DNA of 64,000 nucleotides, taken from Cordylochernes scorpioides (Eukaryota; Arthropoda; Arachnida; Pseudoscorpiones; Chernetidae). This document shows, piece after piece, positions 1 to 64,000 of this stretch. The notes under the pieces were generated by a model. The model was given only the letters and a program-made list of their open reading frames with translations. It was not told the DNA's origin and searched no databases. The DNA lies in assembly GCA_030710605.1 (NCBI GenBank), contig CP092863.1, positions 115,820,680-115,884,679 on the forward strand, in the 5' to 3' direction. Position 1 is the first letter of the stretch. Each line of letters begins with the position of its first letter. Made by a program: the position numbers and the translations under genes.

Positions 1-356
1 TGGTTCTGTCTCTTCGACTATTTTGGTCCACTCTAGTCCAATTTTAGACCATCGGGCATGTAGATGTATGCGGCTGCTATTCTTTTGTCAACATATATAT
101 CCTTATATCTAATAATAATATTATATTTATAAAATCACTTATTTGACTGTTCTTTTGCATCACCGACCCACAACAAAAAGTTTTTGGCCTCCAAAACAAT
201 TTTTATAATCATTTATTTATATCATCACACTGATCAATTATATAGAGGGATTAAGTAAAATTAATCATTAGGCCTCCAGGGAAAAAGACACTGGAGGAAT
301 GATTAATTAATATTGATACAAGGAATTATTTCATAGAATATAGAGAGGGATTATTT
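1..356. other. AT-rich non-coding sequence
   Basis: No open frame or repeat recognised elsewhere in the window is visible here. A short imperfect inverted repeat built on 'attaatcatta' lies at about 257-312 around a 'ggcctcca' core. It is downstream of the last mRpL50 exon, which is read on the other strand. Confidence 0.5.
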
Positions 357-632
357 TTATGGAGATCGTTGGATGTGTGATCTAAACTGTTGGTTTTTGA
401 CTGCTATGACCCGGGATTCAATCCCGCATTGGTCATTTTAAATTTTTTAAAAAATGCTCCTAATGGTCCACAATTCTTTCAAAATCCAACCCATACCAGT
501 GAATGCAGGTAGTCAAATGGGGCTGTGGCATACTTATAAATGTAAAAGTCAAATGTTTTCACATATGTAGATATGTGGTGTATTTACAGGAAAGCAGTTG
601 ACAACTTCTATCAACCATGATAATCATCTTTA
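357..632 (+). repeat. tRNA-derived SINE (SINE-1), diverged copy
   Basis: A tRNA-like head with a B-box-like 'gggattcaatccc' at about 414-426 is followed by the body shared by all SINE-1 copies ('aaaatgctcc', 'ccaaccc', 'gtagatatgtggtg', 'ccatgataatcat'). It is more diverged than the copies at 44738 and 52905. The 3' end runs directly into a LINE 3'-end fragment. Confidence 0.75.
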
Positions 633-748
633 GATGCACTAAAGAGGACCTTTGGGAGAGGCCGCTGCTCATCATAAAACAGCTCGAGGAGCATGAAACT
701 CATAGAATTCGTGTAATCTTTACACAGGGGATAAGAAACAATAACATG
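630..748 (+). repeat. LINE 3'-end fragment (family of the 56-60 kb LINE)
   Basis: The sequence matches the last codons and 3' UTR of the RNase H-bearing LINE at 56098-59734: 'gaggacctttgggagagg', 'aaaacagctcgaggagcatg', and the terminal 'ggggataagaaacaa'. It is 5'-truncated to about 120 bp, as LINE insertions often are. Confidence 0.75.
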
Positions 749-980
749 ATAATCATCTACTCTACTGAGGGTGGGATACATGGTCTCTTCATACTTCCTT
801 CGCCATCCTCTTTTTCTCCGGCGTAGATGTGTCGTCCAGTCCATTGTTTTAGATCGTCTGTGTATCCCTGTCGTCTCCTTCCCCTGATCTCTTCCCCCGG
901 TGCTTTCCCTCCAACACTGTCAGCAAAGTCTCTCCTGCTGGCATCACATGTCTAGCAAACGTCAGTTTTACTACGTGTAC

Positions 981-1325
981 TAGAAATAATAATAGTAGAA
1001 TAACATTTGAAAACTATCCCTCATGTGCTTCTTTTGAATGAAAAATCGAAATTTATTTTAAGGAGAAATAACGATTATTTCTATCCTTTAGGGATGAAGT
1101 ATGAAAGGATGAATTGTGAAGAGTAATGATAAACACGGAAAAATAAAAGTGTCCAGGGATTTTCAGTTTATCATTACTCTCACAATTTCATACTTCATCC
1201 CTAAGGTTAGAAATAATCGTTATTTCTCCTTAAAATAAATTTAGATTTTTCGTTCAAAAGAAACACATGCGGGATAATTTTCAAATGTCGTTCTACAATC
1301 ATAAACTGCATTATATTGTATTAGA
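981..1325. repeat. Foldback (inverted-repeat) element
   Basis: Two arms of about 140 bp are near-perfect reverse complements: 'atttgaaaactatccctcat' through 'gtaatgataaac' on the left, and 'gtttatcattac' through 'gggataattttcaaat' on the right. The spacer is about 20 bp. 'agaaataataat' lies outside each arm and may be a target duplication. No coding capacity is seen. Confidence 0.75.
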
Positions 1326-1581
1326 AATAATAATAAAAAAGATATAAAAATGTGGTTTTAATAGTAATAGACTGCAAAGTAGAGTAAAAATTGCCTGTTT
1401 GTTCCTGTCATAGGTATTTCTATAGAAACCTGTTTTTAACTATTACTTGATTTAAATCTTTATATTTCAAACATAAAACTTTTCAAAGTGATGGACCCCA
1501 AAGATAATTTAAAAACTTTGATGACTTATCCACTTGCCAAAGTAAGCAAGAGAAAGGTATAAATGACTAAAAGGAAAGCTT

Positions 1582-1876
1582 GCTAAAAAATCTGGGCTCA
1601 GCTGGCCCGGCTGATAGTACCCTGTAAGGGCTCCTGATCCAGGATGAGCAGTGTTTGTACTCCATGTTAGGAGCTGCTGCACATGGCATCTGTTCCTCAT
1701 GTCAGAGGCGGCCATTTCTTTTGGAGCTAAGTCAGCCTGCCACTGAGTAGTGCTCCCAGTCTTAATAACAAAGGCAGACGCATTCTACTTCACCCAGTCA
1801 CAGACACCATCAAGGGTCACAACTTGATATCCTAATATGATTGAGTGGAGATAAGAAAGAAGAAGAAGAAGACTAA
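1582..1876 (+). repeat. Interspersed repeat R, copy 1
   Basis: About 290 bp with the landmarks 'gggctcagctggcc', 'gtttgtactccatgttag', 'gaggcggccatttcttttgg' and a terminal 'gattgagtggagataagaaa' with (gaa)n. Copies recur at 18465, 29255 (opposite strand) and 41700. The A-rich simple tail suggests a SINE or LINE 3' end; the family is not recognised. It abuts the 3' end of mRpL50. Confidence 0.7.
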
Positions 1877-1909
1877 AATCAAATTTATTAAAAAAAAAAA
1901 AAAAAACAA

Positions 1910-2227
1910 TCACACATCGGGCCATTCATAGACACCATGTCCAGGGTATTTCTTCTTGGCTCTGATGTCGGTGACGATGGTAGGGGAATTGTAGAAGGCG
2001 GAGACTCCATTAAAGAAGGTGTCTGTGTCCGGATTGAATCGGATATATTCTGGTTGGACATGGAGGTTGGGAGGCAGTTTGTCCTGGTTGGCCACCAGGT
2101 AATCGAAGGGATTGAGGGCCTCCACGGGGGAGAGGTAGAAGTTGAGGAGGTCGTTGAGGGTGTTTATCTTACTTAGGTCAGGGCTGGTCACCTCGTGGTC
2201 AAACTCCCTCTCGCACTTCTGGAGCAT
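1910..2227 (-). CDS. mRpL50: mRpL50 exon 4 (terminal coding exon)
   Basis: 105 codons plus TGA (1912-1910), starting after the acceptor 'gtgatgcag'. It begins in phase 0, matching the phase 0 end of exon 3. The residues include 'LNDLLNFYLSPVEALNPFDY' and 'LPPNLHVQPEYIRFNPDTDT', the conserved C-terminal half of mL50. The open frame runs past the acceptor to 2272, but the splice site and homology favour the start at 2227. A long poly-T run (poly-A on the plus strand, 1889-1906) separates the stop from AATAAA. Confidence 0.85.
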   Translation of the reverse strand: MLQKCEREFDHEVTSPDLSKINTLNDLLNFYLSPVEALNPFDYLVANQDKLPPNLHVQPEYIRFNPDTDTFFNGVSAFYNSPTIVTDIRAKKKYPGHGVYEWPDV

Positions 2228-5200
2228 CTGCATCACACATCCCGTTAACTTAAGTGTTATTTGATAAGGCACAATTTGGATTAATATTTTTAATTAGAAA
2301 AAAAGTGCCCAAAGTGGGATTTAATCCTGGATCATAGTGGTCAAAGACCAATGGTTTAGACTATGGATCCATCAATCCCCCTAAAATAAAATCTTATTTT
2401 TAAAACAGAGTGTATGACGTGGCAGATTTTTCAAGGAGCCATCTGACCAGAAGGAAGGTGTTCTGGAAGCCAGAGCTATCTTATTGGATACCGAACCTAA
2501 GGTAACCATCATGGTTTCATCATTATTTTAGTTATCAACATGTGAAAAATTAGGAAAAAAGGTCAGTTGATAAGGCACAATTTGGACTATAGATTATAAA
2601 CACAAGGTAATAAGACCAAATCCAAATAAATAAATAAATAGTGTGCGACGTTTCGGTAACAGCGTTGTTACCATCTTCAGACAAAAGTACTGAATGAGAA
2701 ATTTTACCACAGCATGTTTTAAATAGTTACTGTTATCAAGTGTGTAAACATATATTCTCTAGAAAACTATCTTCTTCTTATCTGCTATCTTGTTTACACA
2801 CTTGATAACAATAACTATTTAAAACATGCTGTGGTATAATTTCTCATTCAGTACTTTTGTCTGAAGATGGTAACAACGCTGTTACCGAAACGTCACACAC
2901 TATTTATCTATTTAGATTTGGTCTTATTACCTTGTGAAGTGTTATTTCTTATCCATTTCTGCAAAAAGGTCCTAATACTTTGTATTTATTATTCAGTATA
3001 ACAACGGAGTTACAATCACACACTATATATTTATTTGGATTTGGTCTTATTACCTTGTGTTTATAATCTACTAGCGGACGTACCCGGCTTCGCCCGAGGT
3101 TTTACCCGAGTAAAGGTTTTTCTAACGAACATTTGTTAAAACAATTCTCTATAAACTTATAAAAAAAAAAAGATATATTTTGATAATTTGAAACTCTTAT
3201 ATTTGAATCTCTCGATAAAGTGAACATTTTTTCCCCGGTCCCTGTGTGCCGTGTCATCCTGAATTTTGTCTTTCCTAATTTTCTACATTACAAAATCATC
3301 GTTTTATCTAGTGAACATATTTTCCCCGGTCCCTTGAAAAATACTCGATAAGTTGAATAAAATCATGGTCGTTTATGGAAGATGGACGTAGTTCCCGGAG
3401 GTCACCCGCCCCCCGCGCGCCAGGACCTCTTGATCCCTCTGATTGGCCGGCGGCCGGGCAGACCTAAGCCTAAGCAAGGTGGCGCTGCTTGCGAGTTAAA
3501 GCTACAAATCTGCAAATAACTCTAAGGATATTAAAGATATTCAAGAAATTATTTTTCGTAAACCTTTCCGGAGATACACCTAATAATATCCCAAAATTTC
3601 ACGGCGATTGGATGTATAGTTTTTGAATCCATAGAGGACACACAGACACACACACACACACACAGACATTCAATTTTATATATATAGACTAGCCGAATGA
3701 CCCGGGCAACGCCCGTGTTTTACCCGATTGAATGTTTTTATTCAAATACTATTTGTTACAATTATAAATTGGCGCCTTAAATAAATGCATATACAGTGGT
3801 ACCTCGACATACGAGCGCCCCAACATACAAGTTTTTCGAGATACGAGCCGACGAGCAAGTGATTTTTTGCTTTTAGTTACGAGCGAAATTCGAGATACCA
3901 GTTTGGTTCGGTAGTAACACGCAGTCGCGCCATCACGATCAGTTAGCAGCGTGCTTCCGCTGTGATAAGTTGTGTTTTGTGTTCGCGTTTTGTGTTGCGT
4001 TTACATTTACAGTTTTAGTTCATTTATTTTTATAACCATGGATAGGAAGAAAGTTTGTAAAAAGTCAAGTGCTAAGAAAAAGATGATGAGTATTGAATTA
4101 AAACGTGAAATTTCTACAAGTGAGATAAAGGAGATTTTAGGAATGTGGGAGAGAGTTTCACAGTTCGTGGAAAAAAAAACACCCAGAAAAAGTTGCAACA
4201 GGTCGTGCATCTGACCTTTTTAATGACACTTGCCTAACTCATTTCCGGAACATTCTGAGAGGGAGGAAGAAACAAACCTCCTTGGACATGTTTTTTTCTA
4301 AACGGCCTACAGGTGAAAGCGAGAAAAATGTAGCGAAAAAGGCAAAGACCAATGAGGATATCTAATTTATTTCTCTTTTTTGTTTTTGTGCAATAAATAT
4401 TTGATATTTATAAATACGTTTTTATTATTTAAAACCACGTAACAAAAATAACTGGGGTGACATTTTGGAGGTTGGAACGGATTAATGGTAGTTCAATTGT
4501 TTTGTATGGGGAAATTTGCTTCGAGATACGAGTAATTCAAGATATGAGCAAGTTTGCGGAATGAATTAAACTTGTATGTCGAGGTACCACTGTATTAGTT
4601 AATAACTATAGCCTATGTGCTTTATCTGTCTATGCACTGTTGGCTTCCGTAGGCGTCTCTTACTGGGAAAAGAAAGAGAGGATTCCATTTAGTTATTAAC
4701 TAATATATGCATTTATTTAAGGTGCGACCCGCTCCAACACAATAGTTACAAAAACCAAAAAGCGAGTGGGGGGGGGGGGTCAAAGTCAAAAACAAAGTGT
4801 CTCGCGTAGTGGCGGCGCCATCCATAGCCACGTGATCGTAGCCAACCAATAGGAGAGCGCCATTTAAAAAAAAAAGCAAACGGTGACAGAGATGATGACG
4901 CTCGTAACTGTATATAGAATTTATAATCTATAATCGTGTACCTAATCCTTACTAAATACCTCTTTGGCAAATTCTGAAAATTTCATTTGATCCCTTGTAA
5001 ATCTCATGAAGTCCGCCCCTGGGCCATTAGTCAAAAACCAATGTCTTCAGATGGGTGTTCCTTAGTTTGCCAACGCTGGTGTCATGGCTTTGTCACTGAC
5101 TCCGCTAGTTTGCGGCAGCAGTCAATAGATGGCACATAGTTTTAGCTTCTATTTTGACGGGAGAGGTGACCATTATTAGAACATTATATTTTCCAGGCAA

Positions 5201-8200
5201 TTATTTGCGAGGAAAAAAAAAAAGTTGTAAAAATTCTATTAATTACAGTTTTGCATATACATACACTCAAAAATATATTTATATTCATATATATATATTT
5301 TTTTGTATTTCATATTTCTTTAAAATGCAAATATTTTTAATATATGTAATTGTTTTGAAAATAGAGCAATCCATAAATAAATCTTTAATTAAAAAGGCAT
5401 ATATTGGATAAAAAAATCATTTATTTTACCAATATTTCAGTTGGCTGAACGCCAACCTTTATCAAGGTGTTTTAACATTTTAAAAGTTATGTAAACACTT
5501 TAATATGTTATAACATCTTGATAAAGGTTGGCGTTCAGCCAACTGAAATATTGGTAAAATAAATGATTTTTTTGATCCAATATATGTCTTTTTAATTAAA
5601 GATTTAATTGTGTAGATATGTGTATATACAGTAGAACCTCAATGAGAGGACACCTCTCTACAAAGGACAGTTTTCATTTACAAAATTACCATTTTTTACT
5701 ATTTACCAACTCTCCAGTAAGAGGATACCTCTTCATAAAGGACAATTTACCTCTGCAACTATGTGTTGTCCTTTACAGGGAGGTAGTTCTACTGTACATG
5801 TAACAATTTATCTCTTTATACAAAAAAAAAGAGAGAATTTTTACTCCTGTGGAAAGACAGAAAATGCTCAGAAGCTCGGTTAAATAAATAAAAAAGTTTA
5901 TAAGAAACTCTTCACGATTTTCTACTTTTTATAAGTAAATTCTATATATAAACAACAACAACAAAAAGCCTTTATTTAAGGTCAATGACCCTATACAGGA
6001 TTCACCAGAGGTATGCATAAGAACAAAGCAGTGAGACAAAGGAAATAACGATATAGACAGAAGAAAAAGAAAAAAAAAAAAACAAGAAAGAGAAAGAGGT
6101 AAGCAATAAAAAAACAACACAAAAAGAGTAGCAGTAAGAAAGTGAGGAGTGAGTGTCACTTGGCCTTCTTCTGAGATATGGACTTGTGGAAACCATAAAA
6201 CGCCGTAGCAATATACTTTTTTTGGGTCATATTGTCAATTATTGATGGAAGTGAAGCACAGAGTTGCCCAGTTTTGAGCATAAGGGTTCTTCTTTCTTCT
6301 TTCAGAGCAGAGCAATCAAAATATAGCGAGTGAGTTTCATATATCTATATTTTTTGCTTTTATCCCTAGTACACGTGGTACAGGCCATGTTAATCATGGT
6401 GGGTAGAAGTTGGCGATTGCTTTTACTGTACACCATATGTCTACATATGTGAAAAGCAATTTGACTTTTGCACTTACAAATGTGCCAGAGCTCCGTTTGA
6501 TTACTTGTACTCACTGGTGGGGGGGAATCGAACCCGGGTCGTAGCGGTTGAAAACCAACGGTTTAGACCATCGTTCCACCAACTCCCTTGTTATTAAATA
6601 ATAAAAAATGGTAATTTTGACAATGAAAACTGTCCTTTATAGAGAGGTGTCCTCTAGTGCAAGTGTCCTCTCATTGAGGTTATACTGTATACAGTTACTG
6701 TTACTTGCACCCGCTGGTGGGGTTGGACTTTTGCAAGAATTGGAGGCCATTGCAGCATTTTTTAAAAATAATATTTATATACAATTCCAGAGTTGAATTG
6801 ATCCTTAGAGATACCCCATAAGATTGATTACCTGGTACTTGATCAGGTTGTCATCCAGACGAATCTCCTTCCAATTCTCCTGCGCGACACTTGTAGCACC
6901 CATCACTTGATGTGCCAGCTCCTTCACCTTCTGTTCCACATTCTCACCAGGGGTGTACGACTTACGCGGCAGCTGGAATCTGTGGTAAACACACGCTGAT
7001 CATTAGACAATACGAGAAACTTCACACACTATTAATTTATTTGGATTAAGTCTTTATTTTCTTGTTTCTGATCATGTAACTAAAATTTACTGATGGCTTG
7101 CGCCATCTATCAGAATAAATATTACCTAATTGATTATTCCAGAGAAGCTACCATGTTCTAGCCCTGGAAATTATATATTTTTACCTCTACTTAATTAAAA
7201 GCTATTTCTACAGGTCTTATACTACAATGAATAAAATTTGAATGAGGGAGGGCCTGGCTCATCAGTGGTAAACCCTCCTTATGCCCACATGCTCATGTCC
7301 TTCTCATTTAATTTAAATGTATTTTTTTTTGCGATAATTTTTAGCAATAAACTCAAGTGTGGCTCAGGGCATGTCTTTTAATTCACTTTTAACTGACTCA
7401 CCTTTTCTAGTTTTTTTTTTTTCCTTATACAGTAGAACCTCCCTGTAAAGGTCACCCAATTGCAGAGCCAAAGTGTCCTTTAGGGAGAGATGTCCTCTTA
7501 CGGGAGAGTTGCAAAATAGTAAAAATAGTAATTTTGGAAATGAAAACTGTCCTGTGTAGAGAGGTGTCTTCTAGCATGAGTGTCCTCTCATGGAGGTTCT
7601 ACTGTATTATATAATTATAATATATTGTTGTGTGTCAACAAGCAACCGACCGGAAAATACACATGACCGTTACAAAATTATCTTAAATTTTGTTTATTTT
7701 ATTATTTTTCAGAGAAACGGCACCACAGAGATAACAGGTACAAGTTGTATTTGACCACGGACCGCCGTTTTCGCGGAATGCTTACAAATACAACGTGCCA
7801 GTTATCGTTTGACCTTCGTGCTATTTATTTATTTTTTTTTCTTTTTATCCTTGCCCGGCGAACGAAAGATGTCTTGTACCAGATCTAACCCTCCCAACGG
7901 CTATACCGCAGAGAATCGGACCTCAACAACCCTCCAGAACCGGACCACAAGCCCAGCCCTGGAACGGGCCATGGTGACCATAGCCCACCAGGACAATGTA
8001 CTGCAGCCTCTCAATAAAATGAGCTTTACATCCCCACTTCAGCCTCATCACATGGTGGAGAGCAGTGTCGGCCCAGCACCTCAAGCAGCGAACATAAATA
8101 TCGGCTACGGAGAGACGCCATGTTTCAACCCGGAGGAGGAAGACATCGAGGACCACGTGGAGGAATTCAAGACGTGGCTGACGGCGAGCAAGGTACTGAA

Positions 8201-11200
8201 GGGAGACTGGACGAAGGCCCTAGTACGGCGGCTTCCACTTGACGGCCGCGAATTTATCAAGTGCAGGTTTGACCCTTCAGCCGCACTTGAAGACGTCTTG
8301 GAAGCACTGAAACTTTGCTACCCAAGGAACGACGGTCGGGCACGTAGTAGGGGTAACGAATTAAAGAAAACGAGACGGCCCCAGTCCACGGAAGATACTT
8401 GATGAACCTGATTACGGCCCACGCGACGGCAGGTGAGTTTTCGCCGTTTGATTCAAGCAAGGAGGCATTGTGGGCATTGGCTCCAAAAGACTGCCTACTA
8501 CTGGCAGCCTCGTGGAGTACCACGCGGAACCCAGAAGAGGCCGACTTCCTACAGGCGGCGAAATTCCTTGACGAGGCGGATAAATGGAACAAGGAACGGC
8601 GGAAGAGTGGGAACAAAAACAAGGACGAAATCCAAGGACCGAAGCGCCCACGGAGAAAGCAAGAAGGTTTATGCTGCCGGACGGGACGCCAAGATGCTTC
8701 ACCTGTTACCAGACGGGGCACAAACACTGGGATTGCCCGAAAAGGAGGCCACGTGGTAAGTACAACTTTACCTCTAATCCTGTGGTGGAAGTTTCAAACA
8801 GTGTAGAGAGTGTACCACGTGTATTTTCCGAGGTTACTGGTAACACCAATCGCATAATCTTCAGGGTAAAAGGACAACCGGGGGTTAACGAGAAACAGAC
8901 ATTAAATAAGGTACCACTAGAAAAATCCACTTTAGAAATAGGGGGTACAGCAATGGAAAAATTCCGTTGGACAGGTATGACAAATTTCTGTTTAATCACG
9001 CATATCAATGAGACACATTGTAGGCAAACTGATTTTCGATTCAGGGGCAAATGTTAGCTGCATAGACGAAGGAATAGCCAACGCACTAGGATGTGCTAGA
9101 ATGCCTTCAAAATTACTTATACGGGGAATAAGTGGGTCAGTAGTCTCGAACACGTGCACATACTTGGAGGTCAACATTGATGGTTTCGACATATGTGGCA
9201 GGTTCACCATAATTCCAGGAAACGGGGAAAAGATTATTTTCGGCGTCGATATTCTAACAAACTATCATTGCAAAATTATGTTTAGAGACGAATCGGTAGA
9301 ATTGTATAGGCCAAAAATAGGCACGGACGACCACGTGGTAGAACTAAACGAAGAACGGGAACTCGAGAGGTTAGGCACAATTACGAACGATCGGAAAAAC
9401 CCCAAACAAAAGTACTGCATACTAGACGACCTTGAAATTGCACCACGTTGAAAAACGAGGGTTAAGTTAAAAGGGCCAACAGTAATGGCGGGCATTTTAG
9501 AACCCCACCCCGACTGCGTAAGAAGAACGGGGCTACTAATACCATCAGTACACGTTTCCGAAACGGTATCCGAGATATTCATTGATGTCATTAATACTAG
9601 GAACGAGCCGGTGCGGTTGGTAGCAAACTCGTGCTTGTTACGATCCGGCGGGGAAATAGCGAATGTTTCTTTCCTAAGTGAACAGGTGGGATACAGTATG
9701 ACGGCCACGTGCAAATACGAACCACAGAAGTTCGATATAAACCCGGAGCTATCGGACAGCGAAAAAATCGACGTACTGGACGTATTGTACAGGTATCGGG
9801 AACTTTTCTCAGAAGAGTGGAATAAGGCGGCAGATATCGAACCGTACCACATTAAACTTAAAGCGAACACGGAACCAATTCGACAAAAAGCCTATCGCCG
9901 CAGTCCTAAGGAACGTGACATTATAGAGGAACAGGTTAAAGAAATGTGTGAAAAAGGAGTTATTAGAAACTCAACATCTCCATGGGCGAGCCCGGTCGTT
10001 TTGGTTAAAAAATCAGACGGATCCTATAGATTTTGTGTGGACTATAGAAAAGTTAACAACGTAACCGAAAAATTTTCATATCCATTACCGGATATCACCG
10101 ACTGCCTGGACCGTTTAGCGGGAATGAAGTATTTCTCTCACACGGATTTTGTTAGCGGTTATTGGCAGTGTCCACTGGACGAAACAAGCAAGCCAATTAC
10201 AGCGTTCACGACGGGTAACGGGTTGTACGAGTTTCAAGTGTTACCCTTTGGTTTAACCGGGGCACCGGGTCATTTCGAAAGAATCATGGATACACTGTTA
10301 GCTGAATTGAAATGGTCCGAGTGTATGGTTTATCTAGATGACGTCATCGTGTACGGAAGAGACATACGTGAACACAACGAGCGGTTAACAAATGTTCTAG
10401 AATGTTTCCGCGGGGCAGGTTTATCCCTTAAGCCATCAAAATGTAGATTCGCCTACCAAAAGTTACCAATTTTGGGACACGTGGTATCGGAAAACGGCGT
10501 AGAACCGGCTACTGATAAGATCGAGGCAGTTAAGGAATTTCCGATTCCGAAAAATGTCAAGCAGGTTCGCTCGTTTCTGGGACTTTGCGGCTATTATCGC
10601 CGTTTAATAAAAAACTTTTCAAAGATAAGCAAACCGCTGACGTGTTTAACGGAAAAAAGATAAGAGATTCGTGATAGGTCCGGCCGAAATAGAAGCTTTC
10701 GAAACCTTAAAAAAAAAATTGACTGAGGAGCCAATTCTAGCACACTTCAACCCAGACGCTAGAATAGAAATACATATGGACGCATCAATCGTGGGATTAG
10801 GCGCGGTGCTAATGCAACCGGACAATGACGGGTTTTTGCACCCGATCCACTACTTGTCGAGAACAACATCGAAACACGAGAGTAAATATGGTATCTCAGA
10901 ACTAGAGTGTTTAGCAATAGTCTGGGCTCTACAAAAGTTACGGCCGTACATCTTCGGGAGAGAATTCAAAGTCGTAACCGACCATAGCGCGTTAACGTGG
11001 CTAGCTAACGTACGTGACCCGTGCTCAAGACTTACTAGATGGGGGTTAAAACTCATGGAGCATGACTTTGAAATAGTCCACCGCGCAGGGAGGAAGAACG
11101 TTGCACCGGACGCACTCTCACGCAACCCGTTCCACAAAAACGATACGAACGTCGAAGACAACTTCAACGATTTAACGGCATGCACAGTACGGATCGACGA

Positions 11201-14200
11201 AAACGGACAAAAGGAAGACACGTTTTGCCGCAATATTACCGGGAAACTACCAGACGCTAAAACACGGGACGAATATAAAAAAATAAACGGGATCCTTTAT
11301 AAAAAGAACCATGCAACACAAGGTAACCAATGGTTGGTCGTAGCACCAAAGCAAAGCGTATCCGAAATAATGAAAACAGCGCACGATATACCCGAGGCAG
11401 GACACATGGGGGGTAGCGAAGACGGTCCACCGTATTAAGCAACGGTTCTACTGGAAAGGTCTGGAAGAAGACGTGCGGAAATACGTTTGGTCGTGCAAAG
11501 TGTGCCAGGCCTTCAAACCACAGAGGTTCAAACCCGCAGCCCAGCTAGAACCGTTACCACCAGCAACAGACATCTGGGAACGAGTGGGAATAGACCACCA
11601 AGGTCCTTTCAAATAATCTGTAGAAGGCTACGAACACATTCTAACGATCGTAGACCATTTTAGTAAATACGCACTCGCAATCCCGGTAAAAGATACAAAG
11701 GCGGAAACCACGTGCAACGCACTCTCAGACAATCTGCTCTACGTTTTTGGTACCCCGAAATGCATAATATCCGATCAAGGCAAATCTTTCGATTCGAGTA
11801 CTTTTAGAGACTTTACACGGTTGTACGGGATTAAACATATTATGGCTTCCGCGGCACACCTGCAAACAAATGGCTTATGCGAAAAACTCAACGGCATCAT
11901 AAAAAACGGCATCAGAGTTTATCTCGAGGACGATCACGCCGAATGGCCGAGATTTGTAAAAACGGCGACTTTTGCGTATAACTCGTCCATTCAGTCGTCG
12001 ACACAGGTGACACCGCATAAGTTGATATTTGGTGTAGAACCGAGGACGTCCCTAGACGTAGGACTACCAACCGTCGACGAGCCAGTAAAAAACTTACGAC
12101 GAATACGTGACCAACCGCATTTTAGAAAACAAGAGATTAAAGAAAATTGCCGACGAAAACTACCGAGACCGGACAATGATGACGAAGTGTCAGTATGACC
12201 TTGCGAACCGTGACCGCTTCCGGAAGTTTGAAGTGGGCGACCTGGTACTACTGGAGTCGTCCCGCAGGAAACCAGGGAAAACGGAGAAATTTCTACCGAA
12301 ATACGTAGGACCGTACGTAATAACGGATAGAATCAAGGAAACGACATATAGGTTATGACCACAGGACGGACGCAACGAAAATAGTAGGCGCCAGAGCAGT
12401 TTGCACACATGTCGAGACTTAAGGAATTTTTAGAGAGATAACGGCGACTCGAGGGACCGAGTCTAAGATAAGAGGGGGGGTGGTGTTGTGTGTCAACAAG
12501 CAACCGACCGGAAATACACGTGACCGTTACAAAATTATCTTAAATTTTGTTTATTTTATTATTTATCAGAGAAACGGCACCACAGAGATAACAGGTACAA
12601 GTTGTATTTGACCACGGACCGCCGTTTTCGCGGAATGCTTACAAATACAACGTGCCAGTTATCGTTTGACCTTCGTGCTATTTATTTATTTATTTTATTT
12701 TTCTTTTTATCCTTGCCCGGCGAACGAAAGATGTCTGGTACCAGATCTAACCCTCCCAACGGCTATAACGCAAAGAATCGGACCTCAACAACCCTCCAGA
12801 ACCGGACCACAAGCCCAGCCCTGGAACGGGCCATGGTGACCATAGCCCACCAGGACAATGTACTGCAACCTACCAATAAATTGAGTTTTATATCCCCACT
12901 TCAGCCTCATCAATATAATACAGTAGAACCTCCATGAGAGGACACTCATGCTAGAAGACACCTCTCTACACAGGACAGTTTTCATTTCCAAAATTACTAT
13001 TTTTACTATTTTGCAACTCTCCCGTAAGAGGATATCTCACTCTAAAGGACACTTTGGCTCTGCAACTAGGTGTTGTCCTTTACAGAGAGGTAGTTCTACT
13101 GTATTTTTATATTTGTTTTGAAAATAGAGCAATCCATATTTAGTTCATTAGATAATAAAAAGGCATATATTGGATTTAATAAAAGATTTATTTTGCCAAT
13201 ATTTCGGCTGGCTGAACGCCAACCTTTATCGAGGCATTACATTTTTTTTTTTTGTGTATACAAAAATGTAATGCCTCGATAAAGGTTGGCGTTCAGCCAG
13301 CCGAAATATTGGCAAAATAAATCTTTTATTAAATCCAATATATGCCTTATATGTTTTCGCTCACATTTTTAAAAATCATTTTATTTCAAAATGGTACTGT
13401 GATAATTCAACCTACAGTAATTGAATACAAATTAAAGATAAATGTCATCCTATTTATACAACAACAACAAAAAAGCCTTTATTCAGGGTCACTGACCCTA
13501 TACAGGATTCACCAGAGGTATGCATAAGAACAAAGCAGTGAGACAAAGGAAATAGCGATATATACAGAAGAAAAGGAAAAAAAAAAAACAAGAAAGAGAA
13601 AGAGGGAAGCAAGAAAAACAACACAAAAGAGTAGCAGTAAGAAAGTGAGGAGTGAGTGTCACTTGGCCTTCTTCTGAGATATGGACTTGTGGAAACCATA
13701 AAACGCCGTAGCAATATACTTATTCTGGGTCATATTGTCAATTATTGATGGAAGTGAAGCACAGAGTTGCCCAGTTTTGAGCATAAGGGTTCTTCTTTCT
13801 TCTTTCAGAGCATAGCAATCAAAAATATAGTGAGTGATTTCATTTTTTAGTTTTGAATTACAGAAGGTACAAATCGGGTCCTCACCGCAGAGCATCTTGG
13901 TGTGGTTTTCTCTAGAAAATTTTCATCTGCTATTTGCTTTTGAATATATGGAGACAGTTTATCTAAGTTATGCAGCTGTATTTGGTTTGGAGGAAGGTAT
14001 ACAAATATCAAACAGATAACATGTTGGAGGGCTCTTGTGTTTGTTGATAAGAAAATAGATAACCAAGTGCCATCATTTTCTGAATTTTCAGGCACCATGT
14101 TTCAAGTAGAGCAAAAATTTCGTAATTCTTTATGTGCTCGAGGAGTGGAAATATCGAAAGAATCCTATAGAAACCATTTATATTCCAGCATATTATTTTT

Positions 14201-17200
14201 TCCGCGATGTCTCGCGAATTTTCAGAAAAAATTGCATTGTCAGCGTCTTGAAAATCGAATTTACATGTATTTGTGTCGAAGTAACTTTCCGTTATTTGAT
14301 TGTTGGGTGGATAATTAATTTGTGATTTTGATGTCGTATTTCTTCTATTTACACAATTGTTTCTACGAGGTTGTTGCTATATAGCAGCTCCTGTGCTATC
14401 AACAACTTGGCCATTCATCACTTTACAGACTTTATCATTTACAAAAAGCTTGTTATCTCTCAACTTCGATTTTATTCCCCTTTCACCCAATTCTTTCCTT
14501 TTTGCAATTAGGATGCGCCGCTGCTCTCTAACATTTTTACTATAATCTTTACTTATCGAAATTTTAGTATCTCTGAGTTTGTAGGCATTTTTAAATATTT
14601 TTGCTCTATCAGCATAATCAGGCACCACAACAAGAACTGGTGCATTGGATCCGCGTGAAAGTCGGTGACATTTTGTTATTTTTAAATCATCTCCGATTTC
14701 CATTTTATCTCTAATTACGTTTTGAATCTTTAAGTTACAATCTGCCTGGTTTTCGTCACCCTCCCTCTCAATACCATAGAACACTAGATTGGGCTCACGC
14801 AGTCTCGTCTCAAAAAATTCGACTCTAGCCTCCAGTTCATTTACCTTTAGCGAATTACATGAAGCCAATTTTTCGGTAGCTTGTTGAGACTCTGTACATT
14901 TAGTTATCTTCTCCTCCATATTGCAGAATCGCATATCCCAATCGTCCATTCGAGTCTCTATTTTGGTAAGTCTGATGTCAATTCTCTCTCCTAGACTCTT
15001 TATTTCCGCCGCCATGTTTAAGATTAGCATTTTTAGCTCGCCATCTATTGATTCTCTCTCTCCTGAGTGTACTGGCGCAGTCAATGTAGTTTGCCTTTTG
15101 GTTGGGGGGCCTGGGTTTTGTTCAATGCCTGAGATAAATAATAGAGCCAGAATGATACATAGCAGTCTTTTTTGGTTACCTGATATATTCCCAGATGGTA
15201 AGTTTATATTTTGACCACATTGTCCATCATTATCCCTTCGTACTGAGATTTTTGCATAGTGCGTTACCTTGAGTAAATTTACATATTTAGTGTTGCATAC
15301 CACAAGTATTAAGAGTAACCGTATTATCCCTTTCATAGTATAAGGCAAATATACACTGAAATATTAGTAATATAACTATATTTACCGGAGCGGTGCTGCA
15401 CGTGCTGTTTATTGTCCGGCCACCTAGCGGCGAATCCATCCTATTTATAAAATGTAGGGCAAACCACTGGGAGATTTAGGGGCGTGTAAATAAGTTTTAT
15501 AGGCTGATAAGGGCTAACAGGGGTAGGTAAGATTTAGGGAATGTAATTAGTGGTGAATAGCCACCAGAGATGGTCAAAAATAAATAAATAATAAATAAAA
15601 GTATGCCAGCATCTAATTGACTTGTTCATGCAGGTGTTTGAATAAAGTCGCCAATGGTGATAGGAGATAGGGCCACTCATGGAAGAATGAAAAAAAAAAA
15701 AAATTAGGCGTTGTCTACAAGGTAATAAGTTTGCTAGTTGCTTCTATTTTTTTTAGCCTCTTTTATTTTGCATTTTTCCCCCACTACTACAACACCTTGG
15801 TTGGTTGGTCAAAACACAATACACCTTATGAATATAAATAAAAACTATAGAAAAAGTTCCAGCAATATTCAAGTACAGTAGAACCTCTCTGTCAAGGACA
15901 ACACCTAATGATAAGGTACAATTTAAATTATAACTACAAAGGTCTTATTCACACACAAAGCCTTTATTAGGGACTTGCCCCATACAGATTCCCCCAATTG
16001 GGTAAGGTAATAATCATCTTGTGTTATTTACATAGAAATTGAACTGGCTTTACTCTTCGTCTCAAAGTCATTCACTTGTTGACTGGTCCTTACATAATGA
16101 TGATCTAAAAATATTATAGTAAGCTATTGCCTTAGGTTTGTTTGCTGATATTTTTCAAAGCAATACGTAGGGTGAAATGTTGGTACATTTAATTTGTTGA
16201 TATTGGACCTTCCTTTCTGCATCAAGGGCTGTACAATTAAGCAGGTAATGGGGGATTTCTTCAGTTATTTCCTTGTCACACAGTGTACATATTAGGTTTT
16301 TGGCCTCAAACGTCAGAACGTGGCAAAGGTCTTATTATATAAGACCAAATAAATTAATAGTGTGTGACGTTTCTGTAACTACGTAGTTACCATCATCAAA
16401 CAAAATAATGATTTTTTTTTTTTCTATTTCTCATTTTCAAAGAACTTATTTGTTCTTTTTGTCTCTGATAATGGTAACAAACGCTGTTAGCTAAATGTCA
16501 TACACTATTAATTTATTTGGATTTGGTCTTTATATCTTTGTAATTTTAATCACACACACAAAGCCCTTAATTAAGACTCCATTGGTCTCGCACAGATTCT
16601 CCAGAGTGTAAACAATAATGATCAGGATGAGTGGAGTTTTATATGTACAATATTGTATGAAATGCAGTAAAAAGCATGGTCTAACAAAAGAAAAAAAAAA
16701 AAAAGAAAAATGTTTAGAAGATTAATTATATAATTATAATCAATAATCTAAATTAAATAGTAAAAAGGCATATATTGGATTGAATTAAAGATTTATTTTG
16801 CCAATATTTCGGCTGGCTGAACGCCAACCTTTATCGAAGCATTACATTTTTGTATAACACTATGCGGCGCTGAGTTTGTGTATACAAAAATGTAATGCCT
16901 CGATAAAGGTTTGGCGTTCAGCCAGCTGAAATATTGGCAAAATAAATCTTTTATTAAATCCAATATATGCCTTTTTACTACCCAATGATTTAAGTATGGG
17001 TTGCTCTATTTTCAGAATAATCTAAATTGTACCTTATCATTAGGTGTTGTCCTTGACAGAGAAGTTCTACTATACCTGAATATTGGATACTGATGGAACT
17101 TTTTCTCGAAAAATCACGTGAGAATGCCCTTGCAAACCTCAGAACAATTTTTAACGCCTTGCCAAATGCTTTATTTTTATTGACTTCTCCTGACAAAGAC

Positions 17201-20200
17201 AAAAGATTTTTGTCGAAACATTGAGAAAATAAAAATCTCCAACTGGCCGATGTGTCTATTTTTTAATATAAATATGAATGCCGGCCAGGCAGCCTTTATC
17301 TTTACGATATTCATAAGGTATATTATGTTTTTGACCAATCAACCAAGGCGTTGTAGTAGTGGGGAAACAAAAAAAAAACAAACAAAAAATAAAAACAGAA
17401 AGAGGCTGAAAAAAGGCAGAATCTTACTAGTTCAATAAGTAGGGGAAAACTTGGGTGAAATTTGCCAACAAAGCCAGTGGTTGGATGGATGGAACAAGTT
17501 ATTGGGGGTTATACAATTTGACTTGATGTGCATAAGTTTGAAATTTAAATTTCTGAGGGAAAAAAATGCTCCGGTGACTCCCGATTCTTGCAAAAGTCCA
17601 ACCCCACCAGCGAGTGCAAGTAACCAAACGGGGCTCTGGCACATTTGTATGTGCAAAGTCGAACTGCTTTTCACATCTGTAGACATGTGATGCACTTACA
17701 GTAAAAGCAATTGCCTTTTTCTACCCACCATGATTAACATGGCCTGTACCACGTGTACTAGGGATAAGTAAAAAAAAAAGTTAAGAGTCAAATTTCAGAG
17801 GCATTACTTTGAATTTTTCTCTTGTGGGTTTGATGGAAGACATTTAAACAGCCTTTATTTTTGGCAGCCATAACCCGAGATCGAATCCTTACGTATCGAG
17901 AACTTCTTACTGAAAGAAAAGAAAAAACAAAAAAATGCTTCAATGGCCTCGAATTCTTGTATCTGTCAGTCAACCCCACCAGTAACATGCACATAACCAA
18001 ACAAGCCCTGGCATACTTGTGCAAATGCAAAAGTTAAAACTGCTTTCTAAATAAGTAGACATGTGGTGCATTTGCAGTAAATTTTTTTTTTTTTTGCTTA
18101 TCCTTGGTACACGTGGTACATGCCATAATAATCATGGTGGGTAGAAAAAGGCGACTGCTTTTACTGTAAGTGCACCACATGTCTACACATGTGAAAACTA
18201 GTTCGACGAAGTAAAAGTAGTCGCTAACTACAACCAAGCTTACCTCATGTAAACTAAGGATAATTAATTTTCCTCGGATTTACCCAAACCAATCTGTGTT
18301 TATGTGAGCTTAATTGTTTTTTAATCAAGTTTTAAATTAAGTTTTAAATGCCTATAAGGTCACCTCTCCTGCCAAAACTAGAAGGCATCTATTGACCGTC
18401 GACACAAATTAGAGGCATCGTAACTTCGCCTTTGCCGGTCCCAAGCCCAGATGAAAAAGGAGGAGGGGAAGCAGTAACAAGCTCACTAAAAAACCTGGGC
18501 TCAGCTGGCCTGGCTGATAGTACCCTGTAAGGGCTCCTAATGTAGGGATAGAGGATGAGCAGCGTTTGTACTCCATGTTAGGAGCGGCTGCACAAGGCGT
18601 CTGTTCCTCATGTCAGAGGCGGCCATTTCTTTTGGAGCTAAGTCGGCCTGCCACTGAGTAGTGCTCCCAGTCTTAATGACAAAAGCAGACACATTCTACT
18701 TCACCCAGTCATTATGGTTGTGAAACAGACACCATCAAGGGTCACAACTTGATACCCTAATATGATTGAGTGGGGATAAAAAAGAAGAAGAAGCAGCCTC
18801 GTGTCTTTAACAAAGCCACAACACCAGCTTTGAGAAACTGAGAAGCATCCACCTAGAGACTATGGTTTCAGACTAATGGCCCTCGTCAGCCCAGGGTGAA
18901 TTTATCCCATGAGATCCACAAGTGATCTAATGGTATCTTTACAATCTACCAAAGAGATGTTTAGCTGGTAAAGTTGCTAGGCCAAATCTATGTCCAAAAT
19001 ACAGTAAAACCCCTCTATAGTGAACCCCAATGGGACAGAGCTTTTGGTTCACTATAGCCACGGTTCACTATAGCCACGGTTTGGCTATTTTTTTTTACTT
19101 TTCAAAAATTTTAGACCGTATAATTAAAAAACAGCCATACACACAAGAAGAGGCTGCCTCTTAATAGTGGTCACTTTATTTTAATTCCCTTAATTGACTA
19201 ATTTCCTTATATTAATACTGAATAATAATAGAAATCATTAGATAATAGGTTCTTCTTATGATTAACATACATGTACCTCTATGTCTAAGTTAAAAATCAA
19301 GACAAATCCTAGGCAAAGTTTTATTAAATATATATTCAAAGATATGAAATGATTTTAAAACATCATTATCACATTATATAATACAATTTTTACTTGAAAA
19401 AAATGGCTCTAATACCTTGTTGTTTCAAAGCATTCTTCCAAGCATTGCACCATTCAAATTGTTGGAAAAGAAGACGTCCGAAGCAGCCAATGGGAGGCCG
19501 GCGGAGGCAGCTACGGGATGCAGCGGCAAAAATGAGGAAACAATAGAGGAAGAACTTGTAAACAACTCTTTCGAACGCTAGAATTTGCCCTGATCTCCGA
19601 TTCTTTTAGTGTAAATGTTTAAATAATACTTTACTTATTTTCTTAAATTGTAATAAATATAATTTTCCCTCTGTTTTCGTCGTATATTTTAAAAGTGTTA
19701 TAAACAACGACGCCTTAACTTTGAACCTTCAACCCCGCCGACCAAGAATAGAGGTGAGTGACTACCTCTATAGAATTTAGATCGTCGTCACAACACAGAG
19801 TGGCGGTGAAATCGCAATATTTTTGGCATCCCAGCCGGGACTGATGAAGGTAAATTCTAGAAGAAAAAAAGAAGCATTTTGAGCTGACCATTTTGGAACT
19901 CGCTAGCTAACCCTACTTGCCGCTTTGTTTACAAGATGGCGGAAGAATTAATTCTACGTTTAAAAAAGAAGCGTGCTGTTAACAGATCATATTTAACGAA
20001 AACATGCAATAGGATTGAAAGTGGACTTGACACGCTAATGAGAATTGAACTTGAAGAATTATTAGAACAATTGAATGAATCATTTAACGAACTTAAATTA
20101 GTGGATCACGAAATAGGGAACGCTTCTTGAAACTGACGATTTAGAGAAGGAATTACAGGGCGTAGAGGAATATCGAGAGAAATATATTACTTGGAGATTT

Positions 20201-23200
20201 AGGGCAAATAAAAAGATTCGCCAATCAGATTTTCATGGCGAAAATATACCGAATTCGAACTCACGAATAGATGAAAATGAAATGAGACATTATGTACCTT
20301 CCTGCACGACTGTGAAACTTCCGAAATTGATGATATCGAAATTTTATGGAAATTTTAGTGAATGGCTGACGTTCTGGAATTCTTTTGATGCAGCTATACA
20401 TCAGAACAACTCACTGAACCCGATCGATAAATTTAACTATCTGAAGTCACATCTCGGCGGAACTGCACTAAACACAGTCGAAGGTTTCGCTTTATCTGCG
20501 GACAATTATGAGAAAGCTATAAAATTGCTTAAAGACAGATTTGGGCGAGAAGACATTTTGATTAGCCGACATATGAACAATTTGTTGTCAATGAGACCAC
20601 TCAAAACATCAAGCGATGTAAGAACCTTCCGCGAACTTTTTGACAACCTTTCTGTTCATATAAGAAGTCTCGAGTCACTAAACGTGTCCATTGATGTTTA
20701 CGGACAACTGTTGTGCCCGATAATAATAAAGCTTCTACCTGCAGACCTTAATTTGGAATTGAACAAAGAACTCCCGACAGGTTATGTAATTAATGACTTG
20801 ATTACCTTTCTGGAAAGACAATTAACTGCACGGGAGAAGAGTTTTAGAAACGAAATCGGTACCGGGAATGAATCAACTTCTAAACCTAATTTGGTAAACA
20901 AACATCCAAAGACAAGATTCTACAATGAAAAACCAATTGCGACAGCTTCAGAACTTTTGAATTCAGTTCACAAATCGAATGAATGTGTATTTTGTGGTAA
21001 AGACAACCATGGAAGCCCTAAGTGTGACTTTGCAGCTAATATTAGTTTAAACGAAAAGAGATCACTCATGAAGAAAAAAGGCGTTTGTTATAAATGTCTT
21101 CGGCCTTCTCATTTAAGTAAATTTTGCAGAAATGTAGTCCGTTGTTCGATCTGCAACATGTCTTCCCACCTGGATGTCATGTGCACAAAACTGATTTTAG
21201 ATAGAGGTGGATCTTCCAAGTCTCCAACGGTGCAAGATGAAACTCTCGCCAACTTATCAACCTCCCCAGACGTCTTGTTACCTACTTTGAGAGTGACCCT
21301 CAAAGGGAACAGAACGGAGAAGACGGCACGGGCTATAATAGACACCGGATCCCAAAGATCGTATATTTTACATAGTACAGCAATGGAAATGGAGTATGAA
21401 CAATCTAGGAGAGAGTTCTTCCGGCATTCCTTGTTTGGAGGATCGAGTACCGACGTAGTTGAACATGAGGTCTATACCATTCATTTATCTGACATCAATA
21501 ATTCCTATCGCTGTGAGTTTGAAGCACTAGGTCAACCCCTTATCTGTGGAAGCATACCTCCGGTGTGTCCCAGATCATTTTTAGAAGGGAGTGAAGAACT
21601 CGACGTGTCTGATTTGATGAGAGACCGTATAGAAGTCCTTATAGGCGCGGACATCGCCGGCAGATTGCTAACTGATGATCAGAGAAGGATCTCATCTGGA
21701 CTGGTGGCAATCCGTACCAAACTAGGATGGACTGTGATGGGAAAGATTCCTCCAACGGAGGTGAGAGATGACATCAGCTCCCTTTGCGTGACCACACTTC
21801 TATCTTTGGATCTAGAAAACTTGTGGAAATTAGATGCAATTGGAGTCTCTGACGTGGAGGTTGAGAAGAAGACTCAGTCCTTACAAGCTGAAATGGAGGA
21901 ACATTTCGCCCACACCACGACGCGAGATATCAAGGGGCGCTATGAGGTAGCTCTACCCTGGGTGCAAGACAAGGAAAGGATTCCTTCGAATAAAGACCTA
22001 GCCGAAAACCAACTAAGTTCTGTAAGAAGAAAACTTGAAGAAGTTGGAGACATGAATGAGTATGGCCAAATCTTTGAAGAATGGATGAAACAGGGGATAA
22101 TCGAGTATGCCAGAGAGGATAAACTAGATGGTGTACACTACCTGCCACATCGACCAGTGTATAAAAGGAACAGTCACACTTCTAGAATACGGCCAGTATT
22201 CAATGCGTCGGCCCGGAAGAGAGGTAAACTTTCCCTGAATGACTGTCTGGATAAGGGACCCAATTTGATAGAAATTATACCAAGACTTTTAAATAAATTC
22301 CGGAAATATGAAGTTGGTGTCTCTTCCGATATTGAGAAGGCATTTTTACAAATTGGAATAAAAGAAGAAGACCGAGATTATTTACGATTCCTGTGGCACA
22401 CAGAAGACGGAAGATTAATCACGTATCGACATAAAAGGGTTGTTTTTGGAATTACCACTAGTCCGTATCTTTTAAAGGCTACCTTATCTCTCCACTTAGA
22501 TAAGGCTCCTGAACATTTAAAAATCACAGCTGAACAGTTGAAATCATCCTTTTATGTTGACAATTGTTTATCCAGTTTTCAGAATGTTGAAGAAGCGGAG
22601 AAATTCGTGAAAGAATCTACTGAACTGCTCTCTACAGCTTGTTTCAATCTCCGAGATTGGGTGAGTAACGTTACAGACTTTTCTCTTATGAACCAACTGA
22701 ATAAGGAAGTGAACATTTTAGGAATAACATGGAATACTGATAGAGACACACTGACAATTGGTTTGGAAGATTTTGAATTAATTGGACCAACCACCAAGAG
22801 AAAAGTACTTTCAATAGCGAGCAAGATATTTGATCCATTAGGAGTTGCTTGTCCTGTGACTTTAATTCCCAAGCTGATATTACAGGAAACTTGGATACAG
22901 AAGTTGACATGGGACGAAGTCCTACCTGGATGTTTAGTACAAAGATTTTGGAAGTGGTTTAGCAAACTGAAACACTTGCCTAACATAGAAATTCCTAGAT
23001 GGCTATGTTTTAAGGACTCATATGTAGAGAAAACCACTCTCCACATCTTTTGCGACGCCAGTCAGTTTGCCTATGCAACCTGTATTTTCCTCCGCATTGA
23101 AAAGGAAGATAGAGTGGACATCCAATTGATACAGGCTCGAACACGAGTAGCTCCACTGAAGAAACTCACCATCCCAAGATTGGAGCTTTTGGCTTGTCTG

Positions 23201-26200
23201 ATTGGAGCTCGTTTGGCAGCTAACGTCATACAAGATCTGGAATTTGAGGAAATTCCAAGATTTTATTGGACCGATTCGACCAATGCTCTCTGTTGGATCC
23301 AAAGGGAAGACAACTGGGCAGCCTTTGTGATGAACCGTGTTAAGGAAATTCATAATCTTAGCTCCCCCGAATCTTGGCGCCACATACCAGGCCGATTAAA
23401 CCCGGCAGACCTCCCATCTCGGGGATGTTCAGCAGAATCACTTAAGGAGACAAGATGGTGGGAGGGACCTGCATGGTTAAAGGTATCCCAAGAAGAGTGG
23501 CCCAAATCAACCATTATCCCTGATTTGGAGATTGTTTATTCTGAAAGGCGCAAGACCATCCTGAACACCTTGTGTACGACAAGAGAAAATGAAAATTTAT
23601 TTGGACGTTATTCCCATTTTTTGAGAATAGTACGAATCACCGCCTGGATATACAGATTCTTCAACAACGCCAAGATTGATAGAAGAAAGATAATTTCAGA
23701 AGATCTCAGTACAGAGGAAATCACTAAGTCAGAAATAATACTGATAAGACTTATCCAGAGAGAATCGTTTTCAGGGCATGAAGATAAGAAACTACAAGGC
23801 TTTAAGTTGCTAGTAGACTCTTCAGGGATTTTGAGAATAAAAACTAAAATTTGCAGAAGAGAAGATTTTGCTAATTTTAGAATGCCCATTTTATTGCCCT
23901 CAGATCACTTTTTGGTTTCTTTGCTCATCAGGTGGAACCATGAAACCCACGGGCACGCCGGTCTACAAACTCTCCTCGGTATTCTGAGAGAAAACTATTG
24001 GATACTAAGATCCAGGAAAACCGTCAAGAAGATCATCAATCAATGCATTCGCTGTAAACGATTCACCGCGACACCAGCTACCGTCGAGTCAACATCATTA
24101 CCAGAAGACAGAGTACGAGATGCTACAGTTTTCGAAATAGTAGGAGTTGATCTAACTGGACATCTTATCTTAAAGAATAAGAAGAAAGCATGGATTGTCA
24201 TCTTCACATGTGCAGTGTATAGAGGAGTTCATCTGGAACTTGTGACATCTTTGTCTATGGAAGCCTTCCTCCAAGCTTTCCGCCGATTTATTGCTCGAAG
24301 AGGCCGACCATTGATTGTGTATTCGGATAATGGGACTAATTTCAAAGGTATAGCTAATGCTTTAAAGACGATTGATTTTTCGAGATTAAAATGTGATCCC
24401 ACATTGAAAAACATCACCTGGAAATTCATACCGCCTGGTGCTCCTTGGTGGGGTGGATGGTGGGAGCGTTTGATTGGAATGATGAAACAATTGCTCTTTA
24501 GGATTCTCTGTCAAACCTCCTTGGGATATGAAGAACTTTCCACGGTAATGTGTGACGTCGAAAGCTTGATGAACACACGCCCACTGACCTACCTAACTGA
24601 AGAAAGTGAGGATCTCGCTCCATTGACACCTTCGTTGTTCTTACATGAGGTCAGAGAGGTTGGCGTTCCAGACCTGGACTTGATTGATAACCAGACCCTC
24701 TCCCGCAAATATCAATATATCAAACGTGTACGAGAAGATCTTAGAGAACGATTTCGTATCGAATATTTTGGATTCCTGAGACAAGAAACGAGACGCCTGA
24801 AGACTACCATACCACTCAAGGTGGGAGACATGGTACTCATTGGACAAGAGAGTTTAAAGAGACTACACTGGCCGTTAGCCAGAATAATCCAACTCTATCC
24901 AGGAAAAGACGGACTTGTGAGGGTTGCGAAAGTGAAAACTTCATCAGGTGATAAAATACGACCTATTCAAAAACTCTACAATTTAGAGATAACGCCCGAG
25001 ATAAGATGTCGAGACCCTCTAACGGAGCGATCTCCCACACAAGAAGTTCGATTGACAACTGAAGAGGACCCTTTGACTTCACAACAAGAGCAACATCACA
25101 TTGATACCCCGAATGTTGTGTCAAGTTACGGACGGCCCATCAAGAGACCCAACCGATTGGATCTACTGAACTTTTCCTTCCCATGTTTGAGTCGTCGAGA
25201 CGCCAACTCAAAGGTGGGAGAAATGTTGGAAAAGAAGACGTCCGAAGCAGCCAATGGGAGGCCGGCGGAGGCAGCTACGGGGATGCAGCGGCAAAAATGA
25301 GGAAACAATAGAGGAAGAACTTGTAAACAACTCTTTCGAACGCTAGAATTTGCCCTGATCTCCGATTCTTTTAGTGTAAATGTTTAAATAATACTTTACT
25401 TATTTTCTTAAATTGTAATAAATATAATTTTCCCTCTGTTTTCGTCGTATATTTTAAAAGTGTTATAAACAACGACGCCTTAACTTTGAACCTTCAACCC
25501 CGCCGACCAAGAATAGAGGTGAGTGACTACCTCTATAGAATTTAGATCGTCGTCACAACACAGAGTGGCGGTGTGAAATCGCAATACAAATAAAGTTAGT
25601 GTTTTTCTTCCATTTCATGTTTCCCCATATTCTTCTAGGTCTAGATTTCGTTTTTTTTTAACCTGCCATGCAAAACATTGCTGACTTTAAAATCACCATA
25701 GTTAATGGCATAAAAATAATTTTTGTTTCATCACGGGACCGTTTATTTGGACTTTTTTTTTTTAAGTTCTAAAACGTACGATCGCGATCGCGGCAAAAGT
25801 TGAAGTTGATTCCTCTTTGTAACAATTTTTAATAACTTTATATTTTATCTTTTATAATAGAAAAGTTATATTCTCTTATTTTAATATGTTCTTAACATTT
25901 TGCCTATGTTGTTTCACTTTGAAAAGTTCTGAAAATGGCCTTTTTTTTTTTTAAATGAAATAATGCTTTTGTTTTTAAAATGCCTTTGTTTTCTTCATTT
26001 TGGAAGCCATTTGCATTTTTTATATTTCAAATTTAATGGATGCAAAGATATTCTAATTAATAAAAAGTATAATGTGTAAAAATTTATACAACATACAGCA
26101 AAAATAAAGTGCAAAAATCAAACTAACAATGCCGCTAAATTTATTGTTTTGAAATCGCGATCCGTGAGCTTTAAACATGCTCAAAATTTTGTTTTTTAAT

Positions 26201-29200
26201 TTTTTTTTAAATTACAATTCTAAGTTCGTTATAAGCATAGTATTTTTAATAGATTTTATCATTTTGGGACCCGAAATAGGTTCGTTATAGGGGTAGTTCG
26301 TTATTCTAAAAATCGCAAAGTTCGTTATAACGATGGTATTTTCAATGGAATGGAATTGGGAATCGGCGTGGGTTCGTTATAAGGGAAGGTTCGTTATATC
26401 CAGGGTTCGTTATAGCGGGGTTTTACTGTATAGATGGGAATTTTGCTGGAAGAATATTGATATATGAAGATAAAGGTCACACATCTCCCTAGGTGGATGT
26501 TTCTCAGTTTGCCAAAGCTGGTGTTGTGGCTTTGTCACCGACCTGAGTTCACTAGTTTACAGCAACAGTCAATAGATGGCGTCTAGCTTGACGTCTATTT
26601 TTTTAATGTAAGATGCGACCTGTGTATCTTTATAGATCAATATTCTCCCAGGAAAATTTCCTTCTTACTCCTGAATTATTTCTGCTTACCCATTTGTAGC
26701 ATCACGCTAGGAAACAATAGAAAAATCTCATTTATTGCACGGCTCTCTTGGCCAAAAAAAAAAACTTCCTTTTATATATTTTCTACCATGATAAAGGCAC
26801 AATTTGGATTATAGATTATAAACACAAGGTAATAAGACCAAATCCAAATAAATAAATAGTGTGTGACGTTTCGGTAACAGCGTTGTTACCATCTTCAGAC
26901 AAAAGTACTGAATGTCATTATGAAAGTACATTCAGTACTTTTGTCTGAAGATGATAACAATGCTGTTACCGAAACGTCACACACTATTTATATATTTGGA
27001 TTTGGTCTTATTACCTTGTGTTTATTTTCTACCATATTTACATAGTCTCTTAAAACTTTAACCAAATATGTGACACCATTAAAAATTCATCATAATAAAA
27101 AAAAAACATGATGAAAGGAATATGTAGATACCTACCCAGTAGCCATGAGGGAGTCCCGGTACCGGCTGACATCTCGGACATTGTCGAGGGTACCGGGTAT
27201 GACTGAAGGTCCTCGGGTTACGGACCTGAGAGTGGGCCACCCTTAGGTCTGTGTGGCCCAGCTTGCTGACCAGGTCGTCAATGAGCTAGACATCACATGG
27301 AATTGTAGACACCACATGGCATTGTAGAGACCATACAACAACATTGTAGAGACCATACAACAACATTGTAGAGACCATACAACAACATTGTAGAGACCAT
27401 ACAACAACATTGTAGACACCACATGGCATTGTAGAGACCATACAACAACATTGTAGAGACCATACAACAACATTGTAGAGACCATACAACAACATTGTAG
27501 AGACCATACAACAACATTGTAGAGACCATACAACAACATTGTAGAGACCATACAACAACATTGTAGAGACCATACAACAACATTGTACAGACCATACAAC
27601 AACATTGTAGAGACCATACAACAACATTGTAGAGACCATATAACAACATTGTAGAGACCATACAACAACATTGTAGAGACCATACAACAACATTGTAGAG
27701 ACCATACAACAACATTGTAGAGACCATATAACAACATTGTAGAGACCATACAACAACATTGTAGAGACCATACAACAACATTGTAGAGACCATACAACAA
27801 CATTGTAGAGACCATACAACAACATTGTAGAGACCATACAACAACATTGTAGAGACCATATAACAACATTGTAGAGAACATACAACAACATTGTAGAGAC
27901 AATATAACAACATTGTAGAGACCATACAACAACATTGTAGAGACCATACAACAACATTGTAGAGACCATACAACAACATTGTAGAGACCATACAACAACA
28001 TTGTAGAGACCATACAACAACATTGTAGAGACCATACAACAACATTGTAGAGACCATACAACAACATTGTAGAGACCATACAACAACATTGTAGAGACCA
28101 TACAACAACATTGTAGAGACCATACAACAACATTGTAGAGACCATACAACAACATTGTAGAGACCATACAACAACATTGTAGAGACCATACAACAACATT
28201 GTAGAGACCATACAACAACATTGTAGAGACCATATAACAACATTGTAGAGACCATACAACAACATTGTAGAGACCATATAACAACATTGTAGAGACCATA
28301 TAACAACATTGTAGAGACCATACAACAACATTGTAGAGACCATACAACAACATTGTAGAGACCATACAACAACATTGTAGAGACCATACAACAACATTGC
28401 AGAGACCATACAACAACATTGTAGAGACCATACAACAACATTGTAGAGACCATACAACAACATTGTAGAGACCATACAACAACATTGTAGAGACCATACA
28501 ACAACATTGTAGAGACCATACAACAACATTGTAGAGACCATACAACAACATTGTAGAGACCATACAACAACATTGTAGAGACCATACAACAACATTGTAG
28601 AGACCATACAACAACATTGTAGAGACCATACAACAACATTGTAGAGACCATACAACAACATTGCAGAGACCATACAACAACATTGTAGAGACCATACAAC
28701 AACATTGTAGAGACCATACAACAACATTGTAGAGACCATACAACAACATTGTAGAGACCATACAACAACATTGTAGAGACCATACAACAACATTGTAGAG
28801 ACCATACAACAACATTGTAGAGACCATACAACATTGTAGAGACCAACATTACTCTCCAAAACAACTGATTGTTAACATTGGTGACTTGCAACCGTAAGGT
28901 TATCCAACCAATGACATCCAAACCCTCGGCAGAGCTGACTGCTAAAGGGCATGTCCCCAGGTGGTAGATAGGGAAACAACCTTCAGATATGAAGGCCAGC
29001 TGTGAAACAAGCAGAATAACTCTGATGAATAAGCAGTCACAGACCAACAGCAGCATTGTTAGAAAGAGGAGAAAGACCTCTTTAAAAATTCTGAGTTCAA
29101 CTGACCCAGGTTGATAGACCTCAGCAAGGGTTCCTCTCATGGATACAGAGGAGCTGTGTCTGTACTCATGTTAGAGTCAGCAGCAAAGGCTTCCATGTTA

Positions 29201-32200
29201 GGAACGGCCTCAAATTACAGCCAAAGTCAGACTTTCACCAAAGTGTGCCTGGATCATCTTCTTCTTCTTTCTTATCTCCACACAATCACATTACGGTATC
29301 AAGCTTGTAAAGTTGACAACCATCATAATTGGATGAAGTAGAATGAGTCTGCCTTTGTCATTAAGACTGGGAGCACTACTCAGTGGCAGGCCGACTTAGC
29401 TCCAAATGAAATGGCCGCCTCTGACATGAGGAACAGATGCCATGTGCAGTCGCTCCTAACATGGAGTACAAACGCTGCTAATCCTGTATCCCTGGATTAG
29501 GAGCCCTTACAGGGTACTATCAGCAGGGCCAGCTAAACCCAGGTTTTTTAGTGAGCTTGTTACTGCTCCCCCTCCTCCTTTTTCATCCGGGCTTGGGACC
29601 GGCAAAGGCAGAGTTTGCCTGGATCATGATCAATGAAAGGTGCACCCCTACACCCTATTCCATGAGATCAGAGCTCAAAGAGCATGAACTCATGGAATTC
29701 ATGTAATCTTTACACAAGTAGATAAAGAAGAAAGAATTCTCAATCATCTACGAGGAATGAAAAAGGTGCGTGACATATAGCTGGCATTTGTGTGATGCTG
29801 CATTTTTATCTACGGTGCTCATGCATGACACTGTCATGCAGTTTTATCAATAAAGAATCCCAAGGTTCAAAGAGATTGTTCAATTTTCACATATAGTGCA
29901 GATACCAAAAAATAATTCAATGATAATAAACATGATTGCAATATTTCTCTTTTCCTCGCCTTTATTTTCTTTTGTATTTTACATTTTAAATATGCAAATA
30001 CTGTAAATATTCCAATTTCTATAACCTCCGTTCTTCAGCTGAGGATTTTTTTTTTTTAAATATCGGCATAAATTTTTAAAAATAATTAAAACAAAAATTA
30101 TCATTCAAATACTGTTACTATAAAACACAGACTCCAAGGATGATAGGAAATGCATCCTTGGAAGCTTGCGATTTATAGTACAGTTAAACCTGTCTATAGC
30201 GCCTTCCTCTCTATAGAACCCGATTTTAAATACGTAGCATGATGCGATTTACATTAAAAGTGACCTGTCTATAGCACCTCCTCTCTATAGCACCCTATTT
30301 TAAATAGGTAGTACAATGCGATTTACATTAAAAGTGACCTGTCTATAGTACCCCCTCTCTATAGCACCCCATTTTAAATAGGTAGTACAATGCAATTTAC
30401 ATTAAAAGTGATCTGTCTATAGCACCCCCTCTCTATAGCACCCTATTTTGGCGAGTCCCAAGAGGGGGTGCTATAGACAGGTTTAACTGTAATATCAGAG
30501 GATTCATTCATTATTCAAATACTGTATATGCATATTTACATATACAGTATAACCTCGTTAAATCGACACACGCCAATTCGACACTCTGCCATAATTCGAC
30601 CATGTTCTGATGTCCCGACCTCCGGCCTATCAAATAACAAACTGTAATTTGACAGTATCAATAATACGACACTTCCGATAGTTCAACCATTTTATAATTC
30701 GGACGCCTTCTTCGCCGTAATCGCAGATTCTTACGACCTTTCGTGCCTCCACCGTACACCACCCCACCCAACTCAGCTCAACATCAGCAGACCTTATCCC
30801 CTCGAACCCGAGAACCGAACCCGCGTTATAGCAACTACGTTGGATCGGTCCCAAGTCCCAATCTCCAGGGGGGGCATGAGATAAGAGGATGCCAGCGGGC
30901 GACGCTGGCACGGGACGCCGGGAATTCTGCAAGCTGGCCAGCCGGCCTGTGAGCGCACCGGGGGCTGCGCGCGCACTTTTCGAACACCGCCTGATGTCAG
31001 CCGGCTGTTTACCGCGCGTCGCTACAACCTGCGGCGTTTCCTTCCATTATATAATACTCTAGGCGCTGGTGGAGTAAAAACTGTACTCCATCTGCCTCTT
31101 ATAATTGTATGTAATTTTTGGACTTATTAAAATATAAATTATTAATTTATAGTTCTCACTGCAGCTCGAACCTTTACCCTAACGCGGTAGAACACTAGCC
31201 TGCCATCTGTTATCAAAATTTGAAACTATTTTAAAGGCGTAAGATTCTTTTTGATATTAAACAATTTCTACTGCCCTTACTGCAATGGAAAAATTAATAG
31301 GAGGGCCTGGCTCATTAGAAACAGCTGGGAGGGTTCACCACTGATGAGCCAGGCCCTCCTATTAATTTTTCCATTGCAGTAAGGGCAGTAGAAATTGTTT
31401 AATATTAAAAAGAATCTTACGCCTTTAAAATAGTTTCGAATTTTTAGATATAGAGAGAGTTAATTACCTCGTATTTAAGGCAACAAAAGAATCATCTAAT
31501 TTACATACATCGTTCTAACCAGATTCAACTTGTGCAAAAACAGACGACAAAGAAAAAAAAAAAAAAAATTAATAATAGAGGGTAAGTTCCTATTTTTTTA
31601 CAAGCTTTCACACTTAAAGAATAATCATTTTCTTGCTTTACTTTTCCCTTTTTTTTTTTTTTTGTATAATTATATTACTATGTAAATTCAAAAAGGAAAA
31701 CTTGGCCTTGAAAACACACAATAAACAATTTATTATAACAAGTTAAGATTTGCAGAAGTCTGTGGACGAGTGGGTAACACCCTCGATTCCAGACAGTCAT
31801 GAACTGGGATTAAATCCCACGTTAACATTCTGTTTAATATGTGAATAACTTTCACATATTATTCATTGTTGTAAATATCATAAACTAGGTTGCTATAGTT
31901 GAGCGGTACCTAATAAAGTGATTTTGGAACAGAACCGATGATTTAGTTTTTTAAAAATAAAATAGAAAAATTAACATATATACATATATATAAGTTTTGA
32001 AAAAAGAGCAATCGATAAATATATATGAGTGTTATGATATTTTTGTGAATGAAATGTTTAATACTTATGCTTAAATCCTATATTTACATGATGTAACCGG
32101 AAGGAAATGAAAGCAAAAAAATACATGAGCAATTAGACGTAATATTGGTTTAGAAAATTAAATGATTGACTGAACTTACTTTTCTTCTTTGAGTCTTGGT

Positions 32201-32302
32201 AGGCTTCTTTACCATTTTTCCAACAATCTCCAAACCACGTTTTGGTATTAAATTTGGTGAGTGTACCAATGGTAATTTTGAAATTTTTGTTAAGGTATTC
32301 AT
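1910..32302 (-). CDS. mRpL50: Mitochondrial ribosomal protein L50 (gene span, 4 exons)
   Basis: The product is a protein of the large subunit of the mitochondrial ribosome. The best-supported part is exons 3 and 4 (155 residues). They carry the family pattern of a 'YTP' start, a 'W' before an acidic/leucine stretch, 'LNDLLNFY' and 'LPPNLHVQ', followed by an arthropod-type C-terminal extension with 'NPDTDTFF'. Exon 1 (32302-32180) supplies an ATG and a basic, acid-free N terminus suited to mitochondrial import. Exon 2 (27285-27136) joins exon 1 in phase 0 but reaches the exon 3 phase only if one base is removed. Introns are about 4.9, 20.2 and 4.6 kb and full of transposons. The gene is divergent from delta-tubulin. 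AATAAA on the minus strand lies about 20 bp past the stop (near 1884-1889). Confidence 0.75.
2426..2501 (+). pseudogene. Duplicated delta-tubulin exon 2
   Basis: The segment translates in the frame of the true exon (40632-40704), including 'EARAILLDTEPK', and keeps both the acceptor 'gtggcag' and the donor 'aag|gtaacc'. It is 76 bp against 73 bp, so one codon longer and still of the same phase class (1 mod 3). It lies antisense inside mRpL50 intron 3, about 38 kb from the parent exon, and no other delta-tubulin exon is nearby. Confidence 0.85.
2850..2904 (+). ncRNA. Hammerhead-like ribozyme motif, family A
   Basis: Core CTGAAGA at 2861-2867 fits CUGANGA. Stem II is GGTAAC/GTTACC closed by AACGCT, followed by GAA and the palindrome ACGT, then C (2894) as the predicted cleavage position. 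Stem I pairs TGT with ACA and, beyond a small internal loop, AGTA with TATT. One extra T sits between the core and stem II. The left arm (about 2638-2695) holds the same motif on the minus strand. Activity is inferred only. Confidence 0.55.
3003..3072 (+). repeat. Family A right-arm fragment
   Basis: 'cacacactatatatttattt', 'ggatttggtcttattacctt' and 'gtgtttataatcta' match the outer part of family A arms. No hammerhead core remains, and the fragment abuts the next repeat. Confidence 0.6.
3071..3690. repeat. Interspersed repeat with 'acccggcttcgcccg' head
   Basis: The head 'ctagcggacgtacccggctt' is followed by about 560 bp ending in a (CA)n microsatellite (about 3637-3664) and 'attcaattttatatatatag'. 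A second related head, 'ctagccgaatgacccgggca', starts at 3690. Heads and tails like this are common in invertebrate SINE/RTE-like repeats; the family is not assigned here. The middle (3395-3440) is GC-rich. Confidence 0.5.
3794..4592 (+). mobile_element. Tigger/pogo-like deletion derivative
   Basis: 799 bp between TA dinucleotides with terminal inverted repeats, 'cagtggtacctcgacatac' on the left and its complement on the right. It carries the two ends of a transposase but lacks the central catalytic region, so it could move only with enzyme supplied elsewhere. It lies within a larger inverted arrangement: 'ccttaaataaatgcatata' at about 3774 reappears inverted at about 4702-4722. Confidence 0.85.
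4038..4365 (+). pseudogene. Tigger-like transposase remnant (N and C ends)
   Basis: The ATG at 4038 opens a lysine-rich stretch typical of the CENP-B-like DNA-binding N terminus of pogo transposases. After an A-run at about 4169-4178 the frame changes by one. The second frame continues to TAA at 4363-4365 with a basic, 'FF'-containing tail. About 300 codons expected in between, including the DDE residues, are absent. Confidence 0.6.
4740..5165. other. Non-coding stretch with GC-rich core and repeat H fragment
   Basis: 4740-4870 has a G-run and 'ccaaccaataggag' (a CCAAT-like box), but I see no gene start it would serve. 5020-5165 is repeat H ('gtttgccaacgctggtgt', 'cagtcaatagatggc', 'gggagaggtgacc'), also seen at 18355, 26490, 44560 and 54341. 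Confidence 0.4.
5350..5610. repeat. Family B inverted pair (subfamily B2)
   Basis: Arms begin 'agagcaatccataaataaat', run through 'aaaggcatatattggat', and hold a hairpin core 'ttggcgttcagccaa' preceded by 'ttgataaagg' and followed by 'ctgaaatatt'. The left arm carries the motif on the minus strand and the right arm (about 5515-5560) on the plus strand. The layout matches the hammerhead-like families, but the core departs from CUGANGA. Confidence 0.65.
5629..5794. mobile_element. MITE M1 (pogo-like TIR CAGTAGAACCTC)
   Basis: 166 bp between TA dinucleotides with inverted ends 'cagtagaacctc' and 'gtagttctactg'. The internal landmarks 'gaggacacctctctacaaag' and 'ttgtcctttacaggg' recur at 7430, 12921, 40793 and 53540. 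TA targets and the CAG ends fit Tc1/pogo-type mobilisation. Confidence 0.8.
5945..6345 (-). repeat. CR1-like LINE 3' end
   Basis: It is nearly identical to the 3' end of the LINE remnant at 13455-13850 (same 'gcctttattta', 'cctatacaggattcaccaga' and 'cttggccttcttctgagata'). Read on the minus strand it encodes the end of the ORF2 C-terminal region and ends in (AACAAC)n complement. It is 5'-truncated and then joined to a SINE. Confidence 0.7.
6352..6592 (-). repeat. SINE-1 copy
   Basis: Minus-strand SINE with tail 'gggataaaagc' near 6360, body with the ATATGTAGACATATGG segment, and tRNA-like head with B box 'gggttcgattcccc' (complement at about 6522-6537). It is missing the 'tgctccaatggcc' segment between head and body. 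Confidence 0.75.
6598..6692 (+). mobile_element. MITE M1 right-half fragment
   Basis: 'tgaaaactgtcctttataga', 'gaggtgtcctctag' and 'tctcattgaggttatactg' match the right half of M1. The left inverted end is missing. Confidence 0.65.
6698..6770 (-). repeat. SINE-1 body fragment
   Basis: 'gttacttgcacccgctggtg' and 'gggttggacttttgcaagaa' are the reverse complement of the SINE-1 body. Both ends are lost. Confidence 0.6.
6832..6979 (-). CDS. mRpL50: mRpL50 exon 3
   Basis: 148 bp between acceptor 'accacag' and donor 'cag|gtaatc'. One leading base completes a split codon; 49 codons follow, including 'RKSYTPGENVEQKVKELAHQ' and 'NWKEIRLDDNLIKYQ'. The YTP start and the W-x3-L pattern match the N-terminal half of vertebrate mL50. 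The end is phase 0, as exon 4 needs. Confidence 0.85.
6980..7429. other. mRpL50 intron 2 sequence
   Basis: No coding signal is seen. A short family A-like scrap ('acacactattaatttatttg') is at 7023-7045. A family G scrap ('gggagggcctggctcatcag') is at 7248-7267. Confidence 0.5.
7430..7604. mobile_element. MITE M1 copy
   Basis: 175 bp, TA-flanked, with ends 'cagtagaacctccctg' and 'aggttctactg'. The Gypsy element begins 21 bp to its right. Confidence 0.8.
7626..8050 (+). repeat. Gypsy 5' LTR
   Basis: 425 bp, matched by the 3' LTR along its whole length with few substitutions and small indels. It includes the first 61 or so codons of Gag from ATG 7869, which is unusual. Confidence 0.85.
7869..8402 (+). 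pseudogene. Gypsy Gag, first part
   Basis: The open frame starts at ATG 7869 inside the LTR, passes through the primer-binding site (8053-8067) and ends at TGA 8400-8402. The centre ('EEFKTWLTASKVL', 'ALVRRLPLDGREFI') looks like a retrotransposon capsid. The capsid continues in another frame from about 8399 ('DEADKWNKERR'), so the TGA marks an old frameshift. Confidence 0.75.
8053..8067 (+). promoter_or_regulatory. Gypsy primer-binding site
   Basis: TGGTGGAGAGCAGTG, 2 bp after the 5' LTR, is complementary to a tRNA 3' end reading CACTGCTCTCCACCA. The tRNA is not identified. The site lies inside the Gag reading frame. Confidence 0.75.
8403..9057 (+). pseudogene. Gypsy Gag, second part with zinc knuckle
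   Basis: Two overlapping frames (about 8399-8600 and 8584-9057) carry the rest of Gag. The second has a CX2CX4HX4C knuckle, 'CFTCYQTGHKHWDC', preceded by basic residues, the RNA-binding nucleocapsid signature. The frame change lies between about 8584 and 8640. Confidence 0.75.
9008..9451 (+). pseudogene. Gypsy aspartic protease
   Basis: 'LIFDSGANVSCID' contains the catalytic D-S-G-A, and 'IIFGVDIL' is the second conserved retropepsin strand. The open frame ends in TGA at 9449-9451; the same frame resumes and includes the RT ORF from 9485. Confidence 0.8.
9485..10663 (+). pseudogene. Gypsy reverse transcriptase
   Basis: 392 codons in the frame of the protease. The RT blocks are in order: 'SPWASPVVLVKKSDGSYRFC', 'VDYRKVN', 'LPFGLTGAPGHFERIMD' and the catalytic 'YLDDV' (about 10329). 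'FLGLCGYYRRLI' marks the connection to RNase H. TAA at 10661-10663 ends it; RNase H follows in another frame 8 bp later. Confidence 0.9.
10671..11438 (+). pseudogene. Gypsy RNase H and start of integrase
   Basis: 'IHMDASIVGLGAVLMQ', 'ELECLAIVWALQKLR', 'VVTDHSALTWL' and 'RKNVAPDALSR' are Ty3/Gypsy RNase H blocks. The integrase HHCC domain starts near the end ('GHMGG'), where a frameshift at about 11410 produces the stop at 11438. Confidence 0.85.
11409..12358 (+). pseudogene. Gypsy integrase
   Basis: In the shifted frame the CC half of the zinc finger ('CKVCQAFK') is followed by the core: first D in 'GIDHQGPF', second D in 'SDQGKSF', E in 'NGLCEKLNGI'. An in-frame TAA at 11614-11616 lies just after the first D. 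A second frameshift near 12100 moves to the frame ending at 12358. That frame carries 'FEVGDLVLLE' and 'KYVGPYVITDR', the GPY/F-type C-terminal module. Confidence 0.85.
12484..12912 (+). repeat. Gypsy 3' LTR
   Basis: 429 bp, the partner of 7626-8050. It also keeps an open Gag N terminus from ATG 12731, which ends in unrelated flank after the LTR boundary. Confidence 0.85.
12921..13101. mobile_element. MITE M1 copy
   Basis: 181 bp, TA-flanked, with ends 'cagtagaacctccatgag' and 'ggtagttctactg'. Only 8 bp from the Gypsy 3' LTR. Confidence 0.8.
13115..13350. repeat. Family B inverted pair (subfamily B1)
   Basis: Arms 'aaaggcatatattggattta' and 'aatccaatatatgcc' enclose the B1 motif twice in opposite orientation. 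The right-arm motif (about 13268-13315) reads 'gcctcgataaagg', hairpin 'ttggcgttcagccag', 'ccgaaatattggc'. Confidence 0.65.
13659..14098 (-). pseudogene. LINE ORF2 remnant (endonuclease scrap and C terminus)
   Basis: Frame 14098-13847 opens with 'TWLSIFLSTNTRAL' and 'FVYLPPNQ', resembling part of an AP endonuclease. Frame 13895-13659 carries 'CTFCNSKLKNEITHYIFDC', the Cys/His cluster found near the end of CR1/L2 ORF2. The two overlap in different frames at 13847-13895, so a deletion and a frameshift join them. Confidence 0.55.
14377..15348 (-). CDS. LINE ORF1 protein with 2A-like motif
   Basis: 323 codons from ATG 15348, complete. It starts with hydrophobic segments (residues about 8-20 and 62-73), then 'SGIEQNPGP' (about residue 73-81), which matches the 2A ribosome-skipping consensus D(V/I)ExNPGP with G in place of D. 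A coiled-coil-like stretch follows (about 120-180). An RRM-like region with 'NLVFYGI' and 'KCHRLSRG' comes next, and the C terminus is basic, as in L1/CR1 ORF1 RNA-binding proteins. Known CR1-type elements carry N-terminal 2A sequences; function here is inferred. Confidence 0.7.
   Translation of the reverse strand: MPYTMKGIIRLLLILVVCNTKYVNLLKVTHYAKISVRRDNDGQCGQNINLPSGNISGNQKRLLCIILALLFISGIEQNPGPPTKRQTTLTAPVHSGERESIDGELKMLILNMAAEIKSLGERIDIRLTKIETRMDDWDMRFCNMEEKITKCTESQQATEKLASCNSLKVNELEARVEFFETRLREPNLVFYGIEREGDENQADCNLKIQNVIRDKMEIGDDLKITKCHRLSRGSNAPVLVVVPDYADRAKIFKNAYKLRDTKISISKDYSKNVREQRRILIAKRKELGERGIKSKLRDNKLFVNDKVCKVMNGQVVDSTGAAI
15945..16325 (-). repeat. CR1-like LINE 3' end, second subfamily
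   Basis: Read on the minus strand it encodes the ORF2 C-terminal cluster ('LICTLCDKEI') and ends in an ACACAC-type tail with 'gcctttatta'. It differs clearly from the 5945 and 13455 copies. Confidence 0.55.
16755..16990. repeat. Family B inverted pair (subfamily B1)
   Basis: Arms 'aaaaaggcatatattggatt' and 'aatccaatatatgccttttt' contain the B1 hairpin motif on both strands. The right copy has one extra base in the hairpin ('ggtttggcgttcagcc'). Confidence 0.65.
17178..17255 (+). ncRNA. Hammerhead-like hairpin, family E
   Basis: 'ctgacaaa' is followed by a perfect hairpin GACAAAA-GAT-TTTTGTC, then 'gaaacattg'. The layout matches families A-D, but the core has A where G8 is needed and the palindrome is imperfect (ACAT). 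Probably degenerate. Confidence 0.35.
17548..17782 (+). repeat. SINE-1 copy (body)
   Basis: Body with 'aaaaatgctccggtgactcc', 'caagtaaccaaacggggctc' and 'gacatgtgatgcacttacag', ending 'tactagggataagtaaaaaa'. The tRNA head is missing. Confidence 0.75.
17868..18085 (+). repeat. SINE-1 copy, diverged
   Basis: Diverged head ('cccgagatcgaatcc', B-box-like) and body ('aaaatgcttcaatggcctcg', 'gtagacatgtggtgca'). The tail is lost at the junction with the opposite-strand copy that follows. Confidence 0.65.
18086..18235 (-). repeat. SINE-1 3' half, opposite strand
   Basis: Starts with the T-run and 'gcttatccttggtacacg' and continues to 'gaaaactagttcgac'. With the preceding copy it makes a tail-to-tail inverted pair. 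Confidence 0.7.
18290..18960. repeat. Repeat H split by repeat R
   Basis: Repeat H ('ggtcacctctcctgcc', 'catctattgaccg' at 18357-18405; 'cacaacaccagctttgagaa' and 'cacctagagactatggt' at 18827-18870) is interrupted by an R copy at 18465-18792 that ends in 'gattgagtgggga'. Confidence 0.6.
19460..19819 (+). repeat. BEL-1 5' LTR
   Basis: 360 bp, paired with 25224-25586. Differences include a missing G near 19514 and a missing GT near 19808. Confidence 0.9.
19936..20130 (+). pseudogene. BEL-1 Gag N terminus (frameshifted)
   Basis: Starts ATG 19936 after the leader. 64 residues rich in K, E and L resemble the N-terminal helix of BEL Gag. TGA at 20128-20130 ends it. The next frame is open from there and flows into the long ORF at 20282, so a single-base shift near 20128 separates the N terminus from the rest. 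Confidence 0.7.
20282..25300 (+). CDS. BEL-1 Gag-Pol polyprotein
   Basis: 1672 codons. Order: DUF1759-type Gag region (about 12-170); three Cys/His knuckles ('CVFCGKDNHGSPKC' at about 234, 'CYKCLRPSHLSKFC' at about 268, then 'CSICNMSSHLDVMC'); aspartic protease with 'IIDTGSQRSYI' (about 352); RT with 'FYVDNC' in place of YVDD (about 756), usual for Pao RT; RNase H with 'FCDASQ' (about 922); integrase with zinc finger (about 1218-1260); D at 'GVDLTG' (about 1288), D at 'YSDNGTNF' (about 1347), E at 'WWERLIG' (about 1393); DUF5641-type C terminus ('VGDMVLI'). All catalytic residues are visible. Confidence 0.95.
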   Translation: MRHYVPSCTTVKLPKLMISKFYGNFSEWLTFWNSFDAAIHQNNSLNPIDKFNYLKSHLGGTALNTVEGFALSADNYEKAIKLLKDRFGREDILISRHMNNLLSMRPLKTSSDVRTFRELFDNLSVHIRSLESLNVSIDVYGQLLCPIIIKLLPADLNLELNKELPTGYVINDLITFLERQLTAREKSFRNEIGTGNESTSKPNLVNKHPKTRFYNEKPIATASELLNSVHKSNECVFCGKDNHGSPKCDFAANISLNEKRSLMKKKGVCYKCLRPSHLSKFCRNVVRCSICNMSSHLDVMCTKLILDRGGSSKSPTVQDETLANLSTSPDVLLPTLRVTLKGNRTEKTARAIIDTGSQRSYILHSTAMEMEYEQSRREFFRHSLFGGSSTDVVEHEVYTIHLSDINNSYRCEFEALGQPLICGSIPPVCPRSFLEGSEELDVSDLMRDRIEVLIGADIAGRLLTDDQRRISSGLVAIRTKLGWTVMGKIPPTEVRDDISSLCVTTLLSLDLENLWKLDAIGVSDVEVEKKTQSLQAEMEEHFAHTTTRDIKGRYEVALPWVQDKERIPSNKDLAENQLSSVRRKLEEVGDMNEYGQIFEEWMKQGIIEYAREDKLDGVHYLPHRPVYKRNSHTSRIRPVFNASARKRGKLSLNDCLDKGPNLIEIIPRLLNKFRKYEVGVSSDIEKAFLQIGIKEEDRDYLRFLWHTEDGRLITYRHKRVVFGITTSPYLLKATLSLHLDKAPEHLKITAEQLKSSFYVDNCLSSFQNVEEAEKFVKESTELLSTACFNLRDWVSNVTDFSLMNQLNKEVNILGITWNTDRDTLTIGLEDFELIGPTTKRKVLSIASKIFDPLGVACPVTLIPKLILQETWIQKLTWDEVLPGCLVQRFWKWFSKLKHLPNIEIPRWLCFKDSYVEKTTLHIFCDASQFAYATCIFLRIEKEDRVDIQLIQARTRVAPLKKLTIPRLELLACLIGARLAANVIQDLEFEEIPRFYWTDSTNALCWIQREDNWAAFVMNRVKEIHNLSSPESWRHIPGRLNPADLPSRGCSAESLKETRWWEGPAWLKVSQEEWPKSTIIPDLEIVYSERRKTILNTLCTTRENENLFGRYSHFLRIVRITAWIYRFFNNAKIDRRKIISEDLSTEEITKSEIILIRLIQRESFSGHEDKKLQGFKLLVDSSGILRIKTKICRREDFANFRMPILLPSDHFLVSLLIRWNHETHGHAGLQTLLGILRENYWILRSRKTVKKIINQCIRCKRFTATPATVESTSLPEDRVRDATVFEIVGVDLTGHLILKNKKKAWIVIFTCAVYRGVHLELVTSLSMEAFLQAFRRFIARRGRPLIVYSDNGTNFKGIANALKTIDFSRLKCDPTLKNITWKFIPPGAPWWGGWWERLIGMMKQLLFRILCQTSLGYEELSTVMCDVESLMNTRPLTYLTEESEDLAPLTPSLFLHEVREVGVPDLDLIDNQTLSRKYQYIKRVREDLRERFRIEYFGFLRQETRRLKTTIPLKVGDMVLIGQESLKRLHWPLARIIQLYPGKDGLVRVAKVKTSSGDKIRPIQKLYNLEITPEIRCRDPLTERSPTQEVRLTTEEDPLTSQQEQHHIDTPNVVSSYGRPIKRPNRLDLLNFSFPCLSRRDANSKVGEMLEKKTSEAANGRPAEAATGMQRQK
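25224..25586 (+). repeat. BEL-1 3' LTR
   Basis: 363 bp partner LTR. The polyprotein stop (25298-25300) lies about 75 bp inside it. Confidence 0.9.
25592..26428. other. Right part of the pogo-like element
   Basis: AT-rich, with repeated 'ttcgttata' phrases at 26223-26420 that form the subterminal repeats of this family. No coding frame survives. Confidence 0.6.
26490..26650 (+). repeat. Repeat H copy
   Basis: 'cctaggtggatgtttctcag', 'gctggtgttgtggctttgtc', 'agtcaatagatggcg' as in the other H copies. Confidence 0.55.
26790..27024. mobile_element. Family A inverted pair with 12-bp target duplication
   Basis: Left arm starts 'gataaaggcacaatttggat'; right arm ends 'attaccttgtgttt'. ATTTTCTACCAT is present just before the left arm and just after the right arm, a 12-bp direct duplication. 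The right-arm motif (about 26938-26995) has core CTGAAGA, hairpin and GAAACGTC. Confidence 0.75.
27136..27285 (-). CDS. mRpL50: Probable mRpL50 exon 2 (frame interrupted)
   Basis: 150 bp between acceptor 'gtctag' and donor 'ctgg|gtaggt'. From phase 0 the first part reads 'LIDDLVSKLGHTDLR'. The downstream part makes sense one frame over ('GTLDNVRDVSRYRDSLMATG') and then ends in exactly the phase that exon 3 needs. One surplus base near the 'aaggg' at about 27240 would reconcile both halves. It could be an assembly or polymorphic indel, a decayed exon, or an exon of another gene. Confidence 0.5.
27287..28850 (-). repeat. 22-bp minisatellite, about 70 units
   Basis: The unit on the plus strand is 'caacaacattgtagagacca' plus 'ta'. 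Most units are identical; variants carry 'atataac', 'gcagag' or 'gtacag'. Shorter 'caccacatggcattgtag' variants sit at the left edge (27287-27430). All three minus frames stay open because no 22-bp phase contains a stop; this is not a protein-coding signal. The array touches the acceptor of probable mRpL50 exon 2. Confidence 0.95.
28900..29250 (+). repeat. Interspersed repeat K, copy 1
   Basis: 'ggcagagctgactgctaaag', 'gatatgaaggccagctgtga', 'gttagaaagaggagaaagac' and 'ccatgttaggaacggcctca' recur at 50388-50700. There K continues directly into a LINE 3' end; here an R copy interrupts it and the LINE end resumes at about 29620. K is therefore probably part of a LINE-linked unit. Confidence 0.65.
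29255..29610 (-). repeat. Repeat R, minus-strand copy
   Basis: Begins with the complement of the tail ('cttcttctttcttatctcca') and ends with the complement of the head ('gcccttacagggtactatca', 'ggtttttta'). Inserted into repeat K. Confidence 0.7.
29615..29735 (+). repeat. Repeat K / LINE 3'-end remainder
   Basis: 'gcctggatcatgatcaatga' and 'catggaattcatgtaatctt' are the continuation of K into the LINE end. The terminal (AAC)n is replaced by 'gataaagaagaaag'. Confidence 0.55.
30181..30489. mobile_element. MITE T with amplified subterminal repeats
   Basis: TA-flanked ends 'cagttaaacctgtctatag' and 'ctatagacaggtttaactg'. The left subterminal segment of about 80 bp ('cctctctatagcacc' to 'attaaaagtgacctgtc') is repeated three times in tandem (about 30200-30440). 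The compact form is at 47377-47553. Confidence 0.8.
30545..31040. mobile_element. Solo pogo-like end and GC-rich segment
   Basis: Left end 'cagtataacctcgttaaatc' after TA and a run of related phrases ('aattcgac', 'ataattcg'), then a GC-rich stretch (30720-31030). I do not see the opposite inverted end, so the right part is lost or too diverged. Confidence 0.45.
31212..31447. repeat. Family G foldback element, near-perfect palindrome
   Basis: Arms of about 95-100 bp ('ttaaaggcgtaagattcttt' to 'ggagggcctggctcat' and the complement) are almost identical, with a spacer of about 25 bp. Degraded G arms occur at 7248, 43660, 44250 and 53225. Confidence 0.8.
31752..31932 (+). repeat. SINE-2, tRNA-derived, copy 1
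   Basis: Head 'gtggacgagtgggtaacacc' (A-box-like, with the extra-arm look of a Ser/Leu-type tRNA) and B-box-like 'gggattaaatccca', then 'ttaatatgtgaataac' and 'tgagcggtacctaataaagt'. The partner copy is at 50910-51082. Confidence 0.7.
31936..32179. other. mRpL50 intron 1, 5' part
   Basis: AT-rich sequence between SINE-2 and the exon 1 donor. A family B scrap ('aaaaaagagcaatcgataaa') lies at about 32000-32020. Confidence 0.4.
32180..32302 (-). CDS. mRpL50: Probable mRpL50 exon 1 (start codon)
   Basis: 41 codons from ATG 32302 to a strong donor 'aaa|gtaagt'. The peptide has K and R but only one acidic residue, with alternating hydrophobic and basic positions ('MNTLTKISKLPLVHSPNLIP'), as in a mitochondrial targeting sequence. 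It ends in phase 0, matching the start of the exon at 27285. The assignment rests on strand, phase and targeting character, not on a conserved domain. Confidence 0.6.
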
Positions 32303-33179
32303 TTTTAAAATGTTTTTATATTAACTATATAATTTTATCTAAAAACACACGAAGAAGAAAAGGCTACAAGAAGCGTGACATAAATATTAATATTTGTGGT
32401 CAAAATTTTAAAAATTGAATAAAATGAAAATATGAAGAAAATTTATTTATTTTCGTGAAAAAAAAATTATATTTTGTATATCTTTAAACATATATTTTTT
32501 TAATGCGAAGTTACAAATTGAAACCGTTTTTACCCATTTACATAATCTCTACGCCTGTTAATTTATTTTGCTTGATATATCATTAATTTTTTTTTTAAAT
32601 ATCTCTCTATATAGGTTTGTCACTTTTTTTTAGATATTTCATACTTTAATAACAACACATTTTACATTTTAATAAACAAGACATTTTACACTTTGTTAAC
32701 ATTTTACACTCCAATAAGAAATTTTCATTTGTAATTGATATTTTTCGATTTTTTAAAATATTTTAGTAATCGTGCTATATTTTTTTAAAATAATGATCTT
32801 CTCAGGAAAAGAAACTTTTCTACATTTTCTTGAAATTTCGCTATTTATTCAATAGTTTTTTTTTTTTTTATCGAAAAACTTTTGTTTCAATTGAATTTTA
32901 TTTTTCTCTCAATTTGCACAATCGTGCTAAAATAAAGCATATGAGATTTTCTTTAATAAAGTTAACCACCGTTTAATAGAGCGTTTATTTCCTATATTCC
33001 TCTTCAACTTGCTTCCCAACTTAAACTTCAGCTATTTTCATAACTGTTGTTATAAATAGCTTTTTAAAATTGTTTTTAGAGCAAGTGGTTTATTTCTACC
33101 TCTCTTCTCTAAGGCTTTAATTTGAGCTGAGCCCAACTATAGATATACTAAAATCATTTATCATATAACATCAGTAATT
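32303..33179. promoter_or_regulatory. AT-rich intergenic region upstream of mRpL50
   Basis: No repeat family or ORF is recognised. The region separates the mRpL50 start from the BEL-2 insertion and should hold its promoter. I cannot point to a specific element. Several T-runs and 'cattttacact' repeats lie at about 32655-32712. Confidence 0.35.
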
Positions 33180-33185
33180 ACTTAT

Positions 33186-33992
33186 TGTTCGTGTTCGTTT
33201 AAAAAAAAAAATAAATGGTGATCGACTGAAAGGAAAACAATGGGGGAAATAAATGCACAGAAACACAGTATAATAAAAGGATTTATTTTAAAGATTAAAA
33301 ACAAAAGGGATAAAAAACTATTACACTTATATATATATAGAATTATGGTTGTATTTAAAGATTAAAACAGAGCTGAAAAAACTAGATAAAAAAGGTTAAG
33401 CAAAAAAAGTAAAGTAAAATTAAAGTAGTCTTAGGGAAGGAAGACAAAAATAAATGGCGGGGGGGGGGGGGTGTCGAGCGTTTGTTTACACAGTACCTCG
33501 TGGCAGCACCGTCGCAGGCTTGGCTTGGCTTGGCTTGTCTTGTGCGATGTCCAATTGTCGCGACTCGTTGGTTGTCTAAGTGTCTTTTCCGCTCTCAAGC
33601 TGCTGCTTGAGGGATACTCCAATGCGTTCTCTCCGTCCACAAGACGCTGCTTGCAGGATAGCTTGACGTCTTTCCTTCCACAAGAAGCTGCTTGCAGGAT
33701 AGCTTGACGTCTTTCCTTCCACAAGACACTGCTTGCAGGATAGCTTTTAGACGTCTCTCCGTCTGGCAAGGGAACTCAACTTCCCCTCCGCTTCTAACAA
33801 GGGAATCCTGCCAACTGACCAAAAAAAGAATGTAACATGACGCTCCGTCGTCTCCGCCCACGCCGACCTTTGCCCTCGGTCGGTCCAAGCTGGGGCTATC
33901 TATAGATATAGATGTCTTGCTCGTTGTCTCCCTTCACCTAAGACCTTCATTCTATGTACAAAAGGTAAAGGATCTATAAAATAGTTTTAACA
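33186..33992 (-). repeat. BEL-2 3' LTR
   Basis: 807 bp. It contains a G-run (33461-33471) and about three tandem units of roughly 40 bp around 'ctgcttgcaggatagctt' (33640-33745). Confidence 0.9.
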
Positions 33993-34160
33993 TTCTCCCA
34001 CAAAATTTTGCTCTGAAAGAAGTCAAAATTAAGTATAAGACAAAAGAGCATATATATACACAATACACACAAGAGTAGATATGCCTATTACATTACATAA
34101 AATACACATAAAAGAATACACATATTACACCTTTTTTTTTTTTCTCTACAGGTACTTTCA

Positions 34161-34472
34161 CTAGTCCTTCGAGTCATACCTTGCAGGCTTTCTGATTACC
34201 CTACCATATCTATTTCTAGAGTCCCTGGATTCAATATTGGGCCTATTTCCTAAAAATCTTAAAACATAGGACATTACCCTGATGTTGAGAGAGTAATTAG
34301 ACCTCCTTGTCAGTAACCAGTCTTTATAATCGATATTCAAATTAATGTTGGTTTTCATAATGTTTTCTTCAACCTTTATTTCTTTTGGATTTATCGAGAA
34401 CTCTGAATTGGGCCAGAATTCTTTAGGTTTTTTCAACCATTCGGGGGCCCTCCCACCATCTGCTTTGCACAA
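34161..34472 (-). pseudogene. BEL-2 Pol tail across the integrase deletion
   Basis: 103 codons. The first part ('EWLKKPKEFWP') belongs just after RNase H. From about 'RPNIESRDSRNRYGRVIRKP' it is the extreme C terminus of a BEL polyprotein. The zinc-binding, D,D-35-E and DUF5641-like regions that should lie between are absent, about 500-600 residues by comparison with BEL-1. Confidence 0.75.
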
Positions 34473-36648
34473 ACTGGCTTGGAGGGCAACCTCGAGACAG
34501 AAGATCGGCCGGGTTCAACTGACTAGGAACGAACCTCCAATCGTTCAAATTGGTAGTGGCCTGTATTTCTCTGACTCGGTTTCTCACGAAAACTCTCCAC
34601 TCAATTTCTTTCTTTATCCAACTTAGCGCGGTAGTAGAGTCCGACCAAAGAGTTGTTTCACATTTTCTCTTCAAGGCAGCTTGGATTGCATTGGCTAGTC
34701 TAGCTCCTAGTACCATGGCCATTAATTCCAAGCGAGGGATCGTAATACTCTTCATAGGAGCTAATCTGACTTTGCTCCAAATCAAATTTAGAGTATTTTC
34801 TCGTCCCGTTTCGCTCCTTAAATAGGCTACAGCTCCATAGCCTATTTGACTAGCGTCACAAAAGATATGAACTTCTGTAGGGAAAATGAGATCATTCCAC
34901 ATATATCTCGGTATCTTTATTAACTCTATGAATTTTATTTGATCCAACCAGGTTCGAAATTCCTGGGCCATACTTTCGGGTAGAGGTGTATCCCAACCTA
35001 GTTTCAGACCCCATGATCGCTGCAGTAACAACTTTGGTGGCAAGAATACTGGAGCGCAAAATCCAAGTGGATCAAATATCCGCTGAACCATGGACAGTAC
35101 CAGCCTTTTCGTTAATTTGGGTTGAAGACTCAAATTGTCAGGGAGTTCGCATTTTAATGAGTCTTCCATTTTATTCCAAACAACACCCAATATTTTTGTA
35201 CAAGTCCCCTTTTCAGGGTTTTCCTCCAGAGAATATTCCCACTCTCGTAAGTCCATTTTAGCCCTGTCCATAATTTCAATTGCGGCCTTTTGAAATTCCT
35301 GCACTTCCTGCTTTGTTTCCAGCGATGTAATACAATTGTCCATGTAGAAGGATTGAGCTAAAATCTTTGCCCATTGAACAAGTGGGCCTCTTATTGATTG
35401 AAGATGGTATTCTATTACGGCGTTCAGCACAAAAGGACTGCAGTTTAAGCCAAATACAAGTCTCTTATGCCTGTAAGCTATTAGTTCTCTATCGCTCTCC
35501 TTTTCCCACCAAAGGAATCTAAGGTAGTTCCGTTCAGATTCTTCAATCGCCACCATCTGGAATGCTTTTCTTATATCTGCCGTGACTCCAAATTTATTTT
35601 CCCGAAATCTTATCATCATTTCAGGGATTCTTTCCAATAAATTCGGTCCCTTTTCTAAACATTGATTCAAAGATAGTCCATTATGGCCTAGACAAGAAGC
35701 ATCGAAAACCGGACGTATGGGCGTCATTTTAGATTCCATCTTGTACACAGGGCGGTGAGGTAAATAGTAGCCTCTTCTCTCGAGAGGATTTTCCTCGACT
35801 CTTTCAATGAGTCCTTCAGTCAGCCAGTCTCTAAAGATCTGACTATATTCGGTCAACTTATTCTGTGAGGTCATTTTCTTAGTGCTTATATCTAACCTTT
35901 TTATCGCTATGTCAAGATTGCTGGGGATTGACTCCTTTTCTACCTTCCAAGGTAGATCTACAGAATATCTCTGATCACTTTGTCTTTGAATTTTTGTTAT
36001 AAACTTTTCTTTTATTTCCTGATATCTGGTCTCTTTGGAGCAAGTTTCAACAGGATCCCTAATGCCTAGTACTTCTAGATCCCACAAATCCTTTAAATCG
36101 CATCGCGTTGTTAGCAGATTCAAAGTCTGCTGCACATTGTCATTGCTATCAATAATTGGCGAATTGCCCATTAGTGTCCAACCTAATTTCGTTTCCACCG
36201 CAGTTAAATCTGCTTCAACTTGAACTATTTTTCCTGTCAAAATCATACCTAGATAGTTAGCGCCAATCAATATGTCAATCTCTTGTCCTTTAAAATTGTC
36301 CTGAGACAATATTATGCCCTTAATCTTCAATTTTTCTAACCAGTCTCCTTGTGGCAAAGGTGGTATGGCGTCGCAAATTTTACGTTGATCCAGCGCCTCA
36401 ATATGGATCACATCTCTTTTATTACCTAAATTCTCTAATTCTAACATAAATTTACCGTGCTTTTCTTCACCAATCTTATTACCTCCAAAAAGACTTTTAG
36501 CTATAGTTATTTCGCCTTTTCTTTCTATTCCTATACTCCAGACTAACGACTGTTTGATATACGAAAACTGACTTCCACTGTCGAGGAGAATTCTAACCCT
36601 TCTAGAGGCATTTGGGCCTCCTAACAGTGCTACCGTGGTCATCAGCAA
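34423..36648 (-). CDS. BEL-2 Pol: protease, RT, RNase H
   Basis: 741 codons. Protease 'ILLDSGSQFSYI' (about residue 21); RT with 'FGLNCSPFVLNAV' and catalytic-site 'FYMDNC' (about 437); RNase H with 'HIFCDASQIGYGAVAYLR' (about 603) and 'LELMAMVLGARLA'. The frame stops in 'RMVEKT' after the conserved 'RWWEGP'. A second frame, 34472-34161, continues with a linker and then the polyprotein tail. Confidence 0.9.
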   Translation of the reverse strand: MLMTTVALLGGPNASRRVRILLDSGSQFSYIKQSLVWSIGIERKGEITIAKSLFGGNKIGEEKHGKFMLELENLGNKRDVIHIEALDQRKICDAIPPLPQGDWLEKLKIKGIILSQDNFKGQEIDILIGANYLGMILTGKIVQVEADLTAVETKLGWTLMGNSPIIDSNDNVQQTLNLLTTRCDLKDLWDLEVLGIRDPVETCSKETRYQEIKEKFITKIQRQSDQRYSVDLPWKVEKESIPSNLDIAIKRLDISTKKMTSQNKLTEYSQIFRDWLTEGLIERVEENPLERRGYYLPHRPVYKMESKMTPIRPVFDASCLGHNGLSLNQCLEKGPNLLERIPEMMIRFRENKFGVTADIRKAFQMVAIEESERNYLRFLWWEKESDRELIAYRHKRLVFGLNCSPFVLNAVIEYHLQSIRGPLVQWAKILAQSFYMDNCITSLETKQEVQEFQKAAIEIMDRAKMDLREWEYSLEENPEKGTCTKILGVVWNKMEDSLKCELPDNLSLQPKLTKRLVLSMVQRIFDPLGFCAPVFLPPKLLLQRSWGLKLGWDTPLPESMAQEFRTWLDQIKFIELIKIPRYMWNDLIFPTEVHIFCDASQIGYGAVAYLRSETGRENTLNLIWSKVRLAPMKSITIPRLELMAMVLGARLANAIQAALKRKCETTLWSDSTTALSWIKKEIEWRVFVRNRVREIQATTNLNDWRFVPSQLNPADLLSRGCPPSQFVQSRWWEGPRMVEKT

Positions 36649-36731
36649 GACCTGACCGGTGCAGGCTTGACTAGAAAGCGATGCAATGGGTTCAGGTGCA
36701 TTTTCCTTTAGATTTTCTCTTCCTGGTTTCG

Positions 36732-38027
36732 TTAACGGTTAGAAGAATTTCCTTCACATAAAACTTCTAAGTGGTTTCTCCCACAGTTTTTGCACTCCAA
36801 TTGTTCTCGGCACTGACTCTGTATGTGTCCCTTTCTTAAGCATTTGAAACATAGATGGGCACTACGTATTTTATCATTTCTCTCTCCCGGAGACATTTTC
36901 ATTATGGAGCGGCATTGATGACTCGCATGATTTGTTCTTTCACAAAAGAAGCATTTTATATTAGTTCGCCCTCCGAACAGACTATACACAGTGGCGGGTC
37001 TGAAATTGCTCCTTGTTCTGGTCCCATCATTGTAAGACCTTTTATAGGGTTCCTCCTGCTTAAAGCCTTTTCCCACAAATTTCAGCCGTTGAGCACTCCT
37101 TACTTCGGCTTTTAGAAAGTCCAATAATAACCTGAGCCTTTCTTGAGCTCCTCCAACCCCTTTATCTGACTCTTCCCGTTTTGCTAACTCCATACCATAA
37201 CCCGAAGAAGGATGCCTGTGCCATATTTTCAAAATATCCGAAGGTAATGAAGACTCGACAAGAGGGTATAAAAAAATACCCGACAACTGGGGATCAATGC
37301 CCAATGTCTCTAATGACCGGAGGTGACTGCTCAGTTCGTCGTACAGACTGCTTAAATTTCTATTTTCTTTCTTTACATTAGATATAACCGAATTCAATAG
37401 ACGTCTGACATATAGTTCTGTCAATATATTCGGGTCACCGAATCGCTCCTGTAGGGCTTGTACCGCCAAAACATAGTTGGCGCCTGTAACGGGATAGCTT
37501 GCTACAACACGATAGGCTTCTGAATTTGGTACAATTGCTTGACGCAAATATAAAAACCGATCGCTATCGGATAAATTCTTATTTTCGTGAATTTTCGAAA
37601 ACTGCGCCCACCAAGGCAACCAACATTCCAGAGAGCCATCATAGCTTTTTAGGGCTAACTCTGGTAATTTCACATTTATTACAGTGTCCTCGCTAGCAAT
37701 CGGGATTGTTTCTTCTTTATCGGGATTCCGTAATACACTGACTTTCTGTTGAATGTCAAACTTTTCCTCTTCATATTTATCGCACTCCAACGATTCCCTA
37801 TCAATACTTTCCTCTGTAATCCCTTCTTTCACTACCAATAAAGCCTGATATTTTTCGTTTAGATCTACAAGTTTCGTGTAATAAGACTCTAGTCTATTAA
37901 ACTTAGCATAAATATCATTCCTATCAATTTGAGACTTTTCAAATTCTCCATTTATTTCATTGATAATTCTAGTGAAAGTACCTCTTATGGCTTTTCTGCG
38001 CTTTTTAATTGCATCCATTTCCTCCAT
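36732..38027 (-). CDS. BEL-2 Gag
   Basis: 431 codons from ATG 38027. N-terminal coiled region; DUF1759-type central part ('YDGSLECWLPWWAQFSKIHE'); then 'CFFCERTNHASHQC', 'CFKCLRKGHIQSQC' and 'CKNCGRNHLEVLC', three Cys/His nucleocapsid knuckles. It ends at 36732, 84 bp before the Pol ORF start, in a frame different from Pol. Confidence 0.9.
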   Translation of the reverse strand: MEEMDAIKKRRKAIRGTFTRIINEINGEFEKSQIDRNDIYAKFNRLESYYTKLVDLNEKYQALLVVKEGITEESIDRESLECDKYEEEKFDIQQKVSVLRNPDKEETIPIASEDTVINVKLPELALKSYDGSLECWLPWWAQFSKIHENKNLSDSDRFLYLRQAIVPNSEAYRVVASYPVTGANYVLAVQALQERFGDPNILTELYVRRLLNSVISNVKKENRNLSSLYDELSSHLRSLETLGIDPQLSGIFLYPLVESSLPSDILKIWHRHPSSGYGMELAKREESDKGVGGAQERLRLLLDFLKAEVRSAQRLKFVGKGFKQEEPYKRSYNDGTRTRSNFRPATVYSLFGGRTNIKCFFCERTNHASHQCRSIMKMSPGERNDKIRSAHLCFKCLRKGHIQSQCREQLECKNCGRNHLEVLCEGNSSNR

Positions 38028-38063
38028 ATCTCCTTTAAATCGATCACGTCCGGCTCACCAAAA

Positions 38064-38873
38064 TGTTCGTGTTCGTTTAAAAAAAAAAAAAAATGGTGAT
38101 CGACTGAAAGGAAAACAATGGGGGAAATAAATGCACAGAAACACAGTATAATAAAAGGATTTATTTTATAGATTAAAAACAAAAGGGATAAAAAACTATT
38201 ACACTTATATATATATAGAATTATGGTTGTATTTAAAGATTAAAACAGAGCTGAAAAAAACTAGATAAAAAAGGTTAAGCAAAAAAAGTAAAGTAAAATT
38301 AAAGTAGTCTTAGGGAAGGAAGACAAAAATAAATGGCGGGGGGGGGGGGGGTGTCGAGCGTTTGTTTACACAGTACCTCGTGGCAGCACCGTCGCAGGCT
38401 TGGCTTGGCTTGGCTTGTCTTGTGCGATGTCCAATTGTCGCGACTCGTTGGTTGTCTAAGTGTCTTTTCCGCTCTCAAGCTGCTGCTTGAGGGATACTCC
38501 AATGCGTTCTCTCCGTCCACAAGACGCTGCTTGCAGGATAGCTTGACGTCTTTCCTTCCACAAGAAGCTGCTTGCAGGATAGCTTGACGTCTTTCCTTCC
38601 ACAAGACACTGCTTGCAGGATAGCTTTTAGACGTCTCTCCGTCTGGCAAGGGAACTCAACTTTCCCCTCCGCTTCTAACAAGGGAATCCTGCCAACTGAC
38701 CAAAAAAAGAATGTAACATGACGCTCCGTCGTCTCCGCCCACGCCGACCTTTGCCCTCGGTCGGTCCAAGCTGGGGCTATCTATAGATATAGATGTCTTG
38801 CTCGTTGTCTCCCTTCACCTAAGACCTTCATTCTATGTACAAAAGGTAAAGGATCTATAAAATAGTTTTAACA
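38064..38873 (-). repeat. BEL-2 5' LTR
   Basis: 810 bp, near-identical to the partner LTR including the internal tandem units. Confidence 0.9.
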
Positions 38874-38879
38874 ACTTAT

Positions 38880-39745
38880 ATTCTTGAACAAAAATTTTCA
38901 TACATGTACACAGAAATTTTTAAATTCTAAATTTTCTCCCTCACACAAACACCAATAAAAACGTTAATATATAGTTATTTTGGAAATATATTAGTCTATG
39001 GAAATGATTTTAAGATATAACACATCAAAATCATTACATAGTACATTACATAGTATCTTTGGATACTTAAGGCTCTAGGACCTTGGGTTACCTACATGTT
39101 AATTACAATTCTCAGGCAGAATCTCTTGCTGATTATATAAAATATATTTGGTAATTACCTTATTACATTGAGAATGAAGAACCCTTTTGAAAAAATCTTA
39201 TGACATATCATATCCAAATCACCTCTCTCGCTCCTCCCCCCCTTTAAAGAGGAAGGTGATATTTAAAAAAAAATGTTAGCTCGGTTCTGATTGTTTTTGT
39301 TCAAATACTCAAGGGGGTTCAAACTAGAAACTTCAAAATTATCATTTGCCCTTCTTTTGTAGTCCTAAACAATCATTACAAATTAATTTCAATTGCCTAC
39401 TCATAATTGGATCCAAGCCAAAATCGTGCATCATTGACATTCTGTTTATTTGAATACACCAAAGCATTTATTCAGAGCCGATAAGATCAACTTCTATAGA
39501 TTTTAAAAATATTTGTCTCTTTTTATTGTATGTGTGAGAGAAAAATCTTATTATTTATCAATATTTCAAAAAAATAGTTTTGTTCTTAGAAAATAAATTT
39601 GACTATTATCGTTTGGTATTTTTTAATTTCGTTCAAAAATCGCAGCCTTCCTTATAACGATATATTTATAAAATTCTCGTGATAATAAAATTAATAGAAT
39701 ATCATTTGTCTTACAATATATGCCAATAATCTTATTTTTTTAAAT
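38880..39745. other. Upstream region of delta-tubulin
   Basis: AT-rich, no repeat recognised. 'cctcccccccttt' at about 39234-39246 is a local pyrimidine tract. 'tttttttaaatag' at 39735-39747 looks like a splice acceptor just before the ATG, so an upstream non-coding exon is possible. Confidence 0.4.
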
Positions 39746-39748
39746 AGG

Positions 39749-39867
39749 ATGTCTATTATTACGGTACAAATAGGACAATGTGGTAATCAACTGGGACATA
39801 ACTTTTTTCAAAGGCTAGCAGAAGATAATTTAAATAAATCATCAAAGACAAATGAACAATTCCACAG
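39749..39867 (+). CDS. TUBD1: Delta-tubulin exon 1
   Basis: Starts ATG 39749; 'MSIITVQIGQCGNQLGHNFF' is the conserved tubulin N terminus with the nucleotide-contacting QCGNQ. Donor 'cacag|gtaatt', leaving two bases of an Arg codon. Confidence 0.93.
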
Positions 39868-42800
39868 GTAATTAAATAAATTTAATTTTCCCGTAGCGTA
39901 TATATTTATATAATTTCTAGGAAACATATGTTTATGGTCCCTCTTATTTACCGCTTCGTGCCAATTTGACAATTTTTAATATGTGGGGGCGAAAGGAAAG
40001 GGGGGAGAGGATAAGCAATGCAAAATATCTTCCTACCTCCTATATTAGCAAAATTGAATAGCTAATTAAATATTTATAATAACGAATATTTATTATATTA
40101 TTTTTTCATATATATTATTAAATATTATTTAAACTCCATTTTTTTTATTGTTGACATTTAAATATAATAATATATTTCTGCAAGCTTGATACCGTATTAT
40201 GATTCAGTAGAGATAAGAAAGAAAAGAAGAAATAATATAATAATAAATAAAAAGAGACACTTCCCATATATATCGGAGAAAATTTTCTTTTTCACTGTGG
40301 TGGTACATGGCTAAAAGTACACCTGGTACAAGCCAGGATATTCATGGTGGGTAGTTAAACAACCGCTTTTAATGTAAGTACATCACATTTCTACACATGT
40401 GGAAAGCAATTCAACTTTTGCACTTACAAGTGTCCCAGATCTCTTTTTGGTGGGGTTGGATTTTTCAAGAATCAGGGGTTATTGGAACATTTTTTTTTAA
40501 TTAGAAAAAAGTGCCCAATGTGGGATTTAATCCTGGATCATAGTGGTCAAAGACCAATGGTTTAGACTATGGATCCATCAATCCCCCTAAAATAAAATCT
40601 TATTTTTAAAACAGAGTGTATGACGTGGCAGATTTTTCAAGGAGTCTGACCTAAAGGAAGGTGTTCCGGAAGCCAGAGCTATCTTATTGGATACCGAACC
40701 TAAGGTAACCATCATGGTTTCATCATTATTTTAGTTATCAACATGTGAAAAATTAAGAAAAAATAAGAAAAAATCATCAGTTGTTGTTGATACAGTAGAA
40801 CCTCTCTGTAAAGGATATCTAGTTTCAGAGCCAAAGTGTCTTTTAGGGAGAAGTGTCCTCTTACCGGAGATGTTAAATAGTAAAAATGGTAATTTCGGGT
40901 ATGAAAACTGTCTTTTATAGAGAGGTGTCCTCTAGCGGGAGTGTCCTCTCATGGAGGTTCTACTGTACCAAAATAAAAAAAAAAGATATATCCTGATTGT
41001 TCATATGAGAATTTATATGGTGTATATATGGTAGCCTTGTAATGTTCAACCTGCAACCCCAAAACACATTATTGACTGTATTGACTCATCTATTGATGAG
41101 CTCTACTCTTCACCGGAAGACACCATCAAAAGTCTCAAACTTTACAGGCTTGATACCTTAATATGATTGAGTGGAGATAAGAAAGAAGAAGATATGGTAG
41201 CATGCCCAGAAGTCCAACCCCTCCTCTACGTGGCGGACAAGAGAAGCAGCACAAGTAAGGGACTGCCCTGTAGGGCGAACTACAGTGTCGTGAGCCCCAA
41301 GCTGCTATGGTAATTGTGAATAGGGAACTCTGAAATGTGGCTGACTAACGGGAAAATGGCACCCCCCTCATTCCATGGAGCAACAAAAACCACCACATAT
41401 ATATGGTAGAGCGCCATCTATTGGAACAAAAATTAACCAAATGTTGATTTAGGCTTATTCCTTAATATTTGGTCAAACCAATTTTTGATAAATCATTCCG
41501 AAACACATTTGTGGTTGGCTTCTCTTTGATATATCAAGAAAAGGAGTTGACTAAATATTCTGGAACAAGTCTAAATCAATGTTTAGTTGATTTTTGTTTC
41601 ACTAGATGGCATTCTGTCATCATTTGAGCAGTCAGGATATGTCTTTATTGTTTTAAAAAATAATCATCATATAGTAAAGCCATCTTCTGATCAGAGGTCC
41701 GTCTTTGCCGGTCCCAAGCCTGGATGAAAAAGGAAGAGGGGGAGCAGTAACAAGCTCGCTAAAAAACCTGGGCTCAGCTGGCCCGGCTGATAGTACCCTG
41801 TAAGGGCTCCTAATCCAGGAATACAGGATGGGCAGTGTTTGTACTCCATGTTAAGAGTGTCTGCACATGGCGTCTGTTCCTCATGTCAGAGGCAGCCATT
41901 TCTTTTGGAGCTAAGTCGGCCTGCTACTGAGAAGTGCTCCCAGTCTTAATGACAAAGGCAGACACATTCTACTTCACACAGTCATGATGGTTCTCAAACA
42001 AGCTTGATACCCTAATATGATTGAGTGGAGATAAGAAAGAAGAAGGTCAGTTATTATGTAACATCATTTTACTCTGTTTTGACAAAATCTCTATTTTCTA
42101 ATTCTAGACCAATCTATTAGAGTATTGAATCAAATTGGTCTCTTCCTTCATTCTTCAGAGTGTTTCCCACCTCCTGTATGGTCAATAGATGAAAGTGGTT
42201 ATTGAGCCTTTAACTCAAATTTATAAATAGATCATTCCTAGTATATATGATGTTCTCTTCACATATTATAGAATTAAAGAGAAAAAGTCCCAATTGTATA
42301 CACTCATGAATAAAACTTAAGGAAGTTGTACCTTTTAGCATGTATATCGGGATTCAGACAATAACTCTGAAGATACACTCATGGACAAAACTTAAGGAAG
42401 TTGTACCTTTTAGCATGTATATCGGGATTCAGACAATAACTCTGAAAGATACACTCGTGGACAAAACTTAAAGAAGTTGTACCTTTTAGCATGTATATCG
42501 GGATTCAGACAATAACTCTGAAAGATACTCTCATGGACAAAACTTAAAGAAGTTGTACCTTTTAGCATGCATATTGGAATTCAGATTATAACTCTGAAAG
42601 ATATTACAGTGACCTTTATTGAAGACACACGAGATAACCAGGTGTAAATAGCCTCTGTCTCTTTCAAAAAAAAATAAAATAAAATAAAATAAATGACCGG
42701 CGATATCAAAGACTTTCAACTTCCTTAAGGCCATTAGTATATTTCTCCCCCATCATCCACACGATTGGGTGAATTCTCCTCAATTATAAGAGATGGATCT

Positions 42801-45800
42801 GGAAGGAAAGGATGTTCTTGTAGACTTTGTAGAATAGATATATTTGCATCTTGTGTAAATACATCATTTACATATCTCCCCATGTTTCTATATTGGTGTG
42901 TTTTTTTATGTAAATATATTATGGCGAGGGTTCATCTCTTTCAGATATACATTCTAATCACCTTCTTTTTGGAGAACTTGTTCATTTTCTTAATAAAAAA
43001 AAAAAAAAAATGTGTAGTCATTAAAAGAAAAAAAATCAACTTAATAAAATCTTTTATAATTGATTCAGTACTTCTGTCTGATGATGGTAACAATGCTGTT
43101 ACCGAAACATCACACACTATTTTATTTGGATTTGGTCTCATATTACCTTGTGTTTCTTTCTAATCTATAATCCAAAATGTGTCTTATCATTGTGTTCTTC
43201 TTCTTTTATTTTTGTTGTCACTTGAGTTTAGTACACTGCTATTGTAAAAATCCAATAAGGATAAAGGACTGTGTGTGCCAGGTGGTGACCATGCAGCTAG
43301 CAAAAGGCAATGGATGGCTCTATTCAGCGGGTCGCTCCTCTATCCAGCGACAGGGTGCAGCCAACAACTGGGCCTGCGGGTATTACCGCTGCCAGACCCA
43401 GTGGAAAGAGAAAGTGCGAGAGCTGGTCAGAAAGGAAGTCGAGGATTGTGATTGGTTGGAAGGATTCTTTCCCCTGATGTCATTGGCTGGAGGAACAGGG
43501 AGTGGGTTGGGCTCCATGGTTACAGAGACCCTCCGGGAGGATTACCCTCGCACCCCCATCCTGAATCATGTAAGTTCCTGGGACCATCTCAACACATCTA
43601 TTTACACTAGAAATGAAAGTTATTTGAGTACAAGTGTTTCTTTTCATACAAATCAAACTTCTACTGTCCTGACTGTGATGAAAAAATATTGGGAGGGCTT
43701 GGATCATCAGTAGTAAAATACTTTTCATATTGAAGATAACTTTAAAAAGTATGAGAAGAGTTGAAATGAAGGAGGCACCAATGCCTTTAAGGTGGGGAAT
43801 CAATTAAATTGTTGTCAATTGTCTAAGGTGGGGATGCCTCTATTGCTGAAGACATTTGTACATATACAACTGTTTTTTTTTTTTTTGCTTATCCCTAGTA
43901 CACGTGGTACAGGCCATGATAATCATGGTGGGTAGAAGTAGGCGACTGCTTTTACTGTAGGCGCATCACATGTCTACACATGTGAAAAGCAGTTCGACTT
44001 TGTACTTACAAATTTGCCAGAGCCCTGTTTGGTTACTTGCACTCGCTGGTGGGGTTGGACTTTTGCAAGAATCGGGGACCATTGGAGCATTTTTTTTTTT
44101 AAACAGAAAAAAGTGTCCAATGCGGGATACGAACCCGGGTCGTAGTGGTCGAAAACCAATGGTTTAACCAGCCTTCCACCGACCCCCCCATATACAACTG
44201 TATATAAGGAATGAAAGTATTTAAACACAAATGTTTCTTTTTCACATAAAACAAATTTCTACTATCCTTACTGTGCTGAAAAAATATTGGGAGGGGGCTT
44301 GGCTCATCAGTGGTAAACCCTTCCAGTGGTTTCGCTAATTTAATCTACCAGACTGCTTCTCTTGGAGTTTTAATACTGTATTGGACAATTCTGCTTATAT
44401 ATGCTGCACTGAAGGGTGGAATCTCATAAATGGTATTCAGGCAAAACTATGAACATAAGCTTTTAGAACAGTAGAATTACATATAACATACTAGAATTTC
44501 AATCTACAGTTGAACTTTGTTATAACAACATCGGCTGATACATGGGAATTTTTCCCTAGGCGAGAGATCTATAAAATGAAAGGTCACCTCTCCCATCAAA
44601 ATAGGTTACAAAACTAAGCATCTCTGCAAACATCCAGGACTGATGAAGGCCCCATTTGTCCCAAACTATGGTCTCCAGGTTAGCCTTCAGAGTTTACCAA
44701 AGTTTTTAGGAGAAGTGCCTAAATAGTTTAAAATTTTCGGGGGGTCGGTGGAAGGCTGGTTAAACCGTTTGGTTTTCGACCACTACGACCTGGGTTCGAT
44801 TCCCGCATTGGACACTTTTTACTGTTAAAAAAAATGCTCCAATGGCCCCTGATTCTGGCAAAAGTCCAACCCCACCAGCAAGTGCAAGTAACCAAACGGG
44901 GCTCTGGCACATTTGTAAGTGCAAAGTCGAACTGCTTTTCACATGTGTAGACATGTGGTGCGCTTACAGTAAAAGCAGTCGCTAACTACCCACCATGATT
45001 ATCATGGCTTTGAGATAAGAAAGAAGAAGAAAATTTTCAATAGAAAGATGGTGCATTTATATATCGTGTAAATATAAACTCAGTTTGATTCTTCAGTGGA
45101 GGCATTCCTCCTCAATTATAAGAGTTCATCGAATCCTTTGACAGTTGTTTATTTGCCTTCTCTTCCAGTTTTTAATACTCAAAGCCAATTCTATTGACAC
45201 AAGTCTCTCCATTTCTTTTCCAGCTTTTGATCAAATATTTTATTTGGCAACACTAGACAAATGACCTGTCTTTGCGGTGGTATGCAAAAGAATAAACAGA
45301 ATATAAGAAAAGGAAGCATTAAAGCACGAATATTTATTTTAAACATAAAATAAACAGAATATGTAAATTAGTCCATTATCAAATTAATTTGCATATCCCA
45401 GAGTTGGAACTGTGACTCCTACTGATCTAACTCATTTTAAAGTTTTCATCTCAATGTAAATTTGAGTAAAATTAATCATTACTCCAAGGAAAAGGGAATT
45501 TTCTCTGTAGAGATATGATTAATGTTACTCAATATTGATGAAAGCAGAGAGAATTATCATAGATTTAACTATTTTTGTAGATATATTTATGATTATTTAA
45601 TTAAAAAGGCATATATTGTATCAAAAAATTATTTATTTTACCAATATTTCAGTTGGCTGAATGCCAACCTTTATACCTTATAACCTTGATAAAGGTTGGC
45701 GTTCAGCCAACTGAAATATTGGTAAAATAAATTATTTTTTGATCCAATATATACCTTTTTAATTAAAGATTTATTTATGGATTGCTCTATTTTAAAAATT

Positions 45801-48800
45801 TATGATTATCTTTCTAACCTGAAAGGTTCAGGTTCATAATATATATTATTGTTTCTCTTTTTTTAATAATTTTTGATTACTTTTTCTTGTCTAATATGTT
45901 TATAACTGTTTCTGTTTAAAAAAATGTAAATTGATGCAATTATCCCTAGCCGGGATATCACATTTTGTGTGTTGAAATAAATATTGATGATTATTGTATA
46001 GAATTGTCAATTTGTAAACATTGTGATACCAGTAAGTACAGTGCTGTGTTTCCAGGTGGTCTGCCCATTCTACCAGGGGGAGGTGAGTGTACAGAGCTAC
46101 AATGTGGTTATGTCAGCGGCCAGTCTCACCACTTCAGCTGACGGCCTGGTAATCCTGGAGAATGACCAGCTCTTACGGGTCATTACGCAGCGCCTAGGTG
46201 TGCGTGATGCCTGCATGAACGACCTGAACACTCTAGCGGCTCAGCAGATGGCATCTCTCTATCTCCCAGCCTGCCTGCCAACTTCCCACTTCTCTTCCAC
46301 CCTAGGTAGCCATTCTTGTAACCCCATATATTATGGACCAAAACATTATGGTATAGTCACAAGGTAATAAGACCAAATCCAAATAAATAAATAGTGTGTG
46401 ACGTTTCGGTAACAGCGTTGCTACCATCTTCAAACAAAAGTACTGAATAAGATATTTTACCACAGCATGTTTTAATAAATTATTGTTATCAAGTATGTAA
46501 ACAAGATAACAGTAACTATTTAAAACATGCTGTGGTAAAATATCTTATTTAGTACTTTTGTCTGAAGATGGTAGTAACACTGTTACCAAAACGTCACACA
46601 CTATTTATTTATTTGGATTTGGTCTTATTACCTTGTGTTTATAATCTATAATCCAAATTGTGCCATATCATTTTGGTATAGTAAAACCCTGCTAAAATGA
46701 ACCTGGGATATAGCGAACCTATCGGAGTTCACTATTGAAGGGTTTTATTAGGGGGGGGTTCAATTTGGGTTTTAGATTAGAAACACAAGGTAAAATAAGA
46801 CCAAATCTCCAAATAAATAAATAGTGTGTGATGTGTGTAGTGTGTTATTACCATCATCAGACAAAAGTATTGAATGAGAAAAAATATCACAAAATGTTCT
46901 TTAAATAGTTACTGTTATCAAGTTATCTTGTTATCAAGTGTGTCACATTTCTACCTACGTTTATCACATGCTGCGATATTTTTCTCATTCAAGACTTTTG
47001 TCTGATGATGGTAACAATGCTGTTACTGAAACGTCACACACTATTTATTTATTTGGTCTTATTACCTTTGGTTTTTTTAATCTATAATCCATACTGTGCC
47101 TTATCATTATAATTAACAAATATAATCAATATTAATAAAAATCATTCCCTTATTAATCAGGACACCTCTAGGACCAGCTATATTGGTTGTCAAATTCACA
47201 ATTCCCATCTGATGTCCATCTTCAATCAGGGTTGGACATTGAGGTGGTCCACAAGAATTCATGAAAAATATTTCAAAACTACTAAATGAATGTGGTAAAG
47301 TTGCTATGACAATTCTCTGGCCGATATATAGCTGGAGTTTGTTATAGATGAAGTCTATTTTGTCCATGAGTATATACAGTTAAACCTGTCTATAGCGCCC
47401 CCTCTTGGGACTCACCAAAATAGGGTGCTATAGAGAGGGGGTGCTATAGACAAGTCACTTTAAATGTAAATCGTATCGTACTACGTATTTAAAATCGGGT
47501 GCTATAGAGAGGAAGGCGCTATTTAGAGGGTGCGCTATAGACAGGTTTAATTGTATATATATATATATTAAAAATAAAGAAGGCATCTCCTGACCACGAG
47601 CACATGTGCTTTTTAGATGGCAGAGCGCCATCTAGTGGAGCAAAAATAAACTAAACGTTTATTTAGCTTGCTCCGAGATATTTGGCCAACCCAATTTCTT
47701 GATAAATCAAGAAAAGCCATCCACGAACGCGTTTCGCGCTGTTGGCGCTCGTCAGCGTGGAGAAGGCTGTAACCACTGCGACCAAAAATATTTTTGGTCC
47801 CAATGGTTTCCCGAAAAATCAAGAAATGTATATATACATATACAGTAAAACCCCGCTAATACGAACCCTGGATATAGCGAACTTTCCCTTATGACGAACC
47901 CACGGCGATTCCCGATTCCATTCCATTGAAAATACCATCGTTATAACGAACTTTGCAATTTTTAAAATAACGAACTACCCCTATAACGAACCTATTTTCG
48001 ATCCCAAAATGATAAAATCTATTTAAAATACTATGCTTATAACGAACTTAAAATTGTGATTTAAAAGATTTTTAAAACAACAAAATTTTGAGCATGTTTC
48101 AGTTCACGGATCGTGATTTCAAAACAAAAAATTAGCGCCATTGTTTGTTTTCATTTCCATTCTATTTTTGCTGTATGTTGTATAAATTTTTACACATTAT
48201 ACTTTTATTTAATAGAATATCTTTGCATTCGAAAATTTTGAAATAAAAGAAAAATACAAATGGCTTCCAAAATAAAGAAAAGAAACAAAGAATGGCATTC
48301 TAAAAAAAACAAAAAAAAACAGTGGCAGCATGCCCTTTTAGAAGCGTTCTATATCAAGTTTAACCTAGGCTAAAACATAATTCCAAATAATTTTAAAGCC
48401 AGAAATGGTTTGAATATAACAGGTTAAAAACAAAATTTAATATACACTTCAGAAGAATATGTGGAAACTGGAATGGGAAGAAGAAGAAAAAAAAAAATAG
48501 TTCTTCCAAGTTCCCCGTGTCTCATGAGCCACAAACAAATCGACTTATAAATTCTCAAAAACTACCACTACAGTTCTATTTTTAGAATGGAATTCTTGTT
48601 AGGTATATGACTCATTCAGGGTTCGCGGTTATTCCCCCTTGCCGTCCTTTTCCCTACCGATTTGGTGTTTGCAAATTGGCGTTTTTTATTCGCAAATTTA
48701 CTGATCGCGCTATCGTATCAACATGTTTCGCGTCCGATTTTTCTGAATTGGATACTTTTGATTCATCCTCAATTGATTTAGAATACACAGAACTTTATTT

Positions 48801-51800
48801 ATTTGATGGAAATAACGATATTTTAAGACAATTCTGATTTTTAAATTTTACTTTTCATTTTCAAACAACAAGGTATTAGAGGCATTTTTTCAAATAAATT
48901 TAGTATTATATTATTTGAGGAAGATGTTCTAAAATACTCTTATACCTTTTAAATATATAATTAATAATGTTTTGCCTAGGGGATTTGACATAGTTTTTAA
49001 ATAATACATAGGTTTATATATAAACATGTATGCTAATGATAAGAAGAACCTATTATCAAATGACTTCTTTTGATATTCAGCATTACTGTAAAGAAATAGG
49101 TCAATTTAGGGAATTAAAACAAAGTGACCATTATTAAGTGGCTGTCTTTTCCTGTTTGTATGGCTGTTTTTTAATTATATGGTCTAAAAATTTAGAAAAG
49201 TTTAAAAAAATGGCCAAACCGTGGCTATAGTGAACCAAAAGCTCTGTCCCATTGGGGTTCACTATAGAGGGGTTTTACTGTATATATATATTAAAAATAA
49301 AGAAGGCATTTCCTGACCACAAGCCCATGTGCTTTTTAGATGGCAAAGCGCCATCTAGTGGAGCAAAAATAAACTAAACGTTTATTTAACTTGCTCCGTG
49401 ATATTTGGCCAACCCAATTTCTTGATAAATCAAGAAAAGCCACCAACGAATGCGTTTCGCGCTGTTGGCGCTTGTCAGCATGGAGCAGGCTGTACCACTT
49501 CGACCAAAACGATTTTTGTTCCCAGAGGCTTCTTGAGAAATCAAGAAATGGGTATTTAAGGCCAAATTTGCGTAAATACGCTTAACACATGAAAAAATAA
49601 TAGAAAAAAAAAAAGATAAGTGGGTCAGATGTTGATATTAAAAATAAAGAAGGCATTTCCTGACCACGAGCACATGTGCTTTTTAGATGGCAGAGCGCCA
49701 TCTAGTGGAGTAATATATTTATATTCACATTCCCATAAAAAAAAACCTCAATCCTAGTGAGATAGGCTAAAATTTGTCACTGCGCAGGAGACATTCTGGC
49801 CCACTGCGTGCCCCATCCCCAGTACAAACTGCTAGGGCTGCGCATGGTGCCCCAGGAACCTGTTGCCTCCAGGCCCTTCTCCACTCTGGCTTGGACGTCT
49901 CTGGTGCGCAGCCTGCGCCGAATGTTGCTCTATGGAGCTACAATGGATGGAGGTTTGTATATAGCTTCCTCTTGAACCACTAAGGTGATCATCTTGAAAT
50001 TTCTTGGAAGAAAATATGTAAATTGTTCAAGCTGTTAGAAGTTATGTATGCAAATTCCTTATTGTAAAAAGTATTTTTTAAATTAGATTTATTTGCATAT
50101 CTGAAGAATGTATATAGAATTTTTTTTCTCTTCAGTTAGTTGCTGGTGAAGTGTAGATGAGTGTGTAGCAATGTATAATCAATAATTTTGTAGGATAATA
50201 GGACTTTTTGATTTTCTTTAAAAGGCAAGATAAAAAATCTCTGCACAACAACATATCTTAACTGGCCTCACGTCAGTTCCTTCTATATAGGCTTTTTTTT
50301 TTTAAAAGAGTTTGTTACATTTTTTTTGGATAGAGATATACCCCAAAGTTATTAGTATTTTGATATAGTACAAATATGATTATAATACCCTTGGCAGAGC
50401 TGAATGCTACAGGGCACGTCCCCAGGTGGCGGATAGGGGAACAACCTTCAGATATGAAGGCCAGCTGTGAAACAAGCAGAATAACTCTGACGAATAAGCA
50501 GTCGCGAACCAACATCAGCATTGTTAGAAAGAGGAGAAAAACCTCTTTAAACAACTGACTTGGTTGATAGACCTCAGCAAAGGTTCCTCTCTAGATATAC
50601 GGAGGAGCTGTGTCTGTACTCATGTTAGAGTTGGCAGCAAAGGCTTCCATGTTAGGAATGGCCTCAAATTACAGTCAGACTTTCACCAAAGTGTACCTGG
50701 ATCATGGTGCCATGATCAATGAAAGCTGCACTCCTATACCCCAATTTCATGGAATTCGTGCAATATTTATGCAAGGGGATAAGAAACAACAGCAACAGGA
50801 TTATAATAAGAGATATAAAAGGTAGTAAGATCAAATAATTAAATAGTATGTGACATTTTGGTAACAGCATTGTTACCATCATCAGATAGTCATATATACA
50901 TAAAGTCGGTGGACGAGTGGGTAACACCCTCGATTCCCGACAGTCATGAACCTCCCGGTTCCCGCGTTGAATCCCACGTTAACATTTTGTTTAATATGTG
51001 AATAACCTTCACATATTATTCACTGTTTCAATTATCATGAACTAGGTTGCTCTTGTTGAGCGGTACCTATTAATGTGATTTTGAACCAGATAGTCATATA
51101 GTCTTTTGCCTAAGTTTAACAATACTGTTATCAAAATGTCACACACTATTTATATTTTTTGGATTTGGTCTTATTACCTTTTATTATTAGTATTTTCTTT
51201 AAACCAATCCTCTCTACAAGCTTATTCACGATGGCAATGCGCCATCTGTGTGTACAGGATGATTGTAAATGAAACATACAGGATCACTAGAGATCTTTGT
51301 TCAACTTGTTTTATTTATGATAAGGTACAATTATAGATTATAAACACAAGGTAATAAGACCAAATCCAAATAAATAAATAAATAGTGTGTGACGTTTCGG
51401 TAACAGTGTTGTTACCATCTTCAGACAAAAATAACTGAATGAGAAATTTTACCACAGTATGGTTTAAATAGTTACTGTTATCAAGTTTGTAAACAAGATA
51501 GATTTATAGATATGCTTTTAATTATATCTAAAAAAAAAGTGGGTTTTTCCACTTTTAATTCTAAGAACAATTATCTGTATTTCTCAGAAAATTATCTTCT
51601 TCTTATCTGCTATCTTGTTTGCGTACTTGATAACAGTAACTATTTAAACCATGCTGTGGTAAAATTTCTCATTCAGTACTTTTGACTGAAGATGGTAACA
51701 ACGCTGTTACCGAAATGTCACACACTATTTATTTATTTGGATTTGGTCTTATTACCTTGTGTTTGTTTTATTTACCTTACTTCATTACAGTAGGTAAATC

Positions 51801-54800
51801 AATCAAACAAGAGAAACTGTCCAACATGGTGTAAACAAGGAACCTGGTTTCCTCCGATTGGTTGATCTTTCACCAGTACAAGCTGGCTTACATCCTATCT
51901 ACATATTGGTCATTTTAACCTTTATGAATCCTATGTCTCCTTTACTTTTGATGTCACCATAATAATAATAAATAATTGAATCATTGGGTTTTAGAACACC
52001 AATTCAATAATGACCAATGAAGAGATTTAAAGGAGAAAACAGCAAGAAATTGTTGTTATGGAGAGATATATATTTACCTTTTTTAAAAGAAGATCTTCAT
52101 TAAAATCAATAAGACTTCTTGTTATCCTAAAAAAATATTTATTACACATAGCTTCCACACTCATTTACACTTAGCAAGCAACTCAAAGAAACATCTATTC
52201 TCCACATACAATTTTTTTTTATATATACAAAACATCTAATAAAAAAAAAATCTTTTTTACAAAAATAAATTTGCATACACAACTTCTAAATTAAACAGCT
52301 AGAACAATCTTTTCTCTTAGGAATTTCTAAGATGATCACCTACAACAGAAATGGATATTTTCCTGCTTAATAAATTCTGCAAACTTGAAACTGGGATATG
52401 CAGGGGTCAGAGATGCTTGCCAAATGATTCTGCCAATGGACAGGGGGTTATGTAAAAATATTTCCAAAAAAATTTACTTGAATAAAGGAAGCTTTCGGGC
52501 AAGCCCTTCTTCAGCTAAATATATATATTTTTTGCTTATCCCTAGTACACATAGTATAGACCATGATAATTATGGTGGGTAGAAGTAGGGGACTACTTTT
52601 ACTGTAAGTGCACCACATGTCTACACATGTGAAAAGCAGTTCGACTTTGCACGCTAACTAAAATGATTTAGTTGATTGAAGAAGAGTTTGCCCGAAAGCT
52701 TCCTTTAATCAAGTAAATAAAAATATTATTTAAAATAAAAAGACACTTCGGCCAGAAAAACAATTTTCTGGCCGAAGTGTCTTTTATTTTGAAGAACTAT
52801 GAATGCGCTGGCCAGGCAACCTCTTATCTTCAAGAAAAATAGAGTTGTGGCATCTTATGATAAGATAAGATTATGTTCAGTGAACTGTTTTAAAATGGAA
52901 GCCAAAAAAATGCTCCAATGGCCTCCCATTCTTGCAAAAGTCCAACCCCACCAGCGAGTGCAAGTAACCAAACAGGGCTCTGGCACATTTGTAAGTGCAA
53001 AAGTCGAACTGCTTTACACATATGTAGACATGTGGTGCACTTACACTAAAAGCAGTCGCCTACTTCTACTCACCATGATTATCATGGTTTGTACCACGTG
53101 TACTAGGGATAAGCAAAAAAAAAAAAAAAGAATGGCAGCCAGTTTTAAACCTTATTAAAGTTTGTCTTAACATAGGGAATTTTAACTTGTTGCACACAGG
53201 CAACCAAAATTTTTCAAGAATAAATAAACCTAATGATGAGCCAGGCCCTCCCTTTAATTTTTACATTGCTGTAAGGGCAGTAGAAGTTGTTTAATTTTCA
53301 AAAGAATCATACGCGTCTATAATAGTTTCGAATATTCAAAACCTAAAATTGTTTCTCGAAGTAATAGAATAAATCTATTGTTAAGATTTTCCATTACATA
53401 ATAAGGAAATTAAGCCTTTCCTATAATACAAAAATACTAAATAAGTAATATGCAAATATTTCATAGATACAACTCGGATATAAATTTGTTTGTTTAGAGT
53501 ACAAATAGAATGGCAACAAATTAAAATATTTTTAATATACAGTAGAACTACCCCCTGCAAAAGACAACATCTAGTTACAGAGCCAAAGTGTCCTTTAGAG
53601 TGAGGTGTCCTCTTACTGGAGAGTTGTTAATTGGTAAAAAAAAAGGTTATTTTGAAGATGGAAACTATCCTTTATAAAGATGTCCTCTAGTGAGACTGTC
53701 CTCTCGTAGAGGTTTTACTGTAGAGAGGTGTCCTCTAGTGAGACTGTCCTCTCGTAGAGGTTTTACTGTAGAGAGGTGTCCTCTAGTGAGACTGTCCTCT
53801 CGTAGAGGTTTTACTGTAGAGAGGTGTCCTCTAGCGAGACTGTCCTCTCGTAGAGGTTTTACTGTAGAGAGGTGTCCTCTAGCGAGAGTGTCCTCTCATA
53901 GAAATTCTACTCTATTACAAAAAAAAAAAAATTCCTAGAAATAAAACTGCAATTTTAAAAAGTTAATATAGAATTTGGATGGTTATAACAAAGTTCCACC
54001 GTAGGTGTGTCTCTATGTTGGTCTGTGTGGGTTCAGGAGACTGCGGGACGAATGTCCCAAAATCTTACCAGGTGTCTCTCTTGGCTGTGCTGAGAGGTCC
54101 GGATATAAGTCAGGCTGACCTGGAGCCACTCCAGAAACTGTACTTCACCTCGTGGGGGTCGGGATTCAAGACTTGGAGTGCTCCCGGACCTACGTTTGGG
54201 ATGGACAAGTGTGCCGTGGTGGCAACTAACAGTCCGCCTGTAATTTCTCCCTTCCGTATGGCACTGGGTGGGTATTGTTGTTGTTGTGCTTTGGTTGGTA
54301 GCTTAAGTAACCCTATATATGTTCTCTATTTTTCTGGGAGGATATTGATCTAAAGAGACAAGGGTCGCCTCTCCCGTCAAAATAGATGTCAAAACCAGAC
54401 GCCATCTATTGACCGTTGCTGCAAACTAGCGGCCTCGGGTCGATGACAAAGCCACAACACCAGCTTTGGCAAACTGAGAAACACCCACCTAGAGACCATG
54501 GGTTTTGGGCTAATGGCTGTCGTCAGCCTAGGGCGGACTTTATTCCATGAGATCTACACGGGATCTAATGGAATCTAGTTTGCGGCGGCGGTCAATCGAT
54601 GGAGTCTAGTTTTGACGTCTATTTTGACGGGAGAGGTGACCCTTGTCTCTTTAGTTTTCTATTTTGTTGCTGCATTCTTTAATCCTTTGTTATTTCTCTT
54701 TTTTTAAAAAGAAGCTTGAAAATTTGTAAAAATCAAATATAAATAGACTCATAGAGACAAAACTTAAGGAAGTTTTTACTTTTTATCATGTATATCAGGA

Positions 54801-55141
54801 TTCAGACAATAATTCTAAAATATATTACAGTGACCTTTATTGAAGACACATGAGATAATCAAGTGTGCACAGCCTCTGTCTCCTTAAAAAAATTAGATGA
54901 CTGGTGACATCAAAGACTTTCTACTTCCATAAGTTTTGTCCATGAGTGTAATTGTTTATGACAAATGTCACACACAGAGGACTAACACACTAGGATGTTG
55001 ACCACAGTGAAAGGCTGGAAGCTGTTTGGAGTCCGGGCGTTCCTGCACCAGTACACCCAGTATGGGATGGAGCAGGAGGACTTTGTGGAGAGTTTCGCCC
55101 GGGTTGAACAGATGCTGGCAAGTTACTCCAAACTCCACTAG
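39749..55141 (+). CDS. TUBD1: Delta-tubulin (gene span, 7 exons)
   Basis: A tubulin-family GTPase needed for centriole and basal-body triplet microtubules. Exons: 39749-39867, 40632-40704, 43282-43569, 46056-46305, 49788-49952, 54037-54267, 55008-55141 (1260 nt, 419 residues plus stop). Every junction is GT-AG and phases chain without error. The N terminus has 'QIGQCGNQLG', and exon 3 has the tubulin GTP-binding signature 'AGGTGSGLG'. 'RAILLDTEP' in exon 2 and 'HQYTQYGMEQEDF' in exon 7 favour delta over alpha, beta or gamma tubulin. About 30 residues shorter than the vertebrate protein, mostly between exons 5 and 6. The introns hold MITEs, SINEs and hammerhead-type repeats. Confidence 0.92.
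40290..40592 (-). repeat. SINE-1 copy in delta-tubulin intron 1
   Basis: Minus-strand copy with tail near 40300, body at 40330-40480 and tRNA head at 40500-40590 ('tttaatcctggatca' over the B box). The head is included in the segment duplicated at 2286-2562. Confidence 0.75.
40632..40704 (+). CDS. TUBD1: Delta-tubulin exon 2
   Basis: 73 bp, acceptor 'gacgtggcag', donor 'aag|gtaacc'. The first base completes Arg; then 'FFKESDLKEGVPEARAILLD' and 'TEPK'. The RFF and RAxLxDxEP patterns match delta-tubulin. A near-identical copy lies at 2426-2501. Confidence 0.9.
40793..40965. mobile_element. MITE M1 copy
   Basis: 173 bp, TA-flanked, ends 'cagtagaacctctctg' and 'ggaggttctactg'. Confidence 0.8.
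41700..42045 (+). repeat. Repeat R copy
   Basis: 'gtcccaagcctggatgaaaa' to 'gattgagtggagataagaaa' with the R landmarks. A 3'-end-only copy lies just upstream at 41100-41190. Confidence 0.7.
42298..42731. mobile_element. Mariner-like MITE with four tandem end repeats
   Basis: Ends 'tacactcatgaataaaactt' and the complement of 'aaacttaaggaagt' near 42727. The left subterminal unit of about 62 bp ('aaggaagttgtaccttttag' to 'aagatacactcatgg') is repeated four times (42310-42600). Compact copies are at 54747 and 63421. Confidence 0.7.
43060..43175 (+). ncRNA. Family A right arm with canonical core CTGATGA
   Basis: Core CTGATGA at 43079-43085, hairpin GGTAAC/GTTACC with AATGCT loop, GAA, then ACATC. 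The core is textbook, but ACAT is no longer palindromic. It lies inside delta-tubulin intron 2, 107 bp before exon 3. Confidence 0.5.
43282..43569 (+). CDS. TUBD1: Delta-tubulin exon 3
   Basis: 288 bp, phase 0 at both ends, acceptor 'gtgtgccag', donor 'cat|gtaagt'. Holds 'GAANNWACGY' and the GTP-binding loop 'MSLAGGTGSGLGSMVTETLR'. Confidence 0.93.
43870..44192 (-). repeat. SINE-1, nearly full length
   Basis: T-run and 'gcttatccctagtacacg' at the left, tRNA head 'gggatacgaacccgggtc' (B-box complement) at 44124-44141, and 'ccttccaccgacccccc' at the right. One of the best-preserved copies. Confidence 0.8.
44738..45008 (+). repeat. SINE-1, nearly full length
   Basis: tRNA head from 'ggggggtcggtggaaggctg', B box 'gggttcgattccc' at about 44792-44804, body to 'ccatgattatcatgg'. 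The tail 'gtaccacgtgtactaggg' is missing. Confidence 0.8.
45598..45800. repeat. Family B inverted pair (subfamily B2)
   Basis: Arms 'aattaaaaaggcatatattg' and complement; the right-arm motif (45680-45727) reads 'accttgataaagg', hairpin, 'ctgaaatattggt'. The inner spacer is very short. Confidence 0.65.
46056..46305 (+). CDS. TUBD1: Delta-tubulin exon 4
   Basis: 250 bp, acceptor 'tttccag', donor 'ctag|gtagcc'. 'GEVSVQSYNVVMSAASL' and 'ADGLVILENDQLL' match the tubulin region after the P-loop-like signature. Confidence 0.9.
46357..46668. mobile_element. Family A inverted pair
   Basis: 'cacaaggtaataagaccaaa' on the left, 'aaattgtgccatatc' on the right. 'tggtatagt' precedes the left end and follows the right end (with one mismatch further out), a target duplication of at least 9 bp. 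Inserted in delta-tubulin intron 4, about 50 bp after exon 4. Confidence 0.7.
46680..46760. repeat. Pogo-like MITE scrap
   Basis: 'tagtaaaaccctgctaaaat' and 'gttcactattgaagggtttt' resemble the ends of the pogo family at 47843 with the centre removed. Confidence 0.45.
46760..47112. repeat. Family A inverted pair, diverged
   Basis: 'aaacacaaggtaaaataaga' on the left; the right-arm motif at 46996-47040 with core CTGATGA, hairpin GGTAAC/GTTACT and GAAACGTC. Confidence 0.65.
47377..47553. mobile_element. MITE T, compact copy
   Basis: 177 bp with ends 'cagttaaacctgtctatag' and 'ctatagacaggtttaattg'. It lacks the tandem amplification seen at 30181. Confidence 0.8.
47716..47767 (-). ncRNA. Type I hammerhead ribozyme, family D
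   Basis: Read on the minus strand: GCC-UUC-UCCACG, core CUGACGA (47755-47749), stem II GCGC-CAACA-GCGC, GAA, palindrome ACGCGU, U (47726), then CGUGGA-U-GGC. Stem I is 6 bp plus 3 bp across an internal loop. All invariant core positions (C3 U4 G5 A6 G8 A9, G12 A13 A14, A15.1-U16.1, H17) are met. The palindromic stem III without a loop suggests activity as a dimer, as described for short type I hammerheads. Predicted cleavage is between 47726 and 47725. Confidence 0.75.
47843..49280 (+). mobile_element. Pogo-like element, uninterrupted copy
   Basis: 1438 bp, TA-flanked, ends 'cagtaaaaccccgctaatac' and 'ctatagaggggttttactg'. Subterminal 'ataacgaac' repeats. A 77-codon frame at 48607-48837 with an acidic end ('SSSIDLEYTELYLF') may be a transposase C-terminal remnant; no catalytic residues can be assigned. 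Confidence 0.75.
49436..49490 (-). ncRNA. Degenerate family D hammerhead
   Basis: Same hairpin GCGC-CAACA-GCGC and GAAACGC, but the core reads CUGACAA (G8 changed), the palindrome is ACGCAU, and stem I mispairs. Probably inactive. Confidence 0.6.
49788..49952 (+). CDS. TUBD1: Delta-tubulin exon 5
   Basis: 165 bp, acceptor 'tgcgcag', donor 'gag|gtttgt' (a weak donor). Encodes 'DILAHCVPHPQYKLLGLRMV'. Confidence 0.88.
50388..50800 (+). repeat. Repeat K with LINE 3' end
   Basis: K landmarks as at 28900, running on without a break through 'gtgcctggatcat'-type sequence into 'catggaattcgtgcaatatt' and 'ggggataagaaacaacagca', the LINE 3' terminus. It shows that K belongs 5' of the same 3' tail. Confidence 0.65.
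50815..51183. repeat. Family A pair split by SINE-2
   Basis: Left arm to 'accatcatcagatagtcata'; right arm from 'agtttaacaatactgttatc'. The motif is decayed ('tgcctaag', 'tgttatcaaaatgtcac'). Confidence 0.6.
50899..51082 (+). mobile_element. SINE-2, copy 2, with target duplication
   Basis: 'cagatagtcatata' occurs immediately before (about 50882-50895) and after (about 51087-51100) the SINE, a 14-bp target duplication. Head 'gtcggtggacgagtgggtaa', B box 'gttgaatcccac', end 'gagcggtacctattaatgtg'. Inserted into family A. Confidence 0.8.
51318..51762. mobile_element. Family A inverted pair with 12-bp target duplication
   Basis: TTGTTTTATTTA at 51306-51317 and 51763-51774. Left end 'tgataaggtacaatt'; right end 'attaccttgtgt'. 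Inner arms 'accacagtatggtttaaata' and the complement. The right-arm motif (about 51678-51733) has core CTGAAGA and GAAATGTC. Confidence 0.8.
52465..52735. repeat. Family C inverted pair split by SINE-1
   Basis: Left arm 'tttacttgaataaaggaagc' to 'agcccttcttcagc' (motif on minus: CUGAAGA, hairpin GGGC-UU-GCCC, GAA, palindrome AGCU, U). Right arm 52673-52735 has the motif on plus with 'ttgaagaagagtttgcccga'. A minus-strand SINE-1 3' half (52530-52660) lies between. Confidence 0.55.
52733..52791. repeat. Near-perfect 27-bp-arm hairpin
   Basis: 'gacacttcggccagaaaa', loop ACAA, 'ttttctggccgaagtgtc', extended outward by 'aaaataaaa'/'ttttatttt'. It abuts family C and could be a further foldback family or a recent insertion. 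Confidence 0.6.
52903..53128 (+). repeat. SINE-1 body with A-tail
   Basis: 'aaaaatgctccaatggcctc' to 'gtactagggataagcaaaaa'. Headless but otherwise well preserved. Confidence 0.75.
53225..53345. repeat. Family G arm
   Basis: 'gatgagccaggccctccctt' to 'ataatagtttcgaat' matches one arm of the palindrome at 31212-31447. Confidence 0.6.
53540..53915. mobile_element. MITE M1 with tandemly amplified right end
   Basis: Left end 'cagtagaactacccc' after TA at 53538-53539. The right terminal 48 bp ('gagaggtgtcctctagtgag' to 'gaggttttactgta') is repeated about five times (53675-53912). Confidence 0.75.
54037..54267 (+). CDS. TUBD1: Delta-tubulin exon 6
   Basis: 231 bp, acceptor 'gggttcag', donor 'ctgg|gtgggt'. 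'VSLLAVLRGPDISQADLEPL' and 'LYFTSWGSGFKTW' fit the C-terminal domain. About 20-30 residues present before this point in vertebrate delta-tubulin are missing, either a real shortening or an unseen small exon between 49953 and 54036. Confidence 0.88.
54341..54655. repeat. Repeat H inverted pair
   Basis: Left 'gatctaaagagacaagggtc' with 'gcctctcccgtcaaaataga'; right 'tattttgacgggagaggtga' with 'cccttgtctctttag'. Between them are H body landmarks in both directions. Immediately after delta-tubulin exon 6. Confidence 0.65.
54747..54952. mobile_element. Mariner-like MITE
   Basis: Ends 'gactcatagagacaaaactt' and 'aagttttgtccatgagtgta'; body 'acagtgacctttattgaaga' as in the other copies. Confidence 0.7.
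55008..55141 (+). CDS. TUBD1: Delta-tubulin exon 7 and stop
   Basis: 134 bp, acceptor 'gaccacag', ends TAG 55139-55141. 'GWKLFGVRAFLHQYTQYGME' and 'FVESFARVEQMLASYSKLH' form the C-terminal helices. It lacks the acidic tail of alpha and beta tubulins, as expected for delta. Confidence 0.92.
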
Positions 55142-55746
55142 CTCAACATTTCTTTGAGGAACTCAAGTCTGGAAAACAAGGAGTCTTCAAGAGAAAGGCC
55201 ATGGAGGGGAGTTGGTCAAATTCTGGTATTCCCTGGTCATGCTACTGTTGTTGTGTGGTCTCCATTTAACACCTGTGTTTAGGACAGTCTAGGGATTTAG
55301 GACAGAGACAAAACCCTATAGAAATTTTAGATCCTAATTATATACATGTTCTGAACCAAAACTGTATTCTTGGTCTTATATCCACTTCAGTTTGAGAATC
55401 AACTGCTTAATTCATGTCCTCTCAGAAGTCATGATTTTTTATTATTGTTTAATTTTTTCCCCCTGCATGAAATAGATGGAGTTGTAAATGATAAACTTTT
55501 ATGTCTCTGTGATTGAGAGGAAATGTCTTAAAGATAGAACATGCCACACATACATAGATACGCACCCAAACCTATTCTCAGTGTAATAGTTGTAAATGTT
55601 TGTGAATAAAGTATTAACCCTAAAACAAGTTTACTCCTTAATATTGATTATTTTGATACAGGCCATTTTCCCCTTTCAACTCTTTCCTTCAGGTTAGCTG
55701 ATCTTAGTAATTTAGCTCTGTCTTTGTGGTCCTCTAGACCTGCTCA
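55142..55746 (+). other. Delta-tubulin 3' UTR and downstream spacer
   Basis: Non-repetitive sequence from the stop to AATAAA (55605) and about 135 bp beyond. No ORF of interest. Confidence 0.5.
55605..55610 (+). terminator. TUBD1: Poly(A) signal of delta-tubulin
   Basis: AATAAA in 'tgtgaataaagtatt', 464 bp after the stop codon, with no earlier canonical AATAAA seen in the 3' UTR. Confidence 0.65.
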
Positions 55747-56097
55747 AACTGTTGTTGTTGTTGTTTCTTATCCCCTTGTGTAAAGATTACACGAATTCCA
55801 TGAGTTCATGCTCCTCGAGCTGTTTTATGATGAGCAGTGGCCTCTCCCAAAGGTCCTGTTTAGTACATCTAATGCAAGCCAAAATGTGTTCTGGAGCTGC
55901 AGGTGCCAAGCTACATTTTGGGCAAGTGGGGTAGATTTTGTTATTATTTTCTAACTTCAATGGCTTGAGATGGCTCAAACTGTGCTTACATTTAGTCAGG
56001 AGCTGTTTATCTCTTGGTCCTTCATTGCCTGTAGTTACTGCCCAAGTTCTTACTTGCCCAAAATGTAGCTTGGTACCTGCAGCTTCAGAACACATTC
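55747..56097 (-). repeat. LINE 3' end, 5'-truncated copy
   Basis: 'ttgttgttgttgtttcttat' at the left is the complement of the (AAC)n tail. It contains the last ORF2 codons and about 160 bp further upstream, then stops at 'agaacacattc', where the tail of the next LINE begins directly. Confidence 0.75.
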
Positions 56098-56137
56098 TGT
56101 TGTTGTTGTTGTTGTTTCTTATCCCCTTGTGTAAAGA

Positions 56138-59100
56138 TTACACGAATTCCATGAGTTCATGCTCCTCGAGCTGTTTTATGATGAGCAGCGGCCTCTCCCA
56201 AAGGTCCTGTTTAGTGCATCTAATGCAAGCCAAAATGTGTTCTGGAGCTGCAGGTACCAAATTACATTTTGGGCAAGTGGGATAAATTTTGTTATTATTT
56301 TCTATCTTCAATGGCTTGAGATGGCCTGTTCTAAATCTTGTTAGTGTTGTTTGATGCTGTCTATTTCTGATCTTCAGAGCTCCTCCTGGGTTCACTCCAC
56401 TGTACCAACTGTGCTTAGGTGGGATCCTCCAGTTCTTGTTTATTTTTGTTTTGGCTATTGTTTCTATTTCTTTAAAAGTAAGTTTATTTTTCTGTGGCAA
56501 GGGTTCTTTTGTGCCTTTTTTCGCTAGCACATCAGCAGCTTCATTGCCTTCAATGCCAACGTGTGAGGGTATCCATTGAAGGTGAATTTTTGAGGTTTTT
56601 GAGAGTTTTTGGAGATAACCAATTATGTTCCTGCTTACTTTGTCTCTGAGTTCCCCTGTGTGACTCAAGTGTTGTATGGCACTTCTACTATCAGTAAGAA
56701 TCCAGATATCTTGATAATTAGTATTTCTGATGGATTTTAAGGCTTCATAGATGGCTATAAGTTCTGATCTGAAGACTGAGCAAAAATCTGGGTTTCTTCT
56801 GTTCATTTTCTCAATGCCATTTGTGGTTTTGATGAGACAGCCACTGCCAGTGTGTCCTAGCTCGTCTCTGCTACCATCGGTATAGATAGTTATTGCATTT
56901 TTAGGAATGTTATTAATTATTTCTAATGATAATTGTTTTAAGTATTCTGGATTTTGGTATTGTTTGTTGGTGGGTTCTTTTAAAGTGGCATTAAAAATAA
57001 CATTTTGTAGTGGTTTGCATGGAGAAATTTTTTCTGCTAAATAATTTTTTTCCACTTTATATTTTAAAAATTCATTTCTTTTGGCCAGGTGTAGAGGGCC
57101 TTCTTTTTTGAGTCTTAAATTGGATTCCCAATTAAGTATGTACTTGGAAGTTCTGTGTTTGTTTCCATAACTCTTGATTTTGTTTATATATTTTGGCAGA
57201 TTGTAGCTTCTTCTATCCTTTAGGGGCATAATGTCTGCCTCGTAAAGTACAATATCATTAGGGCAGGTATTTCGAAGACCTGTAATAATTCTAGCTGCAC
57301 TTAGTTGTATCCTTTCCAGTGATTTTAGATTTGTTTCAGATGCTGTACCATAGATTTGATATCCATATTCCAGGATAGGTCTAATTAGAGATGTGTAAGT
57401 TAAATTTAGTGTGGTTGCATCGGCTCCCCACTCTCTTCCTGAAATATATTTCAGGATTTTTAGTCGGTCTCTTCCTTTTCTAATAACTTCTTCAATATGT
57501 TTACTGGAGTTAATTTCTGGATCCAGAGTGTAGCCAAGATATTTAGGATGTTTATTATATTGCAATTGTTGTTCTTTCAGAATAATTTTTGGTCTTATTT
57601 TGTATAGTTTCTTATCAGTAGTAAAAAGACAGGTTTCAGATTTTTGGGGGTTAAATTCTAATTTATGTTTATTAGCAAATTTTTCTAGGTGGAAAAGAGT
57701 CTTGTTCAAATCTCTTTCAGCTTTTTTCCAGTTAGTATTGCTGCTCCATAGAATAATGTCATCAGCGAAAAGTCCAATATTGGTTTTATGTGAAATTTTT
57801 TCTTCTATGCCTGCAATAAATAGGGTGAAGAGAGTTGGGCTAAGGACTGATCCTTGTGGTAATCCTTGGTACAATTTGAAGGTTTTAGATAGAGTGCCAT
57901 TATATTTGACCCTGATGTATCTATTTTTAAGGAAATCATTTATCCAAGTGATAGCTTTTCCATCAATTTTGAAATTTTTGTATAATTTTGTAATTAACTT
58001 GTTTTTCCATACCTTATCAAAAGCTTGTGTAAGGTCTAAAAAAGCAGCTATTGTGTGGTTAGTTTGTTTTCTGTTTTGTGCATCTTTTACCTTTTGTGTG
58101 AAAAATAAGAGTTGGTCTATTGTCCCATGTCCTTTCCTAAATCCATATTGTTCTTCTGGTAAGAGATTTCTTGTGTCAAGGTGGTAGGTAAGTCGTCTGA
58201 GTATAATTTTTTCCATTAATTTGCAGCAAATACTTGTGAGGGAGATAGGTCGGTAGTTTTTTGGGTCATCAGCAGATTTGTCAAGTTTTTTAATAGGAAT
58301 TATTGTTGCAATTTTCCAGTCTTGAGGCAATTTTCCAGTTTTCCAGGAGTTATTGAAAATATCAAGAAGTTTTTCTTTGCCATTTTTGCCCAAGTTTGAT
58401 ATCATTTGGCCATGGATTCCATCTGGCCCAGGAGTCTTGTTCAGGTCAGTGTTTTCTAATGCATAATCTAGCTCTTTCATATTGATTTTTTCATGGAAAA
58501 TATTATGAGTGCTAGTGACGTTTTTACAGTCATGGATAATCTTGCGGGCCTTTTTTTCAACTTTCTTATCTTTTATTTCAAATTTGATTTTACTACTTAT
58601 TTGATATGAATTACCTAAAAGATTAGCAGCATTTTTGTCATTAGTTGCTGGGGTACCATCTATATTCTTAATCATATTTGTGTTTTCAGTTTGTGGCTGG
58701 GCTCTGTCAATTTGTTTTGCCAAATGCCAAAGTTTTGTATTTGGGTTTCTTGGGTTCAGGTTTTCACAAGTTTGTTTCCATTTTTCCCTTTTCATATTTA
58801 CGTATAATCTTTTTATTTTTGCATTCACAATGTTCAGTTCAGTTCTACAATTTGTTTGGTTTTGGGTGTACTTTTTTTGTAGTTCATTTCTTTTAGTTAT
58901 AAGTGTTTGAATATCTTTTGCCTGGTGTGTATAATTTGGAATCCATTTCTTAATATTACCTCTTGGTATTGAAACTTTGGCTGCTTTAATAATGGTGTTT
59001 TTGAAAGATATCCAATTTTGCTCCATATCTTTTATTCTAGTGGGTGCTTTTCTAAAGTCTTCATTGGTGTTTTGCTGGTAAAGATTCCAATTAGCCTTTT

Positions 59101-59734
59101 TGAAGTTCCAGAATTTTTCTTTAAATGAGCTGGTTTTGGTCTTTGTGCTAATTTCTATCAAAATAGGCAAATGATCACTTCCAATACTTTTTAATATTTG
59201 CCATTTGCATTTGTGGAAAATGTCAGGACTGGAGAAACTTATATCAAGGGCTTGTGCGGTATTATAACTGTAGGAATGGTGGGTAGGATTCCCATCATCT
59301 AAGCACATGAAGGCATTGTCGTCAAATAAGTTTGAAAGTATTTTGCCTCTTGGGTTTGGCGTGGAACATCCCCATAGTTGATGTTTGGCATTAAGGTCAC
59401 CTACAATAATAGTGTTGTCTGTAAGAAATTGAGCCATTGTTCCATCGTCAATAAGTTTATTGTTTGGTGGGTGATACATATTGAATATGTTGATGGTTTT
59501 GTTTTGATTGAGGTAGACTTTGATACCTTGGGCTTCGAGGTCTGATGTGTTTGAAATATTAATAGCTATATCTTCATAGTACAAATTCTTGATTAAAAAT
59601 GCAAGGCCACCCCCTTCTTTATTTCTGTCTTTTCTGAGGATATTGTAGTTTTTATATTTGAGATTGTACTTTTCATTTAATTTGGTTTCCTGTAGGGCTA
59701 TAATTTGTATCTTTTGTTTTTCAGCTATTTCCAT
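56138..59734 (-). CDS. LINE ORF2: endonuclease, reverse transcriptase, RNase H
   Basis: About 1,199 codons from the ATG at 59734. The frame is open upstream to 59830 but that part is the inverted 3'-end copy. AP endonuclease with 'IIALQETKLNEKY', 'IIVGDLNAKHQLWG' and 'GSDHLPI'. RT with 'KTPGPDGIHGQMI', 'AFLDLTQAFDKVW', 'GLPQGSVLSPTLFTLF' and catalytic 'FADDIILW'. RNase H with 'TIYTDGSRD', 'ELIAIYEALK', 'LTDSRSAIQHL' and 'WIPSHVGIEGNEAADVLAKK'. A C-terminal Cys/His cluster 'CPKCNLVPAAPEHILACIRC'. All catalytic residues look present, so the enzyme could be functional. Confidence 0.9.
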   Translation of the reverse strand: MEIAEKQKIQIIALQETKLNEKYNLKYKNYNILRKDRNKEGGGLAFLIKNLYYEDIAINISNTSDLEAQGIKVYLNQNKTINIFNMYHPPNNKLIDDGTMAQFLTDNTIIVGDLNAKHQLWGCSTPNPRGKILSNLFDDNAFMCLDDGNPTHHSYSYNTAQALDISFSSPDIFHKCKWQILKSIGSDHLPILIEISTKTKTSSFKEKFWNFKKANWNLYQQNTNEDFRKAPTRIKDMEQNWISFKNTIIKAAKVSIPRGNIKKWIPNYTHQAKDIQTLITKRNELQKKYTQNQTNCRTELNIVNAKIKRLYVNMKREKWKQTCENLNPRNPNTKLWHLAKQIDRAQPQTENTNMIKNIDGTPATNDKNAANLLGNSYQISSKIKFEIKDKKVEKKARKIIHDCKNVTSTHNIFHEKINMKELDYALENTDLNKTPGPDGIHGQMISNLGKNGKEKLLDIFNNSWKTGKLPQDWKIATIIPIKKLDKSADDPKNYRPISLTSICCKLMEKIILRRLTYHLDTRNLLPEEQYGFRKGHGTIDQLLFFTQKVKDAQNRKQTNHTIAAFLDLTQAFDKVWKNKLITKLYKNFKIDGKAITWINDFLKNRYIRVKYNGTLSKTFKLYQGLPQGSVLSPTLFTLFIAGIEEKISHKTNIGLFADDIILWSSNTNWKKAERDLNKTLFHLEKFANKHKLEFNPQKSETCLFTTDKKLYKIRPKIILKEQQLQYNKHPKYLGYTLDPEINSSKHIEEVIRKGRDRLKILKYISGREWGADATTLNLTYTSLIRPILEYGYQIYGTASETNLKSLERIQLSAARIITGLRNTCPNDIVLYEADIMPLKDRRSYNLPKYINKIKSYGNKHRTSKYILNWESNLRLKKEGPLHLAKRNEFLKYKVEKNYLAEKISPCKPLQNVIFNATLKEPTNKQYQNPEYLKQLSLEIINNIPKNAITIYTDGSRDELGHTGSGCLIKTTNGIEKMNRRNPDFCSVFRSELIAIYEALKSIRNTNYQDIWILTDSRSAIQHLSHTGELRDKVSRNIIGYLQKLSKTSKIHLQWIPSHVGIEGNEAADVLAKKGTKEPLPQKNKLTFKEIETIAKTKINKNWRIPPKHSWYSGVNPGGALKIRNRQHQTTLTRFRTGHLKPLKIENNNKIYPTCPKCNLVPAAPEHILACIRCTKQDLWERPLLIIKQLEEHELMEFV

Positions 59735-59744
59735 TATAGAGCAC

Positions 59745-59840
59745 ATTCTGACTTGTATTAGATGTACTAAACAGGACCTTTGGGAGAGGCTGCTGCTTAT
59801 CATAAAACAGCTCAAGGAGCATGGACTCATGGAATTATTA
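59745..59840 (+). repeat. Inverted LINE 3'-end fragment at the 5' end of the LINE
   Basis: 'ggacctttgggagaggctgc' and 'aaaacagctcaaggagcatg' on the plus strand repeat the end of ORF2 in reverse orientation to the element that follows. Confidence 0.75.
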
Positions 59841-59841
59841 T

Positions 59842-59968
59842 TCAGTACTTTTGTCTGAAGATGGTAACAACGCTGTTACTGAAATGTCACACACTATTTA
59901 TTTATTTGGATTTGGTCTTATTACCTTGTGTTTATAATCTATAATCCAAATTGTACCTTATCATGGAA
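59842..59968 (+). repeat. Family A right arm
   Basis: 'ttcagtacttttgtctgaag', hairpin GGTAAC-AACGCT-GTTACT, 'gaaatgtcacacac', then the full outer arm to 'aattgtaccttatcat'. The LINE fragment resumes after it ('ggaattcatgtaatcttt', 59965-59990), with the break at 'catggaatt'. So this A arm is inserted into the LINE 3' end, possibly with a duplication of 'atggaatt'. Confidence 0.7.
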
Positions 59969-59999
59969 TTCATGTAATCTTTACACAAGGGGATAAAAA

Positions 60000-62900
60000 A
60001 AAAAAACAACTGCCATATATAGTTAAACCTTAGAACAACCTTAGTAACCTTATGTTTCTTATCTATACTCCAAATTGTACCTTATCATTAAGGACTTTAG
60101 AATTAAGACGTTTTTATAAAAGAGGCTGTTATATAATGAGGTTCCACTGGTAATTGATGCTCATTTTTAAATAACCACTGAAACTCACAATGAAATTGTT
60201 GACTGTACTTGGAGTACAAAATTGACAATTATTCAGTGACTAGAGAAAGGTAAATTTGAGGTTTACAAACCAAATTTTTTTTTATTTGTACAATTGGAAG
60301 GAAAACTACTTTGTGGTGATTGAATGATTAATCCTTGTGTTAAATAAATGAAACATGTAAAGGATATAAGTTTTTAAAAATAATTTTATTGACAAGAGCA
60401 AAAATTTCAATATAACTTTGAAAAAATTCTATATATATAATAATAATATATAAATAATAATAAAAAAGTGTAATGAAGCAATATGGTTATGAAGTTGATA
60501 TTTAGCTAAAAAAAAAAAATGGTTGTAAAAAAAATTACAAAAAAAGAAAAATTGACAATTTATATATATATATAAAAATTGAGCATATAAAATAATAAAA
60601 GGGGTGTAATACTTTGAAGAAATATATTATAAAAAAGGGGGACACAACAAGGGCTATAAGGAAATATATTTGGCCAAACACAGCCCAGACATTTGCTAAG
60701 ATCACATTGGACTTGCCTTGGTTTGGCTTAATATTGGTTCAGTGAGTGGGTGAGCTCTGGACTTGGAAAGGAACTATACCCCAGGTTGGGAGTATTAATT
60801 ATTGCCCCCATTGAAATAGTGGTTGTTTAAATGGGAGCAAAGTTGAGTATTTGATTCTTCCTTAGGACTGAACAACACCTTTGTGAACACAATGACTCTT
60901 TGAACAAAAGAAAATACACCAATTGACAAAATGATCATTTCTCAGGTTCAGTAAAAAAATATATATTCCAATCCCTGACAAAATTCTGGGAGCACCAATT
61001 CTTTTTATTATAAAAAAGTGAATCCAAGACGAGTTTCAGAACAGTCTCCTATAGCAAGTAGGACGACATGACACTGGCAAATGATATTTGTTGCAATGTT
61101 GATGATAATAAAGATTTTATAATTAAGGTTGATTGTTCACAAATTGCCTGATGTCACTTTATTATTGTGTAATTTGTTTCAAGCATTCAATGGTGTTTAT
61201 CCTGTGTGTAGCTTCATCACCCAAACTGTCTTTGGTTTAAACAAAGCTCTAGCCAATATAGCAATGTTAAAGATTTGCATAGTCTGTCAAGGCCTGACAG
61301 TTGTAGAAATGTGGTTTCACACAATGAGTGCAACATGTAGAGTTTGTATGAGACAGATTTTGTGAGATCCTACAATAATTGTATTTGACTTGGCCAATAG
61401 ATGGCGCACACAATTAATTAGTGGGACATATAGGGACAGCTATTGTTTACAAAATGAATGACCAAAGTTTGCCATCATCTCCTCCCGATATTGTAAACCA
61501 TGTTGGAACTGTGCTGTCATAATTAGAGAGAGGGTGCTATTGGAACATTTTTTACAAAGTGTTGGAGAGATAAGGATTCCTTATGTATAGATATTGCCTT
61601 ACCCCTCATTTATTTATCTAGGGTTCAATACCTTTAAGAAATAGAGAAAAATATTGACAATTTTACTCATTTAAAAATATGTGTGTATATGACCAGAATC
61701 GTACCAATTGTGTCATATTTTTTGTTGTTTTAACACAACACTTACTCTAAGTTTATCTTTCCAAAAATTTATTATCATTTTCTCTCAATCTTTGAAGTTG
61801 AGTTGAAAATGGCAATTTGAAAGGAAATTGATCAGGATTTTTTTTTAAACTGCAAGCTTATATTGCAAATGAATTAGTAAAGCTGATATCAGGTGAGACA
61901 GAAAAAAAGGGTCAATTCTGACAAGTTGTTTTTCCTTTCTAGACATAGTGTCCAACAATGTGGAATGCTACTACCATATTTCAGTGTATTTTTATAATGT
62001 GAGAAATAGATAGCTGGAATCTCTCAGAGTGGTTTCACATAAACCACAAGCCACCTTGATCCCCATCTTGTCATGTTAAAATGGCTGTTGAGGCAATGAC
62101 ATTTCCTTTATATTGGAGATCTCTCTTCCTATGGACACATGTGGTTTTTTTTAATATGAAACAATATATCACAATCCTGTTCAAATTTCCTATAAACACC
62201 AAAATGCATATATACAATCCTACTCTGCACAAATTCTTTTTAATTCAACATCCCAAGGAATAAGAATTTTTGATTGAATTAAAGTTGTTGGTGTTGTGGA
62301 TTAAATTGAGGACAAGACACCTATGCACACACAAGACTTAAATTCTCCAGACTATATTACACTGGAACTGAACCATAGAAAAGTTTCAAATATATTCAAG
62401 TAATATCTAATCAATGAACACGTTTGTTCCACCCAAATCCTTGAACCAAAACAAGCCAAACCTCAGCAAGGTGGGGATTGGAGAGTTTTATAAACTAAAT
62501 TATAAAAAAAGGGCAGTGTTGGAGAGATAGACAATATGTACAGGGGAGAGGAACTTACTTGCCTCCCCACGGCTTATAAAATTACAAACTTTATACAGAC
62601 ATCTTTTTTCTTGTTTTAAATTGCATTTTTTTTCTGTTGCGACCTTTACACATATTTCTATATCATTGAGAGAGAAACAACAACAACAACAATTATATAA
62701 ATAAGAAGATCTATGTACACAATATACACAAATGTGGAGAAAGGAGTGGAGGCAATGGGTTTGTTTAATTCTACTTGGAATAGAGGAATGACCACTGCAT
62801 GGATTGCATTGCTACTGGGACTGAAATAACTAAAATTTAGATTGGAGCCAACATTGAAGAGGTAGCTAGAACGTTATCATGGAACCGAGGCCATGAAAGA

Positions 62901-63420
62901 AATAATTAATGCCTTTGACATAGAGGGTCTCATGCTAGCATCTTGTACAAGCTAGACATTTAGAAAAGCTATGAATATTTAAAAAATATAGAGATATTAG
63001 TTATTTCTTTAAAAAATTTGAGAAAAATAGACTTTGATATAGTTTCTTTTAAAACTATATATAAATAATTGCACATTATATATAATTGATGTTTCAAATG
63101 CTATTTTTAAAATAGACTTATAGTTTGTGGTCAAAAATATTTAAAATAGTTCGAAAATATTTTATTAAAAAAAAAAGGTCTCATAAAAGAGAGATGTGTT
63201 GAATATTTTACTTCAGAAAAATCAATGATTATCTTATTTAGAAAAAAAAAAAGTATTTGACCAGGATGTGAGGATGTTTTCCCACACAGCTCCCTCCCCC
63301 CAAATAACACAGTGGAATGGTAGACACCCTAGATTGCAAGTTTCCGCAGCAGTTTAAAATGGCGTCTGTGAGGAGAGATCAATTCTTTTCACATTAACAC
63401 AACCTTAGGCAGTTCTAGCT
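60000..63420. other. Repeat-poor AT-rich region, possible minus-strand 3' UTR
   Basis: About 3.4 kb with none of the families seen elsewhere, unlike the rest of the window. The complement at about 60378-60392 reads 'tgtcaataaaatta', a good AATAAA context for a minus-strand gene whose coding part would lie beyond 64000. A CAACAA run is at 62677-62694. No convincing ORF: the longest, 61129-61365, has no recognisable features. Confidence 0.3.
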
Positions 63421-63621
63421 ACACTCATGGACAAAACTTAAGGAAGTAGTGGAAAGTCTTTGATGTTGCCAGTAGTCTTATTTTTTTTTTTTTGAAGGGG
63501 ACAGAGGCTGTTCACATTTGATTATTTCGTATGTCTTCAATAAAAGTCACTGTAATATCTTTCAGAGTTATAATCCCGCTATTCATGGTAAAAGGTACAG
63601 GTAAGTTTTGTCCATGAGTGT
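63421..63621. mobile_element. Mariner-like MITE, compact copy
   Basis: Ends 'acactcatggacaaaactta' and 'taagttttgtccatgagtgt', flanked by TA-type sequence; body 'aataaaagtcactgtaatat'. Confidence 0.75.
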
Positions 63622-64000
63622 AAACTGGCTTCTATAAAATGTCCTTGAAAGAAACTAAAGGGATTGTTTTAGTTTTTCCGTATATAGAGTGATGGTAAAT
63701 TAAATAAATGATATTTTACTATACAAAGTTTTCATTAGTGAGTTTCATTGCACATTTTTCAGTGCACTGTAACTCCTTATTAAGTTACATATCGGAAAAT
63801 CTTAAATTTTTTAATCGCTTAAATATTTTGGATGGTTAGGGGACATTTCTCCAAATCTAATTATGGAAATAACTTTGGATATAAAACAAACACATATTTG
63901 GGTACTCTATGTTTGCAATAAAGTACCTTTTATAGTCAAGTGATAAAGCCTTTGATTAGGCTTTAAGTTGATTCAAGAAGTAATCTTCGGATTTTTTCCC
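63622..64000. other. Non-coding sequence at window edge
   Basis: AT-rich; no gene or repeat recognised. Confidence 0.4.

What the first reader, a model, noticed from the sequence alone, without database searches (positions are those of the whole stretch)
47567..49712. Retrozyme-like tandem repeat with a complete type I hammerhead
Seen: three direct copies of a family D unit (about 348 bp between copies 2 and 3), no ORF, and in copy 1 a minus-strand motif that satisfies every invariant hammerhead position (CUGACGA at 47755-47749, stem II GCGC/GCGC, GAA, palindrome ACGCGU, then U). Stem I pairs over 6 + 3 bp. Known: short type I hammerheads that work as dimers occur in metazoan retrozymes and Penelope-like elements, in tandem units of a few hundred bp. 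Inference: this array is such an element, transcribed from the minus strand and able to yield unit-length circular RNAs. The pogo element that splits the array implies that the array is the older of the two.
Basis: partly seen in the sequence, partly recalled or inferred. Interest (0 to 1): 0.82.

Follow-up and report, generated by a model that had tools for sequence, protein, structure and literature searches.

The report
Arthropod retrozyme with Penelope-type insertion footprint
The repeat is a tiny non-coding mobile element of an arthropod that carries a conserved hammerhead ribozyme motif, and its insertions bear the same two-ended scar as those of Penelope retrotransposons, which points to the enzyme that probably moves it.

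Summary
The hammerhead is real: it matches Rfam HH9 (28 bits, below the gathering score), and an older subfamily keeps it with compensatory changes. The 349-nt unit looks like a retrozyme: no ORF, 40% G+C, a strongly self-paired predicted circle, thousands of candidate copies. The "array" is wrong in part: copy 1 (98% to a reference unit) and copies 2-3 (copy 2: 91%) are separate insertions beside a pogo-like element.

The main result lies outside the finding. Of 48 mapped spans 25 are head-to-head pairs with RNA 3' ends outward. In 22 both ends lie at one of two sites about 46 nt apart, away from the ribozyme cut, and 21 have one arm from each site (the exception is a rearranged duplicate). 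Targets are AT-rich, with duplications of about 13 nt where legible. Penelope-type inserts in the window show a similar unequal pair in 4 of 7 cases, 3 unassignable. This resembles the published Penelope signature. I infer mobilisation by Penelope machinery, both broken strands priming on retrozyme RNA; no partner element, RNA or activity was shown.

The parts
47565..47836 (-). retrozyme copy 1: one 5'-truncated unit, RNA 3' end at start site A on the left, truncated near unit position 78-84 on the right
   Evidence: 98% to reference unit L013:3825-4173
47706..47775 (-). type I hammerhead with intact core; core 47755-47749, predicted cut between 47726 and 47725
47843..49280 (.). pogo/Tigger-like DNA element, inverted ends CAGTAAAACCCC.../...GGGGTTTTACTG flanked by TA; lies between two separate retrozyme insertions
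   Evidence: the name rests on a recalled end motif, no transposase tested
49288..49634 (-). retrozyme copy 2: full 347-nt unit, more diverged
   Evidence: 91% to the reference unit
49408..49507 (-). decayed hammerhead of copy 2 (core CTGACAA, stem III ACGCAT)
49589..49634 (-). 'tail' region of copy 2, about unit positions 1-46, between RT start sites A (349|1) and B (44-48)
   Evidence: sites defined on genome copies
49635..49713 (-). retrozyme copy 3: partial unit, positions 271-349
41395..41660 (.). old, decayed head-to-head retrozyme insertion of the same family
   Evidence: 29.9 bits, E 6.8e-5 at 41455-41551 +; the two arms were read by eye
46345..46676 (.). Penelope-type head-to-head insert with minimal hammerhead-like core; left arm the shorter (A) type, right arm the longer (B) type
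46761..47108 (.). second Penelope-type head-to-head insert, left arm end not assignable, right arm B type

Best explanation
This is a metazoan retrozyme: a non-coding, non-autonomous retroelement of about 349 nt. Its minus-strand RNA carries a type I hammerhead that cuts multimeric transcripts into unit-length RNAs, probably acting as a dimer because stem III is a palindrome; host ligase then closes them into circles (inferred from the family, not shown here). The circle, or an uncut multimer, is copied into AT-rich DNA by the GIY-YIG endonuclease/reverse transcriptase of a Penelope-like element. The DNA is cut with staggered 3' overhangs of about 13 nt. One overhang primes at site A and the other at site B, about 46 nt apart in the RNA. 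The two cDNAs grow toward each other, often past one full unit, and are joined head to head. Shown: hammerhead conservation with covariation, two-site head-to-head ends, target duplications in a few legible cases, agreement of variants between the two arms, and a similar unequal architecture in Penelope-type inserts of the same window. Inferred: RNA cleavage, circularity, one RNA molecule per insertion, and the identity of the enzyme.
For: Hammerhead: HH9, E 3.6e-5; 57 of 67 copies with intact core; 25 sequences, 94.1% of cells paired against 25-48% when slid, 5 pairs with changes on both sides. Retrozyme features: 349-nt unit, 40% G+C, no ORF, circular fold z -8.3 with both start sites in an open stretch; thousands of candidates. 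Integration: of 75 outward ends 46 score as A, 24 as B and 5 as neither (two of the A ends are decayed B ends, three are junctions with another repeat); 25 of 48 spans are head-to-head, 22 have both ends at A or B and 21 are one A and one B; 18 of 42 arms in 21 non-duplicate head-to-head pairs exceed 355 nt; duplications of 13-15 nt in L023, L025, L027, L041, L044 and, nearly (TA)n, L040; arm-to-arm agreement 130 of 146 against 2608 of 3910 between insertions, 0 of 2000 permutations as high. Penelope link: 146 GIY-YIG matches among 150 scored of 17,015 candidates; minimal hammerheads downstream in 4 of 8 loci fetched; unequal head-to-head pairs in 4 of 7 cases in the window. In print: Penelope RT starts at two adjacent internal RNA sites at AT-rich targets on both strands (PMC11167929); tail on one of the inverted pLTRs, 9-bp duplication (PMC3846280).
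Against: No sequence homology to the Penelope 3' regions held (five: L050, L052, L054, L055, L049+L057; AT-rich matches only), so the partner is unidentified. The published Anolis enzyme starts RT without homology to the target, whereas here ends show short microhomology (ATAT at A, CAT at B). Three of seven Penelope pairs in the window are not assignable, and the A-type ends of the other four are read partly by eye. Some retrozyme pairs have an end at neither site (L015, L030, L031, the second span of L045). The search returns only the best-scoring copies, so the sample is of young copies. Many duplications lie in (TA)n; shuffled flanks reach the same score in 19%. RNAalifold prefers a different fold. 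No transcript or cleavage data.
Confidence: 0.72

Rival explanations
1. The unit is not a retrozyme in its own right but the pLTR, or a non-autonomous derivative, of one particular Penelope element that has lost its ORF; hammerhead, tail and ends are inherited from that element.
For: Same order of parts (hammerhead, then start sites) and similar insertion architecture to Penelope elements (PMC11167929).
Against: The hammerhead has a stem I internal loop and a palindromic stem III, while the Penelope hammerheads seen in this genome are minimal, GAAACGUC or GAAACGUU without stem III. No homologous Penelope 3' region among the five held, which is a small part of the Penelope elements here.
Confidence: 0.2
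2. A retrozyme mobilised by a LINE-type reverse transcriptase; the inverted pairs come from twin priming.
For: Duplications of about 13 nt fit LINE-like integration; a LINE with a 1245-aa open frame lies in the window.
Against: Twin priming leaves one RNA 3' end per insertion (recalled); here both outer ends are RNA 3' ends, one at each of two sites. No poly(A) at the RNA 3' ends read.
Confidence: 0.08
3. A fold-back DNA element or satellite with inverted ends; the hammerhead is incidental.
For: Inverted ends and AT-rich targets.
Against: Ends are not identical terminal repeats but differ by the tail in 21 of 22 scorable pairs, arms are truncated at variable points and run past one unit; the hammerhead shows covariation.
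Confidence: 0.03
4. The hammerhead-like motif is a chance match in an ordinary repeat.
For: Below the Rfam gathering score; monomer fold z only -0.81; the bare core pattern is not rare.
Against: E 3.6e-5 in the local search, conserved core in 57 of 67 copies, compensatory changes in an older subfamily.
Confidence: 0.03

Closest known systems
Metazoan non-LTR retrozymes (mussel, coral, axolotl; PMC7229834)
   Same: Non-coding units of 170-400 nt with a type I hammerhead, G+C under 50%, target duplications longer than 4 bp, many copies, strongly self-paired predicted circle; weak palindromic stem III as in axolotl HHR_Amex1
   Different: About half of the mapped spans are head-to-head pairs with two fixed start sites; that paper's main text holds no 'inverted', 'head-to-head' or 'orientation' (supplements not seen). 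Expression and activity not tested here.
Penelope-like elements (Poseidon of Anolis, PMC11167929; Adineta Penelope, PMC3846280)
   Same: Head-to-head inverted ends, tail of 30-46 nt on one arm, AT-rich target, two adjacent internal RT start sites, hammerhead upstream of the start sites
   Different: No ORF; fuller hammerhead; microhomology at the start sites; no sequence homology to the five Penelope 3' regions held
Rfam Hammerhead_HH9 (RF02275)
   Same: Type I hammerhead architecture with outer stem I helix after an internal loop
   Different: 28 bits against a gathering score of 52; not a member by Rfam's own cut-off
Amphibian satellite hammerheads (newt, salamander), as described in PMC7229834
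   Same: About 330-350 bp unit, stem III of one pair with a palindromic loop, expected to act as a dimer
   Different: Arthropod host, no sequence comparison made; activity not tested

Membership tests
metazoan retrozyme | type I hammerhead with intact catalytic core | tested here: met
   (by sequence and covariation)
metazoan retrozyme | non-coding unit of about 170-400 nt, G+C under 50% | tested here: met
   349 nt, 40% G+C, longest open run 81 aa
metazoan retrozyme | occurs as direct tandem units | tested here: met
   direct tandems exist (L010, L011, L028, L040), there as arms of head-to-head pairs
metazoan retrozyme | no LTR, PBS or PPT; target duplications over 4 bp | tested here: inconclusive
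   duplications of 13-15 nt in six more or less legible cases of 30; absence of LTR features by inspection only
metazoan retrozyme | loop 1-loop 2 tertiary contact in the hammerhead | not testable with these tools
   an internal loop in stem I and a 5-nt loop II are present
metazoan retrozyme | expressed as self-cleaved linear and circular RNA | not testable with these tools
   no RNA data; only a predicted self-paired circle
Penelope-like element | ORF with reverse transcriptase and GIY-YIG endonuclease | tested here: not met
   no ORF in the unit
Penelope-like element | head-to-head ends with a tail on one arm | tested here: met
   21 of 22 scorable pairs
Penelope-like element | minimal hammerhead without stem III | tested here: not met
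   stem III is an A-U pair with a palindromic CGCG loop
Rfam Hammerhead_HH9 | score at or above the gathering threshold (52 bits) | tested here: not met
   28 bits

The most novel reading that the evidence does not exclude
Every insertion is made by two reverse transcriptions at once on one and the same circular retrozyme RNA: the two 3' overhangs of a staggered break are held by a Penelope RT dimer at two docking sites about 46 nt apart in the open end-loop of the circle, which would explain why each site is used exactly once. Animal retrozymes would then be parasites of Penelope elements, as Alu is of L1, recognised through RNA shape rather than shared sequence.
Probability: 0.38. Interest if true: 0.78.

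Novelty: new member of a known kind. Interest (0 to 1): 0.58.

Why it matters
Retrozymes are widespread in animals and make abundant circular RNAs (PMC7229834), but which enzyme moves them is open: that paper calls Penelope elements 'a strong candidate' from co-occurrence, tandem copies and shared hammerheads. Insertion scars with one arm from each of two fixed start sites are physical evidence for a Penelope-type reaction on a retrozyme RNA, and they can be tested with the already purified Anolis Penelope protein (PMC11167929). They also bear on how Penelope elements integrate, since the one-of-each rule suggests that both strands of one break are extended in one event.

Tried and rejected
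Rejected: one array split by pogo (copy 1 lacks unit positions 77-1 and is less diverged). Rejected: fold-back DNA element (unequal ends). Tried without result: sequence homology between the unit and Penelope 3' regions; a run-off signature at the ribozyme cut (five arms end at unit positions 186, 187, 187, 192 and 197, none at 189; not a formal test); insect odorant-binding proteins to place the host (no match, uninformative by the tool's own control; cuticle proteins do show an arthropod); a rotated-unit search whose ~50-nt side pieces are, I judge, edges of the tool's scored stretches, so it gave no arm structures; the 321-nt query for the second hammerhead family, dominated by another repeat; telomere motifs at two contig starts, none. 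Against my reading: RNAalifold prefers another fold for the hammerhead alignment; monomer folds are unremarkable for copy 1, for the old copy L017 and for window 18850-18915.

Full report
What is there. On the minus strand of 47706-47775 the window holds a complete type I hammerhead motif: stem I of six pairs plus an outer helix after a small internal loop, core CUGACGA, stem II GCGC/GCGC with a five-base loop, GAAA, a palindromic ACGCGU and U at the cleavage position 47726. Nothing reaches an Rfam gathering score in the window; with relaxed thresholds Hammerhead_HH9 matches with 28 bits, E 3.6e-5 locally and 0.0042 in 34 kb. Copy 2 (49288-49634) carries a decayed version.

The window lies in a 2.62-Gb genome of 24 contigs. 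The host is an arthropod: 150 of 150 scored chitin-binding cuticle matches (333 candidates) exceed the family cut-off. A search with copy 1 gave 99 matches from 40 scored of 2000 candidates; a search with an old copy (L017:5771-5997) gave 4449 candidates, 40 scored, the others at 84-89% identity. Counts are lower bounds and the scored copies are the best-matching ones.

Hammerhead conservation. In the 38 loci L009-L046 and the window, 57 of 67 hammerhead regions keep the full core; duplicated loci are included. These copies are mostly young, so this alone says little. The older subfamily is more telling: across 25 sequences (window copies 1 and 2, three old copies in held loci, 20 fetched pieces) 94.1% of cells form standard pairs, against 25-48% when partners are slid, and five pairs show changes on both sides, including C-G to G-C in stem II and U-A to A-U in stem I. 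RNAalifold's own consensus on this alignment is a different fold, and a single monomer does not fold unusually well, which fits a ribozyme that works as a dimer but does not prove it.

Not one array. Copy 1 covers unit positions 349 to 78 and is 98% identical to a reference unit (L013:3825-4173); copy 2 is a 347-nt unit at 91% and copy 3 a 79-nt piece. Positions 77-1 are missing between copy 1 and the pogo-like element at 47843-49280, so copies 1 and 2 are separate insertions, differently diverged, in the (TA)n flanks of that element.

Insertion anatomy. In 38 genomic loci and the window (L046 is an inverted duplicate of the window region), 48 element spans were mapped with the reference unit. 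Twenty-five are head-to-head pairs: two arms in opposite orientation with RNA 3' ends outward and 5' ends joined in the middle. Of 75 outward ends, 46 score as A (position 343-349...UUUUUAAUAU), 24 as B (position 43-48...UUUUUUCAU) and 5 as neither. Among the A ends, two outside the scored pairs are decayed B ends (L020:1544, L028:3146) and three at position 346 (two in L010, one in L019) are junctions with another repeat. The ribozyme cut at 188|189 is not an end. Of 22 pairs with both ends at A or B, 21 are one A and one B and one is A/A. The A/A case, L010, is a rearranged relative of L011 whose far end at L010:7420-7465 is of type B. L010/L011, L012/L013 and L020/L045 look like duplicates by their flanks and structure; without L010, L013 and L045, 19 A/B pairs remain. 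Three of the 25 pairs have an end at neither site (L030, L031, second span of L045). Three compound spans, left out of the strict count, read as A/B by hand (L028, L038, L039); a fourth, L015, does not (right arm ends at position 289). Some spans are single arms (for example L018, L032, L042, L044 and both window insertions), mostly with an A end. In 21 non-duplicate pairs 18 of 42 arms exceed 355 nt, so the template was circular or multimeric and uncut at the ribozyme site when copied.

Targets are AT-rich, often (TA)n. Legible duplications of 13-15 nt are seen in L023, L025, L027, L041 and L044 and, nearly (TA)n, in L040; over 30 insertions (one duplicate included) 15 reach a score of 12, against 19% for shuffled flanks, and four have no match at all. 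At ten subfamily sites in 26 insertions (duplicates L010, L013, L045 dropped) the two arms agree in 130 of 146 comparisons, against 2608 of 3910 between insertions, and 0 of 2000 permutations reach this. This is consistent with one template sequence per insertion; it does not prove one molecule.

Penelope comparison. The genome is rich in GIY-YIG domains of Penelope kind: 146 matches among 150 scored of 17,015 candidates, some in open frames of up to 828 aa. Of eight 1-kb pieces downstream of such matches, four carry minimal hammerheads ending GAAACGUC or GAAACGUU (L050, L052, L054, L055), one has lost its end (L053) and three are still open throughout (L049, L051, L056), of which one was extended (L057). 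In the window a repeat with a minimal hammerhead-like core forms seven head-to-head pairs. In four (2568/2842, 26788/26930, 46345/46543, 51317/51667) one arm stops at alignment position 98-113 (94-98 by eye) and the other at 128-134; three pairs are not assignable. I call this repeat Penelope-type from its hammerhead and architecture; an ORF linked to it was not shown.

Literature. PMC11167929 (text parts 1-3 of 4 read) reports that purified Anolis Penelope protein cuts and extends both strands at AT-rich DNA and starts reverse transcription at two adjacent internal RNA sites that define the 'tail'; it also found that hammerhead mutants do not affect insertion in vitro. PMC3846280 (passages seen) describes inverted pLTRs, a 31-bp tail on one of them and a 9-bp duplication, and explains head-to-head pairs by self-priming on an antisense template, which differs from my reading. 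PMC7229834 (results parts 1-2 of 3, discussion, term search) defines metazoan retrozymes and names Penelope elements as a strong candidate for their mobilisation; PMC7761336 (passages) says much the same. My searches (listings with starts of abstracts) and term searches in two papers showed no description of head-to-head retrozyme insertions or of two start sites in retrozymes; subscription papers, bioRxiv and supplements were not searched.

Mechanism. The best account is that retrozyme RNA, cleaved by its hammerhead and probably circularised, is taken by Penelope RT/endonuclease, and that the two 3' overhangs of a staggered break prime at A and B. The predicted circle of the reference unit is strongly self-paired (MFE -111.8 against a mean of -72.6 in 100 shuffles, z -8.3); positions 337-349 and 1-5 around A are unpaired, and of positions 16-45 before B only one pair is formed. 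No homologous Penelope 3' region was found among the five held, so recognition would have to rest on shape or on a partner not yet seen.

Noticed in passing
window 18818-18918 (-) and 54453-54556 (-); also L037:2938-3038, L044:232-331, L038:3296-3397, L027:2753-2858: A second, different hammerhead-bearing family, for example in L037 CUGACGA GGGC CAUCA GCCC GAAA CCAUGG UC with stem I CUGGA/UCCAG; stem I varies with apparent compensation (GGA/UCC against GUA/UAC) in L038 and L027. Found with model R1; window copies score 23.6-25 bits, E 0.001-0.003; Rfam gives nothing relevant at 18700-19050; two genomic copies fold well (z -2.4 and -3.3), the window copy does not.
   Followed up: partly
window 17106-17273 (+) and 52741-52782: A solo Penelope 3' region with a decayed hammerhead core, and a tiny head-to-head pair of the end motif TGGCCGAAGTGTCT that Rfam scores as a miRNA (MIR395) below its gathering score.
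   Followed up: partly
window 46409-46586 (-): Rfam's best relaxed match in 30-64 kb (MIR6140, 71.7 bits, half its gathering score) lies on a head-to-head Penelope-type insert and is probably not a miRNA.
   Followed up: partly
window around 47567-49712 and C1:115941700-115948200 (L046): The region has an inverted duplicate about 75 kb away, 99% over the 500 bases searched, and the repeat at 18.6 kb has one at 93%: a possible large inverted duplication.
   Followed up: no
L010:5319-6022 and 6716-7419: A ~704-bp segment that interrupts the array and occurs twice, with retrozyme units between its copies: apparently a tandem duplication inside the array. A similar CTAG-ending repeat abuts the unit at the same position 346 in L019.
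   Followed up: no
window 9452-12198 (+), 20117-25300 (+), 34423-38054 (-), 56138-59875 (-), 43171-43713 (+): Reverse transcriptase, RNase H and integrase pieces; two Pao/BEL elements, one with a 1727-aa open frame; a LINE with a 1245-aa frame; a tubulin fragment.
   Followed up: no
window 47625-47639 (-): The unit contains CCACTAGATGGCGC on its RNA strand, which resembles the CTCF consensus as I recall it; not tested.
   Followed up: no
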